Assembly: GCA_034231615.1 (NCBI GenBank)
Contig: CM067298.1
Coordinates: forward strand, 35,718,127-35,782,126
Direction: 5' to 3'
DNA from: Meghimatium bilineatum
Lineage: Eukaryota > Mollusca > Gastropoda > Stylommatophora > Philomycidae
DNA: 64,000 bases
The notes beneath the pieces are model-generated. The model saw nothing but the letters and a program-made list of their open reading frames with translations. It was not told the DNA's origin and did not search any database. Positions 1 to 64,000 of the stretch are shown piece after piece. A program made the position numbers and the translations under genes. Each line of letters opens with the position of its first letter. Position 1 is the first letter of the stretch.

Positions 1-62
1 GCGAAGTGGTACAGAGCGCGTCTGTGATGGCAAAGTTACCGAGTTCGATCCTCACCACAGGC
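1..62 (+). repeat. tRNA-like head of a SINE
   Basis: The first 60 bases look like a tRNA-derived promoter: an A-box-like stretch (GCGAAGTGGTACAGAGCGC) followed by a B-box-like stretch (GAGTTCGATCC). This is the usual head of a tRNA-derived SINE. The left part is cut off by the window edge, so the repeat's extent is unknown. A true tRNA is unlikely because no acceptor stem can be closed. Confidence 0.35.
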
Positions 63-1384
63 AATTGTGCATCCGGACCGTTCAGAAAGCAATGGCAACC
101 TACTGAACGTATTTATATTGCCTAGAAAATCACCACAGCCAACAAATGCTGGGTTGATAGCTACGTCCTGGATAGGATATGCTACCAATTTTTTTTTAAC
201 CACATTAAATTGTCTGACCACTACACTTTGTGATTGTCCAGTCTGTAAGTGTCCAATGATGAAGTATCACTTTTCTGTAGTGAGATGAGCCATATTTGTG
301 CATTGAATTTTCAATTGAATTTATTTGAAGACCGTCAACTTTTATAGGCATTCAATAATATGGTAGGAGAGTTTTGTGTTCAGTAAGTTTCATGGGATTC
401 TCATGAACCTGTCATGAGTTATTGCCAAAACTGTTGTTTTAACCTTGACCTCTTTCATGTCCCCACGAATCATGAGGTGAGTACAATTCAGGTAACCATG
501 AGAAGTTAATGACCAGGTGACACAGTCGATAGGTTGAATGATTCCCATTCATAATGTTGTCAGCATCACACCTGCCACCTTTACTTTCTCAGAAGATTTT
601 ACCCATTTTCTTCGGCTGGGTTGGTCTAGTGATTTTAAAATAATTTTTAAAAGTGATTTTTGGGTTAGTGATTTTAAAATGATTTATGGTTTAACTTAAA
701 ATTAACTCTTGGATTACCCAACTAGGAAGCCAGTTCACTAATAACTGAGCTACCACAGCCTAAAATGAAAACACAGTCATACATTACTTAATGGCTATGG
801 TGATGCCTTTTGGCTGGGAGCAGACCTCCATTTTTAAAACAGTATAGAAATGATGTCTTGTTACAAAGATACTCATCTCATAAAAGTGAATTGTTGAATC
901 TTTGAGCCATTCACATATAAGATAAACATCTTTAAACAGACACAAACACCTCAAATCTATTTCTACTGATAGTGCATTTCAGGATACTCTCCGCAGATAA
1001 TGGATATGCAAATTTAGAAAGGGAATAAAAATATATGTCGAACCATTCAGCTCATGCTATATTTGATAAATTACATCATTACTGAAGAAACATGTCTGTT
1101 GCTGCAACAATGAAATATGAAGGTCCTCTACACTGTCTTGAAGATAAAATACAGTAAGACATGTTACAGCTGTACATTGTATCAATTTAAGTGGCAAAAA
1201 TCTGTCAAGATTCAACAATTACCCGGTATACATTTTCAGGACTATTTTTCAAGACTGCAAATTACTGGCCACCCATGTAACCCATATGAATGAACTTGAG
1301 CCCAATACTTAATTAAAACATCTATACAGCATCATAACAACCCACACATAAAATCAGTAAATATGTCATTTGTCATCAAGCAAA
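63..1384. other. No recognised gene or repeat
   Basis: AT-rich non-coding sequence. Only short open frames with no family resemblance are present. Exon 1 of NMRK, which should encode about ten residues ending in GISG, was looked for here and up to 5640 and was not found. Confidence 0.4.
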
Positions 1385-1545
1385 TATATACGGTTGTGAG
1401 TCATGGAATTAAATAAAACAGTAGCAAAGAGAATCGCTGCTTCTGAAAACAGATCCTACAGAAGAATTTTATGTATACCATGGACAGCTAAAAATACAAA
1501 TCAAGAAGTATTAAGACCAATAAACGCTTAAAAGTACTGACTCCT
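1385..1545 (+). mobile_element. LINE reverse transcriptase C-terminal fragment
   Basis: The translation reads YGCESW, then after a frameshift RSYRRILCIPWTAKNTNQEV. This matches the conserved block after the RT domain of non-LTR retrotransposons (YGCESW...RRMLRIPWT...TNEEV). The copy is broken by stops and frameshifts. Confidence 0.65.
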
Positions 1546-1644
1546 TAACAATTCCATAACAAGAAAGCAGAGTTTTTTTTTGTCATATAAAGAGACATAA
1601 CAGCATGGAAAGATTAATAGCCGAAGGCAGTAGTTAAAAGTCAT

Positions 1645-1975
1645 ATGACATGCCTTTATATTGAGGTTATCTTCTTATAGAAGCTTCATTGCATGTCATC
1701 TATACAATCCCGTAGTCGTAACCTTCGATAACAGTTACCATGTTGTTCTGACAGGCCGACATTGTGCTTGAACTAGTTATGGGCGCAACGTGGGTGGGCG
1801 GAACAACAAAGAAACCTGTCGCAAGGGCCAGAGTTGTGCCCTGATGTCGACGTCTGTTTCAGCAGCATTAGACGCGAAACACCATCAAGTCGGATGACTG
1901 CTGGAACAGAGGGCGGAGCACTTATGGGAATGCCCCACGTGCTGTGAGGCCAGTTTCTAATCAAGAATGCCCATT
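1645..1975 (+). repeat. 3' tail repeat of an RNase H LINE, copy 1
   Basis: This segment is the reverse complement of 9250-9590 with few differences, giving a long inverted pair that flanks the first NMRK exons. Its right end (TTTCTAATCAAGAAT) is shared with the 3' ends of the LINE copies at 45782 and 52970, so it is the 3' end of the same LINE lineage. A short hairpin around GAAGCTTC lies near the left end. Confidence 0.6.
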
Positions 1976-2029
1976 CAGCGAAAATCTTTATAAAAATAAC
2001 TCCCAAAAAGTTGTTTCTTTTTTTATAGA

Positions 2030-2225
2030 TAAATACTAAATAAAGTATACAGGTTACCGTATATACCTAACTATAGATATGAAATAATAATAAATAACAA
2101 TAAAACATAGAACAAAGACAATTATCAACGTGTCGGTCCTAACAGGACCTTTATCAAGAAACAAATAACGATTTAGAAAATGAAACCGTAAAATTTATAA
2201 CCAAGATGACTGGATAATGGTTTCC
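2030..2225 (-). repeat. Penelope-like terminal repeat piece with hairpin
   Basis: On the - strand, a GGTCC/GGACC hairpin sits inside TTGATAAAGGTCC and GGACCGACACGTTG. Related copies lie at 37934-38360 and 39040-39150. The arrangement resembles the hairpin plus GAAACGT motif seen at 55008 and 60479. No protein is encoded here. Confidence 0.4.
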
Positions 2226-2229
2226 TCAC

Positions 2230-2995
2230 CCAAAATCATTTGGGTAATGATACTAGGCAATGACAAAAGGGACAACAAATTTAGCCCTGGCCCAACTCTG
2301 CTGTCAAGCTTTCCTAAACTGGATATACACTTGCAGAGAGAAAGGGTTCCGTACATGATGGGATTTTAGCCCTGGCCCAACTCTACTGCCAAGTTTTCCT
2401 ATACCGGAAATACACGTGCAGAGAGAAAGGGTTCAGTACTCGATGGGCTCAGGCGCTATTGGGACAAGGTCGCTCAGCTCGAGGACGCCTTGCTCTCAAA
2501 CGCGTGGTGTGACAATGTCTTTGCTCACAATGTCTTTGAACGACACCTCGGGTAGGAGGGCGAACGAGCCAGGGTCCAACTCCTTCTGATGAGTTCTTCC
2601 TCATGCGGAACCAGGCTCGCGGATAAGAAACGGTTCAGTACCCAATGGGCACAGGCACAGTACGTCCAACTGTATGAGGTGAGTTCATAGACGGTGGAAC
2701 ACCTCGTGCGAGATAGACGTGGGCGATAATTGTCTAGACGAAGAGTCACTACACACCTGCAGCCCGGCGACAGATAGACAGGCTGTCACGGACTAGGGAA
2801 GCCTACCCGAATTAAAGGCATGATGAAAACGGATGTGCTGAACCTCAAGTGGCCAACCGAAGTGCACATAACACAGTTCTACTATGGAACTTGCAGCACA
2901 ATGTACTTCACGCTCCCTGGCGGAAATTACACAATATATTCATTGTGGTTATATGAGAGCGAATGCAGAAGAAGAAGAATATATGCAGAAAACAT
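2230..2995 (+). mobile_element. Long non-coding retroposon, truncated copy
   Basis: This is related to the inner and 3' parts of the full copies at 52984-54182 and 21108-22176. It contains the internal modules ending in AGAGAAAGGGTTC...GATGGG twice, then the junction CCCGAATT, then the SINE-like 3' module beginning near 2825. It ends in a GCAGAAGAAGAAG tail. The 5' part of the family is missing. Confidence 0.6.
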
Positions 2996-3240
2996 TATGC
3001 GGAATGTACAATCAGACCTACATTATGAATACTTTCATCCTCTCAATATCAGAGGTCATAAGATTCCAGAAAGTAGGTACACAGATGACACCATCCTTAT
3101 ATAAGGAAGGCCCACAGGTCTAGAACACGTGATTATGTCAGTACAAAAATTACAGCAAGGCACGAAGATCAAAATAATGCTTATCAATAGAGATGGACTC
3201 AAACATACAAAAACTTTTGACAACGAACCACTGGAAAATG

Positions 3241-3795
3241 TCAACAACTTTGAATGTGCGGATCAACCATTAATATCTGTATGTCCATCTGTATGTCTGT
3301 GGGATTGGGTGTTAGTTGGGTGACTTGTCCCTGAATGTCATTCCTGATATAAGTAATTATGCCACAGCAGTTGGTACACTTACAGGCATAGCTGATATAT
3401 CCTGACAGATATGGGTCAGTGTCTTTGTGTATAGTCTCCTGTAAGAGGGCCACATGTATCTTATGAGCATGTAGTAAATTAGCGAGCTCTAGTGTTTTGT
3501 TTCTTATTCCACAGATGTTCAGTTGTAGAATATTAAGTGTAGACTTTGTTTTATGAAAATCTTGGCTCTGTTGGTTCTCCCTCCAAGGTTTTCTGGGTTT
3601 AATGTTTTGATGCTTGTGCAGGTGTTGTTGCTGTGTTGTGTATTGTGCATGTCTGTGTTTGTGCTGATGTTTTGGATGCGTTCCAGTAGTTAATTTCTCA
3701 GACAGAGCAGCCTGGTTACCCACTGCCTGCCGCGGACCTTGATAGCCGAGGCGACGTCCGATCTCGTTTGTAATTAGTATGTTTTGTACTGGCAT
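3241..3795 (-). pseudogene. LINE endonuclease (EEP) N-terminal fragment
   Basis: The 184-residue frame runs from a basic, glutamine- and histidine-rich leader into LNILQLNICGIRNKTLEL and HVALLQETIHKD. This is the start of an apurinic-type endonuclease domain of non-LTR retrotransposons (first motif LQxNxxG, second motif with the catalytic E in QET). Only the N-terminal third of the domain is present; the frame stops before the reverse transcriptase. The fragment belongs to the same LINE as the 5' region at 3800-4190. Confidence 0.75.
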
Positions 3796-4190
3796 TATAT
3801 TGCTGGGGAGTCTGTGGATTTTTGTCCCACCCCAGGACAGAGAAAAACTATCACACTACTAGGAAGGAAGGTTTCAACCTATGAACTGCTCCGAGCCACT
3901 GCAGCCAAGATAGGGTTCACTGTGCTCATTCCCCGCCACCAATTGACTACTGGTTATGCCGAACTTCTCTTGCTCCAGGCATGCAACCAAATGTTCAAGT
4001 CAAAAGGATCATCACGTCCTGAGTCAGTGTGCCTCTATGATGGACCTCAGCCATAGGAAAAACAGTGCTGTCAGTTTCCTCCTCCCCACTGCTGCGCAGC
4101 AAATCTCTAGCTCTCTCCCAAACACAGAGGGTGCATACATAAACAAAGAAAAATAATGCAACATGGCATAAAATACATTGTAACAAAAAA
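3796..4190 (-). mobile_element. LINE 5' region
   Basis: The reverse complement matches 49500-49900 over most of its length, including the stretches GACTCAGGACGTGA and GAGCACAGTGAACCC. It lies directly upstream of the endonuclease frame, so it is read as the 5' untranslated region or first frame of that LINE. Confidence 0.55.
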
Positions 4191-4194
4191 TTTA

Positions 4195-4370
4195 AAGTAT
4201 GAGAGGCATAATTGTATAGATGACATGCCATGAAGCTTCTATAATAGATAACCTCAATATAACGGCATGTCATCTACTTAGGTTTTTCTGTTGCATGGGT
4301 GGTTTGTCTAATGGGCCATTGGTGAGACCCACAGACGCAAACCATGCGGACAGCCTAAATTAAACATGAA
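4195..4370 (-). repeat. Repeat related to 9510-9660
   Basis: Shares the hairpin block around GAAGCTTCTATAA and the run GGTGAGACCCACAGACGC with 9510-9660. It appears to be a shorter copy of the element at 1645-1975 and 9250-9660. Confidence 0.5.
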
Positions 4371-4374
4371 GTTT

Positions 4375-4965
4375 GTAATTCCAATTGTAGAAGGTCTGAG
4401 GGTTTTACTATTGGTCTATCAGACCAACTGTTATACAATAGTATCACATTATGTCTCAGTAGATTACATGCCAGGAGTTTTTTCTGTTTTCCACATTTTG
4501 CAAATCACACTGGGGGAACCAGAAGAGATCCAGCCCTGACCATGATCCCTGCTGCCATTGTGCATGTGGTACATGAGGGCGTGGTAAAAAGCAATGCTGT
4601 GCAGGATGTGAAATTCTCTCTAAGAACCCAGAATCCAGCCAACATATTAACCCTGCGTAATTAGAGAGCCCCTCGGATGGCAGGGAATGAATAGCTGGCT
4701 GCCCAACCTATTTCAGTGACCACGGTCCAGAGCTGGGTTTCTGTGGATACTTGGCAAGATAGAATGTATGGCAGGGGAAATGAAGCCCATGACTCTAACT
4801 CTGCATTTTGTGGAAGGGTAGAAAAGTCACAAGACCCCTAGAATTTACCCCCTCTGAGTAGGTGACCTCTTCACAAAGCATTGCACTCTGCTGAGTCTTC
4901 TGGGTATGAAATGAAGCTCAGGAGAGACATTTCCATTGCACACAGGAAGTAATAGCTTATCTCTC
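4375..4965. other. No recognised gene
   Basis: Moderately GC-rich non-coding stretch between two repeats. It may be more LINE-derived sequence, but no second copy was recognised in the window. Confidence 0.3.
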
Positions 4966-4969
4966 ATTC

Positions 4970-5250
4970 TTCTTCTTCTGCGTTCGTTCTCGAACTCCTG
5001 CAGATTAGCAGGATGTAGTCCGGAGAACGGAATGTGTTGTGTCATGGTTTACAGCATTGCTGCAATATCTGCGTCTTTCGACCCCTGACACATCCGACTT
5101 CAGCGTGGCTTTGGGTCACTGACCCTATATGGGATGGGACAGCCAACTCCATCCCATAACCTCCTTAGTCGTCTTTTACGACATGCGTGGAAGGTAAACA
5201 GTGTTGCTATTCTTTGTTCCCCTTTCGGGCCCTGGCAACACACGGGCGTT
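4970..5250 (-). mobile_element. SINE, GAA-tailed family, near-complete copy
   Basis: Read on the - strand, it starts with a head containing GGGGAACAAAGAATAG, continues through GTCGTAAAAGACGACTAAGG, a palindromic GGGTCAGTGACCC block and GAAGTCGGATGTG, and ends in GAACGAACGCAGAAGAAGAAG. Copies of parts recur at 5757, 6783, 9115, 19710, 26680, 32060, 50740, 54200, 61180 and 62930, making this the commonest repeat in the window. The GTCGTAAAAGACGACTAA block is, from memory, widespread in invertebrate SINEs. Confidence 0.7.
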
Positions 5251-5649
5251 ATCTCTCATAATTCCTAGGGATTGATAGAACAACAAATCGGTAATTTGAT
5301 TCCAAATGTAAATGTAAAAACAGCTCTAGTGTGTGAGGATTGACATTATTGAACTTAGATTTCCCATACTCCATCCTTCTCAAATAAGCACCTTCCAAGA
5401 TTACCATTCATATCACGTAATTCTGTAGCTTCAAGCAATAATTCTGAAAAATGCACTTGTAAACTAGACATCACAACTCAGATTTAAACCCGCGACCTCT
5501 TGATCACAGGGCAAATGGCTTTACCATGATGCCAGGAAATCAATATGGGCATGTTCAATGAAACCTGATAAATTCTGAGTAAAATACTGTTTGTTAGCAT
5601 TTATGTTAATGAGTACATGTATTGAAAATGTTACATTTTTCTATATTAG

Positions 5650-5740
5650 GGCCACAAACAGTGGAAAAACAACTATCAGCTCCATGTTGTGTAGAGTTTT
5701 ACCTCATTCAGAATGGATTAGTCAGGATGACTACTTTTTG
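5650..5740 (+). CDS. NMRK: NMRK exon with the P-loop
   Basis: Acceptor TATATTAG at 5649 and donor GTAAGA at 5741. The exon opens with one base completing the previous codon, then reads ATNSGKTTISS and SEWISQDDYFL. The P-loop binds ATP phosphates, and the Asp pair in SQDD includes the presumed general base. Human NMRK1 has TNSGKTT and SQDDFF in the same places. The exon ends in phase 0. Confidence 0.93.
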
Positions 5741-8700
5741 GTAAGATAATTATTTTTTGGCATTTATTCTCAAACTCCCACCAGATCTATCTTATAGCAG
5801 GACAATGGTTCTACAAGATTTCCAGCAGGATGTAGCCCAGAGAGCGAAAGCGCATTTGTGTCTTCGTTTTATTTGTGCCAATGTCCCAGCACATCCAACT
5901 TTTACATTTGGTTTGATTGATTGTGGATTGTTTATGAAGGAAATATCTGTAACATGATGCTATTGAGATCACATTTTGTTACATACATTTGAAAACTGTC
6001 TGTAAAACAGGATCAGTTATCCCTTATGGTTTTGGGAGTCAGTATAGGGAAGCTAATCTTGATAATCAATGTTGTGTTCATTTCCATGTACTTTAATTCT
6101 CTTGTCTCCCAAATTAAAATAGATACCTGGAATTTCTAAATTTCTAGAAAATTCTAAATTGCCTTCCAGCTATCATACAAATGCTCTACCTCTGACCCTT
6201 TAGCAAGCTTAAATGTTTTATTCACACGTCAATCAGCTGTCATTTACAATGAATAGTGTGTGCCTTATTTTTTTTAACAATCTGCACTACTGCTTTCATT
6301 TGTGTTGAAAAACTTTCCACACAAACATTGTTTGCATTGTATGTTGCATTCATATTTTAAAAAGCTCGGAAAATTTTTCATCTTCATGACACTTGATTAG
6401 AAACCTAGGAACATTCCTATAAACGCTCCACTCTTCATTCCAGCAGCTATGATCCAAGAGTATGCAGACTCAAAGTCCCAGTCAGATGTTAATTATGTGA
6501 TTTTAACTTTCTAGAGGGGACACACTTTCTTCCCTCACCCCTGGTTATGCACCATATTTTTCATTCTTCTTATGAGACATTATCACCTCCAGCACCGCCT
6601 TCTTCACTCTGTAGTAAATTAATGACCCATTGAGCCAGAAAACCATTATTTGAGTCTATAAGTGCAAGAGACCCATCAGTAGTAACACTCTTAGGCTTGT
6701 GAATTGCAATTTTGTCAGAAATAAGTAACTTCTTTAATCCAAAATAAATATCATCTCCCTAGTATGACTTTTCAAAGGAATCAATTTCAACAAGTCTGAC
6801 ACAGCCGAAGATACATGTTGGACCATTGGCACAATAAAACAGTGACACAGAGCATTTCCATTATTTGGACTACATGCTGCCGGAAATCTAGTAGGACCAT
6901 TGTCTGCTACAAGAGAGAACTAGTGGGAGTTTGAGAATGGATGCTGAAGAAGAATACATCTTACAATAAATGGTAACTGAACAATGCTAGTTAATATGTC
7001 AACTAATTGTGCCTACTCGTAATAGGATACCATGGCTAATCAGAACTGTAAAACTATTCTGAAATTAGCATTCCTGACAGGATGAATGGAAGATGCTAAA
7101 GAATAAATGTTTTTCTTTTTAAAACCACTATAAAAAATGAAAATTATATAAAAATAATGTAAACAAATGGATGTGAAATTTATCAGGTATATGCTCCTTT
7201 ATATCTTGCAGCATCAGGGGTTGAAGAGTTCTCTGGAGTTTGCTTTTTTGTGTGCTTCATATATGTTTGTTTCGTGGACTCTTTTATTTCTGTAATCTAT
7301 CTTTTGCTTGGTCTGCTCCTGACTTTCTATCCATCGTGTTCGTATAGCAATGCTTTTTGAGGGGCACTATCTGATGGTAGTCTGGAAGCATGTAAAAACC
7401 ACTTAATCTTTTGTCTTCTGATGTGATCCAGGATCAACATTGTGTTTGTTAGTCTTCTGATGTTTTCATTTCTGATTGTCTCTTATTGTTACTCTGAGAA
7501 TTCTACAAAAAGTCATTTTTGTTGTAACTATTTTTTTTGTTGCTTTTGTTTTTAAGTGTCCACATCTGACATTGGTAGCATAGTGATGGTATGATGATCA
7601 TTTATATAGTACAGTTTTGATGTTCATGTTCAAATGTTTGGTTTTGAAAATAGAAGTCATCTGCAATATTATGTGTTTTTGTTGGTTAAATATGAGAAAA
7701 CCTTCAACAATAAGAATTGATGTCATGTGTTATTCTGCTGTCATCTGTTTCATTCTTCAACATCCTTCACCATCCAATCCATCTCTAATTATTAGAAATA
7801 GGTATAATAGAAAAGGAAACAAAAGTAATAAATCAACATAAAATTGTTTATGATATTATAGGACATATCTAAAAATGACATAGCATTGTTTGCTTCCATG
7901 GTTCCAAATTGTTATACATGACTAATATTGGACAAAATACTATAGTAATTGATTGCAGAAGAAGAAATTGAGTTACCAGTGATTTTTTAGATTGAATACA
8001 TTGTTGCTTAAAAATGTATATTTTCTTACAGTATGTTTGTTTCATTTGTGTTCTGATTTGTGCAAACTAGAGCTCACAATTGCACTTTCTTCTTTCTTTT
8101 CTTTCTTTTAGGCACCAGATGACCCAAATGTAGAGATGAAAGATGGATATCAGAATTGGGATAGTATGTTATTATTAATAGCTTTGTTATCTTGAAAATA
8201 TAAATGAAATTCAAAGAATTAATGTCATTATACTCTAGGTATACCCTTGTTCTCTGGCTGTTTCAGCAGATGGGTAGGGGTCTGCATACTGATTGTCACC
8301 ATAGCTCACTGGTTATGTATGTCTAATTCATCATAAACTCCTACCAAATGCATGTCATGTGTGATTTCAAAATCTCATAAGTAGATTATGCTTTTCATAT
8401 TTATATTTATTTATCATTCTCCGGACACCAGTAGCATTCATGTGAAAGGAACATCTTATCTGTTGTAGCTCACATGCAGACTATAACTTGTACCAGTCTT
8501 TATTTTTTACATTACTCCAAGCATATATAGTATCTTCACAATTGCTGTGTTTGTAACTCAGTCAATGGCTATTACATGTGTTACAATTGGTGTGTTTGTA
8601 ACTCAGTCAATGGCTATTACATGTGTTACAATTGGTGTGTTTATAACAGTCACAACTTTCTTTCTTGATAAACACCAGATGGTTGCATTGTGACCTGAAT

Positions 8701-11700
8701 AGTGTGAGGATGCCATCTATAGTCAACGGTGGATAGAACCATCTGTACTTTAATAATAATAATAGCATCTATCTCAAGTTGAAAAATCCATTGTTATGTA
8801 TTTATGCAAGACTATTCCTGTGTGGTGTATATATGAGAAACTAAAGAAGCTTTATAATGAGAAGCTTCAATTTGTTTGGTTTGTCAACATTTTGATCATT
8901 GAACTAAACCTTAACTATAAAATTGTCCACAAAACAGCACATAACATAAATGTGATGTTTTTTCATCTTATGATACTCTTGTGCTACTCTCTGGTGTGTA
9001 TCTTTCACACTTTAATATAGTCACAGTATAACATTGCCCAACTATAAAATTATCTTTAGAGGGTGTGTTTGCTTGGGAGTTGGCATTGTTCAGTAAGCTG
9101 GTTTTTGGTACATTCTATTCTTCTGCTGGTTAGCAGGATGTTGTCTGGAATACAAAGTATACTGCTTCATGGTTTACGTCTTGGCTGTTATCTGCACTTT
9201 TAGACTGATAATCTGACTTCTGCACATTATTTTTGGGTACATATTGTCATCTCCTTGATTCTTGATTAGAAAAACTGGCCTCACAGCACGTGGGGCATTC
9301 CCATAAGTGCTCCGCACTCTGTTTCATCAGTCATTCAACTCGATGGTGTTTCTAGTCCAATGTCGCTGAAACAGACGTTGACATCAGGGCACAACTCTGG
9401 CCCTTGTGACAGGTTTCTTTGTTGTTCCGTCCACCCATGCTGTGCTCGTAACTAGTTCAAGCACAATGTCTGCCTGTCAGAACAACATTGTAACTGTTAT
9501 CGAAGGTTACGACTACGGGGTTGTATAGATGACGTGCCATGAAGCTTCTATAAGAAGATAACCTCAATATAAAGGCATGTCATCTACTAAGGTTTTCTGT
9601 TGCATGGTTGGTTTGTCTAGTGAGCCATTGGTGAGACCCACAGACACAACCGCATGCGCGAATTACTTGATCATTACTCGTAGACCAGACTGCCTTGTAG
9701 TTCTGGTTTGCTGACTTTGATATTAGCAGTCAATTAGAAAACATGGGTGACATCCTAAAAAGCAAAGATGAAAGCTATTTGAACATTTAATGAGAACGAG
9801 CCCTGCAAGGACATACATCCCTTATTTGGGTGCCAAAGATGAAAAATGAAAATGATGACTCAGAAAAACATGGAGACATGATGGAAAAATGAAGCACAGA
9901 TTTCTGTTAAGGAACAGTGCATTAAATATTTTTAGATGGAAATATATGCCTCATGTGGCACTAAGCATGGTTAAGTAGTACATGTACACACACACACACA
10001 CATAATGAAATAACTATCAAATCTGCCCAAGAGCCAACTACACATCATTGGTAATCCTAGTAACAGATTGTCGCATTCATTCTGTCTAAATGAGTGAGGA
10101 TTTCAAAGAGAGGACATTTTTTAGCATACAAAATTCCTTGCTGAAATGTAGTCTGACTCCATCTATCAATGCAGACCCGAATTTGGGTGCTGAGATGTTT
10201 TATCGAACCGATTCTTTTTTATGGATGTGAAGCATGAACAAGAAAATTCAAAGTGAATTGGAGGCTACAGAAATGTGGTTTCTGAGAAGAATGATGAAAA
10301 TTCCATGGACAGCCAAGAAAACTAATGCTGAGGTTCTCATTGATGCTGGCGTAAAAAGATCAATCATATCAAACATTAGAGGCAGACAGTCAAGGTTTCT
10401 AGGGCATGTGCTGAGAAGAACACAGCTTGAACACTTAATAACCACTGGAAAAATCAAAGGGAGAATAGATAGAGGTCGACAAAGAGAAAAATTACTAGAT
10501 GGGCTTGTATCGTGGCATGGTAGAAGCTCACCAACCGAGCTTATTGACAACACAAGAGACAGAGAGTCGTGGAGAAACATGATCGCCTATGCCAGTCGGC
10601 ATGGCACTTGATTGATTGATATGTATGTAGTACAGATATCAATCAAGTTGTAAACTGCAATACAATACGTTTTAGGGCAAACAAAGAAGAGAAATCCAGA
10701 TTTCAGAAAAAAGTTTGTCCTAAAATAAGTTTTTTAAATCTTAGTTTCACATTTTTATGTTTTTTTTCCAGCACTCAGTTCATTAGAGATGGATAGGATG
10801 GTGAGGGATGTTGAAGAATGGATCAGACGACAGCAGAATAACACAGTGAAATCAATTCTTATTGTTGAAGGTTTTCTCATATTTAACCATAGGTAGTAAC
10901 TTTGAAATCTTGAAAATGTAGCCAGAAAGGCAGACTTATGTTATAATTATTCTAGATAAAGATGTATTACTTAGGTTTCAAGGGCTGTTTACTAATTTCT
11001 GAACCATATTCTATTCTCAAATACTTTAATACTTAGTATTGTGGCACAGTGAATTCCTCTATAGCACATTCTTTTATAACAAATTTTCCTATATAACAAT
11101 TTTCAACATCCCCAATTATATTTATTCTATATTGTTTGTACTGTATATAGCAAATGTCTGTTATTACATACATATTTTGTTGGTCCAGACCAAGTTTGTT
11201 TAATGGGATTTCACCGTATTAACCTGATGCATGTGAGAACAACGTGCCAATGTATGTACCAAACAGGAAATCAGTAACATTGCACATGCGTGCTATATGC
11301 AGACAAACTGAATAAGTAAAGGACAAAGACAAGCCTGTAATCAAGTTAAACTTTTAGCAAGCCCATTTAAAATTACGCATTCTTTCCCCAGCCACCTGGG
11401 TTTTTTTAAATTTGTGTTATTTTTGATGGGTGTTTTGAAAACACAATAACGTTTTTATTTTGATAGGTTTTGAAATAATTTTTTGCACGTGTAAATAAAG
11501 AATTGCATACTGCAAATATGTGTATTTTTTTGTTTGTTGGTATAATGGTGTGAGAAAGTGGTAAAGATGTTTTTTTCACAAAATAAAAAAACACAAACAT
11601 GGGTGTTGCTGTTTGGAGAGTGCAATAACTTTATTGTTTTTAGGGATTTTAAAATATTTGTGCATGTAAATAAATAATTGAATACTGCATATATTAGTGT

Positions 11701-14292
11701 AATTTTTGTTTGTGTATGTGTGATAAAAGAGGTGTGAGAAGGATGTAAGGTTGGGAAAGGAATTTAAAAAAAATTATACAATAGTTATTTACCCTTATTT
11801 TATGAAGTGGCAACCCTGATAACACACCTAAGTCTATTGTATGTATGTTGTTTCATAACCAAACTAACATAATATCGCTAGGGACATAAATAAAACATGT
11901 AGATATAACTTACCTTGCCATAGAATCGTTATCTGGATATAGACCTATTCTTTGTCGGTAACAACGTCATTACATTAGGTCTATGGACTTACATAATGAA
12001 ACCATCATGTTACTACTATATATATATATATATATTTTGAAATAACACATTTTCTCAAGAATTCATCATCAGAATCACAATCCATAATGATGTTACTGAA
12101 AATCCTATAAAACCTAGGTCTATAAAACCCGATTCGCGCTGATCTGGACAGATCGCTAGGATTTTAAAATTACATCCATGCCGAAATCGGATGTGCTAGG
12201 TCTACAAGGCGCATAACGGTGGCACAACGTAACCACGCTCCTGGCGGAAATCACATGGATATCCGTGATGGTTACAATGGAGCGAACGCAAAACAAACAA
12301 CAAAATTACATCTCCCCTATTCTTCACTCATGCTAACAAAATGATGAAAATGGAAGTCTAATTGAATAGCTAGCTGTTTCCATCGCTAAATCAATGCATA
12401 GCAACAGGTGCCTTTTGTCGCCAATGGTTGTAAATGACTGAAAAACCATTGGCTACCATAGGTACCAATGGCATGCTAAAGGTTAACTTGCTGATGACAG
12501 ATTTAGATGGGACAAGTTTTTGGATGACGTATGCTTTAAAGGATTAAATCATCCTTGTTCTACATTCCTGATTTACTCTACATATAAAATGATTTTGCTG
12601 TATATGGGGTACTAGATTGATCTGTTTGGGAAGTACTAAGTTTATTACTTAAATTTTATTGTCTCATCAACATGTAGCATTATTTATATGTTTCAGTGAA
12701 TTGGTGTCATTATTAGAGAAGAAGTATTTCATAACAATTACCAAAGAGGATTGTGTAGAACGAAGAAAGTAAGTAGAAACACATTGCTTTCTTTTTATAC
12801 TTAAAAAATACACAAATATGCCAGGACTTAGCTAAGACTTTCATACATGCACAATTACCGGTAGTTAGTCAATAGATGTCGGTCATCATCATTGTGCTTC
12901 GTACACATCCATAGGTGCTCTGATCTGCACTTGAGTGTATCCACTATTATATGATGACTGACCTTTAGTTCTCTGTTGGTTGACAAACATTTTATAAGAC
13001 CATAGTAGCGCTTATTTCTGGCAACTCCGCATTTAACACTTTGCTCACCAGCAATCCAGAGCGTACTTGTCCGCTATTACCGAGGGTGCACGCAAAATTT
13101 TATACATTGACATCGTCGTTTTTAAAAATTCGTATAAAATCGATCTAGCGTAAAAAAGCCTTGAAGCTTTCTATGTGTTGTAACAACTGTTTGCAATTTC
13201 TGAATGAATTTGAAATCTCCAGAGTTATTTCAAGTGAAAAATGCTACTTATCATAATGCTAGGCCTAGATTTACATTAATTTCTATATATATCATACAAT
13301 ATTTCCATCGAAATCTCCAATATTGATAAAAAACACATACTATGTCTATATCGTTATTCCTGACATCCGCTATTTTTACAGAACATAATCTCACGGAAAC
13401 ACTATTTTTAGCACATTATTGCAATGGGTATTCCCATTTTTCTGATCTATCATAGCGCATTCGACTAGCGTCAAAATTGGTCAGCAAAGTGTTAAAATTC
13501 AACTCCTTTATTCCCGACATAGTAAAGGAATTATCACCCTCAACAGTTCATTTGACCGTGTTGGATACCAACTTTGTGTTACCATTGTCAAACATGGCCT
13601 TTGAAAGATGCTAGTAAAAAAAGATCAATGTGTTTGAAAATAGATATTTGAGGAAAGCCAAATATAACCTATAAATGTCATCAGAAGAAACTGACGGAGA
13701 AATGAAGAGGTAAGGAAAGAAATTAAGACCATAGAGAGACAGCAAACCAGGTGGTTTAGCCGCATCATGAGAGTGGAACCAACACAACTGGCCCTTCATG
13801 CATACAACAGCAGATAATTAGGCTACAAGACATAAGGAAGACCAAGAACTAGATAGGTGGAGACAATCAAAGAAACCGTAAAGATACATGGGCCTACAAT
13901 GGTCAATGCTACCCCAAAAGGCCAAAGACAGACAACTCCAACTTTCCCTCATGACACTTAATAGCACAAGTGGAAATGACAATAGATAGATAGTCCATAT
14001 TGTTTCTTGTAAGGCATGTGCTTTCTTTTTGGCCCCAGCAACATAAGGGCAGCTGATTCCTGTTTGTTAATTTCTCAGTCTTCTTACATTGCAATTGATG
14101 TTGCAATTAGATGGCTCATTGTGGTCTCACAAGTCTTTGAGGTCTTGATTTTTGTGACTACATATTGGCTTGAAAAAACACTACTTTTTGTTACTGCCTT
14201 TCTAAATATGTATACAACTGAAGTTTTCAATGCTTGTGAAGTTACTGTCAGCCATTTCTGTACAGTGTTGTCCATGTCTTTATATATATATA

Positions 14293-14323
<31 letters not shown>

Positions 14324-16050
14324 CTGAAGTACATCTGACAGTTTTAATTATGATTTTTATTCCAATCTAGGCAAAGGGTATATAACCCTGCAGATACACC
14401 AGGATACTTTGACCAAATTGTTTGGCCATCTTATGTACAATACCTTGATAGCCTGCAGAGCCGGAATGATATAGGTAAAAAAATCATGTCAATGGCAGGT
14501 CTTGATAAAAAGATATTGGACTCATTAAGCAAAAGTGCAATAAAAATTGAGTTTTATAGTGGGCTAGTTATCTAAAGTTTTGATTCCGTAACAATATTTT
14601 TCTCTTGATGTCGCAAGTGTGTTTATTCTGATGACATGAAATGCAGAAGTATATGAAGAATGGAAATGTGAAGAAATGTTTGCTATACCCAGTTTAAACA
14701 ATAAAAATAATGGGATTTATTAAAGTGTTGTTAAATGAGAAGATTTGTTAAAGACATTATAGAAAGACTCCACTGTATAATACTTCTTAAAGCTTTACAA
14801 AAATGTATATCTTAATAATTTCAATCTTAATCATTCAGGAAAAACTCTGGGCGTAATTCCCAGAGCGAGGGGAATAACTCTGCACAAATCAGAAGTGATT
14901 ATGCAAGAAAATTAACGTAAAATACAATTTGCAATCAATTTTTATGATTCAGTCCAATTAACAGATAAATGAAAGAGGTACTGAGCTTTGTGAATGTCAT
15001 GTAAGATAAGTTTACTTGTTATGTAACATGCGAAAGGAAAAAAAATGAACACCAGTTTCATGTCAGCTTCATTTACTTGTGTCAATTTGTTTGCTGATAA
15101 CTGTTCAAATGAAAGCTGCAAAGCAAACTTCCTTGCACAGCATGACAACAAGTCTGTAACTGTTACTACTCCAGTCATATAGTCTTAGTTCACATAAAGA
15201 AAGACCTAGATATCTGGTGAAACAGGGTTCCAAAACGGATCTTGTTTTTCTGAAAATTTTGATACCGGCATACTGTGCATATTCCCAAAGAATGACTCCC
15301 GTAGAAATAGTGAAAACTATGCCTAGTCTCAAAAGCAGAGTAAGCTTGATCAATGTTGTTTGTAGGACCTGATTTCTCATGAAATTGATCATTATTGGCA
15401 TAGATCAGCTGTATTGACTATTCTCAATTATTACTAGTTATATCTGTCACTTGTTAGTGTTTATTTTTTAAGTTTAGCATTACAGAAATAATTTAATACT
15501 CCTAAACTAATGCAAAGTGGTAAAAACAAATTTCTAGGAAGTTACTTTATTCAAAAGTGGATTGCATTAACATTGATTAAAATGGATTGCTACTTATTTC
15601 TACTTCATGTTTCAGGCAAGGCAATTAATTCCATCAATTCCCATTGCATAGTTTATGCTAAACAATGTCCTATACAGAATATGCTTTCAATTATTATTAT
15701 TATTATTATTAGGTAACAGAACTCACATCAGGTTAAAATTGGATGTGCTGGGCAGGAAATTGCAAATAAACTAGTTGCACAACATATTTCTCTTCAGAAA
15801 TCACATGAAATTTTGTGTCGTTCATCAGAGAGCAAACACAGAACTAATATTTGGCACGGTACTGTTTACATACAGACCAAAATTAAAGGATATAATGATT
15901 TTTATGTTTAGTAACAATAAGAAGCAAATGCCTGTTTTATTTTCAGAATATATTGATGGTCATACAGATCTAGAAACTATTGGCAAAACAATTTTGAGCA
16001 AGATTGAAGCTGCACTTCAGAAGGAACCTGTTAATGAGATTGTGCATTGA
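5650..16050 (+). CDS. NMRK: Nicotinamide riboside kinase gene (span of six exons)
   Basis: The product phosphorylates nicotinamide riboside to NMN with ATP, feeding cytosolic NAD synthesis. Exons: 5650-5740, 8112-8163, 10772-10892, 12697-12768, 14371-14474, 15947-16050. All have AG/GT borders and compatible phases, and together give about 180 residues plus the missing start; the human protein has 199. Order of motifs: P-loop ATNSGKTT, SQDDYF with the catalytic Asp, LIVEGFLIFN, the lid arginines in ERRKQRVY, then PADTPGYFDQIVWPSY. Exon 1, with the start codon and the first glycines of the P-loop, was not found and may lie left of the window. No frame breaks are seen, so the gene looks functional. 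It converges with ANKLE1. NMRK1 and NMRK2 cannot be told apart here. Confidence 0.93.
5757..5915 (-). mobile_element. SINE fragment 16 bp behind a splice donor
   Basis: Matches the 3' two thirds of the SINE at 4970-5250 (CATTTATTCTCAAACTCCC through ACATCCAAC). It begins only 16 bases downstream of the NMRK exon donor at 5741. Confidence 0.6.
5916..6782. other. NMRK intron sequence, nothing recognised
   Basis: AT-rich intron without a clear repeat or open frame. Low-level similarity to repeat tails near 6420-6540 was not strong enough to call. Confidence 0.35.
6783..6965 (+). mobile_element. SINE copy, GAA-tailed family
   Basis: Runs from ATGTTGGACCATTGGCAC to GAATGGATGCTGAAGAAGAA, matching 19710-19890 in the same orientation and 5757-5915 in the opposite one. 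Confidence 0.6.
7195..7610 (-). mobile_element. LINE C-terminal fragment
   Basis: The - strand translation contains RNENIRRLTNTMLILDHI, RRQKIKWFLHASRL and later RSRPSKR followed by an ITEIKE-like stretch. This fits the C-terminal region of a non-LTR retrotransposon (WxGHxxR... RGRPxxRW... IKE). Stops interrupt it. It lies about 75 bases downstream, in the same direction, of the inverted NMRK exon copy. Confidence 0.5.
7684..7789 (-). pseudogene. Inverted copy of NMRK exon 10772-10892
   Basis: The reverse complement of these 106 bases matches 10782-10888 with about seven differences, including a perfect first stretch of 38 bases, so about 93% identity by eye. The match stops close to the exon borders: intron sequence on either side of the real exon is not copied, and the first ten exon bases and the last four are missing. 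A one-base deletion shifts the frame. It sits in the intron between the P-loop exon and exon 8112-8163, in antisense orientation to the gene. Confidence 0.85.
8112..8163 (+). CDS. NMRK: NMRK exon, loop after the catalytic Asp
   Basis: Acceptor CTTTCTTTTAG, donor GTATGT at 8164. Reads APDDPNVEMKDGYQNWD plus one base. It matches the human segment KPESEIETDKNGFLQYD in length and position. At 52 bases it is short, and is recognised by phase and by its neighbours. Confidence 0.88.
8538..8648. repeat. 45-bp tandem repeat, about 2.4 units
   Basis: The unit beginning ACAATTGGTGTGTTTGTAAC starts at 8538, 8583 and 8628, so the period is exactly 45 bases. The first two units are nearly identical and the third is partial. 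It lies in an NMRK intron. Confidence 0.85.
9115..9245 (-). mobile_element. SINE fragment
   Basis: Diverged copy of the GAA-tailed SINE: TTCTTCTGCTGGTTAGCAGG, then the block ATCTGACTTCTGCA. It directly abuts the repeat at 9250. Confidence 0.45.
9250..9660 (-). repeat. 3' tail repeat of an RNase H LINE, copy 2
   Basis: Reverse complement of 1645-1975 with an extension to 9660 shared with 4195-4370. It contains TTGATTAGAAAAACTGGCC at the left end, which is the LINE 3' end read backwards. Confidence 0.6.
10195..10615 (+). pseudogene. LINE reverse transcriptase C-terminal fragment
   Basis: A 125-residue open frame (from 10234) reads LEATEMWFLRRMMKIPWTAK, FLGHVLRRTQLEHLITTGK and RGRQREKLLDGL. 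This is the C-terminal tail that follows the RT domain of non-LTR elements. Homologous tails lie at 22540-22850, 51640-52100 and 61444-61820. No palm motif is present, so it is a 5'-truncated insertion in an NMRK intron. Confidence 0.85.
10772..10892 (+). CDS. NMRK: NMRK exon with the LIVEGFLIFN strand
   Basis: Polypyrimidine acceptor TTTTTTTCCAG, donor GTAGTA at 10893. Reads LSSLEMDRMVRDVEEWIRRQ, then SILIVEGFLIFNH. Human NMRK1 has ILIIEGFLLFN here; the block carries a conserved Glu of the kinase core. An inverted copy of this exon lies at 7684-7789, so the transcript could fold back on itself. Confidence 0.93.
10893..11345. other. NMRK intron sequence, nothing recognised
   Basis: AT-rich sequence. 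A short stretch near 11060-11215 resembles 22850-22945 and 23210-23300 and may be an old repeat. Confidence 0.3.
12016..12036. repeat. (TA)n microsatellite
   Basis: About ten TA units inside the TTAA element. Confidence 0.9.
12175..12310 (+). mobile_element. SINE module M (AAAC-tailed)
   Basis: Runs from ATGCCGAAATCGGATGTGCT through GGATATCC to GGAGCGAACGCAAAACAAAC. The same module forms the 3' end of the long retroposon (54060-54182 and 21108-21235) and part of 61821-61940. It is nested in a TTAA element. Confidence 0.7.
12697..12768 (+). CDS. NMRK: NMRK exon before the lid
   Basis: Acceptor TATGTTTCAG, donor GTAAGT at 12769. Reads ELVSLLEKKYFITITKEDCV then ERR, with AA of the next codon. 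Matches the human stretch SYFLTIPYEECKRRR; the arginines belong to the mobile lid over the active site. Confidence 0.92.
13037..13491. mobile_element. TTAA-flanked MITE, family A copy 1
   Basis: TTAA at 13033-13036 and 13492-13495 bound 455 bases with inverted ends CACTTTGCTCACCA and TGGTCAGCAAAGTG. The next bases, CAATCCAGAGCGTACTTG, recur reversed at the right end of 17538-18001. No coding capacity. Confidence 0.78.
13640..13960 (+). mobile_element. LINE C-terminal fragment
   Basis: Reads RQQTRWFSRIMRVEPTQLAL, then, past a stop, GRPRTR, matching the C-terminal signature of CR1/RTE-like LINEs. Stops and frameshifts are present. It lies in an NMRK intron. Confidence 0.65.
14281..14323. repeat. 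(TA)n microsatellite
   Basis: About 20 TA units with one phase break, 50 bases before an NMRK acceptor. Confidence 0.9.
14371..14474 (+). CDS. NMRK: NMRK exon with lid and substrate loop
   Basis: Acceptor TTCCAATCTAG, donor GTAAAA at 14475. Reads QRVYNPADTPGYFDQIVWPS then YVQYLDSLQSRNDI. The human counterpart is RVYQPPDSPGYFDGHVWPMY. The PGYFD segment is a hallmark of this kinase family. Confidence 0.94.
14475..15946. other. Last NMRK intron
   Basis: Mostly unrecognised AT-rich sequence. A short (ATT)n tract lies near 15690-15712, followed at 15730-15790 by a weak SINE head (AAAATTGGATGTGCTGGGC). Confidence 0.45.
15947..16050 (+). CDS. NMRK: NMRK last exon
   Basis: Acceptor TTATTTTCAG at 15946. 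Reads EYIDGHTDLETIGKTILSKI, then EAALQKEPVNEIVH and TGA at 16048-16050. The human end is VVYLDGTKSEEDLFLQVYED. An ATTAAA signal variant near 16233 is a possible poly(A) site, but it is weak. Confidence 0.92.
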
Positions 16051-16299
16051 GAACAACAAACTGTCATATATTAATATGAAATAAGTTTTCAGGGACTTTT
16101 AAAGAAATAATTTATTATGATTGTAAACATTGTTTGTTACCATTCATTCATTTCTGTAGATTTTTATGTGTTCTGAACCATTACCACCAATTTCAGGTTT
16201 TCTCCATTCCTTTTTTGCTTCTGTCACAACAAATTAAAAATCAATATCTTTTTCAAATTGTTATTTCTATTTGACTTTATCAATTAATTGAGAACCCCA

Positions 16300-16430
16300 G
16301 GAATTGCAATCGATTAGCTCTTACTTCCTATATGCAGTGGGGTGGTTTTTCTGAGCTTTCTTTCATGCCCAGGAAACTTCAGCTTTCGGCTTAGTGCAAT
16401 GCCTATTGAAGGAGCGTTCTACTCAGAGAG
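16300..16430. repeat. Short repeat S, copy 1
   Basis: Resembles 22975-23105 and 39220-39345, both reversed: AATTCCTGG-like end, a GCAGTGGG...GGTTTTTCTGAG block, and a CTTTCGGCTTA block. It is about 130 bases long and non-coding; its type is unknown. Confidence 0.5.
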
Positions 16431-17060
16431 TGATGATTGACTTTATAAATCGAGAAAAAAATTAGAATATCTGGGAGCAAATATAAACAGTTAGGAGATT
16501 GTTCAGTTTAGATTAAAAGAAGACTCACAATGCAACACTCAAATTAACACAGATGTGAAAACTGTGGCAAAGTAGTACCGGTAATAATGACACTAAAATA
16601 ACCCTTTTAAGCTCATTTGTTTTTGCCAGTGGCAACATATGGATTTGAGACTTGGACTTTAAAAAAGACAATATCCAGAAGAATAAATTCATTTAAAATG
16701 AAGTGCTACAGAAAGATATGGACAGAGAAAAGAACATTGATATTTTGAAATTACTGAAACTAAAACTTAGTCATGGGTGGTTTCTAAATACCGTTATAAG
16801 AAGGAAGCTAAATTATTTTCGACACTTAAAGAGACATGGTATCAAAAGGCTCATTCTGGAGGGCAGAGTGCCAGTATAGAGAATAAGACGAAGAAAATGA
16901 CGGACCAGCGACATCGAAGATTTCTATGAGCTTGTCTCTGGTCAATGTAGCTCTGCTTGCTCGGGACAGAATGTTCAGAGTTTTCCACATTGAAGACAAC
17001 ATCCTGGAAAGAATATGTGGATCATTACAGTCTATTGCGTCCACATGCACGTGACTACAG
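16430..17060 (+). mobile_element. LINE RT thumb and C-terminal fragment
   Basis: Reads PVATYGFETWTLKK, then ISRRINSFKMKCYRKIWT, and further on HGIKRLILEGRVP. This is the post-RT region of a LINE, decayed by stops. Confidence 0.65.
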
Positions 17061-17533
17061 TCCATTTTTTAAATAGGATTGATTTAATTGAGCTTCTGTT
17101 ACGCGGAGATGAAAAATGCAAAGGCATCTGCTAGTACTAATTCCATCCTCATGATCCGTACTAATTTCATCCTTACATAACGCACTGATACCCCCACTTC
17201 CAGGGGATTCCTGTGGAGAGGTGGGACTTATCATTGCGTTATTGGCAGATTGATGGATGCTGCATTGTTTGCATCTTTAGTAAAAGTTAGTTGCGTTCAA
17301 TAATGTATGGTGTGTTATGCTAAAAGCGTGGACGCATTAAATCGTGCTGTACCAAAATGTTATTTGATATATGTATATATATTGCTAAAACTATCAATTT
17401 GATTGATCAGGTCATGCTGTGTTTGTACATTTTACATTGAAATATTTCTATAAACATAGTTCTTGCTTGTGTTAATGAAAAAAGAAAATGGTGTGTTTGC
17501 TACCATTATTTCTTTCACTATTCTAATCACTTT
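17061..17533. other. No recognised gene
   Basis: AT-rich intergenic sequence. It includes a stretch at 17225-17345 with resemblance to 24965-25060 (GATGGATGCTGC..., AAAAGTTNGTT...), probably an old repeat. Confidence 0.35.
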
Positions 17534-17537
17534 TTAA

Positions 17538-18001
17538 CACTTTATAGATCAATTTAGACATCAAATTTCCATTATAGAACTGCAGTGACCAATTCCGACG
17601 ATTGTCTAAACTGCTGGGACACTTCAGACATACGCCAACTGCAGCGATAGTGTTACTAAAAATATCTTGCCCAGGGAAACTATGATGTCCTAAAATGGAG
17701 ACACCCATGAAATACATTAATAAATCAGAACTTTTGGAAGTGAGATTGTGTGATGTATAGAAAGTAATGTAAATCTAGGCCCAGCATTCTAATATGATTT
17801 TGTTCTTGAAATAACTCTGGAACTTTCACATTTATTCAGAAAGTGCAAACATTCATTATGACACATAGAAAGTTTCAAGCTCTCTCAAATGAGTTGGATT
17901 TTGTACAGATTTTTAAAGATGCGATTTTGATGTCTAAAATATTTGCGTACACGTTTGGTAATGGAAGATAAGTACGCTCTGGATTCCTGGTCAGCAAAGT
18001 G
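17538..18001. mobile_element. TTAA-flanked MITE, family A copy 2
   Basis: TTAA at 17534-17537 and 18002-18005 bound 464 bases. The right end, GGTCAGCAAAGTG preceded by GTACGCTCTGGATTCC, is the inverse of the left end of 13037-13491. The left end CACTTTATAGATCAA is more diverged. Confidence 0.75.
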
Positions 18002-18451
18002 TTAAAAAGTCCTTGTGACTATGACACAATTTGCAGCTTTCTTGGCTAGTTCAGTGAATTTCAGATTTTCTTGTCAGTCCAAGACAAATAATGATGCAGG
18101 AGCAATTAAAAATGACACAAAACACATTTAAAAAAAAGTTTTAATAGTGAATATTCTTCAATTTAAAAAAGTAAACAGCTCATTAAAATTACAACAAAAT
18201 AATTTCTTAAAATGGAAAACTTTATAAAAGAAAGGTAAATAAATTATCAACATATTTTATAACAGACTCAAGATGACCACATTTATAATGGCTGAACATT
18301 GCTTAAATTCCCTTGTATGAAAAATTGTAGATATGATTGAATTATGGCATGGGGGGAACATTGGTATAAAAAAATGATTGGTAGTATGACAAGGCTCTGG
18401 ACAGTTATAATCAATGTCATATGGCAGGGACTATAAGTAGTGTCATATTAA

Positions 18452-19339
18452 CCTTTAGCAAGCCAGATTAAAAAATATGAAACGTCTCCCTGCCACCGGA
18501 TTCTTTTTTGAAAATTTGCGTTATTGATGGTGACTGTTTTGAAAATGTGATAATTTTTTGGTTGTTAGAGATATTTAAATAATATTTGCACATATAAATA
18601 AAGAATTGAATTATGCATATATTGGTGTAATTTATGTACATGTGTGTGATACCAGACGTATGAGAAAGTGGTAAAGACGTTTTTCACAAAAAACATATAT
18701 TTTATAACAAATAAAGAGGAAAAAAATAAGAAAAAGGATAACTTACCTTACATATCGAATTCCTTGGCAACACTGTAAACTAAATCACGCAAATCTGTTG
18801 TATTTATGTTCTTTCACTGCGAAATTATCAAAATATAGCCGGGGGAACTGTATAAAACATGTAGATTTGCAGTAAAATCGTTCTTTGAGCTTAGGCCTAG
18901 AGTTATTTTTTCTGCCACTTCAAAATATTCGATATCAAACGTACAAGTCCCCAAACCAACACGGCATTCTGTATATTCACTGCTGTGAAACTAAATAACC
19001 TAATAATCCATGATTCAAGTCACGATTCAATGTTATTTTATTCGAAATACGATGAAATAAAGGTCTATAAAACCAATCCATCATCATGGCATCGTACCGA
19101 TGTACAGATGTGGTCAGATTAATTGCTCTTAAACTTTTACGAATAGATAGCCATTCTCAAAAACGATCATTTCGGAAGTGGGGGATGTACCGGCTTCGAT
19201 TGCGCATGTCCCCAGCTATGTGCACGGACTGTAGTACGTGTAAATCTCACGATATTATCGTTGGGTGGGCCGGGCCGCCAAAAGCGTGCGCGGCCATTTT
19301 GTTTCTCAGCGGCTGGGATTGATATAGGCTCGGTGAAGG
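18452..19339. mobile_element. TTAA-flanked element, family B copy 2
   Basis: TTAA at 18448-18451 and 19340-19343. Left end CCTTTAGCAAGCC matches copy 1; the right end GGTGAAGG is diverged. Inner match to copy 1 includes AAATAAAGAATTG and the (A/G)TGAGAAAGTGGTAAAGA block. The last 250 bases are GC-rich and have an open frame of 78 codons without known similarity. Confidence 0.7.
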
Positions 19340-19343
19340 TTAA

Positions 19344-19555
19344 AAGACATGTCACCTATTTTGAAGACCTTACTTGAGGGTAAAGTCAAAGGGAAGTGAG
19401 CAAGAGGTAGACAGAGATACAAGTGGGAGAGTAACATCACTATATGGACAGGTTACAGTCTAGCAGAGTGCACCACCAAAACAAGAGACAGGGGATGTTG
19501 GAGATCTGTTGCAGCCAACCTTCGTTGCGGAGACTGCAATTAATGATGATGATAA
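19344..19555 (+). mobile_element. LINE C-terminal fragment
   Basis: Reads LLRTLLEGKVKGK, then ARGRQRYKWESNITIWTG, TKTRDRGCWRSV. This is the RGRxRxxW...RxRxxWR pattern of LINE C-termini. Confidence 0.6.
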
Positions 19556-19704
19556 ATAGTGTCAAATGAATTGAACTTCATATAAAACCTCAAATATCAG
19601 CATCTGAAAAGCAAATACAGCAGTTTACATTAAAGTATGTAATATAAGACATTATAACTTTCAAAGTTGTCTATTAATAGGATAAAACTGGTCAATAAGT
19701 TCAT

Positions 19705-19895
19705 TAGCATTGAATGTTTACTTCCTCCGCCGAAGACGGATGTGTCGGGCCATTGGCGCAAATAAAACGGAGACACAACGCTTTTCCATTCTCTGTACTA
19801 CATCCTCCTGGAAATCTAATAGGACCATGGTCCTGCTACAAGAGATATCCAGTGGGAGTTTGAGAATGAACGCTGAAGAAGAAGAATGTTTACTT
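19705..19895 (+). mobile_element. SINE copy, GAA-tailed
   Basis: CCGAAGACGGATGTGTCGGG through GAGAATGAACGCTGAAGAAG. A good copy of the 3' half of the SINE at 4970-5250. Confidence 0.7.
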
Positions 19896-20635
19896 CCAAC
19901 AGTCAATGCACACAAAACATTTGCAAAAAAGTTTGATAAACTACCAGTAAATAAGACAGCATTGCCCTGATAAACTACTTGTGATTTAAAATAAAATATT
20001 TCTCTTATGAATTGCAGTTATTGACGATACTTTCCTGTTTTGTGGGCACATATTTGTGTTTGTATGTTTACAAAATCATACTTGGAAATCTTGTATTGAT
20101 TACAGCGCTTTTCAATATGATATTTTTCATTCTCAAAACAATGGGTTCTTTGAATGTTACTAATGTGGATATTATGAACCTTCCGCAAACCGAGAAAGGT
20201 TCCCAGACAAACAAGTTAAAAATTTTGGCTTTTAAACTTTACAGTCAATCATCGATACAACTTTATTGATACCAAAAATGGAGAATGCAGACTGGAGTGG
20301 TCATGGGGCAATGTAAAATGGACAAACAAGAAATGTGGAGGGGGGAGAAAAGAGAAGAAAGAAAAAAGGAAGGATATATAGACAACACCCAGAAAGTTAT
20401 AGAGCTGAATTCATGTGTAGGTCACAGCTAGCAGCGTCTATTTGATGCTATTTTGAATGATATAAAAATACTGGTTCCAAGAATAGATTGTACTCTTGTT
20501 CTAATTTGTATTCTCATTTCAAATAAAAGTCTTATTCAGATTGTTTTTCGTTGTTGTATTTGTGTTCTACGAAAAATCGTGCTATTTGATCTTAGTTGAT
20601 GTAATTTTTCTTCGCTGCATTTAATGAGACCCATA
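19896..20635. other. No recognised gene
   Basis: AT-rich sequence. Open frames up to 85 codons (20012-20269) show no family motif. Confidence 0.35.
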
Positions 20636-20639
20636 AGAG

Positions 20640-20865
20640 CTTATAACAAGATAGAATCAGGATACAGTCACGGGCAGATCTAGGAAAAGATGGATAGACA
20701 TCAAGACCATCCTGAATAAACATGACTACACCTCAACCAGAGCAACACACCTGGCTCTGGATCGCAGACTACATCTCATTCACAAACCTCTGCTCAATTG
20801 GTAAGTGTAGAAGCTATGACAACACAGCCACCTGGGGATAGACAATAGATAATTTAATGAAACTT
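20640..20865 (+). mobile_element. LINE C-terminal fragment
   Basis: Reads GRSRKRWIDIKTILNKHD, then HLALDRRLHLIH: the RW-IDIK motif of LINE tails. Confidence 0.55.
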
Positions 20866-21107
20866 TTAAACACAGCCTTTTAAAGTTAACATTATCGTGG
20901 TTGGTGCTATCCTACTTCTACTGGAAAAACGTAGTTTGTTTTAGGTCTGTCAACTGGTAGTGGTATTTACTTTGAACAATTAAGGATTCAAAAATAAATA
21001 AACTAGCACTGTAGACCTAATAAACACCCTTTAGCCATCATAAAAAATGAAGGAAATTTCGGTTCAAATAAAATAAATATGTTCTGCAAATCTATGAGGT
21101 AGGTGAT

Positions 21108-22176
21108 GTTTGTTTTGCGTTCGCTCCATTGTAACCAGCACGGACATCCGTGCAATTTCCTCCGGGAGCGTGATTACGTTGTGCCACATTATGCGCCTTG
21201 TAGGCCTAGCACATCAGATTTCGGCATGCCTTGACAATTCGGGTGGGCTACCCTAGCCTGTGACAGCCTTCCTATCTGTCGCCAGACAGTGAATGTGTAC
21301 TGACTCTATGCCGAGACGGTTTGTCTTTCACGTCTGTCCTGCACGAGGCGTTCCACAGTCAGTGAACATGCCTCGTGTAATTAGACGTATTGTGCCCGTG
21401 TTCATCGGGTGCTAAACCTTTTCTCGTCCTCAAGCCTGGTTCTGGTTTAGGAAGAACTTGACAGAAGAGTTGGGCTCGTTTATCTTCTTAGCCGAAGCGT
21501 TATTCACCAACTTCGTGAGCCCCTCGTCCAGGTCTGAATCTGTACACATATTTAGGAACGTTAGGAACTTGTGCTTTGTTCTAGAGCTGAACAGTGCTTG
21601 TCACCTCGGACTGCTATGCCTGTGCCCATCGGGTACTGAACCTTTTCTCTCCGCGAGCACGCTTCCGGTATAGGAAAGACTCGACAGTAGAGTTGGGCCT
21701 AGGCTGGGATCACTGGTAACTAGAAGCTTGTCTCGAGCAAACAATGCTTTAGTTCCAATTTCATCGAACCGTCTTCCATGCTTTTTACACATGACGCTGC
21801 CCTCTAGCGCTGTGCATCTTTCTCAGTGTACTCATTGTGCTTTAATTTTTATTGGAACATCTGCCTGCTTCGTACTGACTACATTGGCCGCCCTCCAATG
21901 CTTCTACCAGACTTTCTAGCTTCACTGTGTGTCAACAGTGTTGCTGCATGTGTTGGCACAGTGGTGTCGGAGTTATTAACTGTCTTTTTGCAGTCAAATC
22001 TCATTCCATCTGTTACCTCCACATTCACGGACACGATTCCCCAAAAGGTTTAGCCAGAATCAGCATTAGCCGCTGTATTTCTGTTACCAGGGTGCACCAC
22101 AAGGAGGCACTTTTGGGATATTGGTTATCTGCTAACCCTGGGTCCGCCAAAAGCAATGCATTCCTTTTGCACCCTT
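21108..22176 (-). mobile_element. Long non-coding retroposon, full copy 1
   Basis: On the - strand it starts CCTAAGGGTGCAAAAGGAA and ends in GGAGCGAACGCAAAACAAAC. It is bounded by an 11-base duplication, AGGTAGGTGAT, at 21097-21107 and 22177-22187. Length is 1069 bases. Start, order of inner blocks and end agree with 52984-54182. No long open frame. The 3' 130 bases equal SINE module M. The tail, duplication and shared ends show retroposition. Confidence 0.78.
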
Positions 22177-22439
22177 AGGTAGGTGATAATGTATGTCCCT
22201 TTATAGTTGTCAGAAGTGAAAAATTTTTTGACACAGACAATAATGTTTGTCACAAATTTCAGGTCATGAAAACGTTTTCTGTTGTGCAGGCTAGTGTGGT
22301 AATCTAAATAGAGCTATGTTGTGTCAAATGGGGTTAAATTTGTGTGCCAATTTAACAGGAAATTTCTGTTACTGCCCTCTAAAATATTTACATGATATAT
22401 TTAGAGATTTGTATTCTGAGATTCATATAAACTAAGATA

Positions 22440-22850
22440 ATTTTCTCTTTCTGTGCATCTCAATCAAGTGCCATGCCAAATGGTGTAGTCGATAAGCTTG
22501 GTTGGTGAGCTTCTACCGTGCCACGATAATAGTCCATCTAGCAACTTTTCTCTTTTTTTCTCCTATCTCTTCTCCCCTTGATCTTTCCAGTGTTTATTAA
22601 GTGTTCAAGCTGTGTTATTCTCAGCATATGCCCTAGAAACCCTGATCTGCCCCTAATGTTTGATCTTTTTACGCCAGCATTTATGAGAACCTCTGCATTA
22701 GTTTTCTTAGCTGTCCATAGTATTGTCATCATGCATCTCAGTAACTGGGAAACAATGCCATTATACTCTGAAATCCCTGTATTACTTCCTTCTATGTTAC
22801 TTTCTACTATAGTACATCCTATTACAAATTTCCGTTTAACACTTTTCAAA
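22440..22850 (-). pseudogene. LINE RT C-terminal fragment
   Basis: On the - strand: LLRCMMTILWTAKKTNAEVL, GRSGFLGHMLRITQLEHLIN, KIKGRRDR. Close to the fragment at 10195-10615 but with more frame damage. Confidence 0.8.
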
Positions 22851-22974
22851 ATCCCCAGTTACATTTATTCTTTAATGTATGAATTGTATGTAACAAATTT
22901 ATGTTATTATATAAGTATTTTGTCAGTCCGTACCAACGTGTTATAATAGAATTTTAACTGTAGCTCCAAGTGTA

Positions 22975-23105
22975 GATCACCGCCGAGTACAAGGCTTCTT
23001 CAGTAGGCATTAAGCCGAAAGCTGAAGTATCCTGGATATGACAGAAAGCTCAGAGAAACCACCCAACTGCACATAGTAACAGCAAGGATCGCAATTCCTG
23101 GAAAT
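22975..23105. repeat. Short repeat S, copy 2
   Basis: Blocks CATTAAGCCGAAAGCTGAAG, AGAAAGCTCAGAGAAACCAC and ATTCCTGG are the reverse of blocks at 16300-16430. Confidence 0.5.
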
Positions 23106-23554
23106 AGTGACAAACAAACATCTATAAGTGTAGATTTTGATAACAAATAATTGCATTAATTTATCCTGGCTAAGCTGTTGAATAAACAATAATTGAAAGG
23201 GGCTTAACGTATGGTAATAATTTTCATAACCATATAAAATGAAATTAGATTACATACATATTCTATCAGACTCAACCAATTCGTTATAACGGGATTCCAC
23301 TGTATGTGAATAAATCACATAATAAAATATGTACAGTTTTATTACATAAAAGCTACAAGTAGCAGTGTTGATAATACCCTCTTTGGCACCATCTATTAAC
23401 AATGTAGTTGATGTGCTTGTATGCCAGTTAGAGAAGACTGATCTGTAAGTCTGGCAAAGGAATGTTGGTAAAAAAATGAATAGTTTAACTGAAAAAAATA
23501 CTGAGCAAATATGATAATACTTATTGGTGTCAATACTTTGTACAGAAATAACAT

Positions 23555-23625
23555 GTTCCTGCAGGAAATTTACCCTACTGGCCTGGTCACGCTGGGGTGC
23601 AGAGTAACGAGAGGTTCTTCACAAG
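23555..23625 (+). mobile_element. RNase H LINE scrap
   Basis: Encodes WPGHAGVQSNER, the CPGHxGVxGNExAD signature of a LINE RNase H domain. Only about 70 bases are recognisable. Confidence 0.5.
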
Positions 23626-24087
23626 TGATGATGACCATTTGTTACAGCCACTTTTGAAATTCAGTTAGATTATGAGTTTAGCAGATGTCTAATAATTTAT
23701 AGCTTCAATCTGGCCACAAATGTCCTTTGACAGTTCAGGCATAGGAATGAGAGGTACATAAACTGACTTTAAAGGCACCTGTAGTCATTGACTATAGATA
23801 GCAAAGACATACACTTACTGCATTTCCTCATTAAGCACCACTTGGATGAGAATACCAGTAATGAGACTTTTGATCTAAGATTTGATGAGTTAGGAATTGT
23901 ACATAGTAAAAGGAGGGAAAGAGTGAGGTGAGTGTTTAACAAATTAAGACTATGCTGACCACATTCAACTGTTATATACCCTTGGTGACCAACTTATATG
24001 ATCTTCAAAACTGTTGATACTTAAGAAATACAGCAATGGTAGCAATATTTTACTAATAATAGCTCATCCAGGATAGCACATCATTCC

Positions 24088-24090
<3 letters not shown>
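23626..24090. other. No recognised gene
   Basis: Intergenic AT-rich sequence with no clear repeat. Confidence 0.3.
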
Positions 24091-24091
<1 letters not shown>

Positions 24092-24130
<39 letters not shown>

Positions 24131-24240
24131 TTATATAATGTCATTGATGGGCAAGGAGATTTATATATATTAGTTATATAATGTCATTGATGGGCAAGGA
24201 GATTTATATATATTAGTTATATAACATCCTTGATGGACAA

Positions 24241-24283
<43 letters not shown>

Positions 24284-24285
24284 TA
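24092..24285. repeat. (TA)n with embedded 46-bp minisatellite
   Basis: Two (TA)n tracts (about 24095-24128 and 24240-24278) enclose three units of about 46 bases built on GTTATATAATGTCATTGATG and GGGCAAGGAGA. The third unit has several changes. Confidence 0.85.
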
Positions 24286-24289
24286 TAAT

Positions 24290-25735
24290 ATCCATGATCA
24301 CCAAAGCCTAATAGAAGCAGCTTGTGGGTCATGTTTTGTCTAAATTTGAAAATGGAGGGTTAGAAAGTAAGGGGTTGTGCTGCAATCTGGTTATTTAAAA
24401 AAAAAAGAAAGATATAAATGATTTGACATTTATTTTGTTCGTCTGAATGTACCTTATCTGTAGTTATATCTTTACTATAAACTTTACTGTTTTGTAGTTC
24501 ATACACAGGCCCATGGAGTTTTGTTTCAAACATTGTTTATCTTGGACAGAGTATTTGCCTCAGGATTTCATATTCAGGTCAGTTTAAGGAGCCTGGTACA
24601 CAAGACTGCGCTCCAATCTTGAACTTTGTGTACATGTAGATGCACATTCAGTTGTGTCTTGTTCTGATGTATAGAAACACAACTTGTTCTAGTTGTTAAT
24701 AATTCAGCAGTCATCTTGTGTAGTGGATATGATTCCCCATCATCAGCATCCTCTTGAGTTAGCCAATCTGCTTTCTCATTCCATGTATTCACAATAGATA
24801 CTACTGCATGGCTACCTTGCGCAGACTATTTAATTCTGTCAGAAGCATTTGCTGGTTCATTATGGCATGATATGTGCACACATTTCAGTTTTTTAATATT
24901 AGGCTTCATTTCACAGATCTTCCGCGACACTGAGATAAAAAACACACAGCGCCGCACTGAGTCTTCTCTCAATGGATGCTGCGTTATATGCGCCTTTAGC
25001 AAAAGTTTGTTTCGTTTAAATAATGTATCCTTTGCTTTGTAAACAATGTGGACACATTCTTTAATGAACCAATGTGCTATTTATGCTTCATCACAAATAC
25101 CCACTCAGTGTAAGATTCCTGCTGTAATGCACAATAGTCCAAGGTATGAAAGAAAGTCTCAGCTGAGTAGTTTGGGATTTTTTAAAATTAGGCACCAGCA
25201 TCACAGCACTGGGAATATTCCAATAAATGCATAGCTCACTGATCCATCAGCCATCTAAGGCTGTATAAACTCAATGTACCAGTCAGTTGGTTGTGCATTC
25301 TTCAGATCTTTCAAGAGAGAAGGCACTTTCTTCCCTCTCTTAATCCTTTTCATTCTCTGAACATGATCGGTCTATTTAAGCTTCCTCTTCATCACTTTGT
25401 AGTGCATCAATAACTGCCCTAATCAGCGAGTTCACTCTGTTCTGGCTCTTCAATTAATTATACATCCAGTCCTAAATTTGTCATGTGTAGTACGGTTTGT
25501 TGTGGGCCACAATTTGTTCTGCAGGGACACTCCTGTGGGTCAGACTGCCATGGTGTGAATAGTGAAGCTGGAACAGTTCTGTAGTATATGTTGATCCATA
25601 GATGTACACTGTTGTAGATTATGTGTGTGATGTTAGACAGCAATGTCCTTTTCTCAGTCAAAATATCCTGAATTGTTTCTATTCAATTTACTGACATTGT
25701 CTTGCTCATATCTGACCCAAATACTCTAACAATGC
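24290..25735. other. Intergenic, mostly unrecognised
   Basis: No host exon is visible. The stretch 24960-25260 shows weak similarity to the repeat near 17225 and to a LINE 3' end (GGGAATATTCCAATAAATGC), so old insertions are likely. Confidence 0.35.
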
Positions 25736-25739
25736 ATCA

Positions 25740-26325
25740 GCTCTGCCATTGCCTCTGACTCCTGCATTATATGGACAGTAGTACAGGTGCAAGGTCACTG
25801 CTTCAAGCTCTCCAGTCTGGAAAACTAACAGACCTACAAAAACTACTTAAGGAACTGTCTTACCAATATAGGGTAACCATGCAGTAGATACCCTATCACT
25901 GTGGAATACCAGAAAAAGCAGACCAACTGGCTAGGAAGGTGATGCTGAAGACCAATCACCTACCATCAGAAAAAAACAGATGATCAAATCAATAAGAAAG
26001 CCACAAACACCAACACAAGATGACTATCACATTATGAACAGATTAGGTATCAGAGCAAGTTGTAATTCTACTCCTCAGAACAGGACACCACCGACTCCAC
26101 AGTCGCATGTACACAAAATTTAAGATTGGCAACAAGGCCATATGGACAGGCAGTACAGAGTGCCAAACATATACTTCAAGACTATTCTGAGTATGAAAAG
26201 CTGAGGCAGACATATTGGCCAGATGAAACAACACTGGAATCAAAGCTCTATGGGTCACTGTGTGAACTACAAAAGACAGTGAGTTTTATTCAGGAGACAG
26301 AATTACAGATATAGATGTTTCAAGT
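25740..26325 (+). pseudogene. RNase H domain LINE fragment
   Basis: Reads LLQALQSGKLTDLQKLLKEL, SYQYRVTMQ, then IPYHCGIP, and later HHRLHSRMYTKFKIGN. It is an eroded copy of the frame at 57423-58031, with deletions and stops. The 3' end GACAGAATTACAGATATAGA is shared. Confidence 0.8.
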
Positions 26326-26679
26326 GAACGAAAGAAGTAGAATATGGACAGTAAATCGATGTGATACTTTGGATGTTGCTGTGTAGCCCACTTCTTTCTT
26401 GTTATGAACGTTTCTATTTTGCATAGCATGTGGGAAGCAGCTAACTACTGTGTAGTTTGTGACTAACCATCTACTGTAAAAATTGCATATGAATGACACT
26501 AAAAAACCCAAATAATTTTGCTCAGTAAGATATGACTTGTTGAAATAACAATTTCCGTGATTATGTATGTATTTTACTGACAAAACACTTAGGAACTGCC
26601 AATTGGAATGTTTCAGCATTGCTGTTGAAATGACATTGTAAAAATCATATGATATAACAGTATCAGTAAAAATACATTT

Positions 26680-26940
26680 CTTCTGCGTTCATTCTCAAAT
26701 CCCTGCTAGTTGGCAGAGTGTAGTCCATAGAGCAGCTAGCATTTTATAATGGTTTAAAGCCTGGCTGCAATAGTTACACCTTTATGCCTGACATATACAA
26801 CTCTAGCATGAATTTTGGGTCACTGATATTAAGGATTAACCAATTCCACTCTCAAACCTTTTTAGTTTCCTCTTATATAACAGTTCATGGCAGGTCAGAG
26901 TTACTATTCTTTGCTCCTCGTTCGGGTTGTGGTAACAGGA
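26680..26940 (-). mobile_element. SINE copy, GAA-tailed
   Basis: TTCTTCTGCGTTCATTCTC at the left, a CCTTTTTAGTTTCCTCTTA block and GTTACTATTCTTTGCTCC at the right: the order of the SINE at 4970-5250. It ends about 100 bases downstream of the ANKLE1 stop codon. Confidence 0.6.
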
Positions 26941-27043
26941 ATAAAAATACAATAATTGTAACATTCATTGCGCAACATGTTTTTAGCCGTAGCAACAGGC
27001 CAGCAATATTCATCAAACTTTTGTCTTATAAATTGGAGAAAAA

Positions 27044-27207
27044 TCATTTCAGATCAGGTAAACATATTTGTCTCTCTCCTTCTGCCAGGAATATCTGTAA
27101 TGCCTTTTTCAATAGATACACTCCCATCTTCCTACGTTGAGTCTTTGTCCATGATGATGATACACCATAGAAGTCACCCTGTTTCATGTTGGTGAGTTTA
27201 TACACAC
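27044..27207 (-). CDS. ANKLE1: ANKLE1 last exon, end of GIY-YIG domain
   Basis: Acceptor TTTTATCTAAACAG, phase 2 bases GT completing a Gly. Reads VYKLTNMKQGDFYGVSSSWT, then a basic stretch KTQRRKMGVYLLKKALQIFL, ending LPDLK and TGA (27046-27044). LTN-K-G is the end of the ANKLE1 nuclease fold; the Asn is conserved. Confidence 0.9.
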
Positions 27208-30200
27208 CTGTTTAGATAAAAAAAAAAGATTTGTTTTGACAGGCTGTTTTATCTTGATGTAACCTTTTATCAGTATTATCTTACAAAAACAATGTTAAGC
27301 AAATGGTACAGAAATGCAAGTGAGGACTTGAAATTCTATGTTGCATGTGCATTTTGTATAAATGGGAGCAATGATTATGAATGGTGTCTGGTTTTGTGGA
27401 GGTGTAATGATAAATCAATCACTTGCTGATCACGAAACCCTGTTTTGTGTCCACTCATTATTTGTGGGTTGAAATAAAAATTATTTCTGTGGTTCACCCA
27501 GCCACCAGGAAATAGGGTACCAGGGCTCATGCTATGGAAGGATAGAGGCATGGCACCATTGCCACAAAATAAGTGCGGTAGGCGACGCTAGTCATTGACT
27601 AGGCAGCGGAGCAACTATCAGAAACCATGTGCTATGCCACTGGTTCATAACTCAACTTATCTTTACCTTTGTGTAATCATTACTGTTTCTTATTCACAAA
27701 TTGATTATGTCTGTCGATTATGAATGTTAGGCATACCCATGCTTTCTCGTTCACAATGTGAATGTCTGACATATTTAAAGAATGAATACATATAGCCCAT
27801 GTTTGCACTAGGAATACTTCTGTCGTTAAAATGTGTGGACATGTATCACTATGTTCCTATCATGCTCTCACTAAAGCTAAAGTGTATGTCAATGTGTCAG
27901 CCACTGAAAATCAGATATTCACTAGATAACAATACTAATGAACAAAGTATGATGTCTGATGATGAGACCAATAGCAAACTTCCCTAATGTTATAATTAAT
28001 CAGGGCAGAGAATGTAGAGATTGAGGCAACTGATAAGCAGACCTTAAAATTCATGAACTGGTAATGCATGGGATGATGTCATTATGTTGACATAAATTCT
28101 TGGGTATTACATGACTGCTGCCATGCACATGTTTCTTATAAAAGCGCACATACTTGTATCTAAAGTCAGTTTACTAATGATGGAGATATATCCTAATCTC
28201 AAATGCATCAATAGTACCTTCAAGTTGTATGCTCATTGTCCATGTTTCTGAGCCATAAATTTATATAGAACAGATGTAATATTTTATACTTCTCATCTTC
28301 AGCTTGTTTTAAATGTGGTTAGATGTCGATATTTTGCTCATGTTTTTCCCAACTTTAAAAAATCATGTTTTACATATTACAATAATGAAAATTAACTGAA
28401 AACACCAGAACTTGAAAAATAAAGTAGACACAGTACTGACCAATAGCTTGTATCATACAAGCTTCTCTTGTGTAAGCTTCCACTGGTATCACAGACTGAA
28501 AACAGTGTAAGGAAACAACACCGAGTCCAGTATTCCAGATATTGACTATTTGCTTCTCCTTGGTACTCATCTATCAAATAATAATAAACAGCACAATAGG
28601 AAATGCATATATTTAGAAAACAGTAAAAAATCTTTGAAATTGAAATAAATCAAGTCAACTATAAAACTAAAAAAAATGTTCAACTAAATTGTTAAATCAG
28701 TTCTGTAAATTGATGCCTGCATAGAATACAAGGTACATTTACCTTTCATTGTTCTCTTCAGTTGTGGAAAAAGAAAGTCACACGGAGCAAGACTGAGTGA
28801 GTACAGAAGGTTGTGGGAGTAATGGAATGTTGTGTTTCATAAAAATTGTGTTCATGGTGACAGACCTGTTTCCAGGACATTGTCATGATTCACAATCCAA
28901 TTATGTGCGCACCACTACTCTTAGGGCGATGTCTATGTGACGCATCATGGAGACATTGCAGGGTTGTCTCCTATAATTCTACATTGACAGTCTATCCTCT
29001 AGGAATGTATTCATCATGAACAAGTCTATCAATATTGCAGAATGCAATCAATATGTTCTAAACATTGTTTGTCATCTTCACCTGTAGTATCCCAAACTGT
29101 GCACGCACAATATGACATATTTCCAGTTTTGCATATACATTGGTACATGGTCATTACATTGCACCAGGTAAATAGCAATTCTCTATGTATTACAGGTTTC
29201 TGGTACAAAAAGAATCAGTCCATAATCTTATTTAACAGCTCTTGTATACAGGGTTTTAAATTATATAAAACACCTTCTTCATTTACTCTTTGATAATCAC
29301 TACGAAAAGTATGTGTATGATTTCTTTATTTCTGCAGAGGAGCATGAAGTATGCTGTGCTGCTGGTTTACAGTAGAGTTGCATTATTTGTGCCTTCTGGC
29401 CTAAAACATCTGATTTCGGCATGATGATAAAACACCAATTAGGAAATAATGGAAAGAGCTAGTAGAGAGTAACAGATACTGGTAGAGAAAGCGTACGAAA
29501 TTGCACTTGAGAAAGATGGGATGCACATTACTCTATATCTCTGATTAGCTTTTAAACCAAGCATTTAGAAACAAATGAGAATTATTGAGACTTAATAATT
29601 GAGAATTATCACGTTTAATAGGTAAGGACCTATCAATGGCTGAGAGAAGCATGTTTTATCAATTTGTTAGCATCAAATGGAGGAAATAAAAGTATGAACA
29701 CTAAAGATGTCTGAAAATGTACTAGCATTGTTGCTGTTATTGCAAAGGTTTTCTATATACTACAAATAGTGTAAATTTTACATTTATTTTGATCTAGCTT
29801 TACTGAAAACAATTGATTGTGTACATCAAAAACTTTGGAATATATGAAGGACATGGGTTTCCCGCTACATCTAATCTGCTGTATACAAATATTATATCAA
29901 GACCAATAAGCAGCCGTGAGAGTAAATAGTGAAGCATCTGATTGGTTCAGTGTGGAAAAAGGAGTCAGACAAGGATGTGTCCTATCACCATATCTTTTCA
30001 ACATTTATGCAGAGAACAAAATGAGGAATGTATGAAGAAATGACAAACAGAGAAAGAACTTCTGCCCACTCAACATAGGACATCACGAGATACCATAACT
30101 AAGGCATGCTGATGTTACAACATTATTGGCACACAGTCAAGCAGGTCTCAAACACCTCATAAACTTCATTAAAGAACATCATGAAAAACAAAACCTATTT

Positions 30201-33200
30201 CTGAATGGAAGTAAGACCAATATTATGACAAGCGACAAAACCACTAGCAAGTTATCAATCAGTATCAACAGCAAATTAGAAAGAGTCACCAGTTTGTAAT
30301 ACATTGGTTCTCTTAACAACAGCAACAGTGATTGCTATTAAGAAATCAGAAGGATGTTGGCTATAGCATCAAAGAAGCTGATACAAATGAAAAACATATG
30401 GCTGAGCTCATAAACAACAAAACTAACATTCCTAAGAGCTTGCATATTCCCAGTGGCAATATATGGGTATGAATCCTGGACAATCATCAACAAAATGAAA
30501 AATAAAACAACAGCATTTGAAACAAAAGGTTAAAGAAAAATCCTCAGAATACCATGGACCAACAAGATCACCAATTTAGCCATCCTGAAAGAGATGAATG
30601 TAAAACAAAATTGGCTAAACAGCATGGTTCTCTCCAGAAAACTATAATATTTTGGCCATATCAAATGCCATGACAGTCTAGAGAAGACCATAATGAAGGG
30701 GCAGATCAATGATGGAGATGGATGCAAGACATTAAAGACCACCTCAACATGACAGTAACAGAATCAGGAAGACTAGCTCTCAAGATCGACAGAAGTGTTG
30801 AAAGGCTGTGATGACTGCTACATCCTGTTGAGGATATGCTATCTGATGATGATTTATTGAAAATTGAAACATAACAGTATTAATAATATTTGGCTGTAAT
30901 ATGAATTTACAAGTAAAAAGTGTGTACCTTTGTTGAAATTATTGCATCTTAAATCAAGCAATCAGATTATTTACACAGGTGACTAAGTAATAAGAGATAA
31001 GAGGTATGGATAGAATATTGTCTCCTAACAAAATGGCAAGAAAGTAGTGGAACAATCTGCTTATCCCACAACATTGAGTAAGGGAATGGAGACAGAGCCT
31101 CTTACTTGGCTGATGATGTAACTACCAACACCCACAATGATTCTATCAGACTCCAAGAGTATGCTGCAGAAGATAGAATAATGCACGGTAAGCAAGGATT
31201 GGATCACACTTCTCAACAAAGCATCACATGGATCTACTGTCCAGGTCATGAGGGTGTCAAAGGCAACAAAAGAAATGATGCACTGGTGAGTAGCTATAGT
31301 GATATGCACAATGGTGAGAACAATGCTGAGTTAATTAGGGCAGTCATGGATACACTATAAAATTATGAAGAGATATCTGAAAGAGATAAATGTGCATTTT
31401 CAGAGAATGATAGTAGTGGATGCGACTAGGGGGAAAGAAGAAAGAAAGTGTATCCTCTCTAGAAATATTTGAAAAACTCACAACCAACAACTGCCTGGGA
31501 CACAGTTTATACACTTTTAGATGGCTGAGGAACTGGAAAACTGAGCACCTATAGGAATGTCTCCAGTACAGGTGATGCTGGTTGCTAATCAAGAATCACA
31601 CAAGTTTTAGATCTTCTACACAAATTTGATTAATTTGTATAGTGTCTATAATTCTAGTTGCTTGTATAATTTCTGTGTTAAGTGTCCCATCCTGTGTGAA
31701 TCACCCTGTACTACTGTATTATATAGTATGGGGTTACCTTTACCATGGTTTATTACCGAAGGATATTTACCTTGACATTTCCTTTTTTCATTTTAGATAT
31801 AGCTTCATAAAGATGGCAGTATGGCCTTGATCTCTTGCCTTTTCCAATGTAAAAGATTGAGCAGATAAATGTCTTGAACACTTCTAGGTCAGCTGCAAAA
31901 AACAAACATGATCTCATATCACTTCCTTGCATCGCATGTGTTGCAGAGACCTAAAAGGAGAGTAAAGAATAGCAATACTGTTATCTACCATGCAAGCCTT
32001 AAGAGGTAACTAAGGAGGTTTTATCATTGGTTGTCCCATCCTATAGAGATTCAAATTGACTTAGAAGCACTAAGGAATTTGGATGTTCTTCTGCATTCAT
32101 TCTCAAACTCCTGAAGAGTAGCAGGATGTAGTCTGGAGAATGGAATGCATTGTGTTATGGTTTTCAGTTTAGCTAAGAATTTGGGATGTGTTAAGCTGAA
32201 AGGTGCAGATATATTAGTGAAGCTGTAAACTATGACACAATGCATTCTGTTCACTGCACTACATCTTGGTAATCTGCAGGAGTTTGTAATTGTAATCAGA
32301 AGACTTCTTTATATATAAAACACTAAATTGTAGTTAACTTCTGGTGAACGCAATACTTACACAGGGATCTCCCTAGCGTAGTGGTTTAGCTGTTCGCCTT
32401 GCGTTCAAGAGGCCATGCGTTTGAATCCAGCTCGTGTCGTCTTGTTTAGATGGTGGATTTTTTTCGGAGATCAATATGGATTATTACTGAAGCTACAAAG
32501 TTACATGCTATGAGTGCTACACCCGGCAGCTCGTTGAGGGTGACGAGTACATATGGGAAACCACATACAATGAAGTCAATCCTCTATGACTAATGAACCC
32601 TTTTCTTTCAATACTTACACATGTTTTTGGCTCTCAAAGGCAAGTTGTCTGTGATGCGTGGGTCTAGCAACAAATAAGTGAAAGATGATTTGACTGTCCC
32701 TTCACGCCACTGACGACTAGTTTTAGTGCTAAAGACTTCAATCATCTTGAACTCCAATTCTGCAAGACCTGAATCATCAAAATGTCCATTTAAAGCTTGT
32801 CGCATTTCACTTGGGTAATCTGAAGAAGAATGTAACTGTATCAGTATTAACATAACATACATCAATTATCTATATACCCATTTGCCTAATTATCTGTCTA
32901 GGCAGGTCAACCTAGCCTAAGAAAATGGGTACCAGATCTTCTGGGAAAGTAAATATAAGGTAACTGCGTGAAACGTAATAACAGTTGCACTTACGTAAAA
33001 CACAGGTTTTACGTTAAGTTTTTCCACAACTTACCTCTGGTGGCTTAAAGGCGCAACAAAAATCTGAAGAACATCTTGGTCCATAGCCACCTTAAGTCTT
33101 CTGTTCCCAACCATTTTGACACTCTTCGTTGCTCATGTGGCTGATGCTATACATGTCCTTATGTGGTTCAAGTGCGCTCCAATTTATTTTCCAAGGCCAC

Positions 33201-34775
33201 TTTCTCTCTTGATGAGGCCTTTACATGTGAATTCCATAATGTTATTTATGTGTTCATATGTAAACGCTGCGGCAAGCAGAACATCTGGGAAAAATGGTCA
33301 GGATTAAGATTGGGCGATCGCTTTTGTAACCATCTTCATGCCATCAAGTACAGAACATCTACTCCTGTGGCTACACAGTTCAACGGCGATGGTCATCATG
33401 GTGCTCTTGATATTCAGGTCACTGCCATCAGATCCTGCACCACCGATGATAGATCTAGGTACGCTCTAGAAAATCATCTTTTTTTTAGAATTGGGTACCC
33501 TCAAGTCTTTTGGACTCAATTCCGACCACTCTTTTGTCTAGTATTGGGTTGGTGTGGTCTTTGCCTTTATTAATTTTGTTCCGTCATTTATGTAATCTTT
33601 TTATTCGTTTCATTTTGACATATATTTACATTTTTATGTACTTCATGCCCTTCCGGCACCTCATTTCCATATTTCTGTTGGATACATTTGTGTGTTGCTA
33701 TAATTTCCATTTGTCGTCTTTTGATGTTTTGTATATTGTAATTTGTATGTTTTCTTGTGTGCACATCATTACCCACTAGTTTTAGGGATAGTGTGTCATG
33801 TCTGAGTGAAACTGTTATAATAACCTGTGTTTTAAAGGTTAAGTAAAGTACAATGGGAAAGTAAAGGCACTTAATCTCCAGGTATGCAGTTGGTCAATGA
33901 AAAATACAGGTCTAAGACCAGATTCCCCAATAAGCGTCAATGGCGATGAAAAATGGAAACTTTACTTACTTTTATCTGTCTACATTAGTTTGGCACCAAA
34001 ATACATTCATAGATCAGAAACTAATGTTCTCCAGTTTGAGTGATGTGATGCTGCTCTGCATATTACACAATATCTATGTACCGGTATATCTATCTATTAT
34101 GTTCCTTCAGCGCCGAATACAGTGCCTAGGGCAGAAACCAGAGTGCTCTCCAGTTCGAGTGACATGATGATACTGTGTGTAACTATTGCATGTTTTTAAG
34201 ACCCATAGTCATATTCAGTATTAGTGAATATGGTTGTTCTGTGAAGAGTTTCTCTTGGTTTCCCTCTTTTTCTTTTGCCATCTGGTACCCATTTTAATGC
34301 TTGTAGTAGCAGTCTGTTTTCATTCACTCTAAGTACATGTTCGATATAAGGCCATCATTTTCTTCTTATTGTTGTAGAAATTATAAAAACCTTCATAAAT
34401 AATTAATATTGTAGAATACTTTCTATGGACAGGATATGAAGAATATACTCATACTTAAGGAACAATGAAAATTATAAGGATGAAATATTGACATAAACAG
34501 CTAGGGAGGATCATATGAAATAAAAGCATGCAGAAATTGGATGTGAACAGAAGTGTCAAAAGGCACTGTACAACTAGCAGCACAACATACTTCAATCTTT
34601 GCAGCTCAAATTATACTTGTGCTAATTACACTAGTCAACATAAAAATTATACCAGTAATGAAAAAAGTTGATCTTTACTAATTTTGGGGTGCTGAAAACA
34701 AATATGATATTAAAAAATGTTCATTTGCTCTAGTTTTGATTTAGATATATGCAACTTTTGTTTTTTTAATTACTG

Positions 34776-34858
<83 letters not shown>

Positions 34859-37800
34859 CGCAACAGTTGTGATAGACTGAATTATTGATTCTGACCAATA
34901 AAAATGTAACTAGAAACATATGATGCAATCCTACCTGGTATTACATCACTTTTATGTATAAATATCTTATCTCCAATTAAATTTTGTTATTAGTATTGAA
35001 GTTTTCCTTCTCATAAGTGTCTTTGTTAGATGTGCCCAAGGCATGTGTCAACAGTGCGAATAATTTCTGTTATATATGTGGCAAACAGACTTTTCTGTAG
35101 CAAAGACAGAATGTGTCTAAAGTGGTTAAAAAAGCATACAACTTGTATTTTGACTGCAGGATATGAGATCAAGATAAGGGTTGGGCACCACACATATGCT
35201 GTAATACATGTGCTGAACATCTTACACTGTGGTTGACTGGCAAAAGGCAAGCTATGCTATTTGCAGTTCCAATGATTTGGGAGAGCCCACTGATCATATC
35301 AACAATTGTTACTTTTTCATGGTGCCTCCAATTGGGAAAGGAATATCAAAGAAGAAAAAATGGACTCTGTAATATCCAAGCGTCCCCTCTGCAATATGCC
35401 TGGAACAGCACATCGATGCCCTACCAGTTCCAAAGTGCCAGAATCATTTTCAGCTTCTTCAGATGATGAAGAAGAGGACATTTCTGAGCCATCAACCTAA
35501 AAAACCCAGAATTTGAACAAACTATACCTACAAAACCACACGTACTAACCCAAAGTGAACTGAATGATCTTGTAAGAGACTTGAATTTACCCAAGAACAA
35601 GACAGAGCTTCTGGGTTCCAGATTAAAATAGTGGGATATTCTAGCAGAAGATGTTAAAATTTATGTGTTTAGGGACCACCAGAAGCCACTTATTAAGTTC
35701 TTTTTTAAAAAGGATGACCTGTTTGTGTGCCACAACATTTCTGGTTTAATGGCAGCCCTCAATATCAACTACAACCCAAAAAAAGTGGAGGCTTTTCATT
35801 ATTTTCAGTCAATTCCAGCTGGTCATTTATTTCATATAAAAGAAACATATGAAAACATTAAGCAACTTTTGCAGTGTATAAACTATGATCATCAACATTG
35901 GTCACTATGTGGGGACCTAAAAGTGGTAGCTCTTTTGCTTGGACTACAGGTGGATACACCAAGTACTGTTGCTTTCTCTGTGAGTGGGATAGTCGCGCAC
36001 GAAGTGACCATTACATCAGAAGACATTGGTCAATCAGAAGTTATTACAGCATGGCATTAAGAATGCTGAGTACCGAGCACTTGTTGACAGTAGAAAGATT
36101 TTGTTGCCACCCTTGCACATTAATCTGGGTCTCATAAAAAACTTTGTCAAGACAATGGATACAATTTTTAATGCTTTCAAATACATCTTCAGAAAATTTT
36201 CAAGACTGAGTGAAGCTAAAATAAGAGAGGGAAAATTTGTTAGTCCGCAAATTCGAAAACTTCTTCACGATGATGAGTTTCTTTGCTTGTTGCATAGAAA
36301 GGAAAAAGAAGCGTTTAAGTCAGTGGTGGACAATTTTCTTGGAAACAAAAGATCTGATAATTACAAATAAATTACAGAAAATCTCCTTCTGAAGTATAAG
36401 AGTCTAGACTGCAACATGTCTTTAAAAATTCATTTTTTAGATTCTCACCTGGATTTCTTTTAAACTGCAGAGCGGTCAGTGATGAATATTATGAACAATT
36501 TCATCAAGATACTGCTATAGAGACAAGGTATCAAGGCAATTGTAGCCCTTCAATGCTTACTGATATTGGACTGTGACAAGAGACACCTCACCATATGACT
36601 ACAAGAAGCAAGCAAGCAAGAACAGAAAGCTCGAACAGCGACCGAGTAATGATGGTAGGGGTTCAAATGTGACTTGTAGAGACATTATGTGAAATTTAAA
36701 TAGTGTTTTTTATTTGTTCTAACATTTTATGGTGGAATATCACTTAATTCAATTTGTAATACCAATTTTTATAATGCTAAAGTGTAAAGAATAACTGTTC
36801 ACCAAAGAGATTAAACAAGAATACATGAAATTTATATTGCTGAAATTTAAATTCATATTTAAAAAACAACCAGAGCCAATTGGGGTTTTCATTATGATAT
36901 TTAAAATTAGCATGCAAAAATCAATAAGAAGTGATGTATTTAAAGTCTGGTACAAAAACATTTTGGAAATTTGTTGACTAGTGTAATGGATGAAGATAGT
37001 GATATTTCTTTCTTTATTTGCTATTGCCATTATTTTGGTCTTTTCAATAATAATCTTCATGTTGAATTTTATGACAGAATGACATATTATGTGGAGTCTG
37101 TTCATATGTTCTTGCAATTGGTCTTCTGATATCGTTATTAGTACTTGATCGTCTGCAAAGAGTAGTTCGTTCAATTTGTTGTTCACGTTATATTCGTTGG
37201 TACTTAGTTTACAGATGTGGTCGATATATGTTATATAAGTAGGAGGGATAGGACACACCCTTGGTGAATTCCTGATTGAATTTTTCATTTATTGGACACC
37301 CCTGTATTTGTTCTTACTTCACATTGACTATTAATATAAATGTCCTTGCATATATTGATTAAATGTTCTGGTACTCCATATATTGATAGTGTGTGTTTTC
37401 CATAGTTGTTGTCTGTCTACTCTGTCAAATGCCTTTTCTTGGTCGATGAATGTAATGTATAATTCTTTGTTGTTTTCTATGGCTCTTTCGGTTAGTTGTC
37501 TAAGTGTAAAGATATTATCAGTACAGCTTTTGTTCTTGTGGAAGCAATTTGGGTGTTATTAAGTTGTAGTTCAATATATGATTGTAATCGCTATTCTAAT
37601 ATTTTGTTAAAACTTTTCCCTTTGTGGCTTAGTAAGGATATCCTTCTGTATTTTGTGCAACCTCTCTTACTGCCTTTTTTTCTTCTATATGAGAATGATT
37701 GTCGTGTTTCTCTAGTCTTCTGGTGTTTCTTGTTTCTTTCATATTACATTGAAAAGTCTGTGTAGCCATTTTTTCCTGCTCTCTGCTGCTGCTTTAATGA

Positions 37801-40800
37801 GTTCTGTTTGTATGTTATCAGCATCTGCTGCTTTATTGATTGGTGCTTTGTTTATTGCATTTTCTATTTCCAATATTAGTATATTTAGTTCTAGGTTTGC
37901 TGTTGTTTATTGTTGTACCTTCTTCTCCTTCCTTAGTAATGCAAAATAAGTTAAACAGGTTACTAGAAAAACCCACCTATAAATAAAAATAGATAAAAAG
38001 TATATAAAAAACATATAATAAAACAAAAAAAAGGACAATTTTCCATGCATTGGTCCTAATGGGACCTTTTTCAAGAAACTAATAATGTTTAAACTAAACA
38101 AAACCACACAACATTTATAACTGAGTTGACCAGTGGATGTTTCCCTTACGTAAACATATTATGTAAATTCCTTAAGCATTATCAATTTTGTGTGATTTTG
38201 TTTAATTTAATTATTAGTTTCTTGAAAAATGTCCCATTTTGACCAATACGTGGAAAATTGTCCTGTTTTATTTTATTGTATGTTTTTCTATATAGGTACT
38301 ATACTTTTTTTATTTATAAGTAGGTTTTTCTAGTAACCTGTTTAACTTATTTTGCATTACCATTTGTTGTTTGGTTACTGCAGTACCCTCCACTTTGTTG
38401 GACACCCTCCGACCTTTTGGTTATTTATATTCTCCTTCCTTAGTATCCGTAGTTTTTTAAAATATTGTTGCCATCTTTCCATTATTTGTTTCCGTTCTTC
38501 TAGTGCATTACTGTTTTCATCATTTATTATTTCTGTTGGTTTGGATATATCGTCTTTGTTTCTCATGTTCTTAATTTTCTTGTAGAACATCTTTTTTGTG
38601 TATTTTATAATCTGCGTTGAACATGTCTTCATATTCTTTCCGTGAGTTAATTTTGACAGTTATAATAATTTTCTTGACATTTGTTTTTGTTGTCTTGTAT
38701 TCTATATAATCTACTTGGTTTTTACTTTTAACCCAATTCTTATATGTTTCTTTTCTCTTCTGATTTCTTCATTTCATCATTCTGTTATTTTTAATTTCCT
38801 TTCACTGTTGTTCTTGCATCCGCATGATTCTCCTGCTGCTTGTGTAATAGTGTCTGAATAATTTTAATTCTTCTTCTGTTGTAATATCTGCTGGTTTTCA
38901 AATTTTTCTGTGATTTTGTGTGTGTATTGCTCCTGTACCAAGTTGTCCTTAAGTTTGTGTATTTTAATTTGTGTATTTTCAATTTAAACTGATTACTAAT
39001 ATAACTAACAAATAGCAAAAATAATGCCAATGAGAAATAACAATAAACAAAGGAACAAGAACTTTTTCCACATTAGTCCAATAGGGACCTGTATTAAGAA
39101 TCAACAATGAACCAGAAATAAACTTAAATACAATGAGATGGTGTTACAAACACATATTGTATTTTTTCAGTGACTATAATACAGTATCATAGGTGTTATC
39201 CCTAGAATTTACCTATCTCAGTAAGACACTTCGTATCAAAGCATCACACACTGCAGAGAGTTAGTCTTCTTAAAATGAAATAAAGCTCTGCAGAAACCAT
39301 CCCACTGCATATAGGAGTCATAGCTAATTCCTGGGGAATGAAACAATGACATGCATGGCACTGTCACAGTGTTGCTACTTTTGCACCCCTTTCTGACTTC
39401 TGGGGCCTCACAATGAAGCTTTATTTAAGCATATTTTACATTTGATAACTCTTAGAACTATAAACATATACATACCTGGGCATTTTTTAGACAAAATCAC
39501 AAGACCAGGATTAGACTCCAAAGTTGTAAGACGTCTGAGATAGGCTTGCCGTGTGGCTGGTATCACTGGGCCAGGGATTTCTCCATACTTCTGCAGCTTC
39601 TGAGAGATCTCTTGGCATGTCATTCTTTCTAGATGAGCTGGTATAATCACATCAGCAGTGCTCTCATCATCAGCTGCACTTCCATTGTATTGTTGAACAT
39701 TTTCAGATGAAAACTCATCAGGCTTCTTGCTCTGCACATTTGAAACATGTTTCTTAAGACAAGAATTGTCAGATTGGGAAGGAGTCTGGATTTCTTTTGT
39801 AGAATGACTATTGTCTGGCACTCTTGAGCAATGATGTTGTGCCTTTAGTTGTTCAGTTTTTAAAACTGCATTCAAAGCATGCCAGTCATAGATAAAAGTT
39901 GCCTGAGAATCTATTGTTTCCCTACTGCTTGTGCTGTCAAGTGATCTTCGGATAGAACTGTTACCGCATTCTGAAGGAATATGTTTCTCTATTAATGTAA
40001 TGTTTGCTTCCGTGTCCCTGTAAACATACTCCATTACTGATAGAGTACTGAATAAGCTGTCACTGGACAAACGTTTTCTGACTGAATAGGTCTCAAAGAG
40101 GTTGTTTCTCTCTGCAATTTCTTTACTTATCTGCTTTGTTGGTACTGAATGCTCATCCTTAAGTTGAGCATCACATTTTGGTTTAATCTTCATTTTATAC
40201 ACTCTAGATATAGAGTTAGTTTTATTAATATAGCTATCATCTGATGTCATTATGTCATCAGAGAGGACTAAGGTAGGTGATTTCCATTTTGAAAAATTTT
40301 CTTTTCTAATTGTTTTTCCTTCTGTAAATCTTAAAGATTCTCTGGATTCTTTTGCAGAATTAGTTTCATTAGTTTTTAATTCTTTTTCAACATCCTTCAG
40401 TTCATTGACATTAGTCATAGCATCACTATAACCTTCATCACATGTAGCAAATGTGTCAACAGAAGAATTGGAAGTATTTAGAGTTGTGTGTGCTCTCTCT
40501 ACTGGTATGCTATGCTGTTCAACCATAGTTTGTTTACGATTACACATGCTTTGCTTTTTCTGTTTATCAGAAATTTGAATACTATCACTTGCAACTATTT
40601 GAGAAAATTTGTCAGTCAAAATGTCATTATTATAATCATTAAAGCTGATATCTGACATGTAGTTTTGTACTGAAAGAATAAATTCAGCTACTCTTTCATT
40701 AGGGTTTAAGAATGATTTAGGCAAAACTTCAGCTATTTCTGTTGGCTTTAGAAAAGATTTTCTCTTAGGTATCTTGTGTTTTTTAATTTTAGTTTGGGAA

Positions 40801-43800
40801 TCTTTTTTCACTTCCAACACTGAATTTTTCTCTCTGTCAATGCTCAAAGTTTCATCATATTTTTCTAACAAAGGTGGAAACAGTTTTCCATCAGTAAGTA
40901 GAATTCCTGATGCCTGGTCACACTTGACATCCTCAGTGGATCTTGAAGTCCCATGAAGCACTGAATTACTTACATGTGGAGATTCCTTTTGATTTTGAAA
41001 ATCTGCGGAGGAAATAAATGCATTTAGTTTAAAGTGATAGGTTAAATTACTGCCTTGATTATTTTTGCAGATATGAAGCAAAATATTCTTGACTTCATCT
41101 AAGGGTGAAATTATTGCTGTTGTGTCAGCATAGGTTTTTCCTGGAGATTGTATATCTGTTAAATGCTGCACTTATTCTTTGGTATACAGACATCCCTCGC
41201 TACTTCGCGGTTCATTTATCGCGGCCTCAGTACATCACAGATTGTTAAAAAATATTCATCAAAATACCCTGCATGCCAGCAGAAGGCGGGGTGTGCCCAC
41301 ACAATTCAAAATCCATGTCTCTGATTGACTGGCTAGCATTCCACCATTTGATATCCCTCCCGACTCGGGAATCTCGCAAGCTGATTGGCCTAGACATTTC
41401 CCCCATCTTCGCTCTCATACCCAGTGAAGACGACTGCGCTCATTCAAATCAATGTTTGAGTGATGTTTAGTCTCGAGGTGAGCTAATTTTTGCTGTTCTC
41501 TTGTGTCTTTTTATGCAAAATAGTGCTTGTGATGCCCTTGAAAATGGCTCCTAAATGTCCTCCCCCCTCTAAATCCTCTAGTGAACCCAAGAAGAAGAGA
41601 AAAATGATGGCATTGAAAGAGAAAGTTAATTTATTGGACATACTTAAGGCAGGCGATAGCTATGCGTCTGTTGCACGCCATTACGGATTGAACGAATCGA
41701 CGGTTCGCTACATAAAAAAAAGATGAAGTGAATGTCCGTAAAACTGCCTTGATATCGTTCTCCAAGGACACTAAGTGAGTTGTGACTTCTCGTAATAAGC
41801 GAATTGTGAAAATGGAGAATGCCGTATCAGTGTGGATATCAGACTGTCGGGAAAAGAAGGTTAGTCTCGATATCAATATGATTCGGACTAAAGCCAAAGC
41901 CCTGTATGATAGCCTCGTTCCTGAAGGAGAGTTGAACGAAAACGACAAAAATAAACTGTAGTTACATCTACGCATGTTACACACACACACACGTATCTTT
42001 AATGTTCTTTAATGTTATAATGATAACATATGCCTGTATATGGTTTCATATACACTTATTGATATTATACATACACAAATAATGTACGTGTGTTAAAAAT
42101 GAGAGGATGACACTACTTCGTGGTTTTTCACTTATCGCAGCCGGTTCTGGTCCCTATTAACTGCGATAACTGAGGGATGACTGTAATCCGGAGTAGTTGT
42201 AACTGATGCTCTCTCTCTGCATAATGATGATGTTGGCTTGATGATACTTAATGAAGATGCTGCAAAATTTGAAGAGTGCTTATGATTAAAAGATTGATTG
42301 TAACACCCAAAGCTTGATGGGATGTCATAACTTCCACAAAATGTTTCTAGTGTTGCACTATTTATAGGGTGTTCTTCTTCCTCATCATTCTTCAGTCAGA
42401 TAACAGGTTACAGCACCAATAAATAAAATACAATCCCAAGGAATGGACACATGTCTACACAGATGGATTGGCAGTAAGGAATGGAGGAGGAGGAATTTTT
42501 ATAAGACTCAAAGATGGGAAGACAATATCAAAAACTTTTCCAACCGGGAAATACTCCTCTAACTTTAGAACAGAAGCAGTTGCACTCCATCAAACACTGA
42601 AAGCCTTCACTGAACCAGGACTGCCAAGACCAAAGAAGATAGCCATATTCACAGATTTCTGATCCCTACTGGAATCAATCCAGAGCAACAGAAACGAAAA
42701 CCTTCTGCACAACATCAGACATGAGCTAAGACAGATCCAAAATCATCAGCTATTGCCCTTCAGTGGATACCATCACACTGTGGAATAATGGGAAATGAGA
42801 AAGCGGATGCTCTGTCAAAGGCAGGAAGCGAAATGGAGCAACACAGACACCCACTGTCTTACGGAGAAGCAAAAACAATAATCCACAACACATACACAGC
42901 AAAGTGGAAGAAACAAATGGAAGAGGAATATGAACATGATGCAATACATCTCAGTAAGCCTCAGGAAGCCTCGCAGGATTCCTGGACTTCAACAATTCTT
43001 TCCAACTTTCGACATGGCGCTAGGAGAGTAAAGTCTCCGTTTTTGCTTAAAACGTTATTATCAATACAATAAAATTGGGTATCAAGGCCATTTAAGTTAA
43101 TTATAAGTTAAAGCATTCTCCAGTCTACGCCGTGCATGTAGTACAGATGTAAAACGATCTCCAGTCTACGCCGTGCATGTAGTAAAGATGTAAAACGTTC
43201 TCCAGTCTACGCCGTGCATGTAGTACAGATGTTAAACGTTCTCCAGTCTACGCCGTGCATGTAGTAAAGATGACTTTCGTTTGGTATTTTCTTCTCGTTC
43301 GCTGTTCAATAATCAGCACGTAATTTTGTGTGACTTGAGCTGGAGAGCGTGAAGTAGTGCTGTTATGCTAGGTTTACGACAGAGTTGCGTTATTTGGACC
43401 ATTTGACCCAGCATATCCGATTTCGGCTATTGTGGTGATATGTTTCAGGAGATCAGTTATTTAATAACAATATTTAATCCTATACCCTTCCAATATTCTC
43501 ACTATGGCAATTTTTCGTGTTCAAAACATAGCTCACTCAAGTACACTTACAAATATAAGACCTATTTCTCTAAACAGGTAATATTTTTTTATTCTTTTAT
43601 CCTCATAGATATACTGTATGAAATAGTTAAAAAATGACTTCGCCACCTTCAAAAGAGATGAACATCTCAAGGACATCTTAGTTTCTAGTCACTAATTCTC
43701 AAATCCACTTTCACAATATTGCACCATCACTCTGAAATTCATGTGCTTCTGTGACAAATGTGACAAGGGCCCGTACACACTTATTTTCTTAACGCTTTCT

Positions 43801-46800
43801 ATGTTCAAGGATACGTATTTGGGAATGCGATGTTTCGATGATGCGATGGGAGCTACAAAATCTCTTTAAACACCCAAAGGGGAAAAATTCAGTATTGACA
43901 GATGTCCGTGTTTTTCATGATCAACAACATACCTGATGTGGTCAGTATCGAGCCTGACTCAAAGATGGGAAGACAATATCAAAAGCTTTTCCAACCGGGA
44001 AATACTCCTCTAATTTTAGAGCAGAAGCAGTTGCACTCCATCAAGCACTGAAAGCCTTCACTGAACCAGGACTGCCAAGACCAAAGAAGATAGCCATATT
44101 CACAGATTGCAGATCCCTACTGGAATCAATCCAGAGCAACAGAAACGAAAGCCTTCTGTACAACATCAGACATGAGCTAAGACAGATCCAAAAATCAACA
44201 GCTATACCATCACTCTTCAGTAGATACCATCACTCTGTGGAATCATGGGAAATGAGAAAGCGGATGCTCTGTCAAAGGCAGGAAGTGAAATGGAGCAACA
44301 CAGACACCCACTGTCTTACGGAGAAGTAAAAACAATAATCCGCAACACATACTCAGCAAATGGAAGAAAGAAATGGAAGGGGAATACGAACATGATGCAA
44401 TACATCTCCTCCAAAGATATCAACAGACCACAATATTAGAATAGGCCACTGCAGACTGTTGAGTCACCTTTACCGATTGAGGATCTCATACACAGATGAA
44501 TGTCCAAGTGGATCGGAACCTAGACCCCGGAACACATACTTCAGGACTGCCCAACATACAAAGAGCAGAAACAACAGACCTGACCAGAGGATACATACTT
44601 GAGGCAAAAGCTATGGGGCAACCGCTCTGACCTGGAGAAGACAGTGGACTTCGTCTTAACGACAGGCCTGACGGTATAGCATGACCACAGATGCTGAATG
44701 CAGAAGAAGAAGAAGACAGCATCAATAGCTTCAATGAATTGTGTGATTCACTTCAGGTAATCCATAGAACCCTCTCAGGTCTGGAAGTAGTGCCATCTCA
44801 GTAGCCCATATTTTCTCCCTCTCCTCTTGGTAGAGTTGACAGGCATGAAGAATGTGTTCTGCAGTCTCTGGTTCAGTTCACAGGTCTGTCTTGCCAATCT
44901 TCAACTTTCAGAACATGTGGCTTCTCAGTCTGTTGTGATGGTTTGTTCCTTGTGACATTTGATGGAAGGGGTCATTTGGTTCTGTAGTTGGGTTCCACTT
45001 TTTCTTATATTCTGCTTTTATCATAGTCTTACATTCATAGTATGTATTATCACTTTCTATTTGTGCTCCTTATCTTGTCAAGAGATCAGCTTTTTAATTT
45101 CCAAGCATGCCACAGTGACCAGAGAATTTATAGGGTGAATGTAGTGCATATTTACATTAGAGTGGGATGAAATTCCTGCACAAAATAATTGATCATAATT
45201 TCCACTCCCACATACTTGACAGTAATGACACTAATGTGAAATAGATTTATGGTTAATTTCAGTATGATTTATTTCTATACTGCTCACACTATTACAACAG
45301 TTAGTGATTATACTCACAGATTTTCAAAGCATGCTGCACAAGATAGGAAAGTTCATGCTAAGTAAAGAATGGTAGGACTTATTGAACAACTCATTTGTCC
45401 AGAGCATTACATGGATATACTGCCCTGGTCATGCTGGGGTCAGAGGAAATGAGAGAGCCGACTTATTGGCAGGTAATGCTGCGATAGACGGCACAATGCA
45501 GAGAAGAGATAAAGCAGACTTGATCAAGGCAGTAATAAATTCATTTCAAGATGAAGATGATGTCAATGACGCTGAGAATGTACACATACAGAGAATGTTA
45601 GAAATGGGAGTATCTAGAGGTGAGGGAAGGAAAAGTAAATTTTTTGGAAAGTTCTGAAGATCACATAATCAACACCTGTCCGGGACTCTGAGTCTACATA
45701 CACTGGGATGGCTGCTGGAACAGAGGGTGGAGCACTTATGGGAATGCCCGGTATGCTGTGAAGCCAGTTCCTAATCAAGAATCAAGTGATTATGAATAAA
45801 TCCTCTACGCCCTCCTCTAAAAGAATAACTGGATGATTCAGGCGATGAAGGATAACTTGGCATGCGATTACACTGTATCATCTTCACTTTACAATTAAAA
45901 TCTGTATGTAGATGTTCCCGATGAGCACAATTGTGACTGTTAGCATAAGCAAATCTTACTGGTTTAATTACTAACACAGAAGTACCTGGAGATGCTGTAT
46001 CAATGCAAACTTGATTCTCCTCATTCAAATAATTATAAATCCTTTCAGTAACTGTATCCAAACGTATCGGTGAAGATACTTCATACACATTGGCTGAGGT
46101 GTCTATACAGTATGTAAAGTGATTGCTTTCTTCATGGAAAAAAGTATCATTTTGGTAGTTTTTGTCATCAATATTAGTGTTTTGCTTTTCATCTGTGAAG
46201 AGTAGTGTTTGTATGACAACATTAGTGCACAGAGAACTTGTTTCATTAGATAAACAGAAGTTCTAATCCTTCTTAACAATCTATAACTTTCCCATAAATC
46301 ATGTACACAAAACACATTGGAAAAAATTACAGAAACTGAAGTTTTAATATTATTCTTGGCAATACTATTTATCATATTCCCTATAATAATTTCATATCAA
46401 TTATACTTTTCAACTAATGAAATACATATAATATATAGCTTACATATAATAAAACATTTTTCTTTGCACTTTTAAATAGAAGTATAATTAACATGTGACA
46501 AACATGCAAAACTTCATTATTTTCTTGTCAAGCATTAAACTATATGAACATACCAATCGGCCCGCACAAACTGTTTTCAGCCTGACTCAAGGAAATGTGT
46601 TTCAAATAGGAGGCACACTCATTTTCTTCTTCCACTGCTAGATCATAAGGTGTCTTTCCTTCCTATTGATGATGTACAGGAAGACAATTTAACAATGATA
46701 AGAAATCAAACATAATCATAATTGATCACATGTAGTATGTACTGAAGGTACACACAATTCTAGGTAGAGATATGGTATGTTCCATGGCAGCAAGCAACTT

Positions 46801-49800
46801 GCCGTCGGGATGAAGATAATTCTTCATGTACTAAGCAGCAGCAACTATTAAGTGGGGTGGCCAGTTCCCATCCTTGTTGTGTTTTTCCTTCCCCAACTCA
46901 TGCATCAGCTAGGTCGACTGGAGAAGTGGCTGTGTCAGGTGAGAAATCATGATCTGGTTTTTTTGGTGCCCGAACATGGTTTAAAACATGGCATGCTGTA
47001 GGTATGTACGCAGTATATATAACCTAGGATAGTATGTAGGTAGATACAAAATTCTAATAAAGCCCAGAACATGCTGATATTCATGGTAATGAGAGTAGAC
47101 AGGCTAAATTATTAGTTTCTCACTTATTTTTCTATGTGAAATGGAGGGTGTTCTTCAAAACGTTATTTCATACTCAGAAGACTACAGCTCCTGGAGGGTG
47201 TTCTCCAGAATGCTGTTATTTCACACTTAGAAGACTACAGCTCTCAGAGGGAGTTCTTTAGAATGTTATTTCATAGAGAACTACAGCTCTTGGAGCGTGT
47301 TCTCCAGAATGTTGTTATTTCATATTCTCATATTCAGAAGACTACAGCTCTTGGAGGGTGATCTCCAGAATGTTGTTATTTCATATTCTCATATTCAGAA
47401 GACTACAGCTCTTGGAGGGTGATCTCCAGAATGTTATTTCATAGAGAACTACTTCTCTTTGAGGGTGATCTCCAGAATGTTATTTCATAGAGAACTACAG
47501 CTCTTGGAGCGTGTTCTCCAGAATGTTGTTATTTCATATTCTCATATTCAGAAGACTACAGCTCTTGGAGCGTGTTCTCCAGAATGTTGTTATTTCATAT
47601 TCTCATATTCAGAAGACTACAGCTCTTGGAGGGTGATCTCCAGAATGTTATTTCATACTCAGAAGACAATAGCTCCTGAAGGGTGTGCATTGATTTGAAC
47701 AGAATCTTCATAATTAGAGGTGATCTAACACAATGTGATATATTTCATACTTGGTGTTAATACTTTAGCTCTTTTCACTATGACCATGCTCTAGTAGAGA
47801 GTTTTACTGTAGCTGGTGACTCATATTGTTATATTTCCTTTCCCAGGATGTTATGTATATCTATGCCTACCTCTTGTTTCCCTGACACTCTACACTACCT
47901 TCAAGTAAGATTTTCATGAAGGTGTCATTTATTTTAATGTATTCACATATTTTATTTGTTTGATTTGTTTTTCCTTTAATAGTTCTTTTTTTCACACACT
48001 GTGTTGTCATAGCCTATTTGTTTGTTTTCTTCTCTTTCCATGAAGCTCTCCCTATTCTTCTACATATCAACAAATTATTTTATGGTTATTTATCTCACAA
48101 ATCAGTACAGAGATATATAACCTGCTCAATACACGGCAGACTATCATTTAGAGATGATTGTACATGAAGTTCTTATTTTCCTCCACTGGTGTTGGTTGAC
48201 AGCTTTTAACTCAAACTGCCTGCGTGAAAAGTGCAGCTTCCATCTAGTGTTATTGAATACTGCCTTGAAAGTTGCCAACTCCTTGCTTCTTCCACCATCA
48301 TACATGAAATGTGTACTTTGGCACCTGTATAGCAACCAGGGCCTGGACTTCTAATTCATAGTGCAAAGTAAAATAAGGTCACTGTCTTCTTTCCAAGCAT
48401 ATTATAGGAGGTGACTGAAGAAAGTTGAGAGATAGGCTGACCACCTGTCACATGTGAAAAAATCATCATCACATATTGTCTTAATTACTTAATTTTGTTT
48501 TCTAATAAATAATCCCCATGGATGACAAAGAGATGCAGGGAAGAGGACATAGCATTGTCCTTTTGTGGTAAACTCCTAGGTAATGGGAAATACTAGATGC
48601 CATCACTGCAAATGATTCACCAATTCTGCAAGAATAACAGAATAATTGTGAGGCAGTTGGCCTGGAAGTGTTTGTTGTGCTCCTAGAAAATTGTGATAAT
48701 CCTGGTGCACTGGAATGCCTCCCTTTGGGGACTAAACATGCATTCTTAAACCTCCCTTACACAACCATGTCTTTGAGACTTTACATGAGTCTTGGTGTCG
48801 CCCAAGTTACACAACTGAGAAGATTAAATGGATTATTTCATCATCATCATGTATATTTTAAACAATCTTTATATAAATGTAATATTACAGACCTGATCCT
48901 GAATTCTAATGTCAGCGCCATAATTTAAAAGTAATTTTACTGTTTTAACATCTCCCCATGAAGCAGCTACATGCAAAGGTGTTAATCCATCAAAAGATCT
49001 GAAAATAATGTAATAATAACAGCTGTTGTATGAATTTGTTTCTCCACATGCAGAATGCATGTGGGTCTCACTAATAGCCCACATGACATACCACAAATGC
49101 AACAGATAATCTTAGTAGATATTGCCTGTATATTGAGGCTTTCGGTTCAATATGAGAAGAGGTAGCTACATTCCTACTTTTTAATCAATCCTTGTTGTCA
49201 AAATGGTTAATTTAATCAGAGATTAAAAAGTCACTAGGACTGCTTCTGGATGCATCGATCTACGTTCTATGCACTGAAGCTACCCTCCCCCCACCTATAT
49301 TCAAGTGGGGAGCACTCTTGGTGCATAGCGAGCAGACAGATGCATCTAGTGACTTTAAAATGCGTCTTTATCAATATTTTGTTTCGTTAAATAATTAAAT
49401 GATTTATTCCATTAAAATGTAAGTACTTTTCTCCATATTTTACCTGGTTTTCTTCTTATAGAAGCTGTGTAACATATCATCTATACAATTATGTTTTTCA
49501 TGTTTTTTTGTGGTTTAAAATTTGTTTTCTGTTATTTGTGTATATGCATGCACCTTCTGTGGTTGGGAGGGAGCCAGATATGCATTGTACAAAACTGGGG
49601 AGACCATCTACACTGTTTTACTATGGCAGAGGCCCATCATAAAGGTGCAGGTGACTCAGGACGTGACAAGCCTTTTATCTTCAACCTTTGGATACATGCC
49701 TAGAACCATAGAGAAGCTCGGAATAACCAGTAGGCAATTGGTGGTGGGAAATGAGCACAGTGAACCCTTTCTTTGCTGCAATAACTTGGATCAGTGTATG

Positions 49801-50421
49801 AATATAAATCTACCATCCTGGTGGTGTAACAGTTATTTTCTGGCTGTGGCCCAGGTTGGATAGAAAATCAAGACTCTTGGGCACAATATTGCCATTACAA
49901 CCAGGTTAGATAAATGAAACAAAACAACAGCTCACAAATACTGTTGCTTTGTTCCATACAAAATATCACACAATGACACTGGATCAAAGGTCATGGATGC
50001 TGGGTCAGCAACCAACCATACATAAATTTTTTAACTTGTCAAAGTGAGCTCATTCTTTCTATTTTAATAAATGGAACTTAGGGAAGGTTCCAATACATTT
50101 CCCACTGCTATATCCTTTAAAATTCAGTAAATTATGGATGTTGCTGATGAGAATAATTGAATTTATTTTTTCATCGTAATTGTTCTAAGTAGCATATTAT
50201 TTGTACACATGATAGTTAAGTGTAACATTTAATTATCTGATTCTGGATCAATAAAATAATCAGTAAAATAAACTCACACAACATTAGGATTTCCTTGAAA
50301 CGACAACATTAATTGTGTTGGTTCTTCTCCTTGCCCAGATGCCAAGTGGATTGCTGAGAAACCATATGATGGATGAACTAAATTTGGGTTAGCTCCATTG
50401 TGCAATTCACAAATAATAGCT
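27044..50421 (-). CDS. ANKLE1: ANKLE1-like LEM/GIY-YIG nuclease gene (span)
   Basis: Ankyrin repeat and LEM domain protein 1 is a structure-specific endonuclease; in vertebrates and worms (LEM-3) it shuttles between nucleus and cytoplasm and cuts DNA bridges. Coding order on the - strand: ankyrin exons 50421-50278, 48998-48893, 46662-46554; middle 46192-45783 and 42389-42186; LEM exon 41186-39476; GIY-YIG exons 32819-32619, 31892-31771, 28570-28441, 27207-27044. Phases match at every junction except those touching the insertions in the middle. Total about 1100 residues, against about 615 in human, because the disordered middle is long. The first exon, ahead of residue AIICEL, was not found. 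A TAA at 41174-41172 and two large insertions raise doubt whether this allele makes one full protein, but the nuclease exons are clean. Confidence 0.9.
27210..28438. other. ANKLE1 intron, nothing clear
   Basis: No repeat with a second copy was recognised. The stretch 27500-27650 is more GC-rich than its surroundings and may be an old SINE. Confidence 0.35.
28441..28570 (-). CDS. ANKLE1: ANKLE1 exon, GIY-YIG core
   Basis: Acceptor TTATTTGATAG, donor GTCAGT. Reads MSTKEKQIVNIWNTGLGVVS, LHCFQSVIPVEAYTREACMI, QAIG. The IPVEAYTREACMI helix carries the metal-binding Glu region of GIY-YIG enzymes and is close to the vertebrate sequence. The Met here is internal; it is not a start. Confidence 0.93.
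28745..29035 (-). pseudogene. mariner-like transposase remnant
   Basis: On the - strand: FVHDEYIPRG, TVNVEL, LHDASHRHRPKSSGAHNWIV, NHDNVLETGLSP, then LAPCDFLFFPQLKR. The DNAPxH...HPPYSPDLAPCDFFLFP block of mariner transposases is recognisable, with the second catalytic Asp in NHDN. Several stops. Only the C-terminal half remains. Confidence 0.7.
29036..29335. other. ANKLE1 intron, nothing recognised
   Basis: An 83-codon frame on the + strand has no family motif. Confidence 0.3.
29340..29430 (-). mobile_element. SINE head fragment
   Basis: Ends in AACATCTGATTTCGGCATGA, the reverse of the SINE head TGCCGAAATCGGATGTG. The rest is diverged. Confidence 0.45.
29790..30850 (+). pseudogene. LINE reverse transcriptase, decayed copy
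   Basis: In shifting frames: DMGFPLHLICCIQILYQDQ, then WFSVEKGVRQGCVLSPYLFN followed by IYAE, the RT motif before the palm. Further on, VAIYGYES-like and RILRIPWTNKITNLAILK-like stretches and a FGHIKCHD-like end. So RT palm to C-terminus is present, with many stops. It lies in an ANKLE1 intron, opposite to the gene. Confidence 0.85.
31085..31605 (+). pseudogene. LINE RNase H domain fragment
   Basis: Open frame 31106-31360 reads RLQEYAAEDRIMHGKQGLDH, then SITWIYCPGHEGVKGNKRND. It resembles the copy at 45180-45782. The 3' end TTGCTAATCAAGAATC is that of the same LINE lineage. Confidence 0.8.
31771..31892 (-). CDS. ANKLE1: ANKLE1 exon, FYIGKG motif of GIY-YIG
   Basis: Acceptor TTGTTTTTTGCAG, donor GTAAAT. 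Reads SDLEVFKTFICSIFYIGKGK then RSRPYCHLYEAISKMKKGNV. FYIGKG is the YIG half of the motif and RSRPY.H carries the conserved Arg. This exon lies outside the longer open frames and was found from the motif and phase. Confidence 0.92.
32060..32300. mobile_element. Two SINE fragments in opposite orientation
   Basis: 32085-32165 reads TTCTCAAACTCCTGAAGAG (reverse orientation). 32190-32285 reads GCATTCTGTTCACTGCACT to TGCAGGAGTTTG (forward). Together they form a loose inverted pair in an ANKLE1 intron. Confidence 0.5.
32364..32608 (+). mobile_element. tRNA-derived SINE at the ANKLE1 splice donor
   Basis: An A-box-like TAGCGTAGTGGTTTAGC and a B-box-like GTTTGAATCC lie 50 bases apart, followed by a body ending GAACCCTTTTCTTT. 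A perfect 13-base duplication, CAATACTTACACA, lies at 32351-32363 and 32609-32621. The right copy contains, on the - strand, the splice donor of the ANKLE1 exon 32619-32819. Confidence 0.85.
32619..32819 (-). CDS. ANKLE1: ANKLE1 exon, start of GIY-YIG domain
   Basis: Acceptor ACATTCTTCTTCAG, donor GTAAGT at 32618. Reads YPSEMRQALNGHFDDSGLAE, EFKMIEVFSTKTSRQWREGT, then VKSSFTYLLLDPRITDNLPL. SSFTYLLLDPR is the GIY strand of ANKLE1 (vertebrates have a YLLLDP block). The donor lies inside a SINE target-site duplication. Confidence 0.92.
33040..33830 (+). pseudogene. Penelope-like element GIY-YIG endonuclease and tail
   Basis: The frame at 33163-33573 reads FTCEFHNVIYVFICKRCGKQ, then LRLGDRFCNHLHAIKYRT, PVATQFNGDGHHG, RYALENHLFFRIG. 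This is the C-terminal endonuclease of Penelope-like retroelements (VVYLIxCxxCxxxYVG...R...H...PVAxHF...R...E). The YVG position reads NIWEK, so the catalytic motif is damaged. The reverse transcriptase is missing. It lies only about 340 bases upstream of the host GIY-YIG exon, on the other strand. Confidence 0.8.
34190..34375 (-). mobile_element. LINE C-terminal fragment
   Basis: On the - strand: WPYIEHVLRVNENRLLLQAL then KWVPDGKRKRGKPRETLHRT. This is the GHVLRM...ALxWxPxGKRxRGRPxxTW motif of LINE C-termini. Confidence 0.7.
34775..34857. repeat. (CT)n(AT)n microsatellite
   Basis: About nine CT units run directly into about 32 AT units. Confidence 0.95.
35026..36615 (+). pseudogene. Decayed gene of an uncharacterised metazoan family
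   Basis: Piecing frames together: a Cys-rich start (VNSANNFCYICGKQTFL, GWAPHICCNTCAEHLTLW), KRQAMLFAVPMIWE, LTQSELNDLVRDLNLPKNKT, HIKETYENIKQLLQ, SLCGDLKVVALLLGLQ, GGYTKYCCFLCEWDSRARSD, DSRKILLPPLHINLGLIKNF, RLSEAKIREGKFVSPQIRKL, then EQFHQDTAIETRYQG. From memory this matches a family of unnamed proteins present in many copies in arthropods, cnidarians and others, possibly derived from a mobile element. At least four frameshifts or stops break it. It lies in an ANKLE1 intron on the opposite strand. Function unknown. Confidence 0.75.
36749..39030 (-). pseudogene. LINE reverse transcriptase, decayed copy
   Basis: On the - strand: ALEERKQIMERWQQYFKKLR (38375-38632), the linker before RT, and later LNELLFADDQVLITISEDQL (near 37080-37190) with the FADD palm motif. 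The sequence between is frame-damaged and split by the inverted repeat at 37934-38360. Same orientation as ANKLE1. Confidence 0.85.
37934..38360. repeat. Inverted repeat of Penelope-like termini
   Basis: GTAATGCAAAATAAGTTAAA at 37934 is repeated in reverse at the right end, 38360. Arms are about 170 bases each, about 85% alike by eye, with a spacer of about 80 bases. Each arm carries the GGTCC-type hairpin with TTTCTTGAAAAA next to it. The element splits the LINE at 36749-39030. Confidence 0.75.
39040..39150. repeat. Hairpin-bearing repeat piece
   Basis: CCACATTAGTCCAATAGGGA and the flanking AACAAAGGAACAAGAAC resemble one arm of the inverted repeat at 37934-38360 and 2030-2225. Confidence 0.45.
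39220..39345. repeat. Short repeat S, copy 3
   Basis: Blocks AAATAAAGCTCTGCAGAAAC, CCACTGCATATAGGA and AATTCCTGG follow the order in 22975-23105. Confidence 0.45.
39476..41186 (-). CDS. ANKLE1: ANKLE1 exon with LEM domain
   Basis: Donor GTATGT at 39475, phase 1. The frame is open for 565 codons from 41171. Most is low-complexity and Ser/Thr/Lys-rich (KIKKHKIPKRKSFLKPTEIA near the start). The end is a LEM domain: MTCQEISQKLQKYGEIPGPV, IPATRQAYLRRLTTLE, whose GxxPGPI..TR..Y..KL pattern binds BAF-type partners in the family. The 5' border is the Tigger insertion. Between Tigger and the frame lies TAA at 41174-41172, in frame; an AG at 41168-41167 (GTGCAG) could act as an acceptor that skips it. 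Confidence 0.9.
41187..42183 (+). mobile_element. Tigger/pogo-type transposon remnant
   Basis: Inverted ends CAGACATCCCTCGCTACTTC and, reversed at the right, CAGTCATCCCTCAGTTATCG. TA at 41185-41186 and 42184-42185 is the target duplication. Length is 997 bases. The central and 3' parts of the transposase gene (DDE domain) are deleted. It interrupts the ANKLE1 coding region in the opposite orientation. Confidence 0.9.
41490..41960 (+). pseudogene. Tigger transposase N-terminal DNA-binding region
   Basis: Frame 41490-41726 reads KKKRKMMALKEKVNLLDILK then YASVARHYGLNESTVRYIKK, a CENP-B N-terminal helix-turn-helix. After a frameshift, ENAVSVWISDCREKKVSLDI and RTKAKALYDSLVPEGELNEN follow, matching the second CENP-B-type helix-turn-helix. 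The catalytic domain is absent. Confidence 0.88.
42186..42389 (-). CDS. ANKLE1: ANKLE1 middle coding segment upstream of Tigger
   Basis: 68 codons open on the - strand: NDEEEEHPINSATLETFCGS, NQSFNHKHSSNFAASSLSII, CRERASVTTTPD. It is in the same frame as the LEM exon once Tigger and one TA copy are removed. The upstream border may be an acceptor (TTATCTGACTGAAG) or the edge of the LINE nest; a TGA in frame lies at 42398-42396. Confidence 0.7.
42410..43075 (+). pseudogene. LINE RNase H domain fragment
   Basis: Reads WTHVYTDGLAVRNGGGGIFI, then NFRTEAVALHQTLKAF, then MGNEKADALSKAGSEMEQHR. Catalytic Asp, Glu and the last Asp of RNase H are visible in pieces (YTDG, TEAVAL, NEKADAL). The fourth (IFTD) is present before a frameshift. 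It ends in unrelated sequence near 43000. Confidence 0.85.
43118..43280. repeat. 41-bp minisatellite, four units
   Basis: The unit CTCCAGTCTACGCCGTGCAT plus GTAGTACAGATGTAAAACGTT starts at 43118, 43159, 43200 and 43241, so the period is exactly 41. Units differ at a few positions (TACAG or TAAAG). Confidence 0.95.
43285..43440 (-). mobile_element. SINE copy
   Basis: Contains CTTCTCGTTCGCTGTTCAAT at the left and CATATCCGATTTCGGC at the right: the SINE tail and head reversed. It is a variant subfamily also seen at 63195-63235. Confidence 0.5.
43955..44716 (+). pseudogene. LINE RNase H domain, second copy with 3' end
   Basis: Same family as 42410-43075 (MGNEKADALSKAGSEMEQHR again). It continues into the post-RNase H zinc-like region and ends near 44716 in GCAGAAGAAGAAGA, the GAA tail typical of this LINE. 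Frameshifts split it. Confidence 0.8.
44720..45125 (-). mobile_element. LINE RNase H 3' region, reversed
   Basis: The reverse complement encodes a RLRSHMF.KLKIGKTD-like stretch and a CELNQRLQNTFFMP-like stretch, parallel to RLRSHMYTKFKIGNTAMCTC in 57423-58031. Decayed. Confidence 0.6.
45180..45782 (+). pseudogene. LINE RNase H domain and 3' end abutting ANKLE1 exon
   Basis: Reads SITWIYCPGHAGVRGNERAD, LLAGNAAIDGTMQRRDKADL, IKAVINSFQDEDDVNDAENV. It ends at 45782 in CCTAATCAAGAAT, the shared 3' end of the family. The next base, 45783, is ANKLE1 coding sequence on the other strand. Confidence 0.85.
45783..46192 (-). CDS. ANKLE1: ANKLE1 middle coding segment after the ankyrins
   Basis: Acceptor ACTACTCTTCACAG with phase 2 bases AT, which complete the Gly/Asp codon of the ankyrin exon. 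Reads DEKQNTNIDDKNYQNDTFFH, ESNHFTYCIDTSANVYEVSS, then PIRLDTVTERIYNYLNEENQ. No family motif; polar and probably disordered. No good donor is visible before the LINE border at 45782, which falls exactly at a codon end. Confidence 0.75.
46554..46662 (-). CDS. ANKLE1: ANKLE1 exon, third ankyrin repeat
   Basis: Acceptor TACATCATCAATAG, donor GTATGT. Reads EGKTPYDLAVEEENECASYL then KHISLSQAENSLCGPI plus G. G-TP-DLA is the ankyrin repeat start; the repeat begins in the previous exon (ADIRIQDQ). Confidence 0.9.
46665..47145. other. ANKLE1 intron with possible SINE
   Basis: 46790-46990 is GC-richer and SINE-like in feel (GCAGCAACTATTAAGTGGGG), but no second copy was found. Confidence 0.3.
47148..47695. 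repeat. Minisatellite with a period near 50-61 bp, about nine units
   Basis: Units share TCAGAAGACTACAGCTCTTG, GAGGGTGTTCTCCAGAATG and TTATTTCATA. Long units include TTGTTATTTCATATTCTCAT; short units lack it, so the period alternates. A 79-codon frame through it is chance. Confidence 0.9.
47700..48500. other. ANKLE1 intron, nothing recognised
   Basis: AT-rich sequence. Short frames on both strands near 48150-48350 are shadows of each other with no motif. Confidence 0.35.
48505..48735 (+). repeat. Repeat T, copy 1
   Basis: Reverse of 63460-63700: shared blocks include AGAGATGCAGGGAAG-like, GGGAAATACTAGATGCCATC and ATCACTGCAAATGA. Unknown type, about 230 bases. Confidence 0.55.
48893..48998 (-). 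CDS. ANKLE1: ANKLE1 exon, second ankyrin repeat
   Basis: Acceptor ACATTATTTTCAG, donor GTCTGT. Reads SFDGLTPLHVAASWGDVKTV then KLLLNYGADIRIQDQ. A textbook ankyrin repeat (G-TPLH-AA--G----V--LL--GAD). Human ANKLE1 has GLTPLHVAA at the same place. Confidence 0.94.
49223..49358. mobile_element. Small TTAA-flanked hairpin element
   Basis: TTAA at 49223 and 49355 bound about 128 bases with imperfect inverted ends AAAGTCACTAG and CTAGTGACT. Inner palindrome blocks (GGATGCATCGATC, TGCATAGCG) pair too. Likely a foldback MITE. Confidence 0.6.
49485..49910 (+). mobile_element. LINE 5' region
   Basis: Matches the reverse complement of 3796-4190 (ATGCATGCACCTTCTGTG, GACTCAGGACGTGA, GAGCACAGTGAACCC). 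It ends near 49900 without entering the endonuclease frame. Confidence 0.6.
50278..50421 (-). CDS. ANKLE1: ANKLE1 exon, first ankyrin repeat
   Basis: Acceptor AAATCTCTTGCAG, donor GTGAGT at 50277. Reads AIICELHNGANPNLVHPSYG then FSAIHLASGQGEEPTQLMLS, QGNPNV. Human ANKLE1 begins its repeats with CGADPNLV. The preceding exon must end with two bases and should hold the start codon; it was not found. Confidence 0.9.
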
Positions 50422-50739
50422 CTGCAAGAGATTTATAAGGGATGTTTAGTTCAAAACAACTGTAAGTATATCAAATGTGATTTTATGTCTTTGAATTGAT
50501 GGGATGCAGAGGAATGTACATTGCTCTTGTAAACCTCAGGGTTGGAAAAATGACCTGTACACCATACATCAGCAACATTTTTAGGATTGTTAGCACAACC
50601 CAGATGCAGTGATAATTTTGAGATCACTATGAAATTGAATACTTTTAATTTAAATATTTTAAAATAAAGAGATAAATTTATTCCTACTGCCAGAATAAGT
50701 AACACAATACTGTTTTGGTTATACAATGGGTAAATGAAT

Positions 50740-50885
50740 CATATTCATGCTGAAGACCCATGTGTCAGGTTGAAAGGCACGGATATCACAGCAAAATTGT
50801 AAAGCATGATGTAACTTGTTCCATTCTTCAGATTACATCCTGCTAATCTGCAGGAGTTTGAGAACAAATGCAGAAGAAGATTCAT
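50740..50885 (+). mobile_element. SINE fragment, GAA-tailed
   Basis: ATGTGTCAGGTTGAAAGGC through AATCTGCAGGAGTTTGAGAA to CAAATGCAGAAGAAG. Good match to the SINE 3' half. Confidence 0.65.
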
Positions 50886-50934
50886 ATTATTAGGAATTAT
50901 TAAGAAATTATTGAAAAAAATCAGAAGGTAGATT

Positions 50935-51020
50935 ATAGAAGAGAGATTTGAACCATGACCCATAAACTGACAGCAATTTACCTTACAATTTGAGTCAGCA
51001 CATTTTCCCAATCCACATCC
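50935..51020 (-). repeat. tRNA-like SINE head
   Basis: On the - strand, TGCTGACTCAAATTGTAAGG (A-box-like) and GGTTCAAATCT (B-box-like) are about 30 bases apart. A similar arrangement occurs near 5460-5540. Confidence 0.45.
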
Positions 51021-51314
51021 TAACAAAATATTAAATTTAAGCTAAGACACCCAAGGTGTGAAGGTCTTAAATCACTATGAATATAGCATAGATCGAGACA
51101 GACAACAACATAAACATTTCTCAGAAGTTTATACTCATTGAAGACCTCAAACACTTAATTAAATATAGACAAAGTCTTATTTCTGTGAGATAAAAACAAT
51201 AACATACAAACAGAAATATTATTCCTTCAGATGTAACATGGGTAAATGAATAATGTTATTAAAAAGTAGTGAAGAATTATTGGAAATATCAGAATGCAGC
51301 AGATGAGATTTTAA

Positions 51315-52706
51315 CGTTTAGCACGCGTGCAGCAAATTTATTCACCAACATTTTCTCTGGTTAGCGAGCGGCAAGTATATTTGCCGCCGTTGGTAGGTAC
51401 ACTTCAATTAATTAAAAATCCCAAATTTTTAATATATATTTTTTTCAGATTTGTTAAATCTGACATTTTATTCAATTGACTACCTTTTCCAGAGCAGTTT
51501 TAGTGGCAACCATGTGTCTAATTTGATGTAAATATCAATATTTTTGCAATATATTAACAATTTCAAGCAAAAACGTCGCCATGACGGTGAATTGGATTTC
51601 ATAAACTTTTATTAAAATATACTGTGTAATATGACCTTGTCATTAGAGGTGAGAAAGAGAGTTCTGCAGTGCTATATAACCCCTATACTAACATATGGGT
51701 GCGAGTCTTGGACAATAAACAAACTGGAAAGTGGGAGATTGGAGGCAGCAGAGATGTGGTTCTACAGAAGAATGCTGAGAATACCATGAACTGCCAGAAA
51801 AACTAATGTAGAGGTGTTGAAAGAGTTAAATGCGAAACAGACCTTAATCAACAATATAAGAAAAAAGCAATTAATTTTGTTTACCACTTCATGAGACAGG
51901 CAGGTTTAGAGAACATAGTCACAACAAGTAAGATTGAAGGCACCAGAGACAGAGGGCGACAACGTGAGAAAATATTAGACAGTTTGACAACCTGGAACGA
52001 CAAGGAAACAACAACGACTTTGATACATAATACTGTGGACAGAGAGCTGTGGATAGATATGACCGCCTACGCCAGCCGGCTGGCACCTAATGATGATGAA
52101 ACTTTTATTTTATCGAATTTTCATTAAAATCATTATGGATTGTGATTTAAATGATTATTTATGGAAAGATAAGTTATTTCCATACTTGAAAATCAGTTAC
52201 ACCACACTGCTTTATCTAATTTGATATTAAAACATCAACCAAGTTTGAACGATACATTTCTTGACTAGATCTAGGTTTATAGAGGGATTTTATGACATAC
52301 CTGTAAGTTTAATCCTTTAATCCATAAAATTTTTACAATTTGACCATAAATGCAGCACGATTAGGTCTATGTTATACTGTTGCCACTCCCGTAAATTTGC
52401 AAAATAACGCCAGAAACTTCATATTATTATATTATCGTTGTTTTAATCAAAAATTGCTTGTTTTTTTGTGGAAGAACATCTTTGAGATTGTCTTACATGT
52501 CTCATATCACACACACACACAAACAAAACTTACACCAATATATGCAGAATTCAATTCTTTATTTATATGTGCAGAAATTATTTAAATATCTCTAACAACA
52601 AAAAAGTTATCATGATTTCAAAACAGGCACCATTGCGTAATATTTCCAAAAATTAATTCAGCGGCAGGAGAGAAATTACGTAATTGTAAACACAGCGTGC
52701 TAAAGA
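51315..52706. mobile_element. TTAA-flanked element, family B copy 3
   Basis: TTAA at 51311-51314 and 52707-52710. Inverted ends CGTTTAGCACGCG and GCGTGCTAAAGA. The right half is the reverse of 18452-18700. It contains a nested LINE tail at 51640-52105 and appears to have split a LINE RNase H copy, whose 3' part resumes at 52711. Confidence 0.75.
51640..52105 (+). pseudogene. LINE RT C-terminal fragment nested in the TTAA element
   Basis: Reads TPILTYGCESWTINKLESGR, LEAAEMWFYRRMLRIP, TARKTNVEVLKELNAKQTLI, then frame 51891-52127. Nearly the same family as 61444-61820. It ends in an ATGATGATG tail. Confidence 0.85.
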
Positions 52707-52710
52707 TTAA

Positions 52711-52973
52711 TGAAGGCAGTAATAAATTCATTTCAAGATAAAGATGATGTCAATGAGGCTGAGAACGTACACATACAGAGAATGTTAGAAATGGAAGTAT
52801 CTAGAGGTGAGGGAAGGAAAAGTAAATTTTTTGGAAAGTCCCAAAGATCCCACAATCAACATCTGACTGGGACTGAGTCTACATACACTGCAATGACTGC
52901 TAGAACAGAGGACGGAGCACTTATGGGAATGGCCCACGTGCTGTGAAGCCAGTTTCTAATCAAGAATGTTTTT
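52711..52973 (+). pseudogene. LINE RNase H 3' end, right of TTAA element
   Basis: Reads MKAVINSFQDKDDVNEAENV then HIQRMLEMEVSRGEGRKSKF, almost identical to 45530-45660. It ends TTTCTAATCAAGAATG. The upstream RNase H part is missing, as expected if the TTAA element split this copy. Confidence 0.85.
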
Positions 52974-52983
52974 ACATCACTTC

Positions 52984-54182
52984 CTAGGGGTGCAAAGGGA
53001 ACGCATTGCTCTAGGCGGACCCAGGGTTAGCAGATAACCAAGATACCAAATGTACCTCCTCGCGGTGCACCCTGGAAACAGAAATACAGCAGCTCGAGCT
53101 GATTCTGACCAAATCATTTGGGGATCGTGTCTGAGAATGTGGAGGTAGCAGATGGAAAAAAGATTTGACAGCATAAGAGACAATATCCACGACACCACCA
53201 GCATCACCACATATAGACACTGTCAACATACAGAGAAGCTAGTCAGTCCAGTCCGAACATTGGAGGGGCGGCCAATGTAAAATGCACGTAAAGGTAGATG
53301 CATGGCGAGAGACAAATAGATTTCATACTGAGTACAATGAAACAATAAAAGGGCAGAACAGCGCCAACTGCAAATAGAAAGTGAAAAGCTCCTAGGAAAG
53401 GGGAACTACAAGCTCCGTCAGCTCGAGACGAGTTTCTAGTTACCTGTGCTCCTTACAGAGACCCAGACCCATTCATTGGCGTTCGGAAAAGCAAGAAGAC
53501 CTAACCCAACTCTAATGTCGAGCCTTCCTAAACCGGAAATATGCTCACGAAGAGAAAGGGTCCCGTACCCGAAGGGCTTAGGCAAGAAAGGGACAACGAT
53601 GGCAGTCCTGGCCCAAATCTACTGTCAAGTTTTCCTATACCGGAAATACACTTGCAGAGAAAGGGTTCAGTACCTGATGAGCTCAGGCGCTATTGGGACA
53701 CGGTCGTTCAGCCCGAGAACGCCTTGCTCTCAAACGCGTGTTGTGAGACTCGAACTTGGACAAGGTGTACACGATGTCGGTGAATGACACCTCGGCTAAG
53801 AGGACGTAAGAGCCAGGGTCCAACTCTTCCGATGAGTTCTTCCCCTTAAGGAACCAGGCTCATAGATTAGAAACGGTTCAGTACCCGATGGGCACAGTAC
53901 ATCCAATTACACGAGGCAAGTTCATAGACAGTGGAACACCTCGTGCGAGACAGACGAGAGCAAAAATCGTCTGGGCGAAGAGTCACCACATACACGCGAG
54001 AATGGAGACAGATATGGAGGCTGTCACAGGCTAGGGTAGCCCACCCGAATTGTCAAGGCATGCCGAAATCGGATGTGCTAGGCCTACAAGGCGCATAACG
54101 GTGGCACAACGTAATCATGCTCCCGGCGGAAATCGCACGGATATCCGTGCTGGTTACAATGGAGAGAACGCAAAACAAACAA
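52984..54182 (+). mobile_element. Long non-coding retroposon, full copy 2
   Basis: Starts near CTAGGGGTGCAAAGGGAAC and ends GAACGCAAAACAAACAAAC. The 10-base duplication ACATCACTTC lies at 52974-52983 and 54183-54192. Inside are three diverged modules ending ...GGTTCAGTACCCGATGGGC (near 53575, 53685 and 53895), each preceded by CCAACTCT. The last 125 bases are SINE module M. No long open frame; two 60-110 codon frames are not shared with copy 1. Confidence 0.8.
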
Positions 54183-54194
54183 ACATCACTTCTA

Positions 54195-54450
54195 TATTTT
54201 CCTTTTTCTTCTTCCATGTTTGTTATGGAGATAAACAGGATGTACTTTAGAGAATGGTATGGGTTATGTCATGTTTTACAGCTCAGCTCTGATATCTGCA
54301 CCTTTCAGCCTGACACATTCAACTTCAGTATGGCTTCTGCGCCACTTTGACCCTCTATAGCGAACTCCACTCCAAAACCTCCTTAGTCGTCCATTTACGA
54401 CATTGTTGGCAGGTAACAATGGCCCTATTCTTTGCACTCTGAACTAGAAG
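54195..54450 (-). mobile_element. SINE fragment
   Basis: Contains GGATGTACTTTAGAGAATGG, GACACATTCAACTTCAGTAT, then CCTCCTTAGTCGTCCATTTA: the order of the SINE at 4970-5250. Confidence 0.65.
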
Positions 54451-54759
54451 TTTAGGCCTAAGTTGCCACATGGCCAATTTTTTTCTGATGTTGAGTATCA
54501 GATCCTCTTTGACCAAAGCCTAATTTTTACCAAACCAATGCGTGGTCATTACAGTTCACACTATGAAAAGTTCTGGTGAAAGAATGTTTCAGACTGATAG
54601 AAGCTTGGTTGAGCCTGGTTAAAGTAATGTCACTTAGGCCTATGCTATATCCTTCAACAGGTAGGAACTGGTACCGGAACTGGCTACTGTTTGCTATTTA
54701 AAGTGGCATCTCTAGTTTTATACTCCATTTTCACCGCAGACTACTATCGATATAAGAAG

Positions 54760-55195
54760 TATTTTAAATTTATTTTATTTTACTTGCATTAAATCTTATC
54801 TATTTCCACTTTTCTGTGTACTTTCCCCTCCTTACTTACTACCTCTATCTTGCCCTCAAACTCTATTTTCTCATCATGCTGTTCTATCTTTGCTTCCTCC
54901 ATCGTCCCTTCGCTATTGTCCTTCTGCACTTTTTTCCCTTTCTATCACCACCATTTGTGTCTCTATGTAAGATTTGTTTTAAATGTTTACTGTGATATTT
55001 TATTTGTCCGGATGAAGGCTATTTAGTCAAAACGTCATCTGTCACAGTGTCTCATGCTGTTAGGTTGTTTTATCCACTTATTTTGGTAAACACTTTATAC
55101 CCATTTTTGTTCATTTTGACATTTGCCCTTATTGCCTTATTACACCAGCCACCCATTTCCTGTTTAGGGATGTTACCCTGACACTAACTTTTATC
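54760..55195 (+). repeat. Penelope-like terminal repeat, copy 1
   Basis: Matches 60255-60660 block by block. The motif GGATGAAGGCTATTTAGTC then AAAACGTC at 55010 forms a GGCT/AGTC hairpin. Pyrimidine-rich upstream part, CAGCCACCCATTTCCTGTTT downstream. Confidence 0.6.
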
Positions 55196-55199
55196 CCCT

Positions 55200-56290
55200 A
55201 CTTACATTTATGGCAGTAGACTGAGACGCATTAGTTAGACTAGTAAGCTCCTTTATCACCAAGAGAAATAGGGGCCTAAGCATTAAAATTGGATATCGAA
55301 CTTTCAATTTCCGATTCATGGGTGCTTACACTTACACGTATGGTAATGGTATAGTATATGTATGTATGACCGTGGCGTCTTGACGAGCTGCAGACGACTC
55401 TGTGAGGACTCATTAACGAGTTGCTCGTGAGTGTGATTTAAAAAAAAGTTTCATTGACAGAGAAGTATATTATATTGTTCAAAATAACTGATTCTTAGTT
55501 TTAATCCTTACCTTTTATTTTTACGATATCCATTTGTTAGTAAATCAAGCAGTGTACAGGGGAAAAATGACATATTGATAATTATTTAACTAATATTTAG
55601 ACAACAAAACTTCTTAAATTATTTAAATTTGGAGCGCCGGAAATGCCAGATTTTAAAAAGATCACCCTTATGCAAACATCATGGATAGCCGTCTCCGTAA
55701 CGAAGCTGCAAACACGGTGATCTAAAAGTACGAGTCTATGACTCTTATCTCTATCTATTGTCTTATACTGTGAGGCGTCGCAGGATTGAAATACGATCGG
55801 TTTTCGGGCTTTATAAAGTAAAACTTTATATTTTCTCATTCCCTCCACTCTCAAACCTGTACAGTGCTTTAACTTTATTCTTAAACGTTTTTAAGCACAT
55901 TTTCCCCACTGTTACACTATTGCGATTGATTTGTTTTAAGTGTGATGATTTTAATAAATCATTCAAAATCAAGTGTGGGGATTTAAATATATTTGCAGCA
56001 TTTTTAAAGACAACGGAAGAATGGACACCGAGAGATTGAGACACGCAGACACGATTTCAAAAATTCATCTACGTGAATTATAAACTTGATCCAATTTTGA
56101 AATACAAATCTATCCTTATGGAAACCAAACCCCAAATAATACATTAAATCTTCATACCAACATTGTATTATCAAAGTCAGATATGGACAATAACAAAAGA
56201 ACAAGAGAGAAAGCTAAGTGTAAAATTAGATATCAAAGAAAAGCAGCAAACAGAACAAGAAGAGATCACGTGAGAAACTAAGAGCTGTTG
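55200..56290. other. No recognised gene
   Basis: Contains a 93-codon + frame (55758-56039) and shadow frames without motif. Two CTAGTCTAAC-like and TCGTGAG stretches are not repeated elsewhere in the window. Confidence 0.3.
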
Positions 56291-56294
56291 GAAC

Positions 56295-56465
56295 AACATT
56301 TGTGGTTAAATATATTGAAAAACCGAGACTGAAATGATTCGGCCCACTTAATGAGAATAAATTCTTGTTGGCCAGCGGCAAAAGCATGCACCATGGCAAT
56401 GGAAAGGGCAAGACAAAGAGGAAAACCAAGAAGATAGTGGATTTAAAGAGCTACATACATCCTGA
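56295..56465 (+). mobile_element. LINE C-terminal scrap
   Basis: Reads SAHLMRINSCWPAAKACTMA, then MERARQRGKPRR: GHLMRM...GxRxRGRPRxRW pattern of LINE C-termini. Confidence 0.55.
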
Positions 56466-56479
56466 GACCAATGGCGTCA

Positions 56480-57170
56480 CTAGGGTTTATGTCACCCTCT
56501 CACGACTAACCCCATGGACCTCCTCCGAGTTCTCCAGTGCAAAATAATGAGACCATACAGAATCCTTAGTAACTTTTGTAAATGAAGGTCCTATATTTAC
56601 AAATGCCATAGAATAAACATTGAATTCAAAGTCGTAGGTAACATCATCATCATCAGGTGACATATTCTTTCCAGAACGTAGTCTCCCTATGGATCTCTTG
56701 AATTTTCCACGGTCTTTAGCAAGTTGTCCTGCCTCTTTTAGTGACATGCGCAGGCCTTCTTGAATGTCTTTTATCAAATGGTGTCTTGGGAAGCCTTTGC
56801 CCCTGTTGCATTATATCATCCCCTCCAGTAATAATCTCTCAATTCTGTCGTGTCTATTAATGTGACCGAAACAAAATTAGCCTTTTCTTTAATATGGTGT
56901 TCAGAAGCCAGCCTTCCTGGACCTTAATTGTTCTTTAACACCTCCTAGTTTATTTTTTTTTTTTGCTGTCTATGGTATTCTCATAACTCTTCTGTAGCAC
57001 GTTAATTCAAATGATGTTATTATCTCGGCCATATCTTTGTTTAATGTTCATGCTTCATATCCATATGTCGCCACAGGAAATACATATGTTCGTACTAAAT
57101 ACAACTTGGTTCTTATGTTAGTACCATGCCATAGTTTCTTTAGCTGTTTTAATTTTGACAGTGTCATTGC
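56480..57170 (-). pseudogene. LINE C-terminal region
   Basis: On the - strand: FCFGHINRHDRIERLLLEGM, then the open frame MIKDIQEGLRMSLKEAGQLA, KDRGKFKRSIGRL. The GHxxRHD...LLLEG block and the DxxxW/F-R end fit LINE C-termini. Upstream of it, stops dominate. Confidence 0.7.
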
Positions 57171-57390
57171 TGTTCAAAGCGCGTCGTAAGAGGGTATCAA
57201 AATGACGCTGATATAGAAGGTGCCGAAAAAGGGCACCAGTGGAGAGTAAAGGGACAGGAAACGAATGCCGTGGCAGAAGGAAACAGACCCAGAACTACAG
57301 TCAAGGCATGTGCAATGGTAGGATGACTCAAGAGGAATGGGGGAGTCGGTTAATAGTAGGTGACTAGTTGATGTCATCAGACCACCAGGT

Positions 57391-58063
57391 ATAATTATGA
57401 TGCAGAAATCCAGGCAATTAGTGTGGCAGCTAAAATACTGCTGAACTCCAACTCTGACCTACAGCCTGTGGTATTCCTGACAGATGCAAGGTCAGTGCTT
57501 CAAGCTCTACAGTCTGGAAAACTAACAGACTTAAAAAAACTACTTAGCGAATTGTCTTACCAGTATAGGGTAACCATGCAGTGGATACCCTCTCACTGTG
57601 GAATACCAGGAAATGAAAAAGCAGACCAACTGGCTAAGGAAGGTGCTGCCGAAGACCAACCAGAAATACCAATCACCTACCATCAGAAAAAACAGATGAT
57701 AAAGTCAATAAGAAAGCCACAAACACCAACACAAGATGACTATCACAATATGAACAGATCAGAACAAGTTATAATTCTACGTCTCAGAACAGGACACAAC
57801 CGACTCCGCAGTCACATGTATACAAAGTTCAAGATTGGCAACACAGCCATGTGTACATGTGGACAGGTAGCACAGAGTGCCAAACATATACTTCAAGAGT
57901 GTTCTGAGCATGAAACGCTGAGGCAGACATATTGGCCAGAGGAAACAACACTGGAATCAAAGCTCTATGGGACACTGTATGAACTACAAAAGACAGTGAG
58001 TTTTATTAAGGAGACAGAATTACAGATATAGACATGTTTCAAGTGAACGAAAGAAGAAGAAGA
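57391..58063 (+). mobile_element. RNase H LINE insertion with target duplication
   Basis: A 12-base duplication, AGACCACCAGGT, at 57379-57390 and 58064-58075 bounds 673 bases that end in AAGAAGAAGAAG. The insertion splits the left arm of the inverted repeat and is absent from the right arm. Confidence 0.85.
57423..58031 (+). CDS. LINE RNase H domain, intact open frame
   Basis: 202 codons without a break. Reads VVFLTDARSVLQALQSGKL, VTMQWIPSHCGIPGNEKADQ, LAKEGAAEDQPEIPITY, then RLRTGHNRLRSHMYTKFKIG and CTCGQVAQSAKHILQECSEH. TDARS and GNEKADQLA hold two catalytic Asp of RNase H; the first Asp and Glu are lost with the 5' truncation. CTCG...H...C.H is the zinc-knuckle-like region after RNase H in I/Jockey-type LINEs. 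It is a truncated insertion and not a host gene. Confidence 0.85.
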   Translation: MAAKILLNSNSDLQPVVFLTDARSVLQALQSGKLTDLKKLLSELSYQYRVTMQWIPSHCGIPGNEKADQLAKEGAAEDQPEIPITYHQKKQMIKSIRKPQTPTQDDYHNMNRSEQVIILRLRTGHNRLRSHMYTKFKIGNTAMCTCGQVAQSAKHILQECSEHETLRQTYWPEETTLESKLYGTLYELQKTVSFIKETELQI

Positions 58064-58206
58064 AGACCACCAGGTCGTGGTCAGTGGAGGTCGGTGTGGC
58101 AGAAGACCTGATGGAATATAATGGAAGATGGATCAAGGTCACAACCGCAACGACAAGTACTTTTTAGGCTAGGTGTTAGAAAATGTGACCGGCCGCATAA
58201 ACCTAA

Positions 58207-58378
58207 GATCAGGACCAGATTTACGTATAAGCTAAACAAGCTATATCTTAGGGTCCCTACTGTCCTGGGAGCCCCCCCCAAAAATTATATTTGATACTGA
58301 CATATAATATATGAACTTATAAAGAGCCACCATATCTCAAATAGCTTAGGGCCTTATCAAGTGTAAATACGGCATTGT
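58207..58378. mobile_element. Short insertion in the left arm
   Basis: TAAGATCAGGACCAGATTTA to AAATACGGCATTGTCTAA is absent from the right arm of the inverted repeat. It resembles, from memory, short non-autonomous elements with a CAGATTTACGTATA-type end; the family is not certain. Confidence 0.5.
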
Positions 58379-59883
58379 CTAAGATGATATAGGGATGAGC
58401 TAGCCGCACATCACAACCCCTATGTGGGTATTATTCGCACTGTGTACTAACTCATCTATAAGGAACAAAGATCAACGGACAGAACCTCGAACCACCAATA
58501 CCTGATCCCTTAGTGCGTGTCATGTACCGTTGGGAGGAAAATGTCAGATGAAGCGAGGTTCATGTTTGTGTGAGACCAACCGTAAGTCGCAACTCGTTTG
58601 TAGGCGCTGCTGGTACTTCGGTTGGATCTGGTGTGGGCCTGTTGCGGTTTGGCGAGTCGTTTTGTTGGTTTATCTGAATCCTCGCCATCATTCTCCTTCA
58701 CTCTATTTTTATGGGCTGATCACTCATGCATTCCTCACCTCTTCTCCTTACGATTCCTCGTCCTACTTTCTTTGTTCTCACCTCTTATACCTTTCATCTT
58801 TATTTCCCCTTTGCCACTCACAGTGGCCCTTAAATACCCCTTCTGGCCTTACTATCAGTTTGGGCCTATCATTGCTCTAGGCTACTTTCTGGCTGGTTTT
58901 TCTTGGCCTTGTTGGGTCAGCTACCCTTACAGCAGCCGAGCATGTGGAGACTTACACCCACTCCCCCTTTTACGACCATGCTATGCTTGAAGCGCCAACA
59001 GGCGTCCTGCTACACACGCCTAGGATGGCTCGAATGTAGTGGTCCCACCTAGGTCTGTATATGGAGCCAGCGTGCAGTACCAGCAGCGCCGACAAACGAG
59101 TTGCGACTTACGATTGGTCCCACACAGACATGAACCTCGTTTCATCTGACATTTTCCTCCCAACGGTACATGACACGCACTAAGGGATCATGTATTGGTG
59201 GTTCGAGGTTCTGTCCGTTGATCTTTGTTCCTTATAGATGAGCTAGTGTACAGTGCTAGTAATACCCACATAGGGGTTGCGACGTGATGCTAGTTCATCC
59301 CTATATCATATTCGGTTTATGCGACGTTTTCCAACGTCACATCCGATGTCACATTTTCCAACACCTGGCATAAAAGGTACTTGTCGTTGTGGTTGTGACC
59401 TTGGCCTATCTTCCATTATAATTTATTGGTATTCTGCCACGCCGACCTCCACTGACCACGGCATGGTGGTCTGATGACACCAACTAGTCACCTACTATTA
59501 ACCGACTCCCCCCCTTCCCCTTGCGCCATCCTACTATTTCACGTGCCTTGGCTGTAGTTCCGGGTCTGCTTCCTTTCGCCACGGCCTTTGTTTCCTGTCC
59601 CTTTACTCTCTACTGTGCCCTTTGTGCGGCACCTTCTATATCAGCCTCTTTTTGATACCTTCTTATGACGCGCTTTTCTGTGATGGCTACCCCCCTCCCC
59701 AGCTGTGCCCTTCCTGCCCCCTTGGGCCGCCTCCCATCTCCACATTTCTTCCTTGTGTAACGTCTCCGTTGTGGTTTGTGGCCCACGTCGCTCTACCACT
59801 TTCACTTCTCTTCTTCTTCCTCGCCTCTTTATTTACCTATTTTTATTCTCCCTCCTTCTCTCAGTCTCCTTAATTTTTTTTTC

Positions 59884-59995
59884 TTTCATATCTTGGTATC
59901 TGTTTATATAGCCTATTTGGTTCTACTCATGGATACATTTTTTTCATATCTTGCTATCTGTTTATATAGCCTATTTGGTTCTACTCATGGATACT
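59884..59995. repeat. 58-bp tandem duplication
   Basis: CATATCTTGG/CTATCTGTTTATAT begins at 59887 and 59945. The two units differ at only a few positions. Confidence 0.9.
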
Positions 59996-60254
59996 GGAAC
60001 ACCCCACCCACTTTTAGCTTTAGCTTCTACGCCCCTGACGTACGCTTATGTTCTAGTTAGCCGCGTGCTCTCTTAACTTCATGTCCTTGTTGATTCGGCC
60101 TTTGTCCGATTTTTATTGCCTCTTATTGCCCGAAGATATATTTTTCCTCCCCTCCGCTTCTTCTCACGGGTTTATACTGGCCTCTGTCTGCTATAAAACC
60201 TGGCATCTCGGTTTCATACTTCCTTTTTCCTACGCCGACTATTTTCGAGATATG

Positions 60255-60660
60255 TATTTCAAATTTAGGCTTATTTTATGTTGCTTGCATTATATCTTAT
60301 CTATTTTCACTTCTTCTGCACACTTTTCCCTCCTTACTTACCACTATCATCCACTCACATCTTCTTCTCCATTGTCATGCTGCCCTATCTTTGTTTCCCC
60401 CGTCGTCCCATTTTCTTTCCTTCCTATTACAACCATGTTTGTCTATGTAAAATTGGTTTACTGTGGTCTTTGTTTATCCTGATGAAGGCGTTTTAGTCGA
60501 AACGTCGTCTGTCACAGTGTCTCGCTGGTAGGTCGTTTTATGACTTATATTGGTAAAACTTTTACCTATTTTCGTTCATTTTGATATTTGCCCTGTATTA
60601 CCCCAGCCACCCATTTTCTGTTTAGGGTTGTATTCCGACACTGGAACTTTCATCTCTTGA
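60255..60660 (+). repeat. Penelope-like terminal repeat, copy 2
   Basis: Block-by-block match to 54760-55195. CTGATGAAGGCG then TTTTAGTCGAAACGTCG at 60479-60508 forms a GGC/GTC hairpin directly followed by GAAAC. Ends CCCATTTTCTGTTTAGGG. Confidence 0.6.
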
Positions 60661-61175
60661 TTTTCTGAGCCATACATTAATATTGAATAGGTGTAGCATT
60701 TATATTGTCATTTTTAGCTTGTTTGTTATTTGTTTACAAGTTATATTTTAAATCTTGTATTATTGCTGTTAAAATAAGGTTGATTTATTCACATCCAGCC
60801 CTCACCGAGAAGTATCGAAGAGCTTGGATCAAAACATAAATCACTCAGTCTAACGTTTGTTTTACGTAAATATAGCAGCGCCTTGGTAACCAGGGGATAC
60901 AAGGAAAGTGTTTACAAACCACTGTTAATAAGCGACGCGTGTTGACTCTGGGAGCAATAAAATGTTTGGGAGTTATGTGTAAAGCATGCTATATATACAC
61001 AACTTCTTGTGTCGGTGTCTGTCATAAAGTGTTGATACACATAACTGCTTTTGAAATCCTCAATGTGTTTACGAGGCCCTAGAAGGGAGCAAAGAATAGT
61101 GTCTTAAGAGGAGTGTTTAACGTGGGGGGTTGATTACCTACCAAATCAAAAATCTCAACGCTTAAATCAGATGTA
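60661..61175. other. No recognised gene
   Basis: AT-rich sequence without a second copy in the window. Confidence 0.3.
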
Positions 61176-61179
61176 TAGG

Positions 61180-61300
61180 ACAAAAAGGTGCAGATATAGC
61201 AACCAAGATGTAAACCCTGACACAGCACTTTCCGTTCTCCGAACTACAACCTCTACTTCTATGAGCAGGAGTTTGAAATCGAAATCATACTGATAGCAAA
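61180..61300 (+). mobile_element. SINE fragment
   Basis: AAAAGGTGCAGATATAGC to CAGGAGTTTGAAATCGAA, a diverged SINE 3' half. Confidence 0.5.
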
Positions 61301-61374
61301 CAGAAGACGGTCCATATCCCGTCAGGATCGTACGAGTGCCATACTGGATATATCAGCACAAAAAGCTGATACTG

Positions 61375-62010
61375 CACAGGAATCAAAGCTCTATGGGCCA
61401 CTGTGGGAACTATAAATTACAGTGAGTTTTATTCAGGAGACATCATCAGCATCAGGTGCCATGCCGATGGCGTAGGTGGTCATGGCTATCCACAGCTCTC
61501 TGTCCACAGTATTATATATCAAAGTCGTTGTTATTTCCTTGCCGTTCCAGGTTGTCAAACTGTCTAATATTTTCTCACGTTGTCGCCCTCTGTCTCTGTT
61601 GCCTTCAATTTTGCCTGTTGTGACTATGTTCTCTAAACCTGCCTGTCTCATGAAGTGGCCAACAAAAAAAGATTGTCTTTTTCTTATATTATTGATTAAG
61701 GTCCATTTGGCATTTGACTCTTTCAACACCTCTACATTAGTTTTTCTGGCATTCCATGGTATTCTCAGCATTCTTCTGTAGAACCAATTCTCTGTTGCCT
61801 CCAATTTTCTTCTTTTTTTTCTTCCGTTCGCTCCATTGTAACCAGCACGGATATCCGTGTGATTTCCGCCGGGAGCGTGATTACGTTGTTCCACCGTTAT
61901 GCACCTTGTAGGCCTAGCACATCCGATTTCGGCATGAAATTTTCCTCTAATTTCAGGAGACATAATTACAGATATAGACATGTTTCAAGTGAATGAAAGA
62001 AGAAGACACA
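61375..62010 (+). mobile_element. RNase H LINE 3' end split by an insertion
   Basis: 61380-61443 (AATCAAAGCTCTATGGGCCA to TTCAGGAGACAT) and 61942-62010 (TTCAGGAGACAT to GAAAGAAGAAGAC) are the two halves of the LINE 3' end seen at 57950-58063. They are separated by the insertion 61444-61941. Confidence 0.8.
61444..61941 (-). mobile_element. Chimera of SINE module M and LINE tail
   Basis: A perfect 12-base duplication, TTCAGGAGACAT, at 61432-61443 and 61942-61953 bounds the unit. On the - strand it starts with SINE module M (GCCGAAATCGGATGTGCTAG to AATGGAGCGAACG) and runs, after a short A/G-rich joint, into the LINE C-terminal coding region: LEATENWFYRRMLRIPWNAR, LENIVTTGKIEGNRDRGRQR. One open frame of 182 codons spans both. 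It ends in a (GAT)n-type tail. Confidence 0.8.
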
Positions 62011-62019
62011 AATCTTTAC

Positions 62020-62290
62020 AAATGTTTCTATCCACGATCATATGGAGGAGTGTAGATAAATCACGTCCATACCATTTCTTGATGATATCAATCCAGTATT
62101 TTCTTATCTTCTCTTTTCCTTCCACCCTTGACTATTAATTGTAACTATTTATTAGATAACGAATCGTGTCTTGTTATATGTCCAATCCAAACAAGTTTAC
62201 GCCGTTTCACCACTGCTAAAAGTGGTTCTTGATAACCTGCAAGTTTATTTATTTTCTGCCGGACAAATCTTTTGTCTTGTGTTTATATAT
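62020..62290 (-). mobile_element. LINE C-terminal fragment
   Basis: On the - strand: INKLAGYQEPLLAVVKRRKL, VWIGHITRHDSLSNK, then IVKGGRKR. GHITRHD is the LINE C-terminal signature. Confidence 0.6.
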
Positions 62291-62294
62291 CTAA

Positions 62295-62925
62295 GAATGA
62301 TATATGAGAACTATCACAACAGCGCCGAAATTATGCAGGAATGAGCGGAAGCACCAAAAGCAAAATATCCAGAGGTACAGTAACCGTAATGAAGCTAACT
62401 TATGTAGGAGAGCGGTGCCGCATAAGGTGCCAAAACTTTTAGTATCGGTGCTGTATCAGAGATTCGTAAGGCTGACATTAGTGTCTACATATATTTTTTT
62501 TCATTTACAGTTGTATTGCATCTTTACATGTAATGTATTAATTAAAGACAAGGGAACTGAGGAAGGAAGAAAGGGGGGGTGTAAAAACAACTGTGTATTT
62601 CTGATCTATTTTGTATTGTTATCCTCATTAATTTAATATCAATGAATCAACTACTTTGAAATAAGGAGAATTCAAACGAAAGTGGAATCACACACAAAAA
62701 CTGCATAACGTAAAGATACCTACCAATGAGGTACGCGCAAAGAACAGCAATCATAATGCAGCAAACGTGATACGAAATAGGTCCGTCCAGATGGTTCCGT
62801 ATTCGACCAATACGGAAATGAAGTTAGTGTTGACACTATTTGCGAGGCGTATAGATGTGATCTGAACGGACCCGGTTAAAAGTATACTAGCAATATGTTC
62901 AGTGGAAAAGGTAAAATATTGAACT
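62295..62925. other. No recognised gene
   Basis: A 110-codon + frame (62304-62636) is basic at the start and hydrophobic at the end, with no family match. Codon use and context do not support a gene. Confidence 0.3.
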
Positions 62926-62929
62926 TATT

Positions 62930-63095
62930 AGTTACCGCTGTCGATGTATTGGCCATTGACGCAAATAAAATGGCAAAACCGTTGCATCTCCGTTTTCTGG
63001 ACTATCCTGCAGAAACTCTAGAAAGACCATTGTCCTGTTACAAGATGTATCTAATTGGAATTTCAGAACGAACGGGAAAAATAGAGAACATATGA
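62930..63095 (+). mobile_element. SINE copy
   Basis: ACCGCTGTCGATGTATTGGC to TTTCAGAACGAACGGG: the SINE 3' half, diverged. Confidence 0.55.
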
Positions 63096-63459
63096 TCTAC
63101 TGAGTTAGCGCTGGATATGCAAATAAATCTATTTATTCAACATAATGATACTCGGACATGATGACTGACAGCAGAACTGTGAAGAAGAAGAAGACGGCTT
63201 CTTTTCTTCATTCGCTATCTAATAATCAGTACGAAGGTGTTGTCCATTTGTTGTCATGCGACGATTGAGGAAACCAATTTGACGGTGATGAAATAATCCC
63301 TTTAGCTGTGAGCAGGTAGCTCTTAGCAGTACATAGCCGTCCTAACAAAAGCATAGATCCTCCTCAGTTCAGTAACAGAGAAAACACTCATACACATAAG
63401 ACTTGCTGTCTCAAAGGCATAGTTGTGTTTTGAGGAGAAAGGGGGGGGGATATGGTTGA

Positions 63460-63700
63460 TTGTTCTGTCCCCCGGAGGGAAACATTTCATTATGGCAGTT
63501 TCCCAGGATTACACCACGTCCTGCCAGGAGTGCATAATATACGTCTGGGCCTACTAGTTAATCCTTCTTCTGTCATATCTGTTGACTCATTTGCAGTGAT
63601 GGCACATCTAGTATTCCCTGTCACATAGAAGTCTGCTACAGAAGTACAAATGTGCAATGTTCCCTGGCCTGCATCTCTCCGTCATACATGGGGACTATTT
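63460..63700 (-). repeat. Repeat T, copy 2
   Basis: Reverse of 48505-48735. Starts after a run of G at 63441 and spans CCCCGGAGGGAAACATTTC to CGTCATACATGGGGAC. Confidence 0.55.
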
Positions 63701-63759
63701 GACAAAAGATAAAAGGAAGAAATTTAGGCACGTAATTTAGTGCATGATGATTTTTCCAT

Positions 63760-63855
63760 ATGTCAGCATACTCCCAACTATCCTTAGTCGCCTCCTACGA
63801 CATGCCTGGAAGGAATACAGTGACCATATTCTTTGCACCTTTCACTAGAAGTCCA
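63760..63855 (-). mobile_element. SINE scrap
   Basis: TATCCTTAGTCGCCTCCTAC and GACATGCCTGGAAGGAATAC match the GTCGTAAAAGACGACTAA block of the SINE at 4970-5250, reversed. Confidence 0.55.
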
Positions 63856-64000
63856 GTTGCTATACGGGCAAGGAAAACAAATTAAACGTGTGATTTGTAA
63901 AATAGGAATGAAAAAGTAGATAATAATTGTTTGAGTTTGTATATTACATGAAGAAGAATTAAACTTAAGAATTAAAAAAAAGTCACATTAGATAAGTTAG

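What the first reader, a model, noticed from the sequence alone, without database searches (positions are those of the whole stretch)
7684..10892. Inverted copy of a single NMRK exon inside the NMRK gene
Bases 7684-7789 are the reverse complement of 107 of the 121 bases of the NMRK exon at 10772-10892, with about seven differences by eye. The similarity ends at the exon borders, so the exon travelled without its introns. The pre-mRNA could form a stem of about 105 base pairs with a 3-kb loop that covers the real exon and the exon at 8112. That could promote exon skipping, circular RNA, A-to-I editing or small RNA production. A LINE tail (7195-7610) lies just downstream of the copy in the same direction, so template switching during retrotransposition is a possible origin; this part is inference.
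Basis: partly seen in the sequence, partly recalled or inferred. Interest (0 to 1): 0.82.

Follow-up and report, generated by a model that had tools for sequence, protein, structure and literature searches.

The report
Inverted partial exon copy in intron
A gene for making the cofactor NAD+ carries, in one of its own introns, a decaying backwards copy of most of one exon; it is real and could fold the gene's RNA, but it looks like an ordinary local copying accident, with no sign yet of a function.

Summary
Bases 7683-7789 are the reverse complement of 10782-10889, inside the 121-base NMRK exon 10772-10892: 6 substitutions and one deleted base over 108 positions. A genome-wide search with the exon found two places, the exon and this copy, so it is not a dispersed repeat. 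Two details need correcting. The match stops 10 and 3 bases inside the exon borders and contains no exon-exon junction, so it does not prove that an RNA travelled. The loop holds only exon 8112-8163; exon 10772-10892 is itself an arm. The copy is broken (two stops, one frameshift), and all 6 substitutions would alter the protein if they lay in the exon. The nearby LINE tail is real but 74 bases away, and its relatives in 284 kb are divergent (68% for the longest match), so a joint template-switch insertion is not supported. Best reading: one local templated insertion during break repair or replication, now drifting. The arms can form 103 pairs, -164.7 kcal/mol, which could disturb splicing; nothing here shows that it does. 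The genome-wide search of the copy's flanks did not complete.

The parts
7683..7789 (-). Inverted partial copy of the NMRK exon 10772-10892 (exon bases 11-118), with 6 substitutions and a 1-base deletion; two stops and a frameshift
10772..10892 (+). NMRK exon (121 nt, AG...GT borders); source of the copy and second arm (10782-10889)
8112..8163 (+). NMRK exon of 52 nt that lies in the loop between the arms (read from the sequence and the frame; the recalled human NMRK1 did not pick it up)
7790..10781 (.). Predicted RNA loop of 2,992 nt between the arms
5650..5740 (+). NMRK exon with the P-loop (ATNSGKTT); the most upstream exon found
12697..12768 (+). NMRK exon
   Evidence: (weak, E 0.087)
14371..14474 (+). 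NMRK exon
15947..16050 (+). Last NMRK coding exon, ends at the stop codon (read from sequence and frame; not picked up)
7198..7608 (-). Divergent LINE fragment (frames on the minus strand resemble a reverse-transcriptase C-terminal tail, recalled motif, no family match made); near the copy but not adjoining it
7609..7682 (.). 74-base spacer between the LINE fragment and the copy; no other match in 284 kb plus seven other loci
10181..10621 (+). Abundant LINE 3' fragment (40 places scored of 4029 candidates; the 39 other than itself are 94-96% identical) 150 bases upstream of the exon

Best explanation
The feature is a one-off local templated insertion. While a break or stalled replication fork in the intron upstream of exon 8112-8163 was being repaired, about 108 bases were copied in inverted orientation from the exon 3 kb away, most likely from DNA (the gene's own transcript is the main rival template), and pasted in. 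The copy has since drifted as non-coding DNA, by about 6% with two stops and a frameshift. Shown: the copy, its orientation, its uniqueness, its broken frame and the lack of detectable intron sequence beside it. Predicted only: in the pre-mRNA the copy and the exon can pair over about 103 base pairs and hold exon 8112-8163 in the loop. Inferred: any effect on splicing is weak or tolerated, because losing either exon (52 or 121 nt) or both (173 nt) shifts the reading frame.
For: Two places in a 1.61-Gb genome, 3 kb apart in one gene; that closeness favours a local event over retrotransposition of an mRNA that could land anywhere. No other NMRK exon has a second copy above chance level in 284 kb. 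The flanks of the copy do not resemble the introns around the exon. All 6 substitutions are protein-changing in the exon's frame, two of them stops, so they most likely arose in the copy. No exact target-site duplication of 9 bases or more between 7101-7700 and 7776-7900. Precedent: in mouse Tbxt a 220-bp piece of intron 6 was found inserted in reverse complement at a designed CRISPR target site in intron 5, 949 bp away by the coordinates given (PMC10901737, section 9 and passages). Reverse-complement copying by template switching is described in PMC7954356 (passages).
Against: A 108-base piece taken at random from the 10.4-kb gene would lie wholly inside one of the six exons in only 14 of 10,294 positions (0.14%), against 1-3% for a spliced RNA of 544-1544 nt. 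No empty site from a relative is available, so neither junction microhomology nor a target-site duplication can be judged properly. The copy's flanks were compared only with 284 kb, not with the whole genome.
Confidence: 0.6

Rival explanations
1. Transcript-templated repair: a break in the intron was patched by reverse transcription of the gene's own partly or fully spliced RNA, which lay nearby, so the patch is exonic only.
For: The piece lies wholly within one exon, a priori 7-23 times likelier from spliced RNA than from genomic DNA. RNA-templated break repair is reported in human cells (PMC12065846, abstract and outline seen), and patches without target-site duplication, argued to come from RNA, are described as class 2 templated insertions (PMC5110952, part 1 of 4 and passages).
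Against: No exon-exon junction is present, so nothing in the copy requires RNA. The ends stop 10 and 3 bases inside the exon.
Confidence: 0.25
2. LINE-mediated chimera: reverse transcription of the LINE tail at 7198-7608 switched to NMRK RNA and inserted both together.
For: LINE fragment and copy lie on the same strand in the expected order, 5' exon copy and 3' LINE tail. L1-mRNA chimeras exist (PMC13174262, abstract and sections 13 and 20).
Against: A 74-base spacer separates them. The LINE's longest match in 284 kb is 68% identical over 425 columns; a 62-column piece matches at 76% elsewhere and the other relatives are weak. It is thus probably far older than a copy at 94%, but the genome-wide search that could date it did not complete. 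No exact target-site duplication of 9 bases or more found.
Confidence: 0.05
3. Selected cis-acting stem: the copy persists because pairing with its exon regulates splicing, editing or small-RNA output of NMRK.
For: Duplex of -164.7 kcal/mol, with all 103 pairs in the predicted fold of 7600-11000. In 120-base windows over 5650-16500 the best partners of the five other exons reach only -34.3 to -52.5 kcal/mol, against -154.5 for this exon. Two of 6 substitutions keep a G-U pair, and the last 39 aligned bases are identical. In mice an inverted pair around Tbxt exon 6 gave more exon-6-lacking than full-length transcript in homozygous E10.5 tailbud (PMC10901737 section 9).
Against: No RNA data. Four substitutions and one deletion disrupt pairing. 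All three predicted exon losses shift the frame. The clustering of differences is only nominally unusual (0.04). Neutral drift of a young copy explains everything seen.
Confidence: 0.06
4. Old inverted duplication of exon plus introns, in which only the exon part stayed alike through gene conversion.
For: It would explain why similarity is confined to the exon; the 39 identical bases at one end could be a recent conversion tract.
Against: Flanks show no residual similarity beyond shuffles as a whole, and no other NMRK exon is found on the minus strand above chance level. It needs repeated conversion over only 108 bases.
Confidence: 0.04

Closest known systems
Mouse Tbxt insRCS2 allele (PMC10901737)
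   Same: A piece of the same gene inserted in reverse complement into another of its introns within a few kb, with an exon between the arms
   Different: There both arms are intronic, 220 bp, and the insertion was at a designed CRISPR target site; skipping was measured. Here one arm is a coding exon, the match is 94% and RNA was not examined.
Template-switch mutations (PMC7954356)
   Same: Reverse-complement copying of a nearby template that leaves an inverted repeat
   Different: That paper treats short-range events inside one fork, seen against an ancestor; here the arms are 3 kb apart and no ancestor was seen.
Class 2 templated sequence insertions (PMC5110952)
   Same: Short patch without a detectable target-site duplication
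   Different: Those come from distant loci and are argued to derive from RNA; here the source is 3 kb away and an RNA source is unproven.
LINE-mRNA chimeric insertions (PMC13174262)
   Same: An exon piece near a LINE tail in the expected order
   Different: A 74-base spacer, apparently unequal ages, no target-site duplication of 9 bases or more found.
Drosophila hairpin RNA (hpRNA) loci (PMC10317233, passages seen)
   Same: An inverted repeat whose arm matches a gene
   Different: Those are transcribed hairpins making Dicer-2-dependent siRNAs against other loci; here the arms are 3 kb apart in the target gene itself and small RNAs are unknown.

Membership tests
Local templated inverted insertion | Inverted copy of a nearby unique sequence | tested here: met
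   2 matches from 2 candidates in the genome, 3 kb apart, opposite strands
Local templated inverted insertion | Junctions with microhomology or small added or lost sequence against the empty site | not testable with these tools
   No relative's genome held for this organism (statement)
Processed retrocopy | Intron-free exon-exon junction | tested here: not met
   Copy lies inside a single exon
Processed retrocopy | Target-site duplication and poly(A) | tested here: inconclusive
   No exact direct repeat of 9 bases or more between 7101-7700 and 7776-7900; repeats of 5-8 bases not tested. Beside the copy's 3' end the longest A run on its strand is 5 bases, by eye
LINE template-switch chimera | Exon piece joined directly to the LINE 5' end | tested here: not met
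   74-base spacer 7609-7682
LINE template-switch chimera | Same age of both parts | tested here: inconclusive
   LINE's longest match 68% in 284 kb against 94% for the exon copy; genome-wide copies not obtained
Exon-trapping reverse-complement pair | Arms that can pair, with an exon between them | tested here: met
   103 predicted pairs, exon 8112-8163 in the loop
Exon-trapping reverse-complement pair | Measured exon skipping | not testable with these tools
   No RNA data
hpRNA / endo-siRNA locus | Dicer-dependent small RNAs from the arms | not testable with these tools
   No small-RNA data
Dispersed repeat | Many copies in the genome | tested here: not met
   Two places found

The most novel reading that the evidence does not exclude
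The gene carries a built-in antisense arm against its own exon: nascent RNA folds the exon into a 103-bp duplex, so that NMRK output is set by a race between removing the upstream intron and pairing, with editing or siRNA as by-products.
Probability: 0.06. Interest if true: 0.72.

Novelty: new member of a known kind. Interest (0 to 1): 0.33.

Why it matters
If inert, it is a clean natural example of a short inverted local insertion taken from a coding exon and caught while it decays. If the stem acts, it would be a natural counterpart of the reverse-complement pairs shown in mice to cause skipping, with a coding exon itself as one arm, and it could be tested from RNA-seq of the species. The near-complete coverage of one exon also gives a concrete case for asking whether transcripts serve as templates in germline repair.

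Tried and rejected
Dispersed repeat: rejected, two genomic places. Exon of a decayed inverted paralogue: no other minus-strand NMRK exon above chance level in the window or in 284 kb (the protein search printed its best 30 rows). Retained intron homology beside the copy: flank alignments do not stand out from shuffles as a whole (anchored alignments, 12 to 278 of 300 shuffles reach the observed score; the lowest, 12 of 300, is the 120-base 5' flank, where 30 of 300 other gene segments also reach it, and next is 33 of 300 for the 250-base 5' flank, with 95 of 300 segments; local alignments, 90 and 180 of 200 shuffles). Structured RNA: no Rfam match at gathering score in 5000-17000. No tRNA or tmRNA in the window. 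The arms with their flanks, folded alone, are no more stable than shuffles: 175 and 197 of 200 shuffles fold at least as well. NMRK first exon: not found with simple patterns in the window start and up to 120 kb upstream (one search printed 3 pattern matches, none convincing). Background of local pairs: 13 low-copy pairs of 60 columns or more at 85% or more within 10 kb in 284 kb (self-search at E 1e-8, at most two self-hits), 6 of them inverted, this one included; whether the others are repeats elsewhere was not tested. Papers: 8 searches. Those aimed at this arrangement listed 15 of 77, 12 of 123, 12 of 67 and 10 of 12 papers, and none of the titles or abstract starts describes an inverted exon copy in its own intron; weak evidence of absence. 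A review of inverted Alu repeats (PMC11263572, passages) was seen for background only.

Full report
Setting. On the + strand, six exons (5650-5740, 8112-8163, 10772-10892, 12697-12768, 14371-14474, and 15947-16050 ending at a stop codon; AG before each and GT after the first five) join into a 180-codon open frame. Its best solved relative is nicotinamide riboside kinase 1 (2qg6, E 7.8e-33); Pfam gives only AAA_18, below its cut-off, and the exon alone gives no significant solved relative. The gene's first exon was not found by simple patterns, so the gene model is incomplete at the 5' end.

The observation. Positions 7683-7789 on the minus strand match exon positions 10782-10889: 107 bases against 108, with 6 substitutions and one deleted base, 93.5% identity. 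The local score of 179 compares with a maximum of 31 in 200 shuffles. A genome-wide DNA search with the whole exon returned two places, the exon and the copy. Two points need correction. The match begins 10 bases after the exon's start and stops 3 bases before its end. And exon 10772-10892 is an arm of the inverted repeat, not part of its loop; the loop of 2,992 nt contains only exon 8112-8163.

Direction and decay. In the exon's reading frame all 6 substitutions are protein-changing, two create stops, and the deletion shifts the frame. The copy is therefore the changed and non-coding member. All seven differences lie in the first 69 of 108 aligned bases (nominal chance 0.04), which may hint at conversion but is not strong.

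Borders and flanks. Anchored and local alignments of the flanks of the copy against the introns around the exon do not stand out from shuffles as a whole; the lowest count, 12 of 300 shuffles for the 120-base 5' flank, is matched by 30 of 300 other segments of the gene, and the local alignments are reached by 90 and 180 of 200 shuffles. No other NMRK exon has a second copy above chance level in 284 kb around the locus. Because the copied piece is shorter than the exon and crosses no junction, the lack of introns does not by itself show that RNA was the template. A random 108-base piece of the gene would lie within one exon in 0.14% of positions, against about 1-3% for a spliced RNA, so RNA stays a serious rival, while the 3-kb distance argues for an event at the locus.

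The LINE. The fragment at 7198-7608 is real and reads on the minus strand, the same strand as the copy; its frames resemble the tail end of a LINE reverse-transcriptase protein (my reading, recalled motif, no family match made). Its longest match in 284 kb is 68% identical over 425 columns, a 62-column piece matches at 76%, and a profile search adds four weak relatives. It is separated from the copy by 74 bases that match nothing else in 284 kb and seven other loci. A joint insertion by template switching would put the two side by side with like age. The evidence is against this, but the genome-wide search that would date the LINE did not complete in 21 tries. A second, abundant LINE fragment lies just upstream of the source exon (10181-10621; 40 places scored of 4029 candidates, the 39 others at 94-96%); I found no link between it and the copy.

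What it could do. The two arms form a predicted duplex of -164.7 kcal/mol, and all 103 copy-exon pairs appear in the predicted minimum-energy fold of 7600-11000. For comparison, in 120-base windows over 5650-16500 the best partners of the five other exons reach only -34.3 to -52.5 kcal/mol, against -154.5 for this exon. Both splice sites of exon 10772-10892 lie outside the stem, which covers nearly all of the exon's interior. In mice, an accidental 220-bp reverse-complement insertion within Tbxt gave more exon-6-lacking than full-length transcript in tailbud of homozygous E10.5 embryos (PMC10901737, section 9). Here the loss of exon 8112-8163 (52 nt), of exon 10772-10892 (121 nt) or of both (173 nt) would shift the frame, so strong skipping should be harmful. 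The simplest inference is that intron removal usually wins and the copy is tolerated. Editing, circular RNA and small RNA remain possible and untested.

Judgement. The copy is real, unique at the sensitivity of the search, and well described by a known kind of mutation: local templated insertion in inverted orientation. What is unusual is that the template is nearly one whole coding exon and that source and copy share one transcript. I rate it of modest interest, with a small chance of a regulatory role that RNA data could settle.

Noticed in passing
57176-59676: Large imperfect palindrome made of three nested inverted pairs (57176-57387/59464-59676, 58064-58189/59348-59472, 58381-58617/59076-59312; 86.5-93% identity); an RNase H-like LINE frame at 57372-58031 lies in and beside one side.
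   Followed up: no
1645-1968 and 9258-9583: Another inverted pair, 92% over 326 bases, with one arm in the NMRK intron before exon 10772; looks like a dispersed element, since related pieces occur near 45.7 and 52.9 kb.
   Followed up: partly
10181-10621: LINE 3' fragment of a very abundant family (4029 first-look candidates) inserted 150 bases upstream of the NMRK exon in the same direction, with a TTGATTGATTGA tail.
   Followed up: partly
39408-41171 (-): 587-codon open frame with a LEM domain above the Pfam cut-off (31.5 bits against 24): probably a large exon of a nuclear-envelope type gene.
   Followed up: no
1-5650 and 120 kb upstream: The NMRK first coding exon (before the P-loop exon) was not found by simple patterns; it is either distant or unusual.
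   Followed up: partly
L026 and L027 (window coordinates 97176-101227 and 105528-109573): A 4-kb inverted duplication at 98% identity, 4.3 kb apart, outside the window.
   Followed up: no
8538-8647: Short tandem repeat, 45-base unit, 2.4 copies, 96% matches, in the loop region.
   Followed up: no
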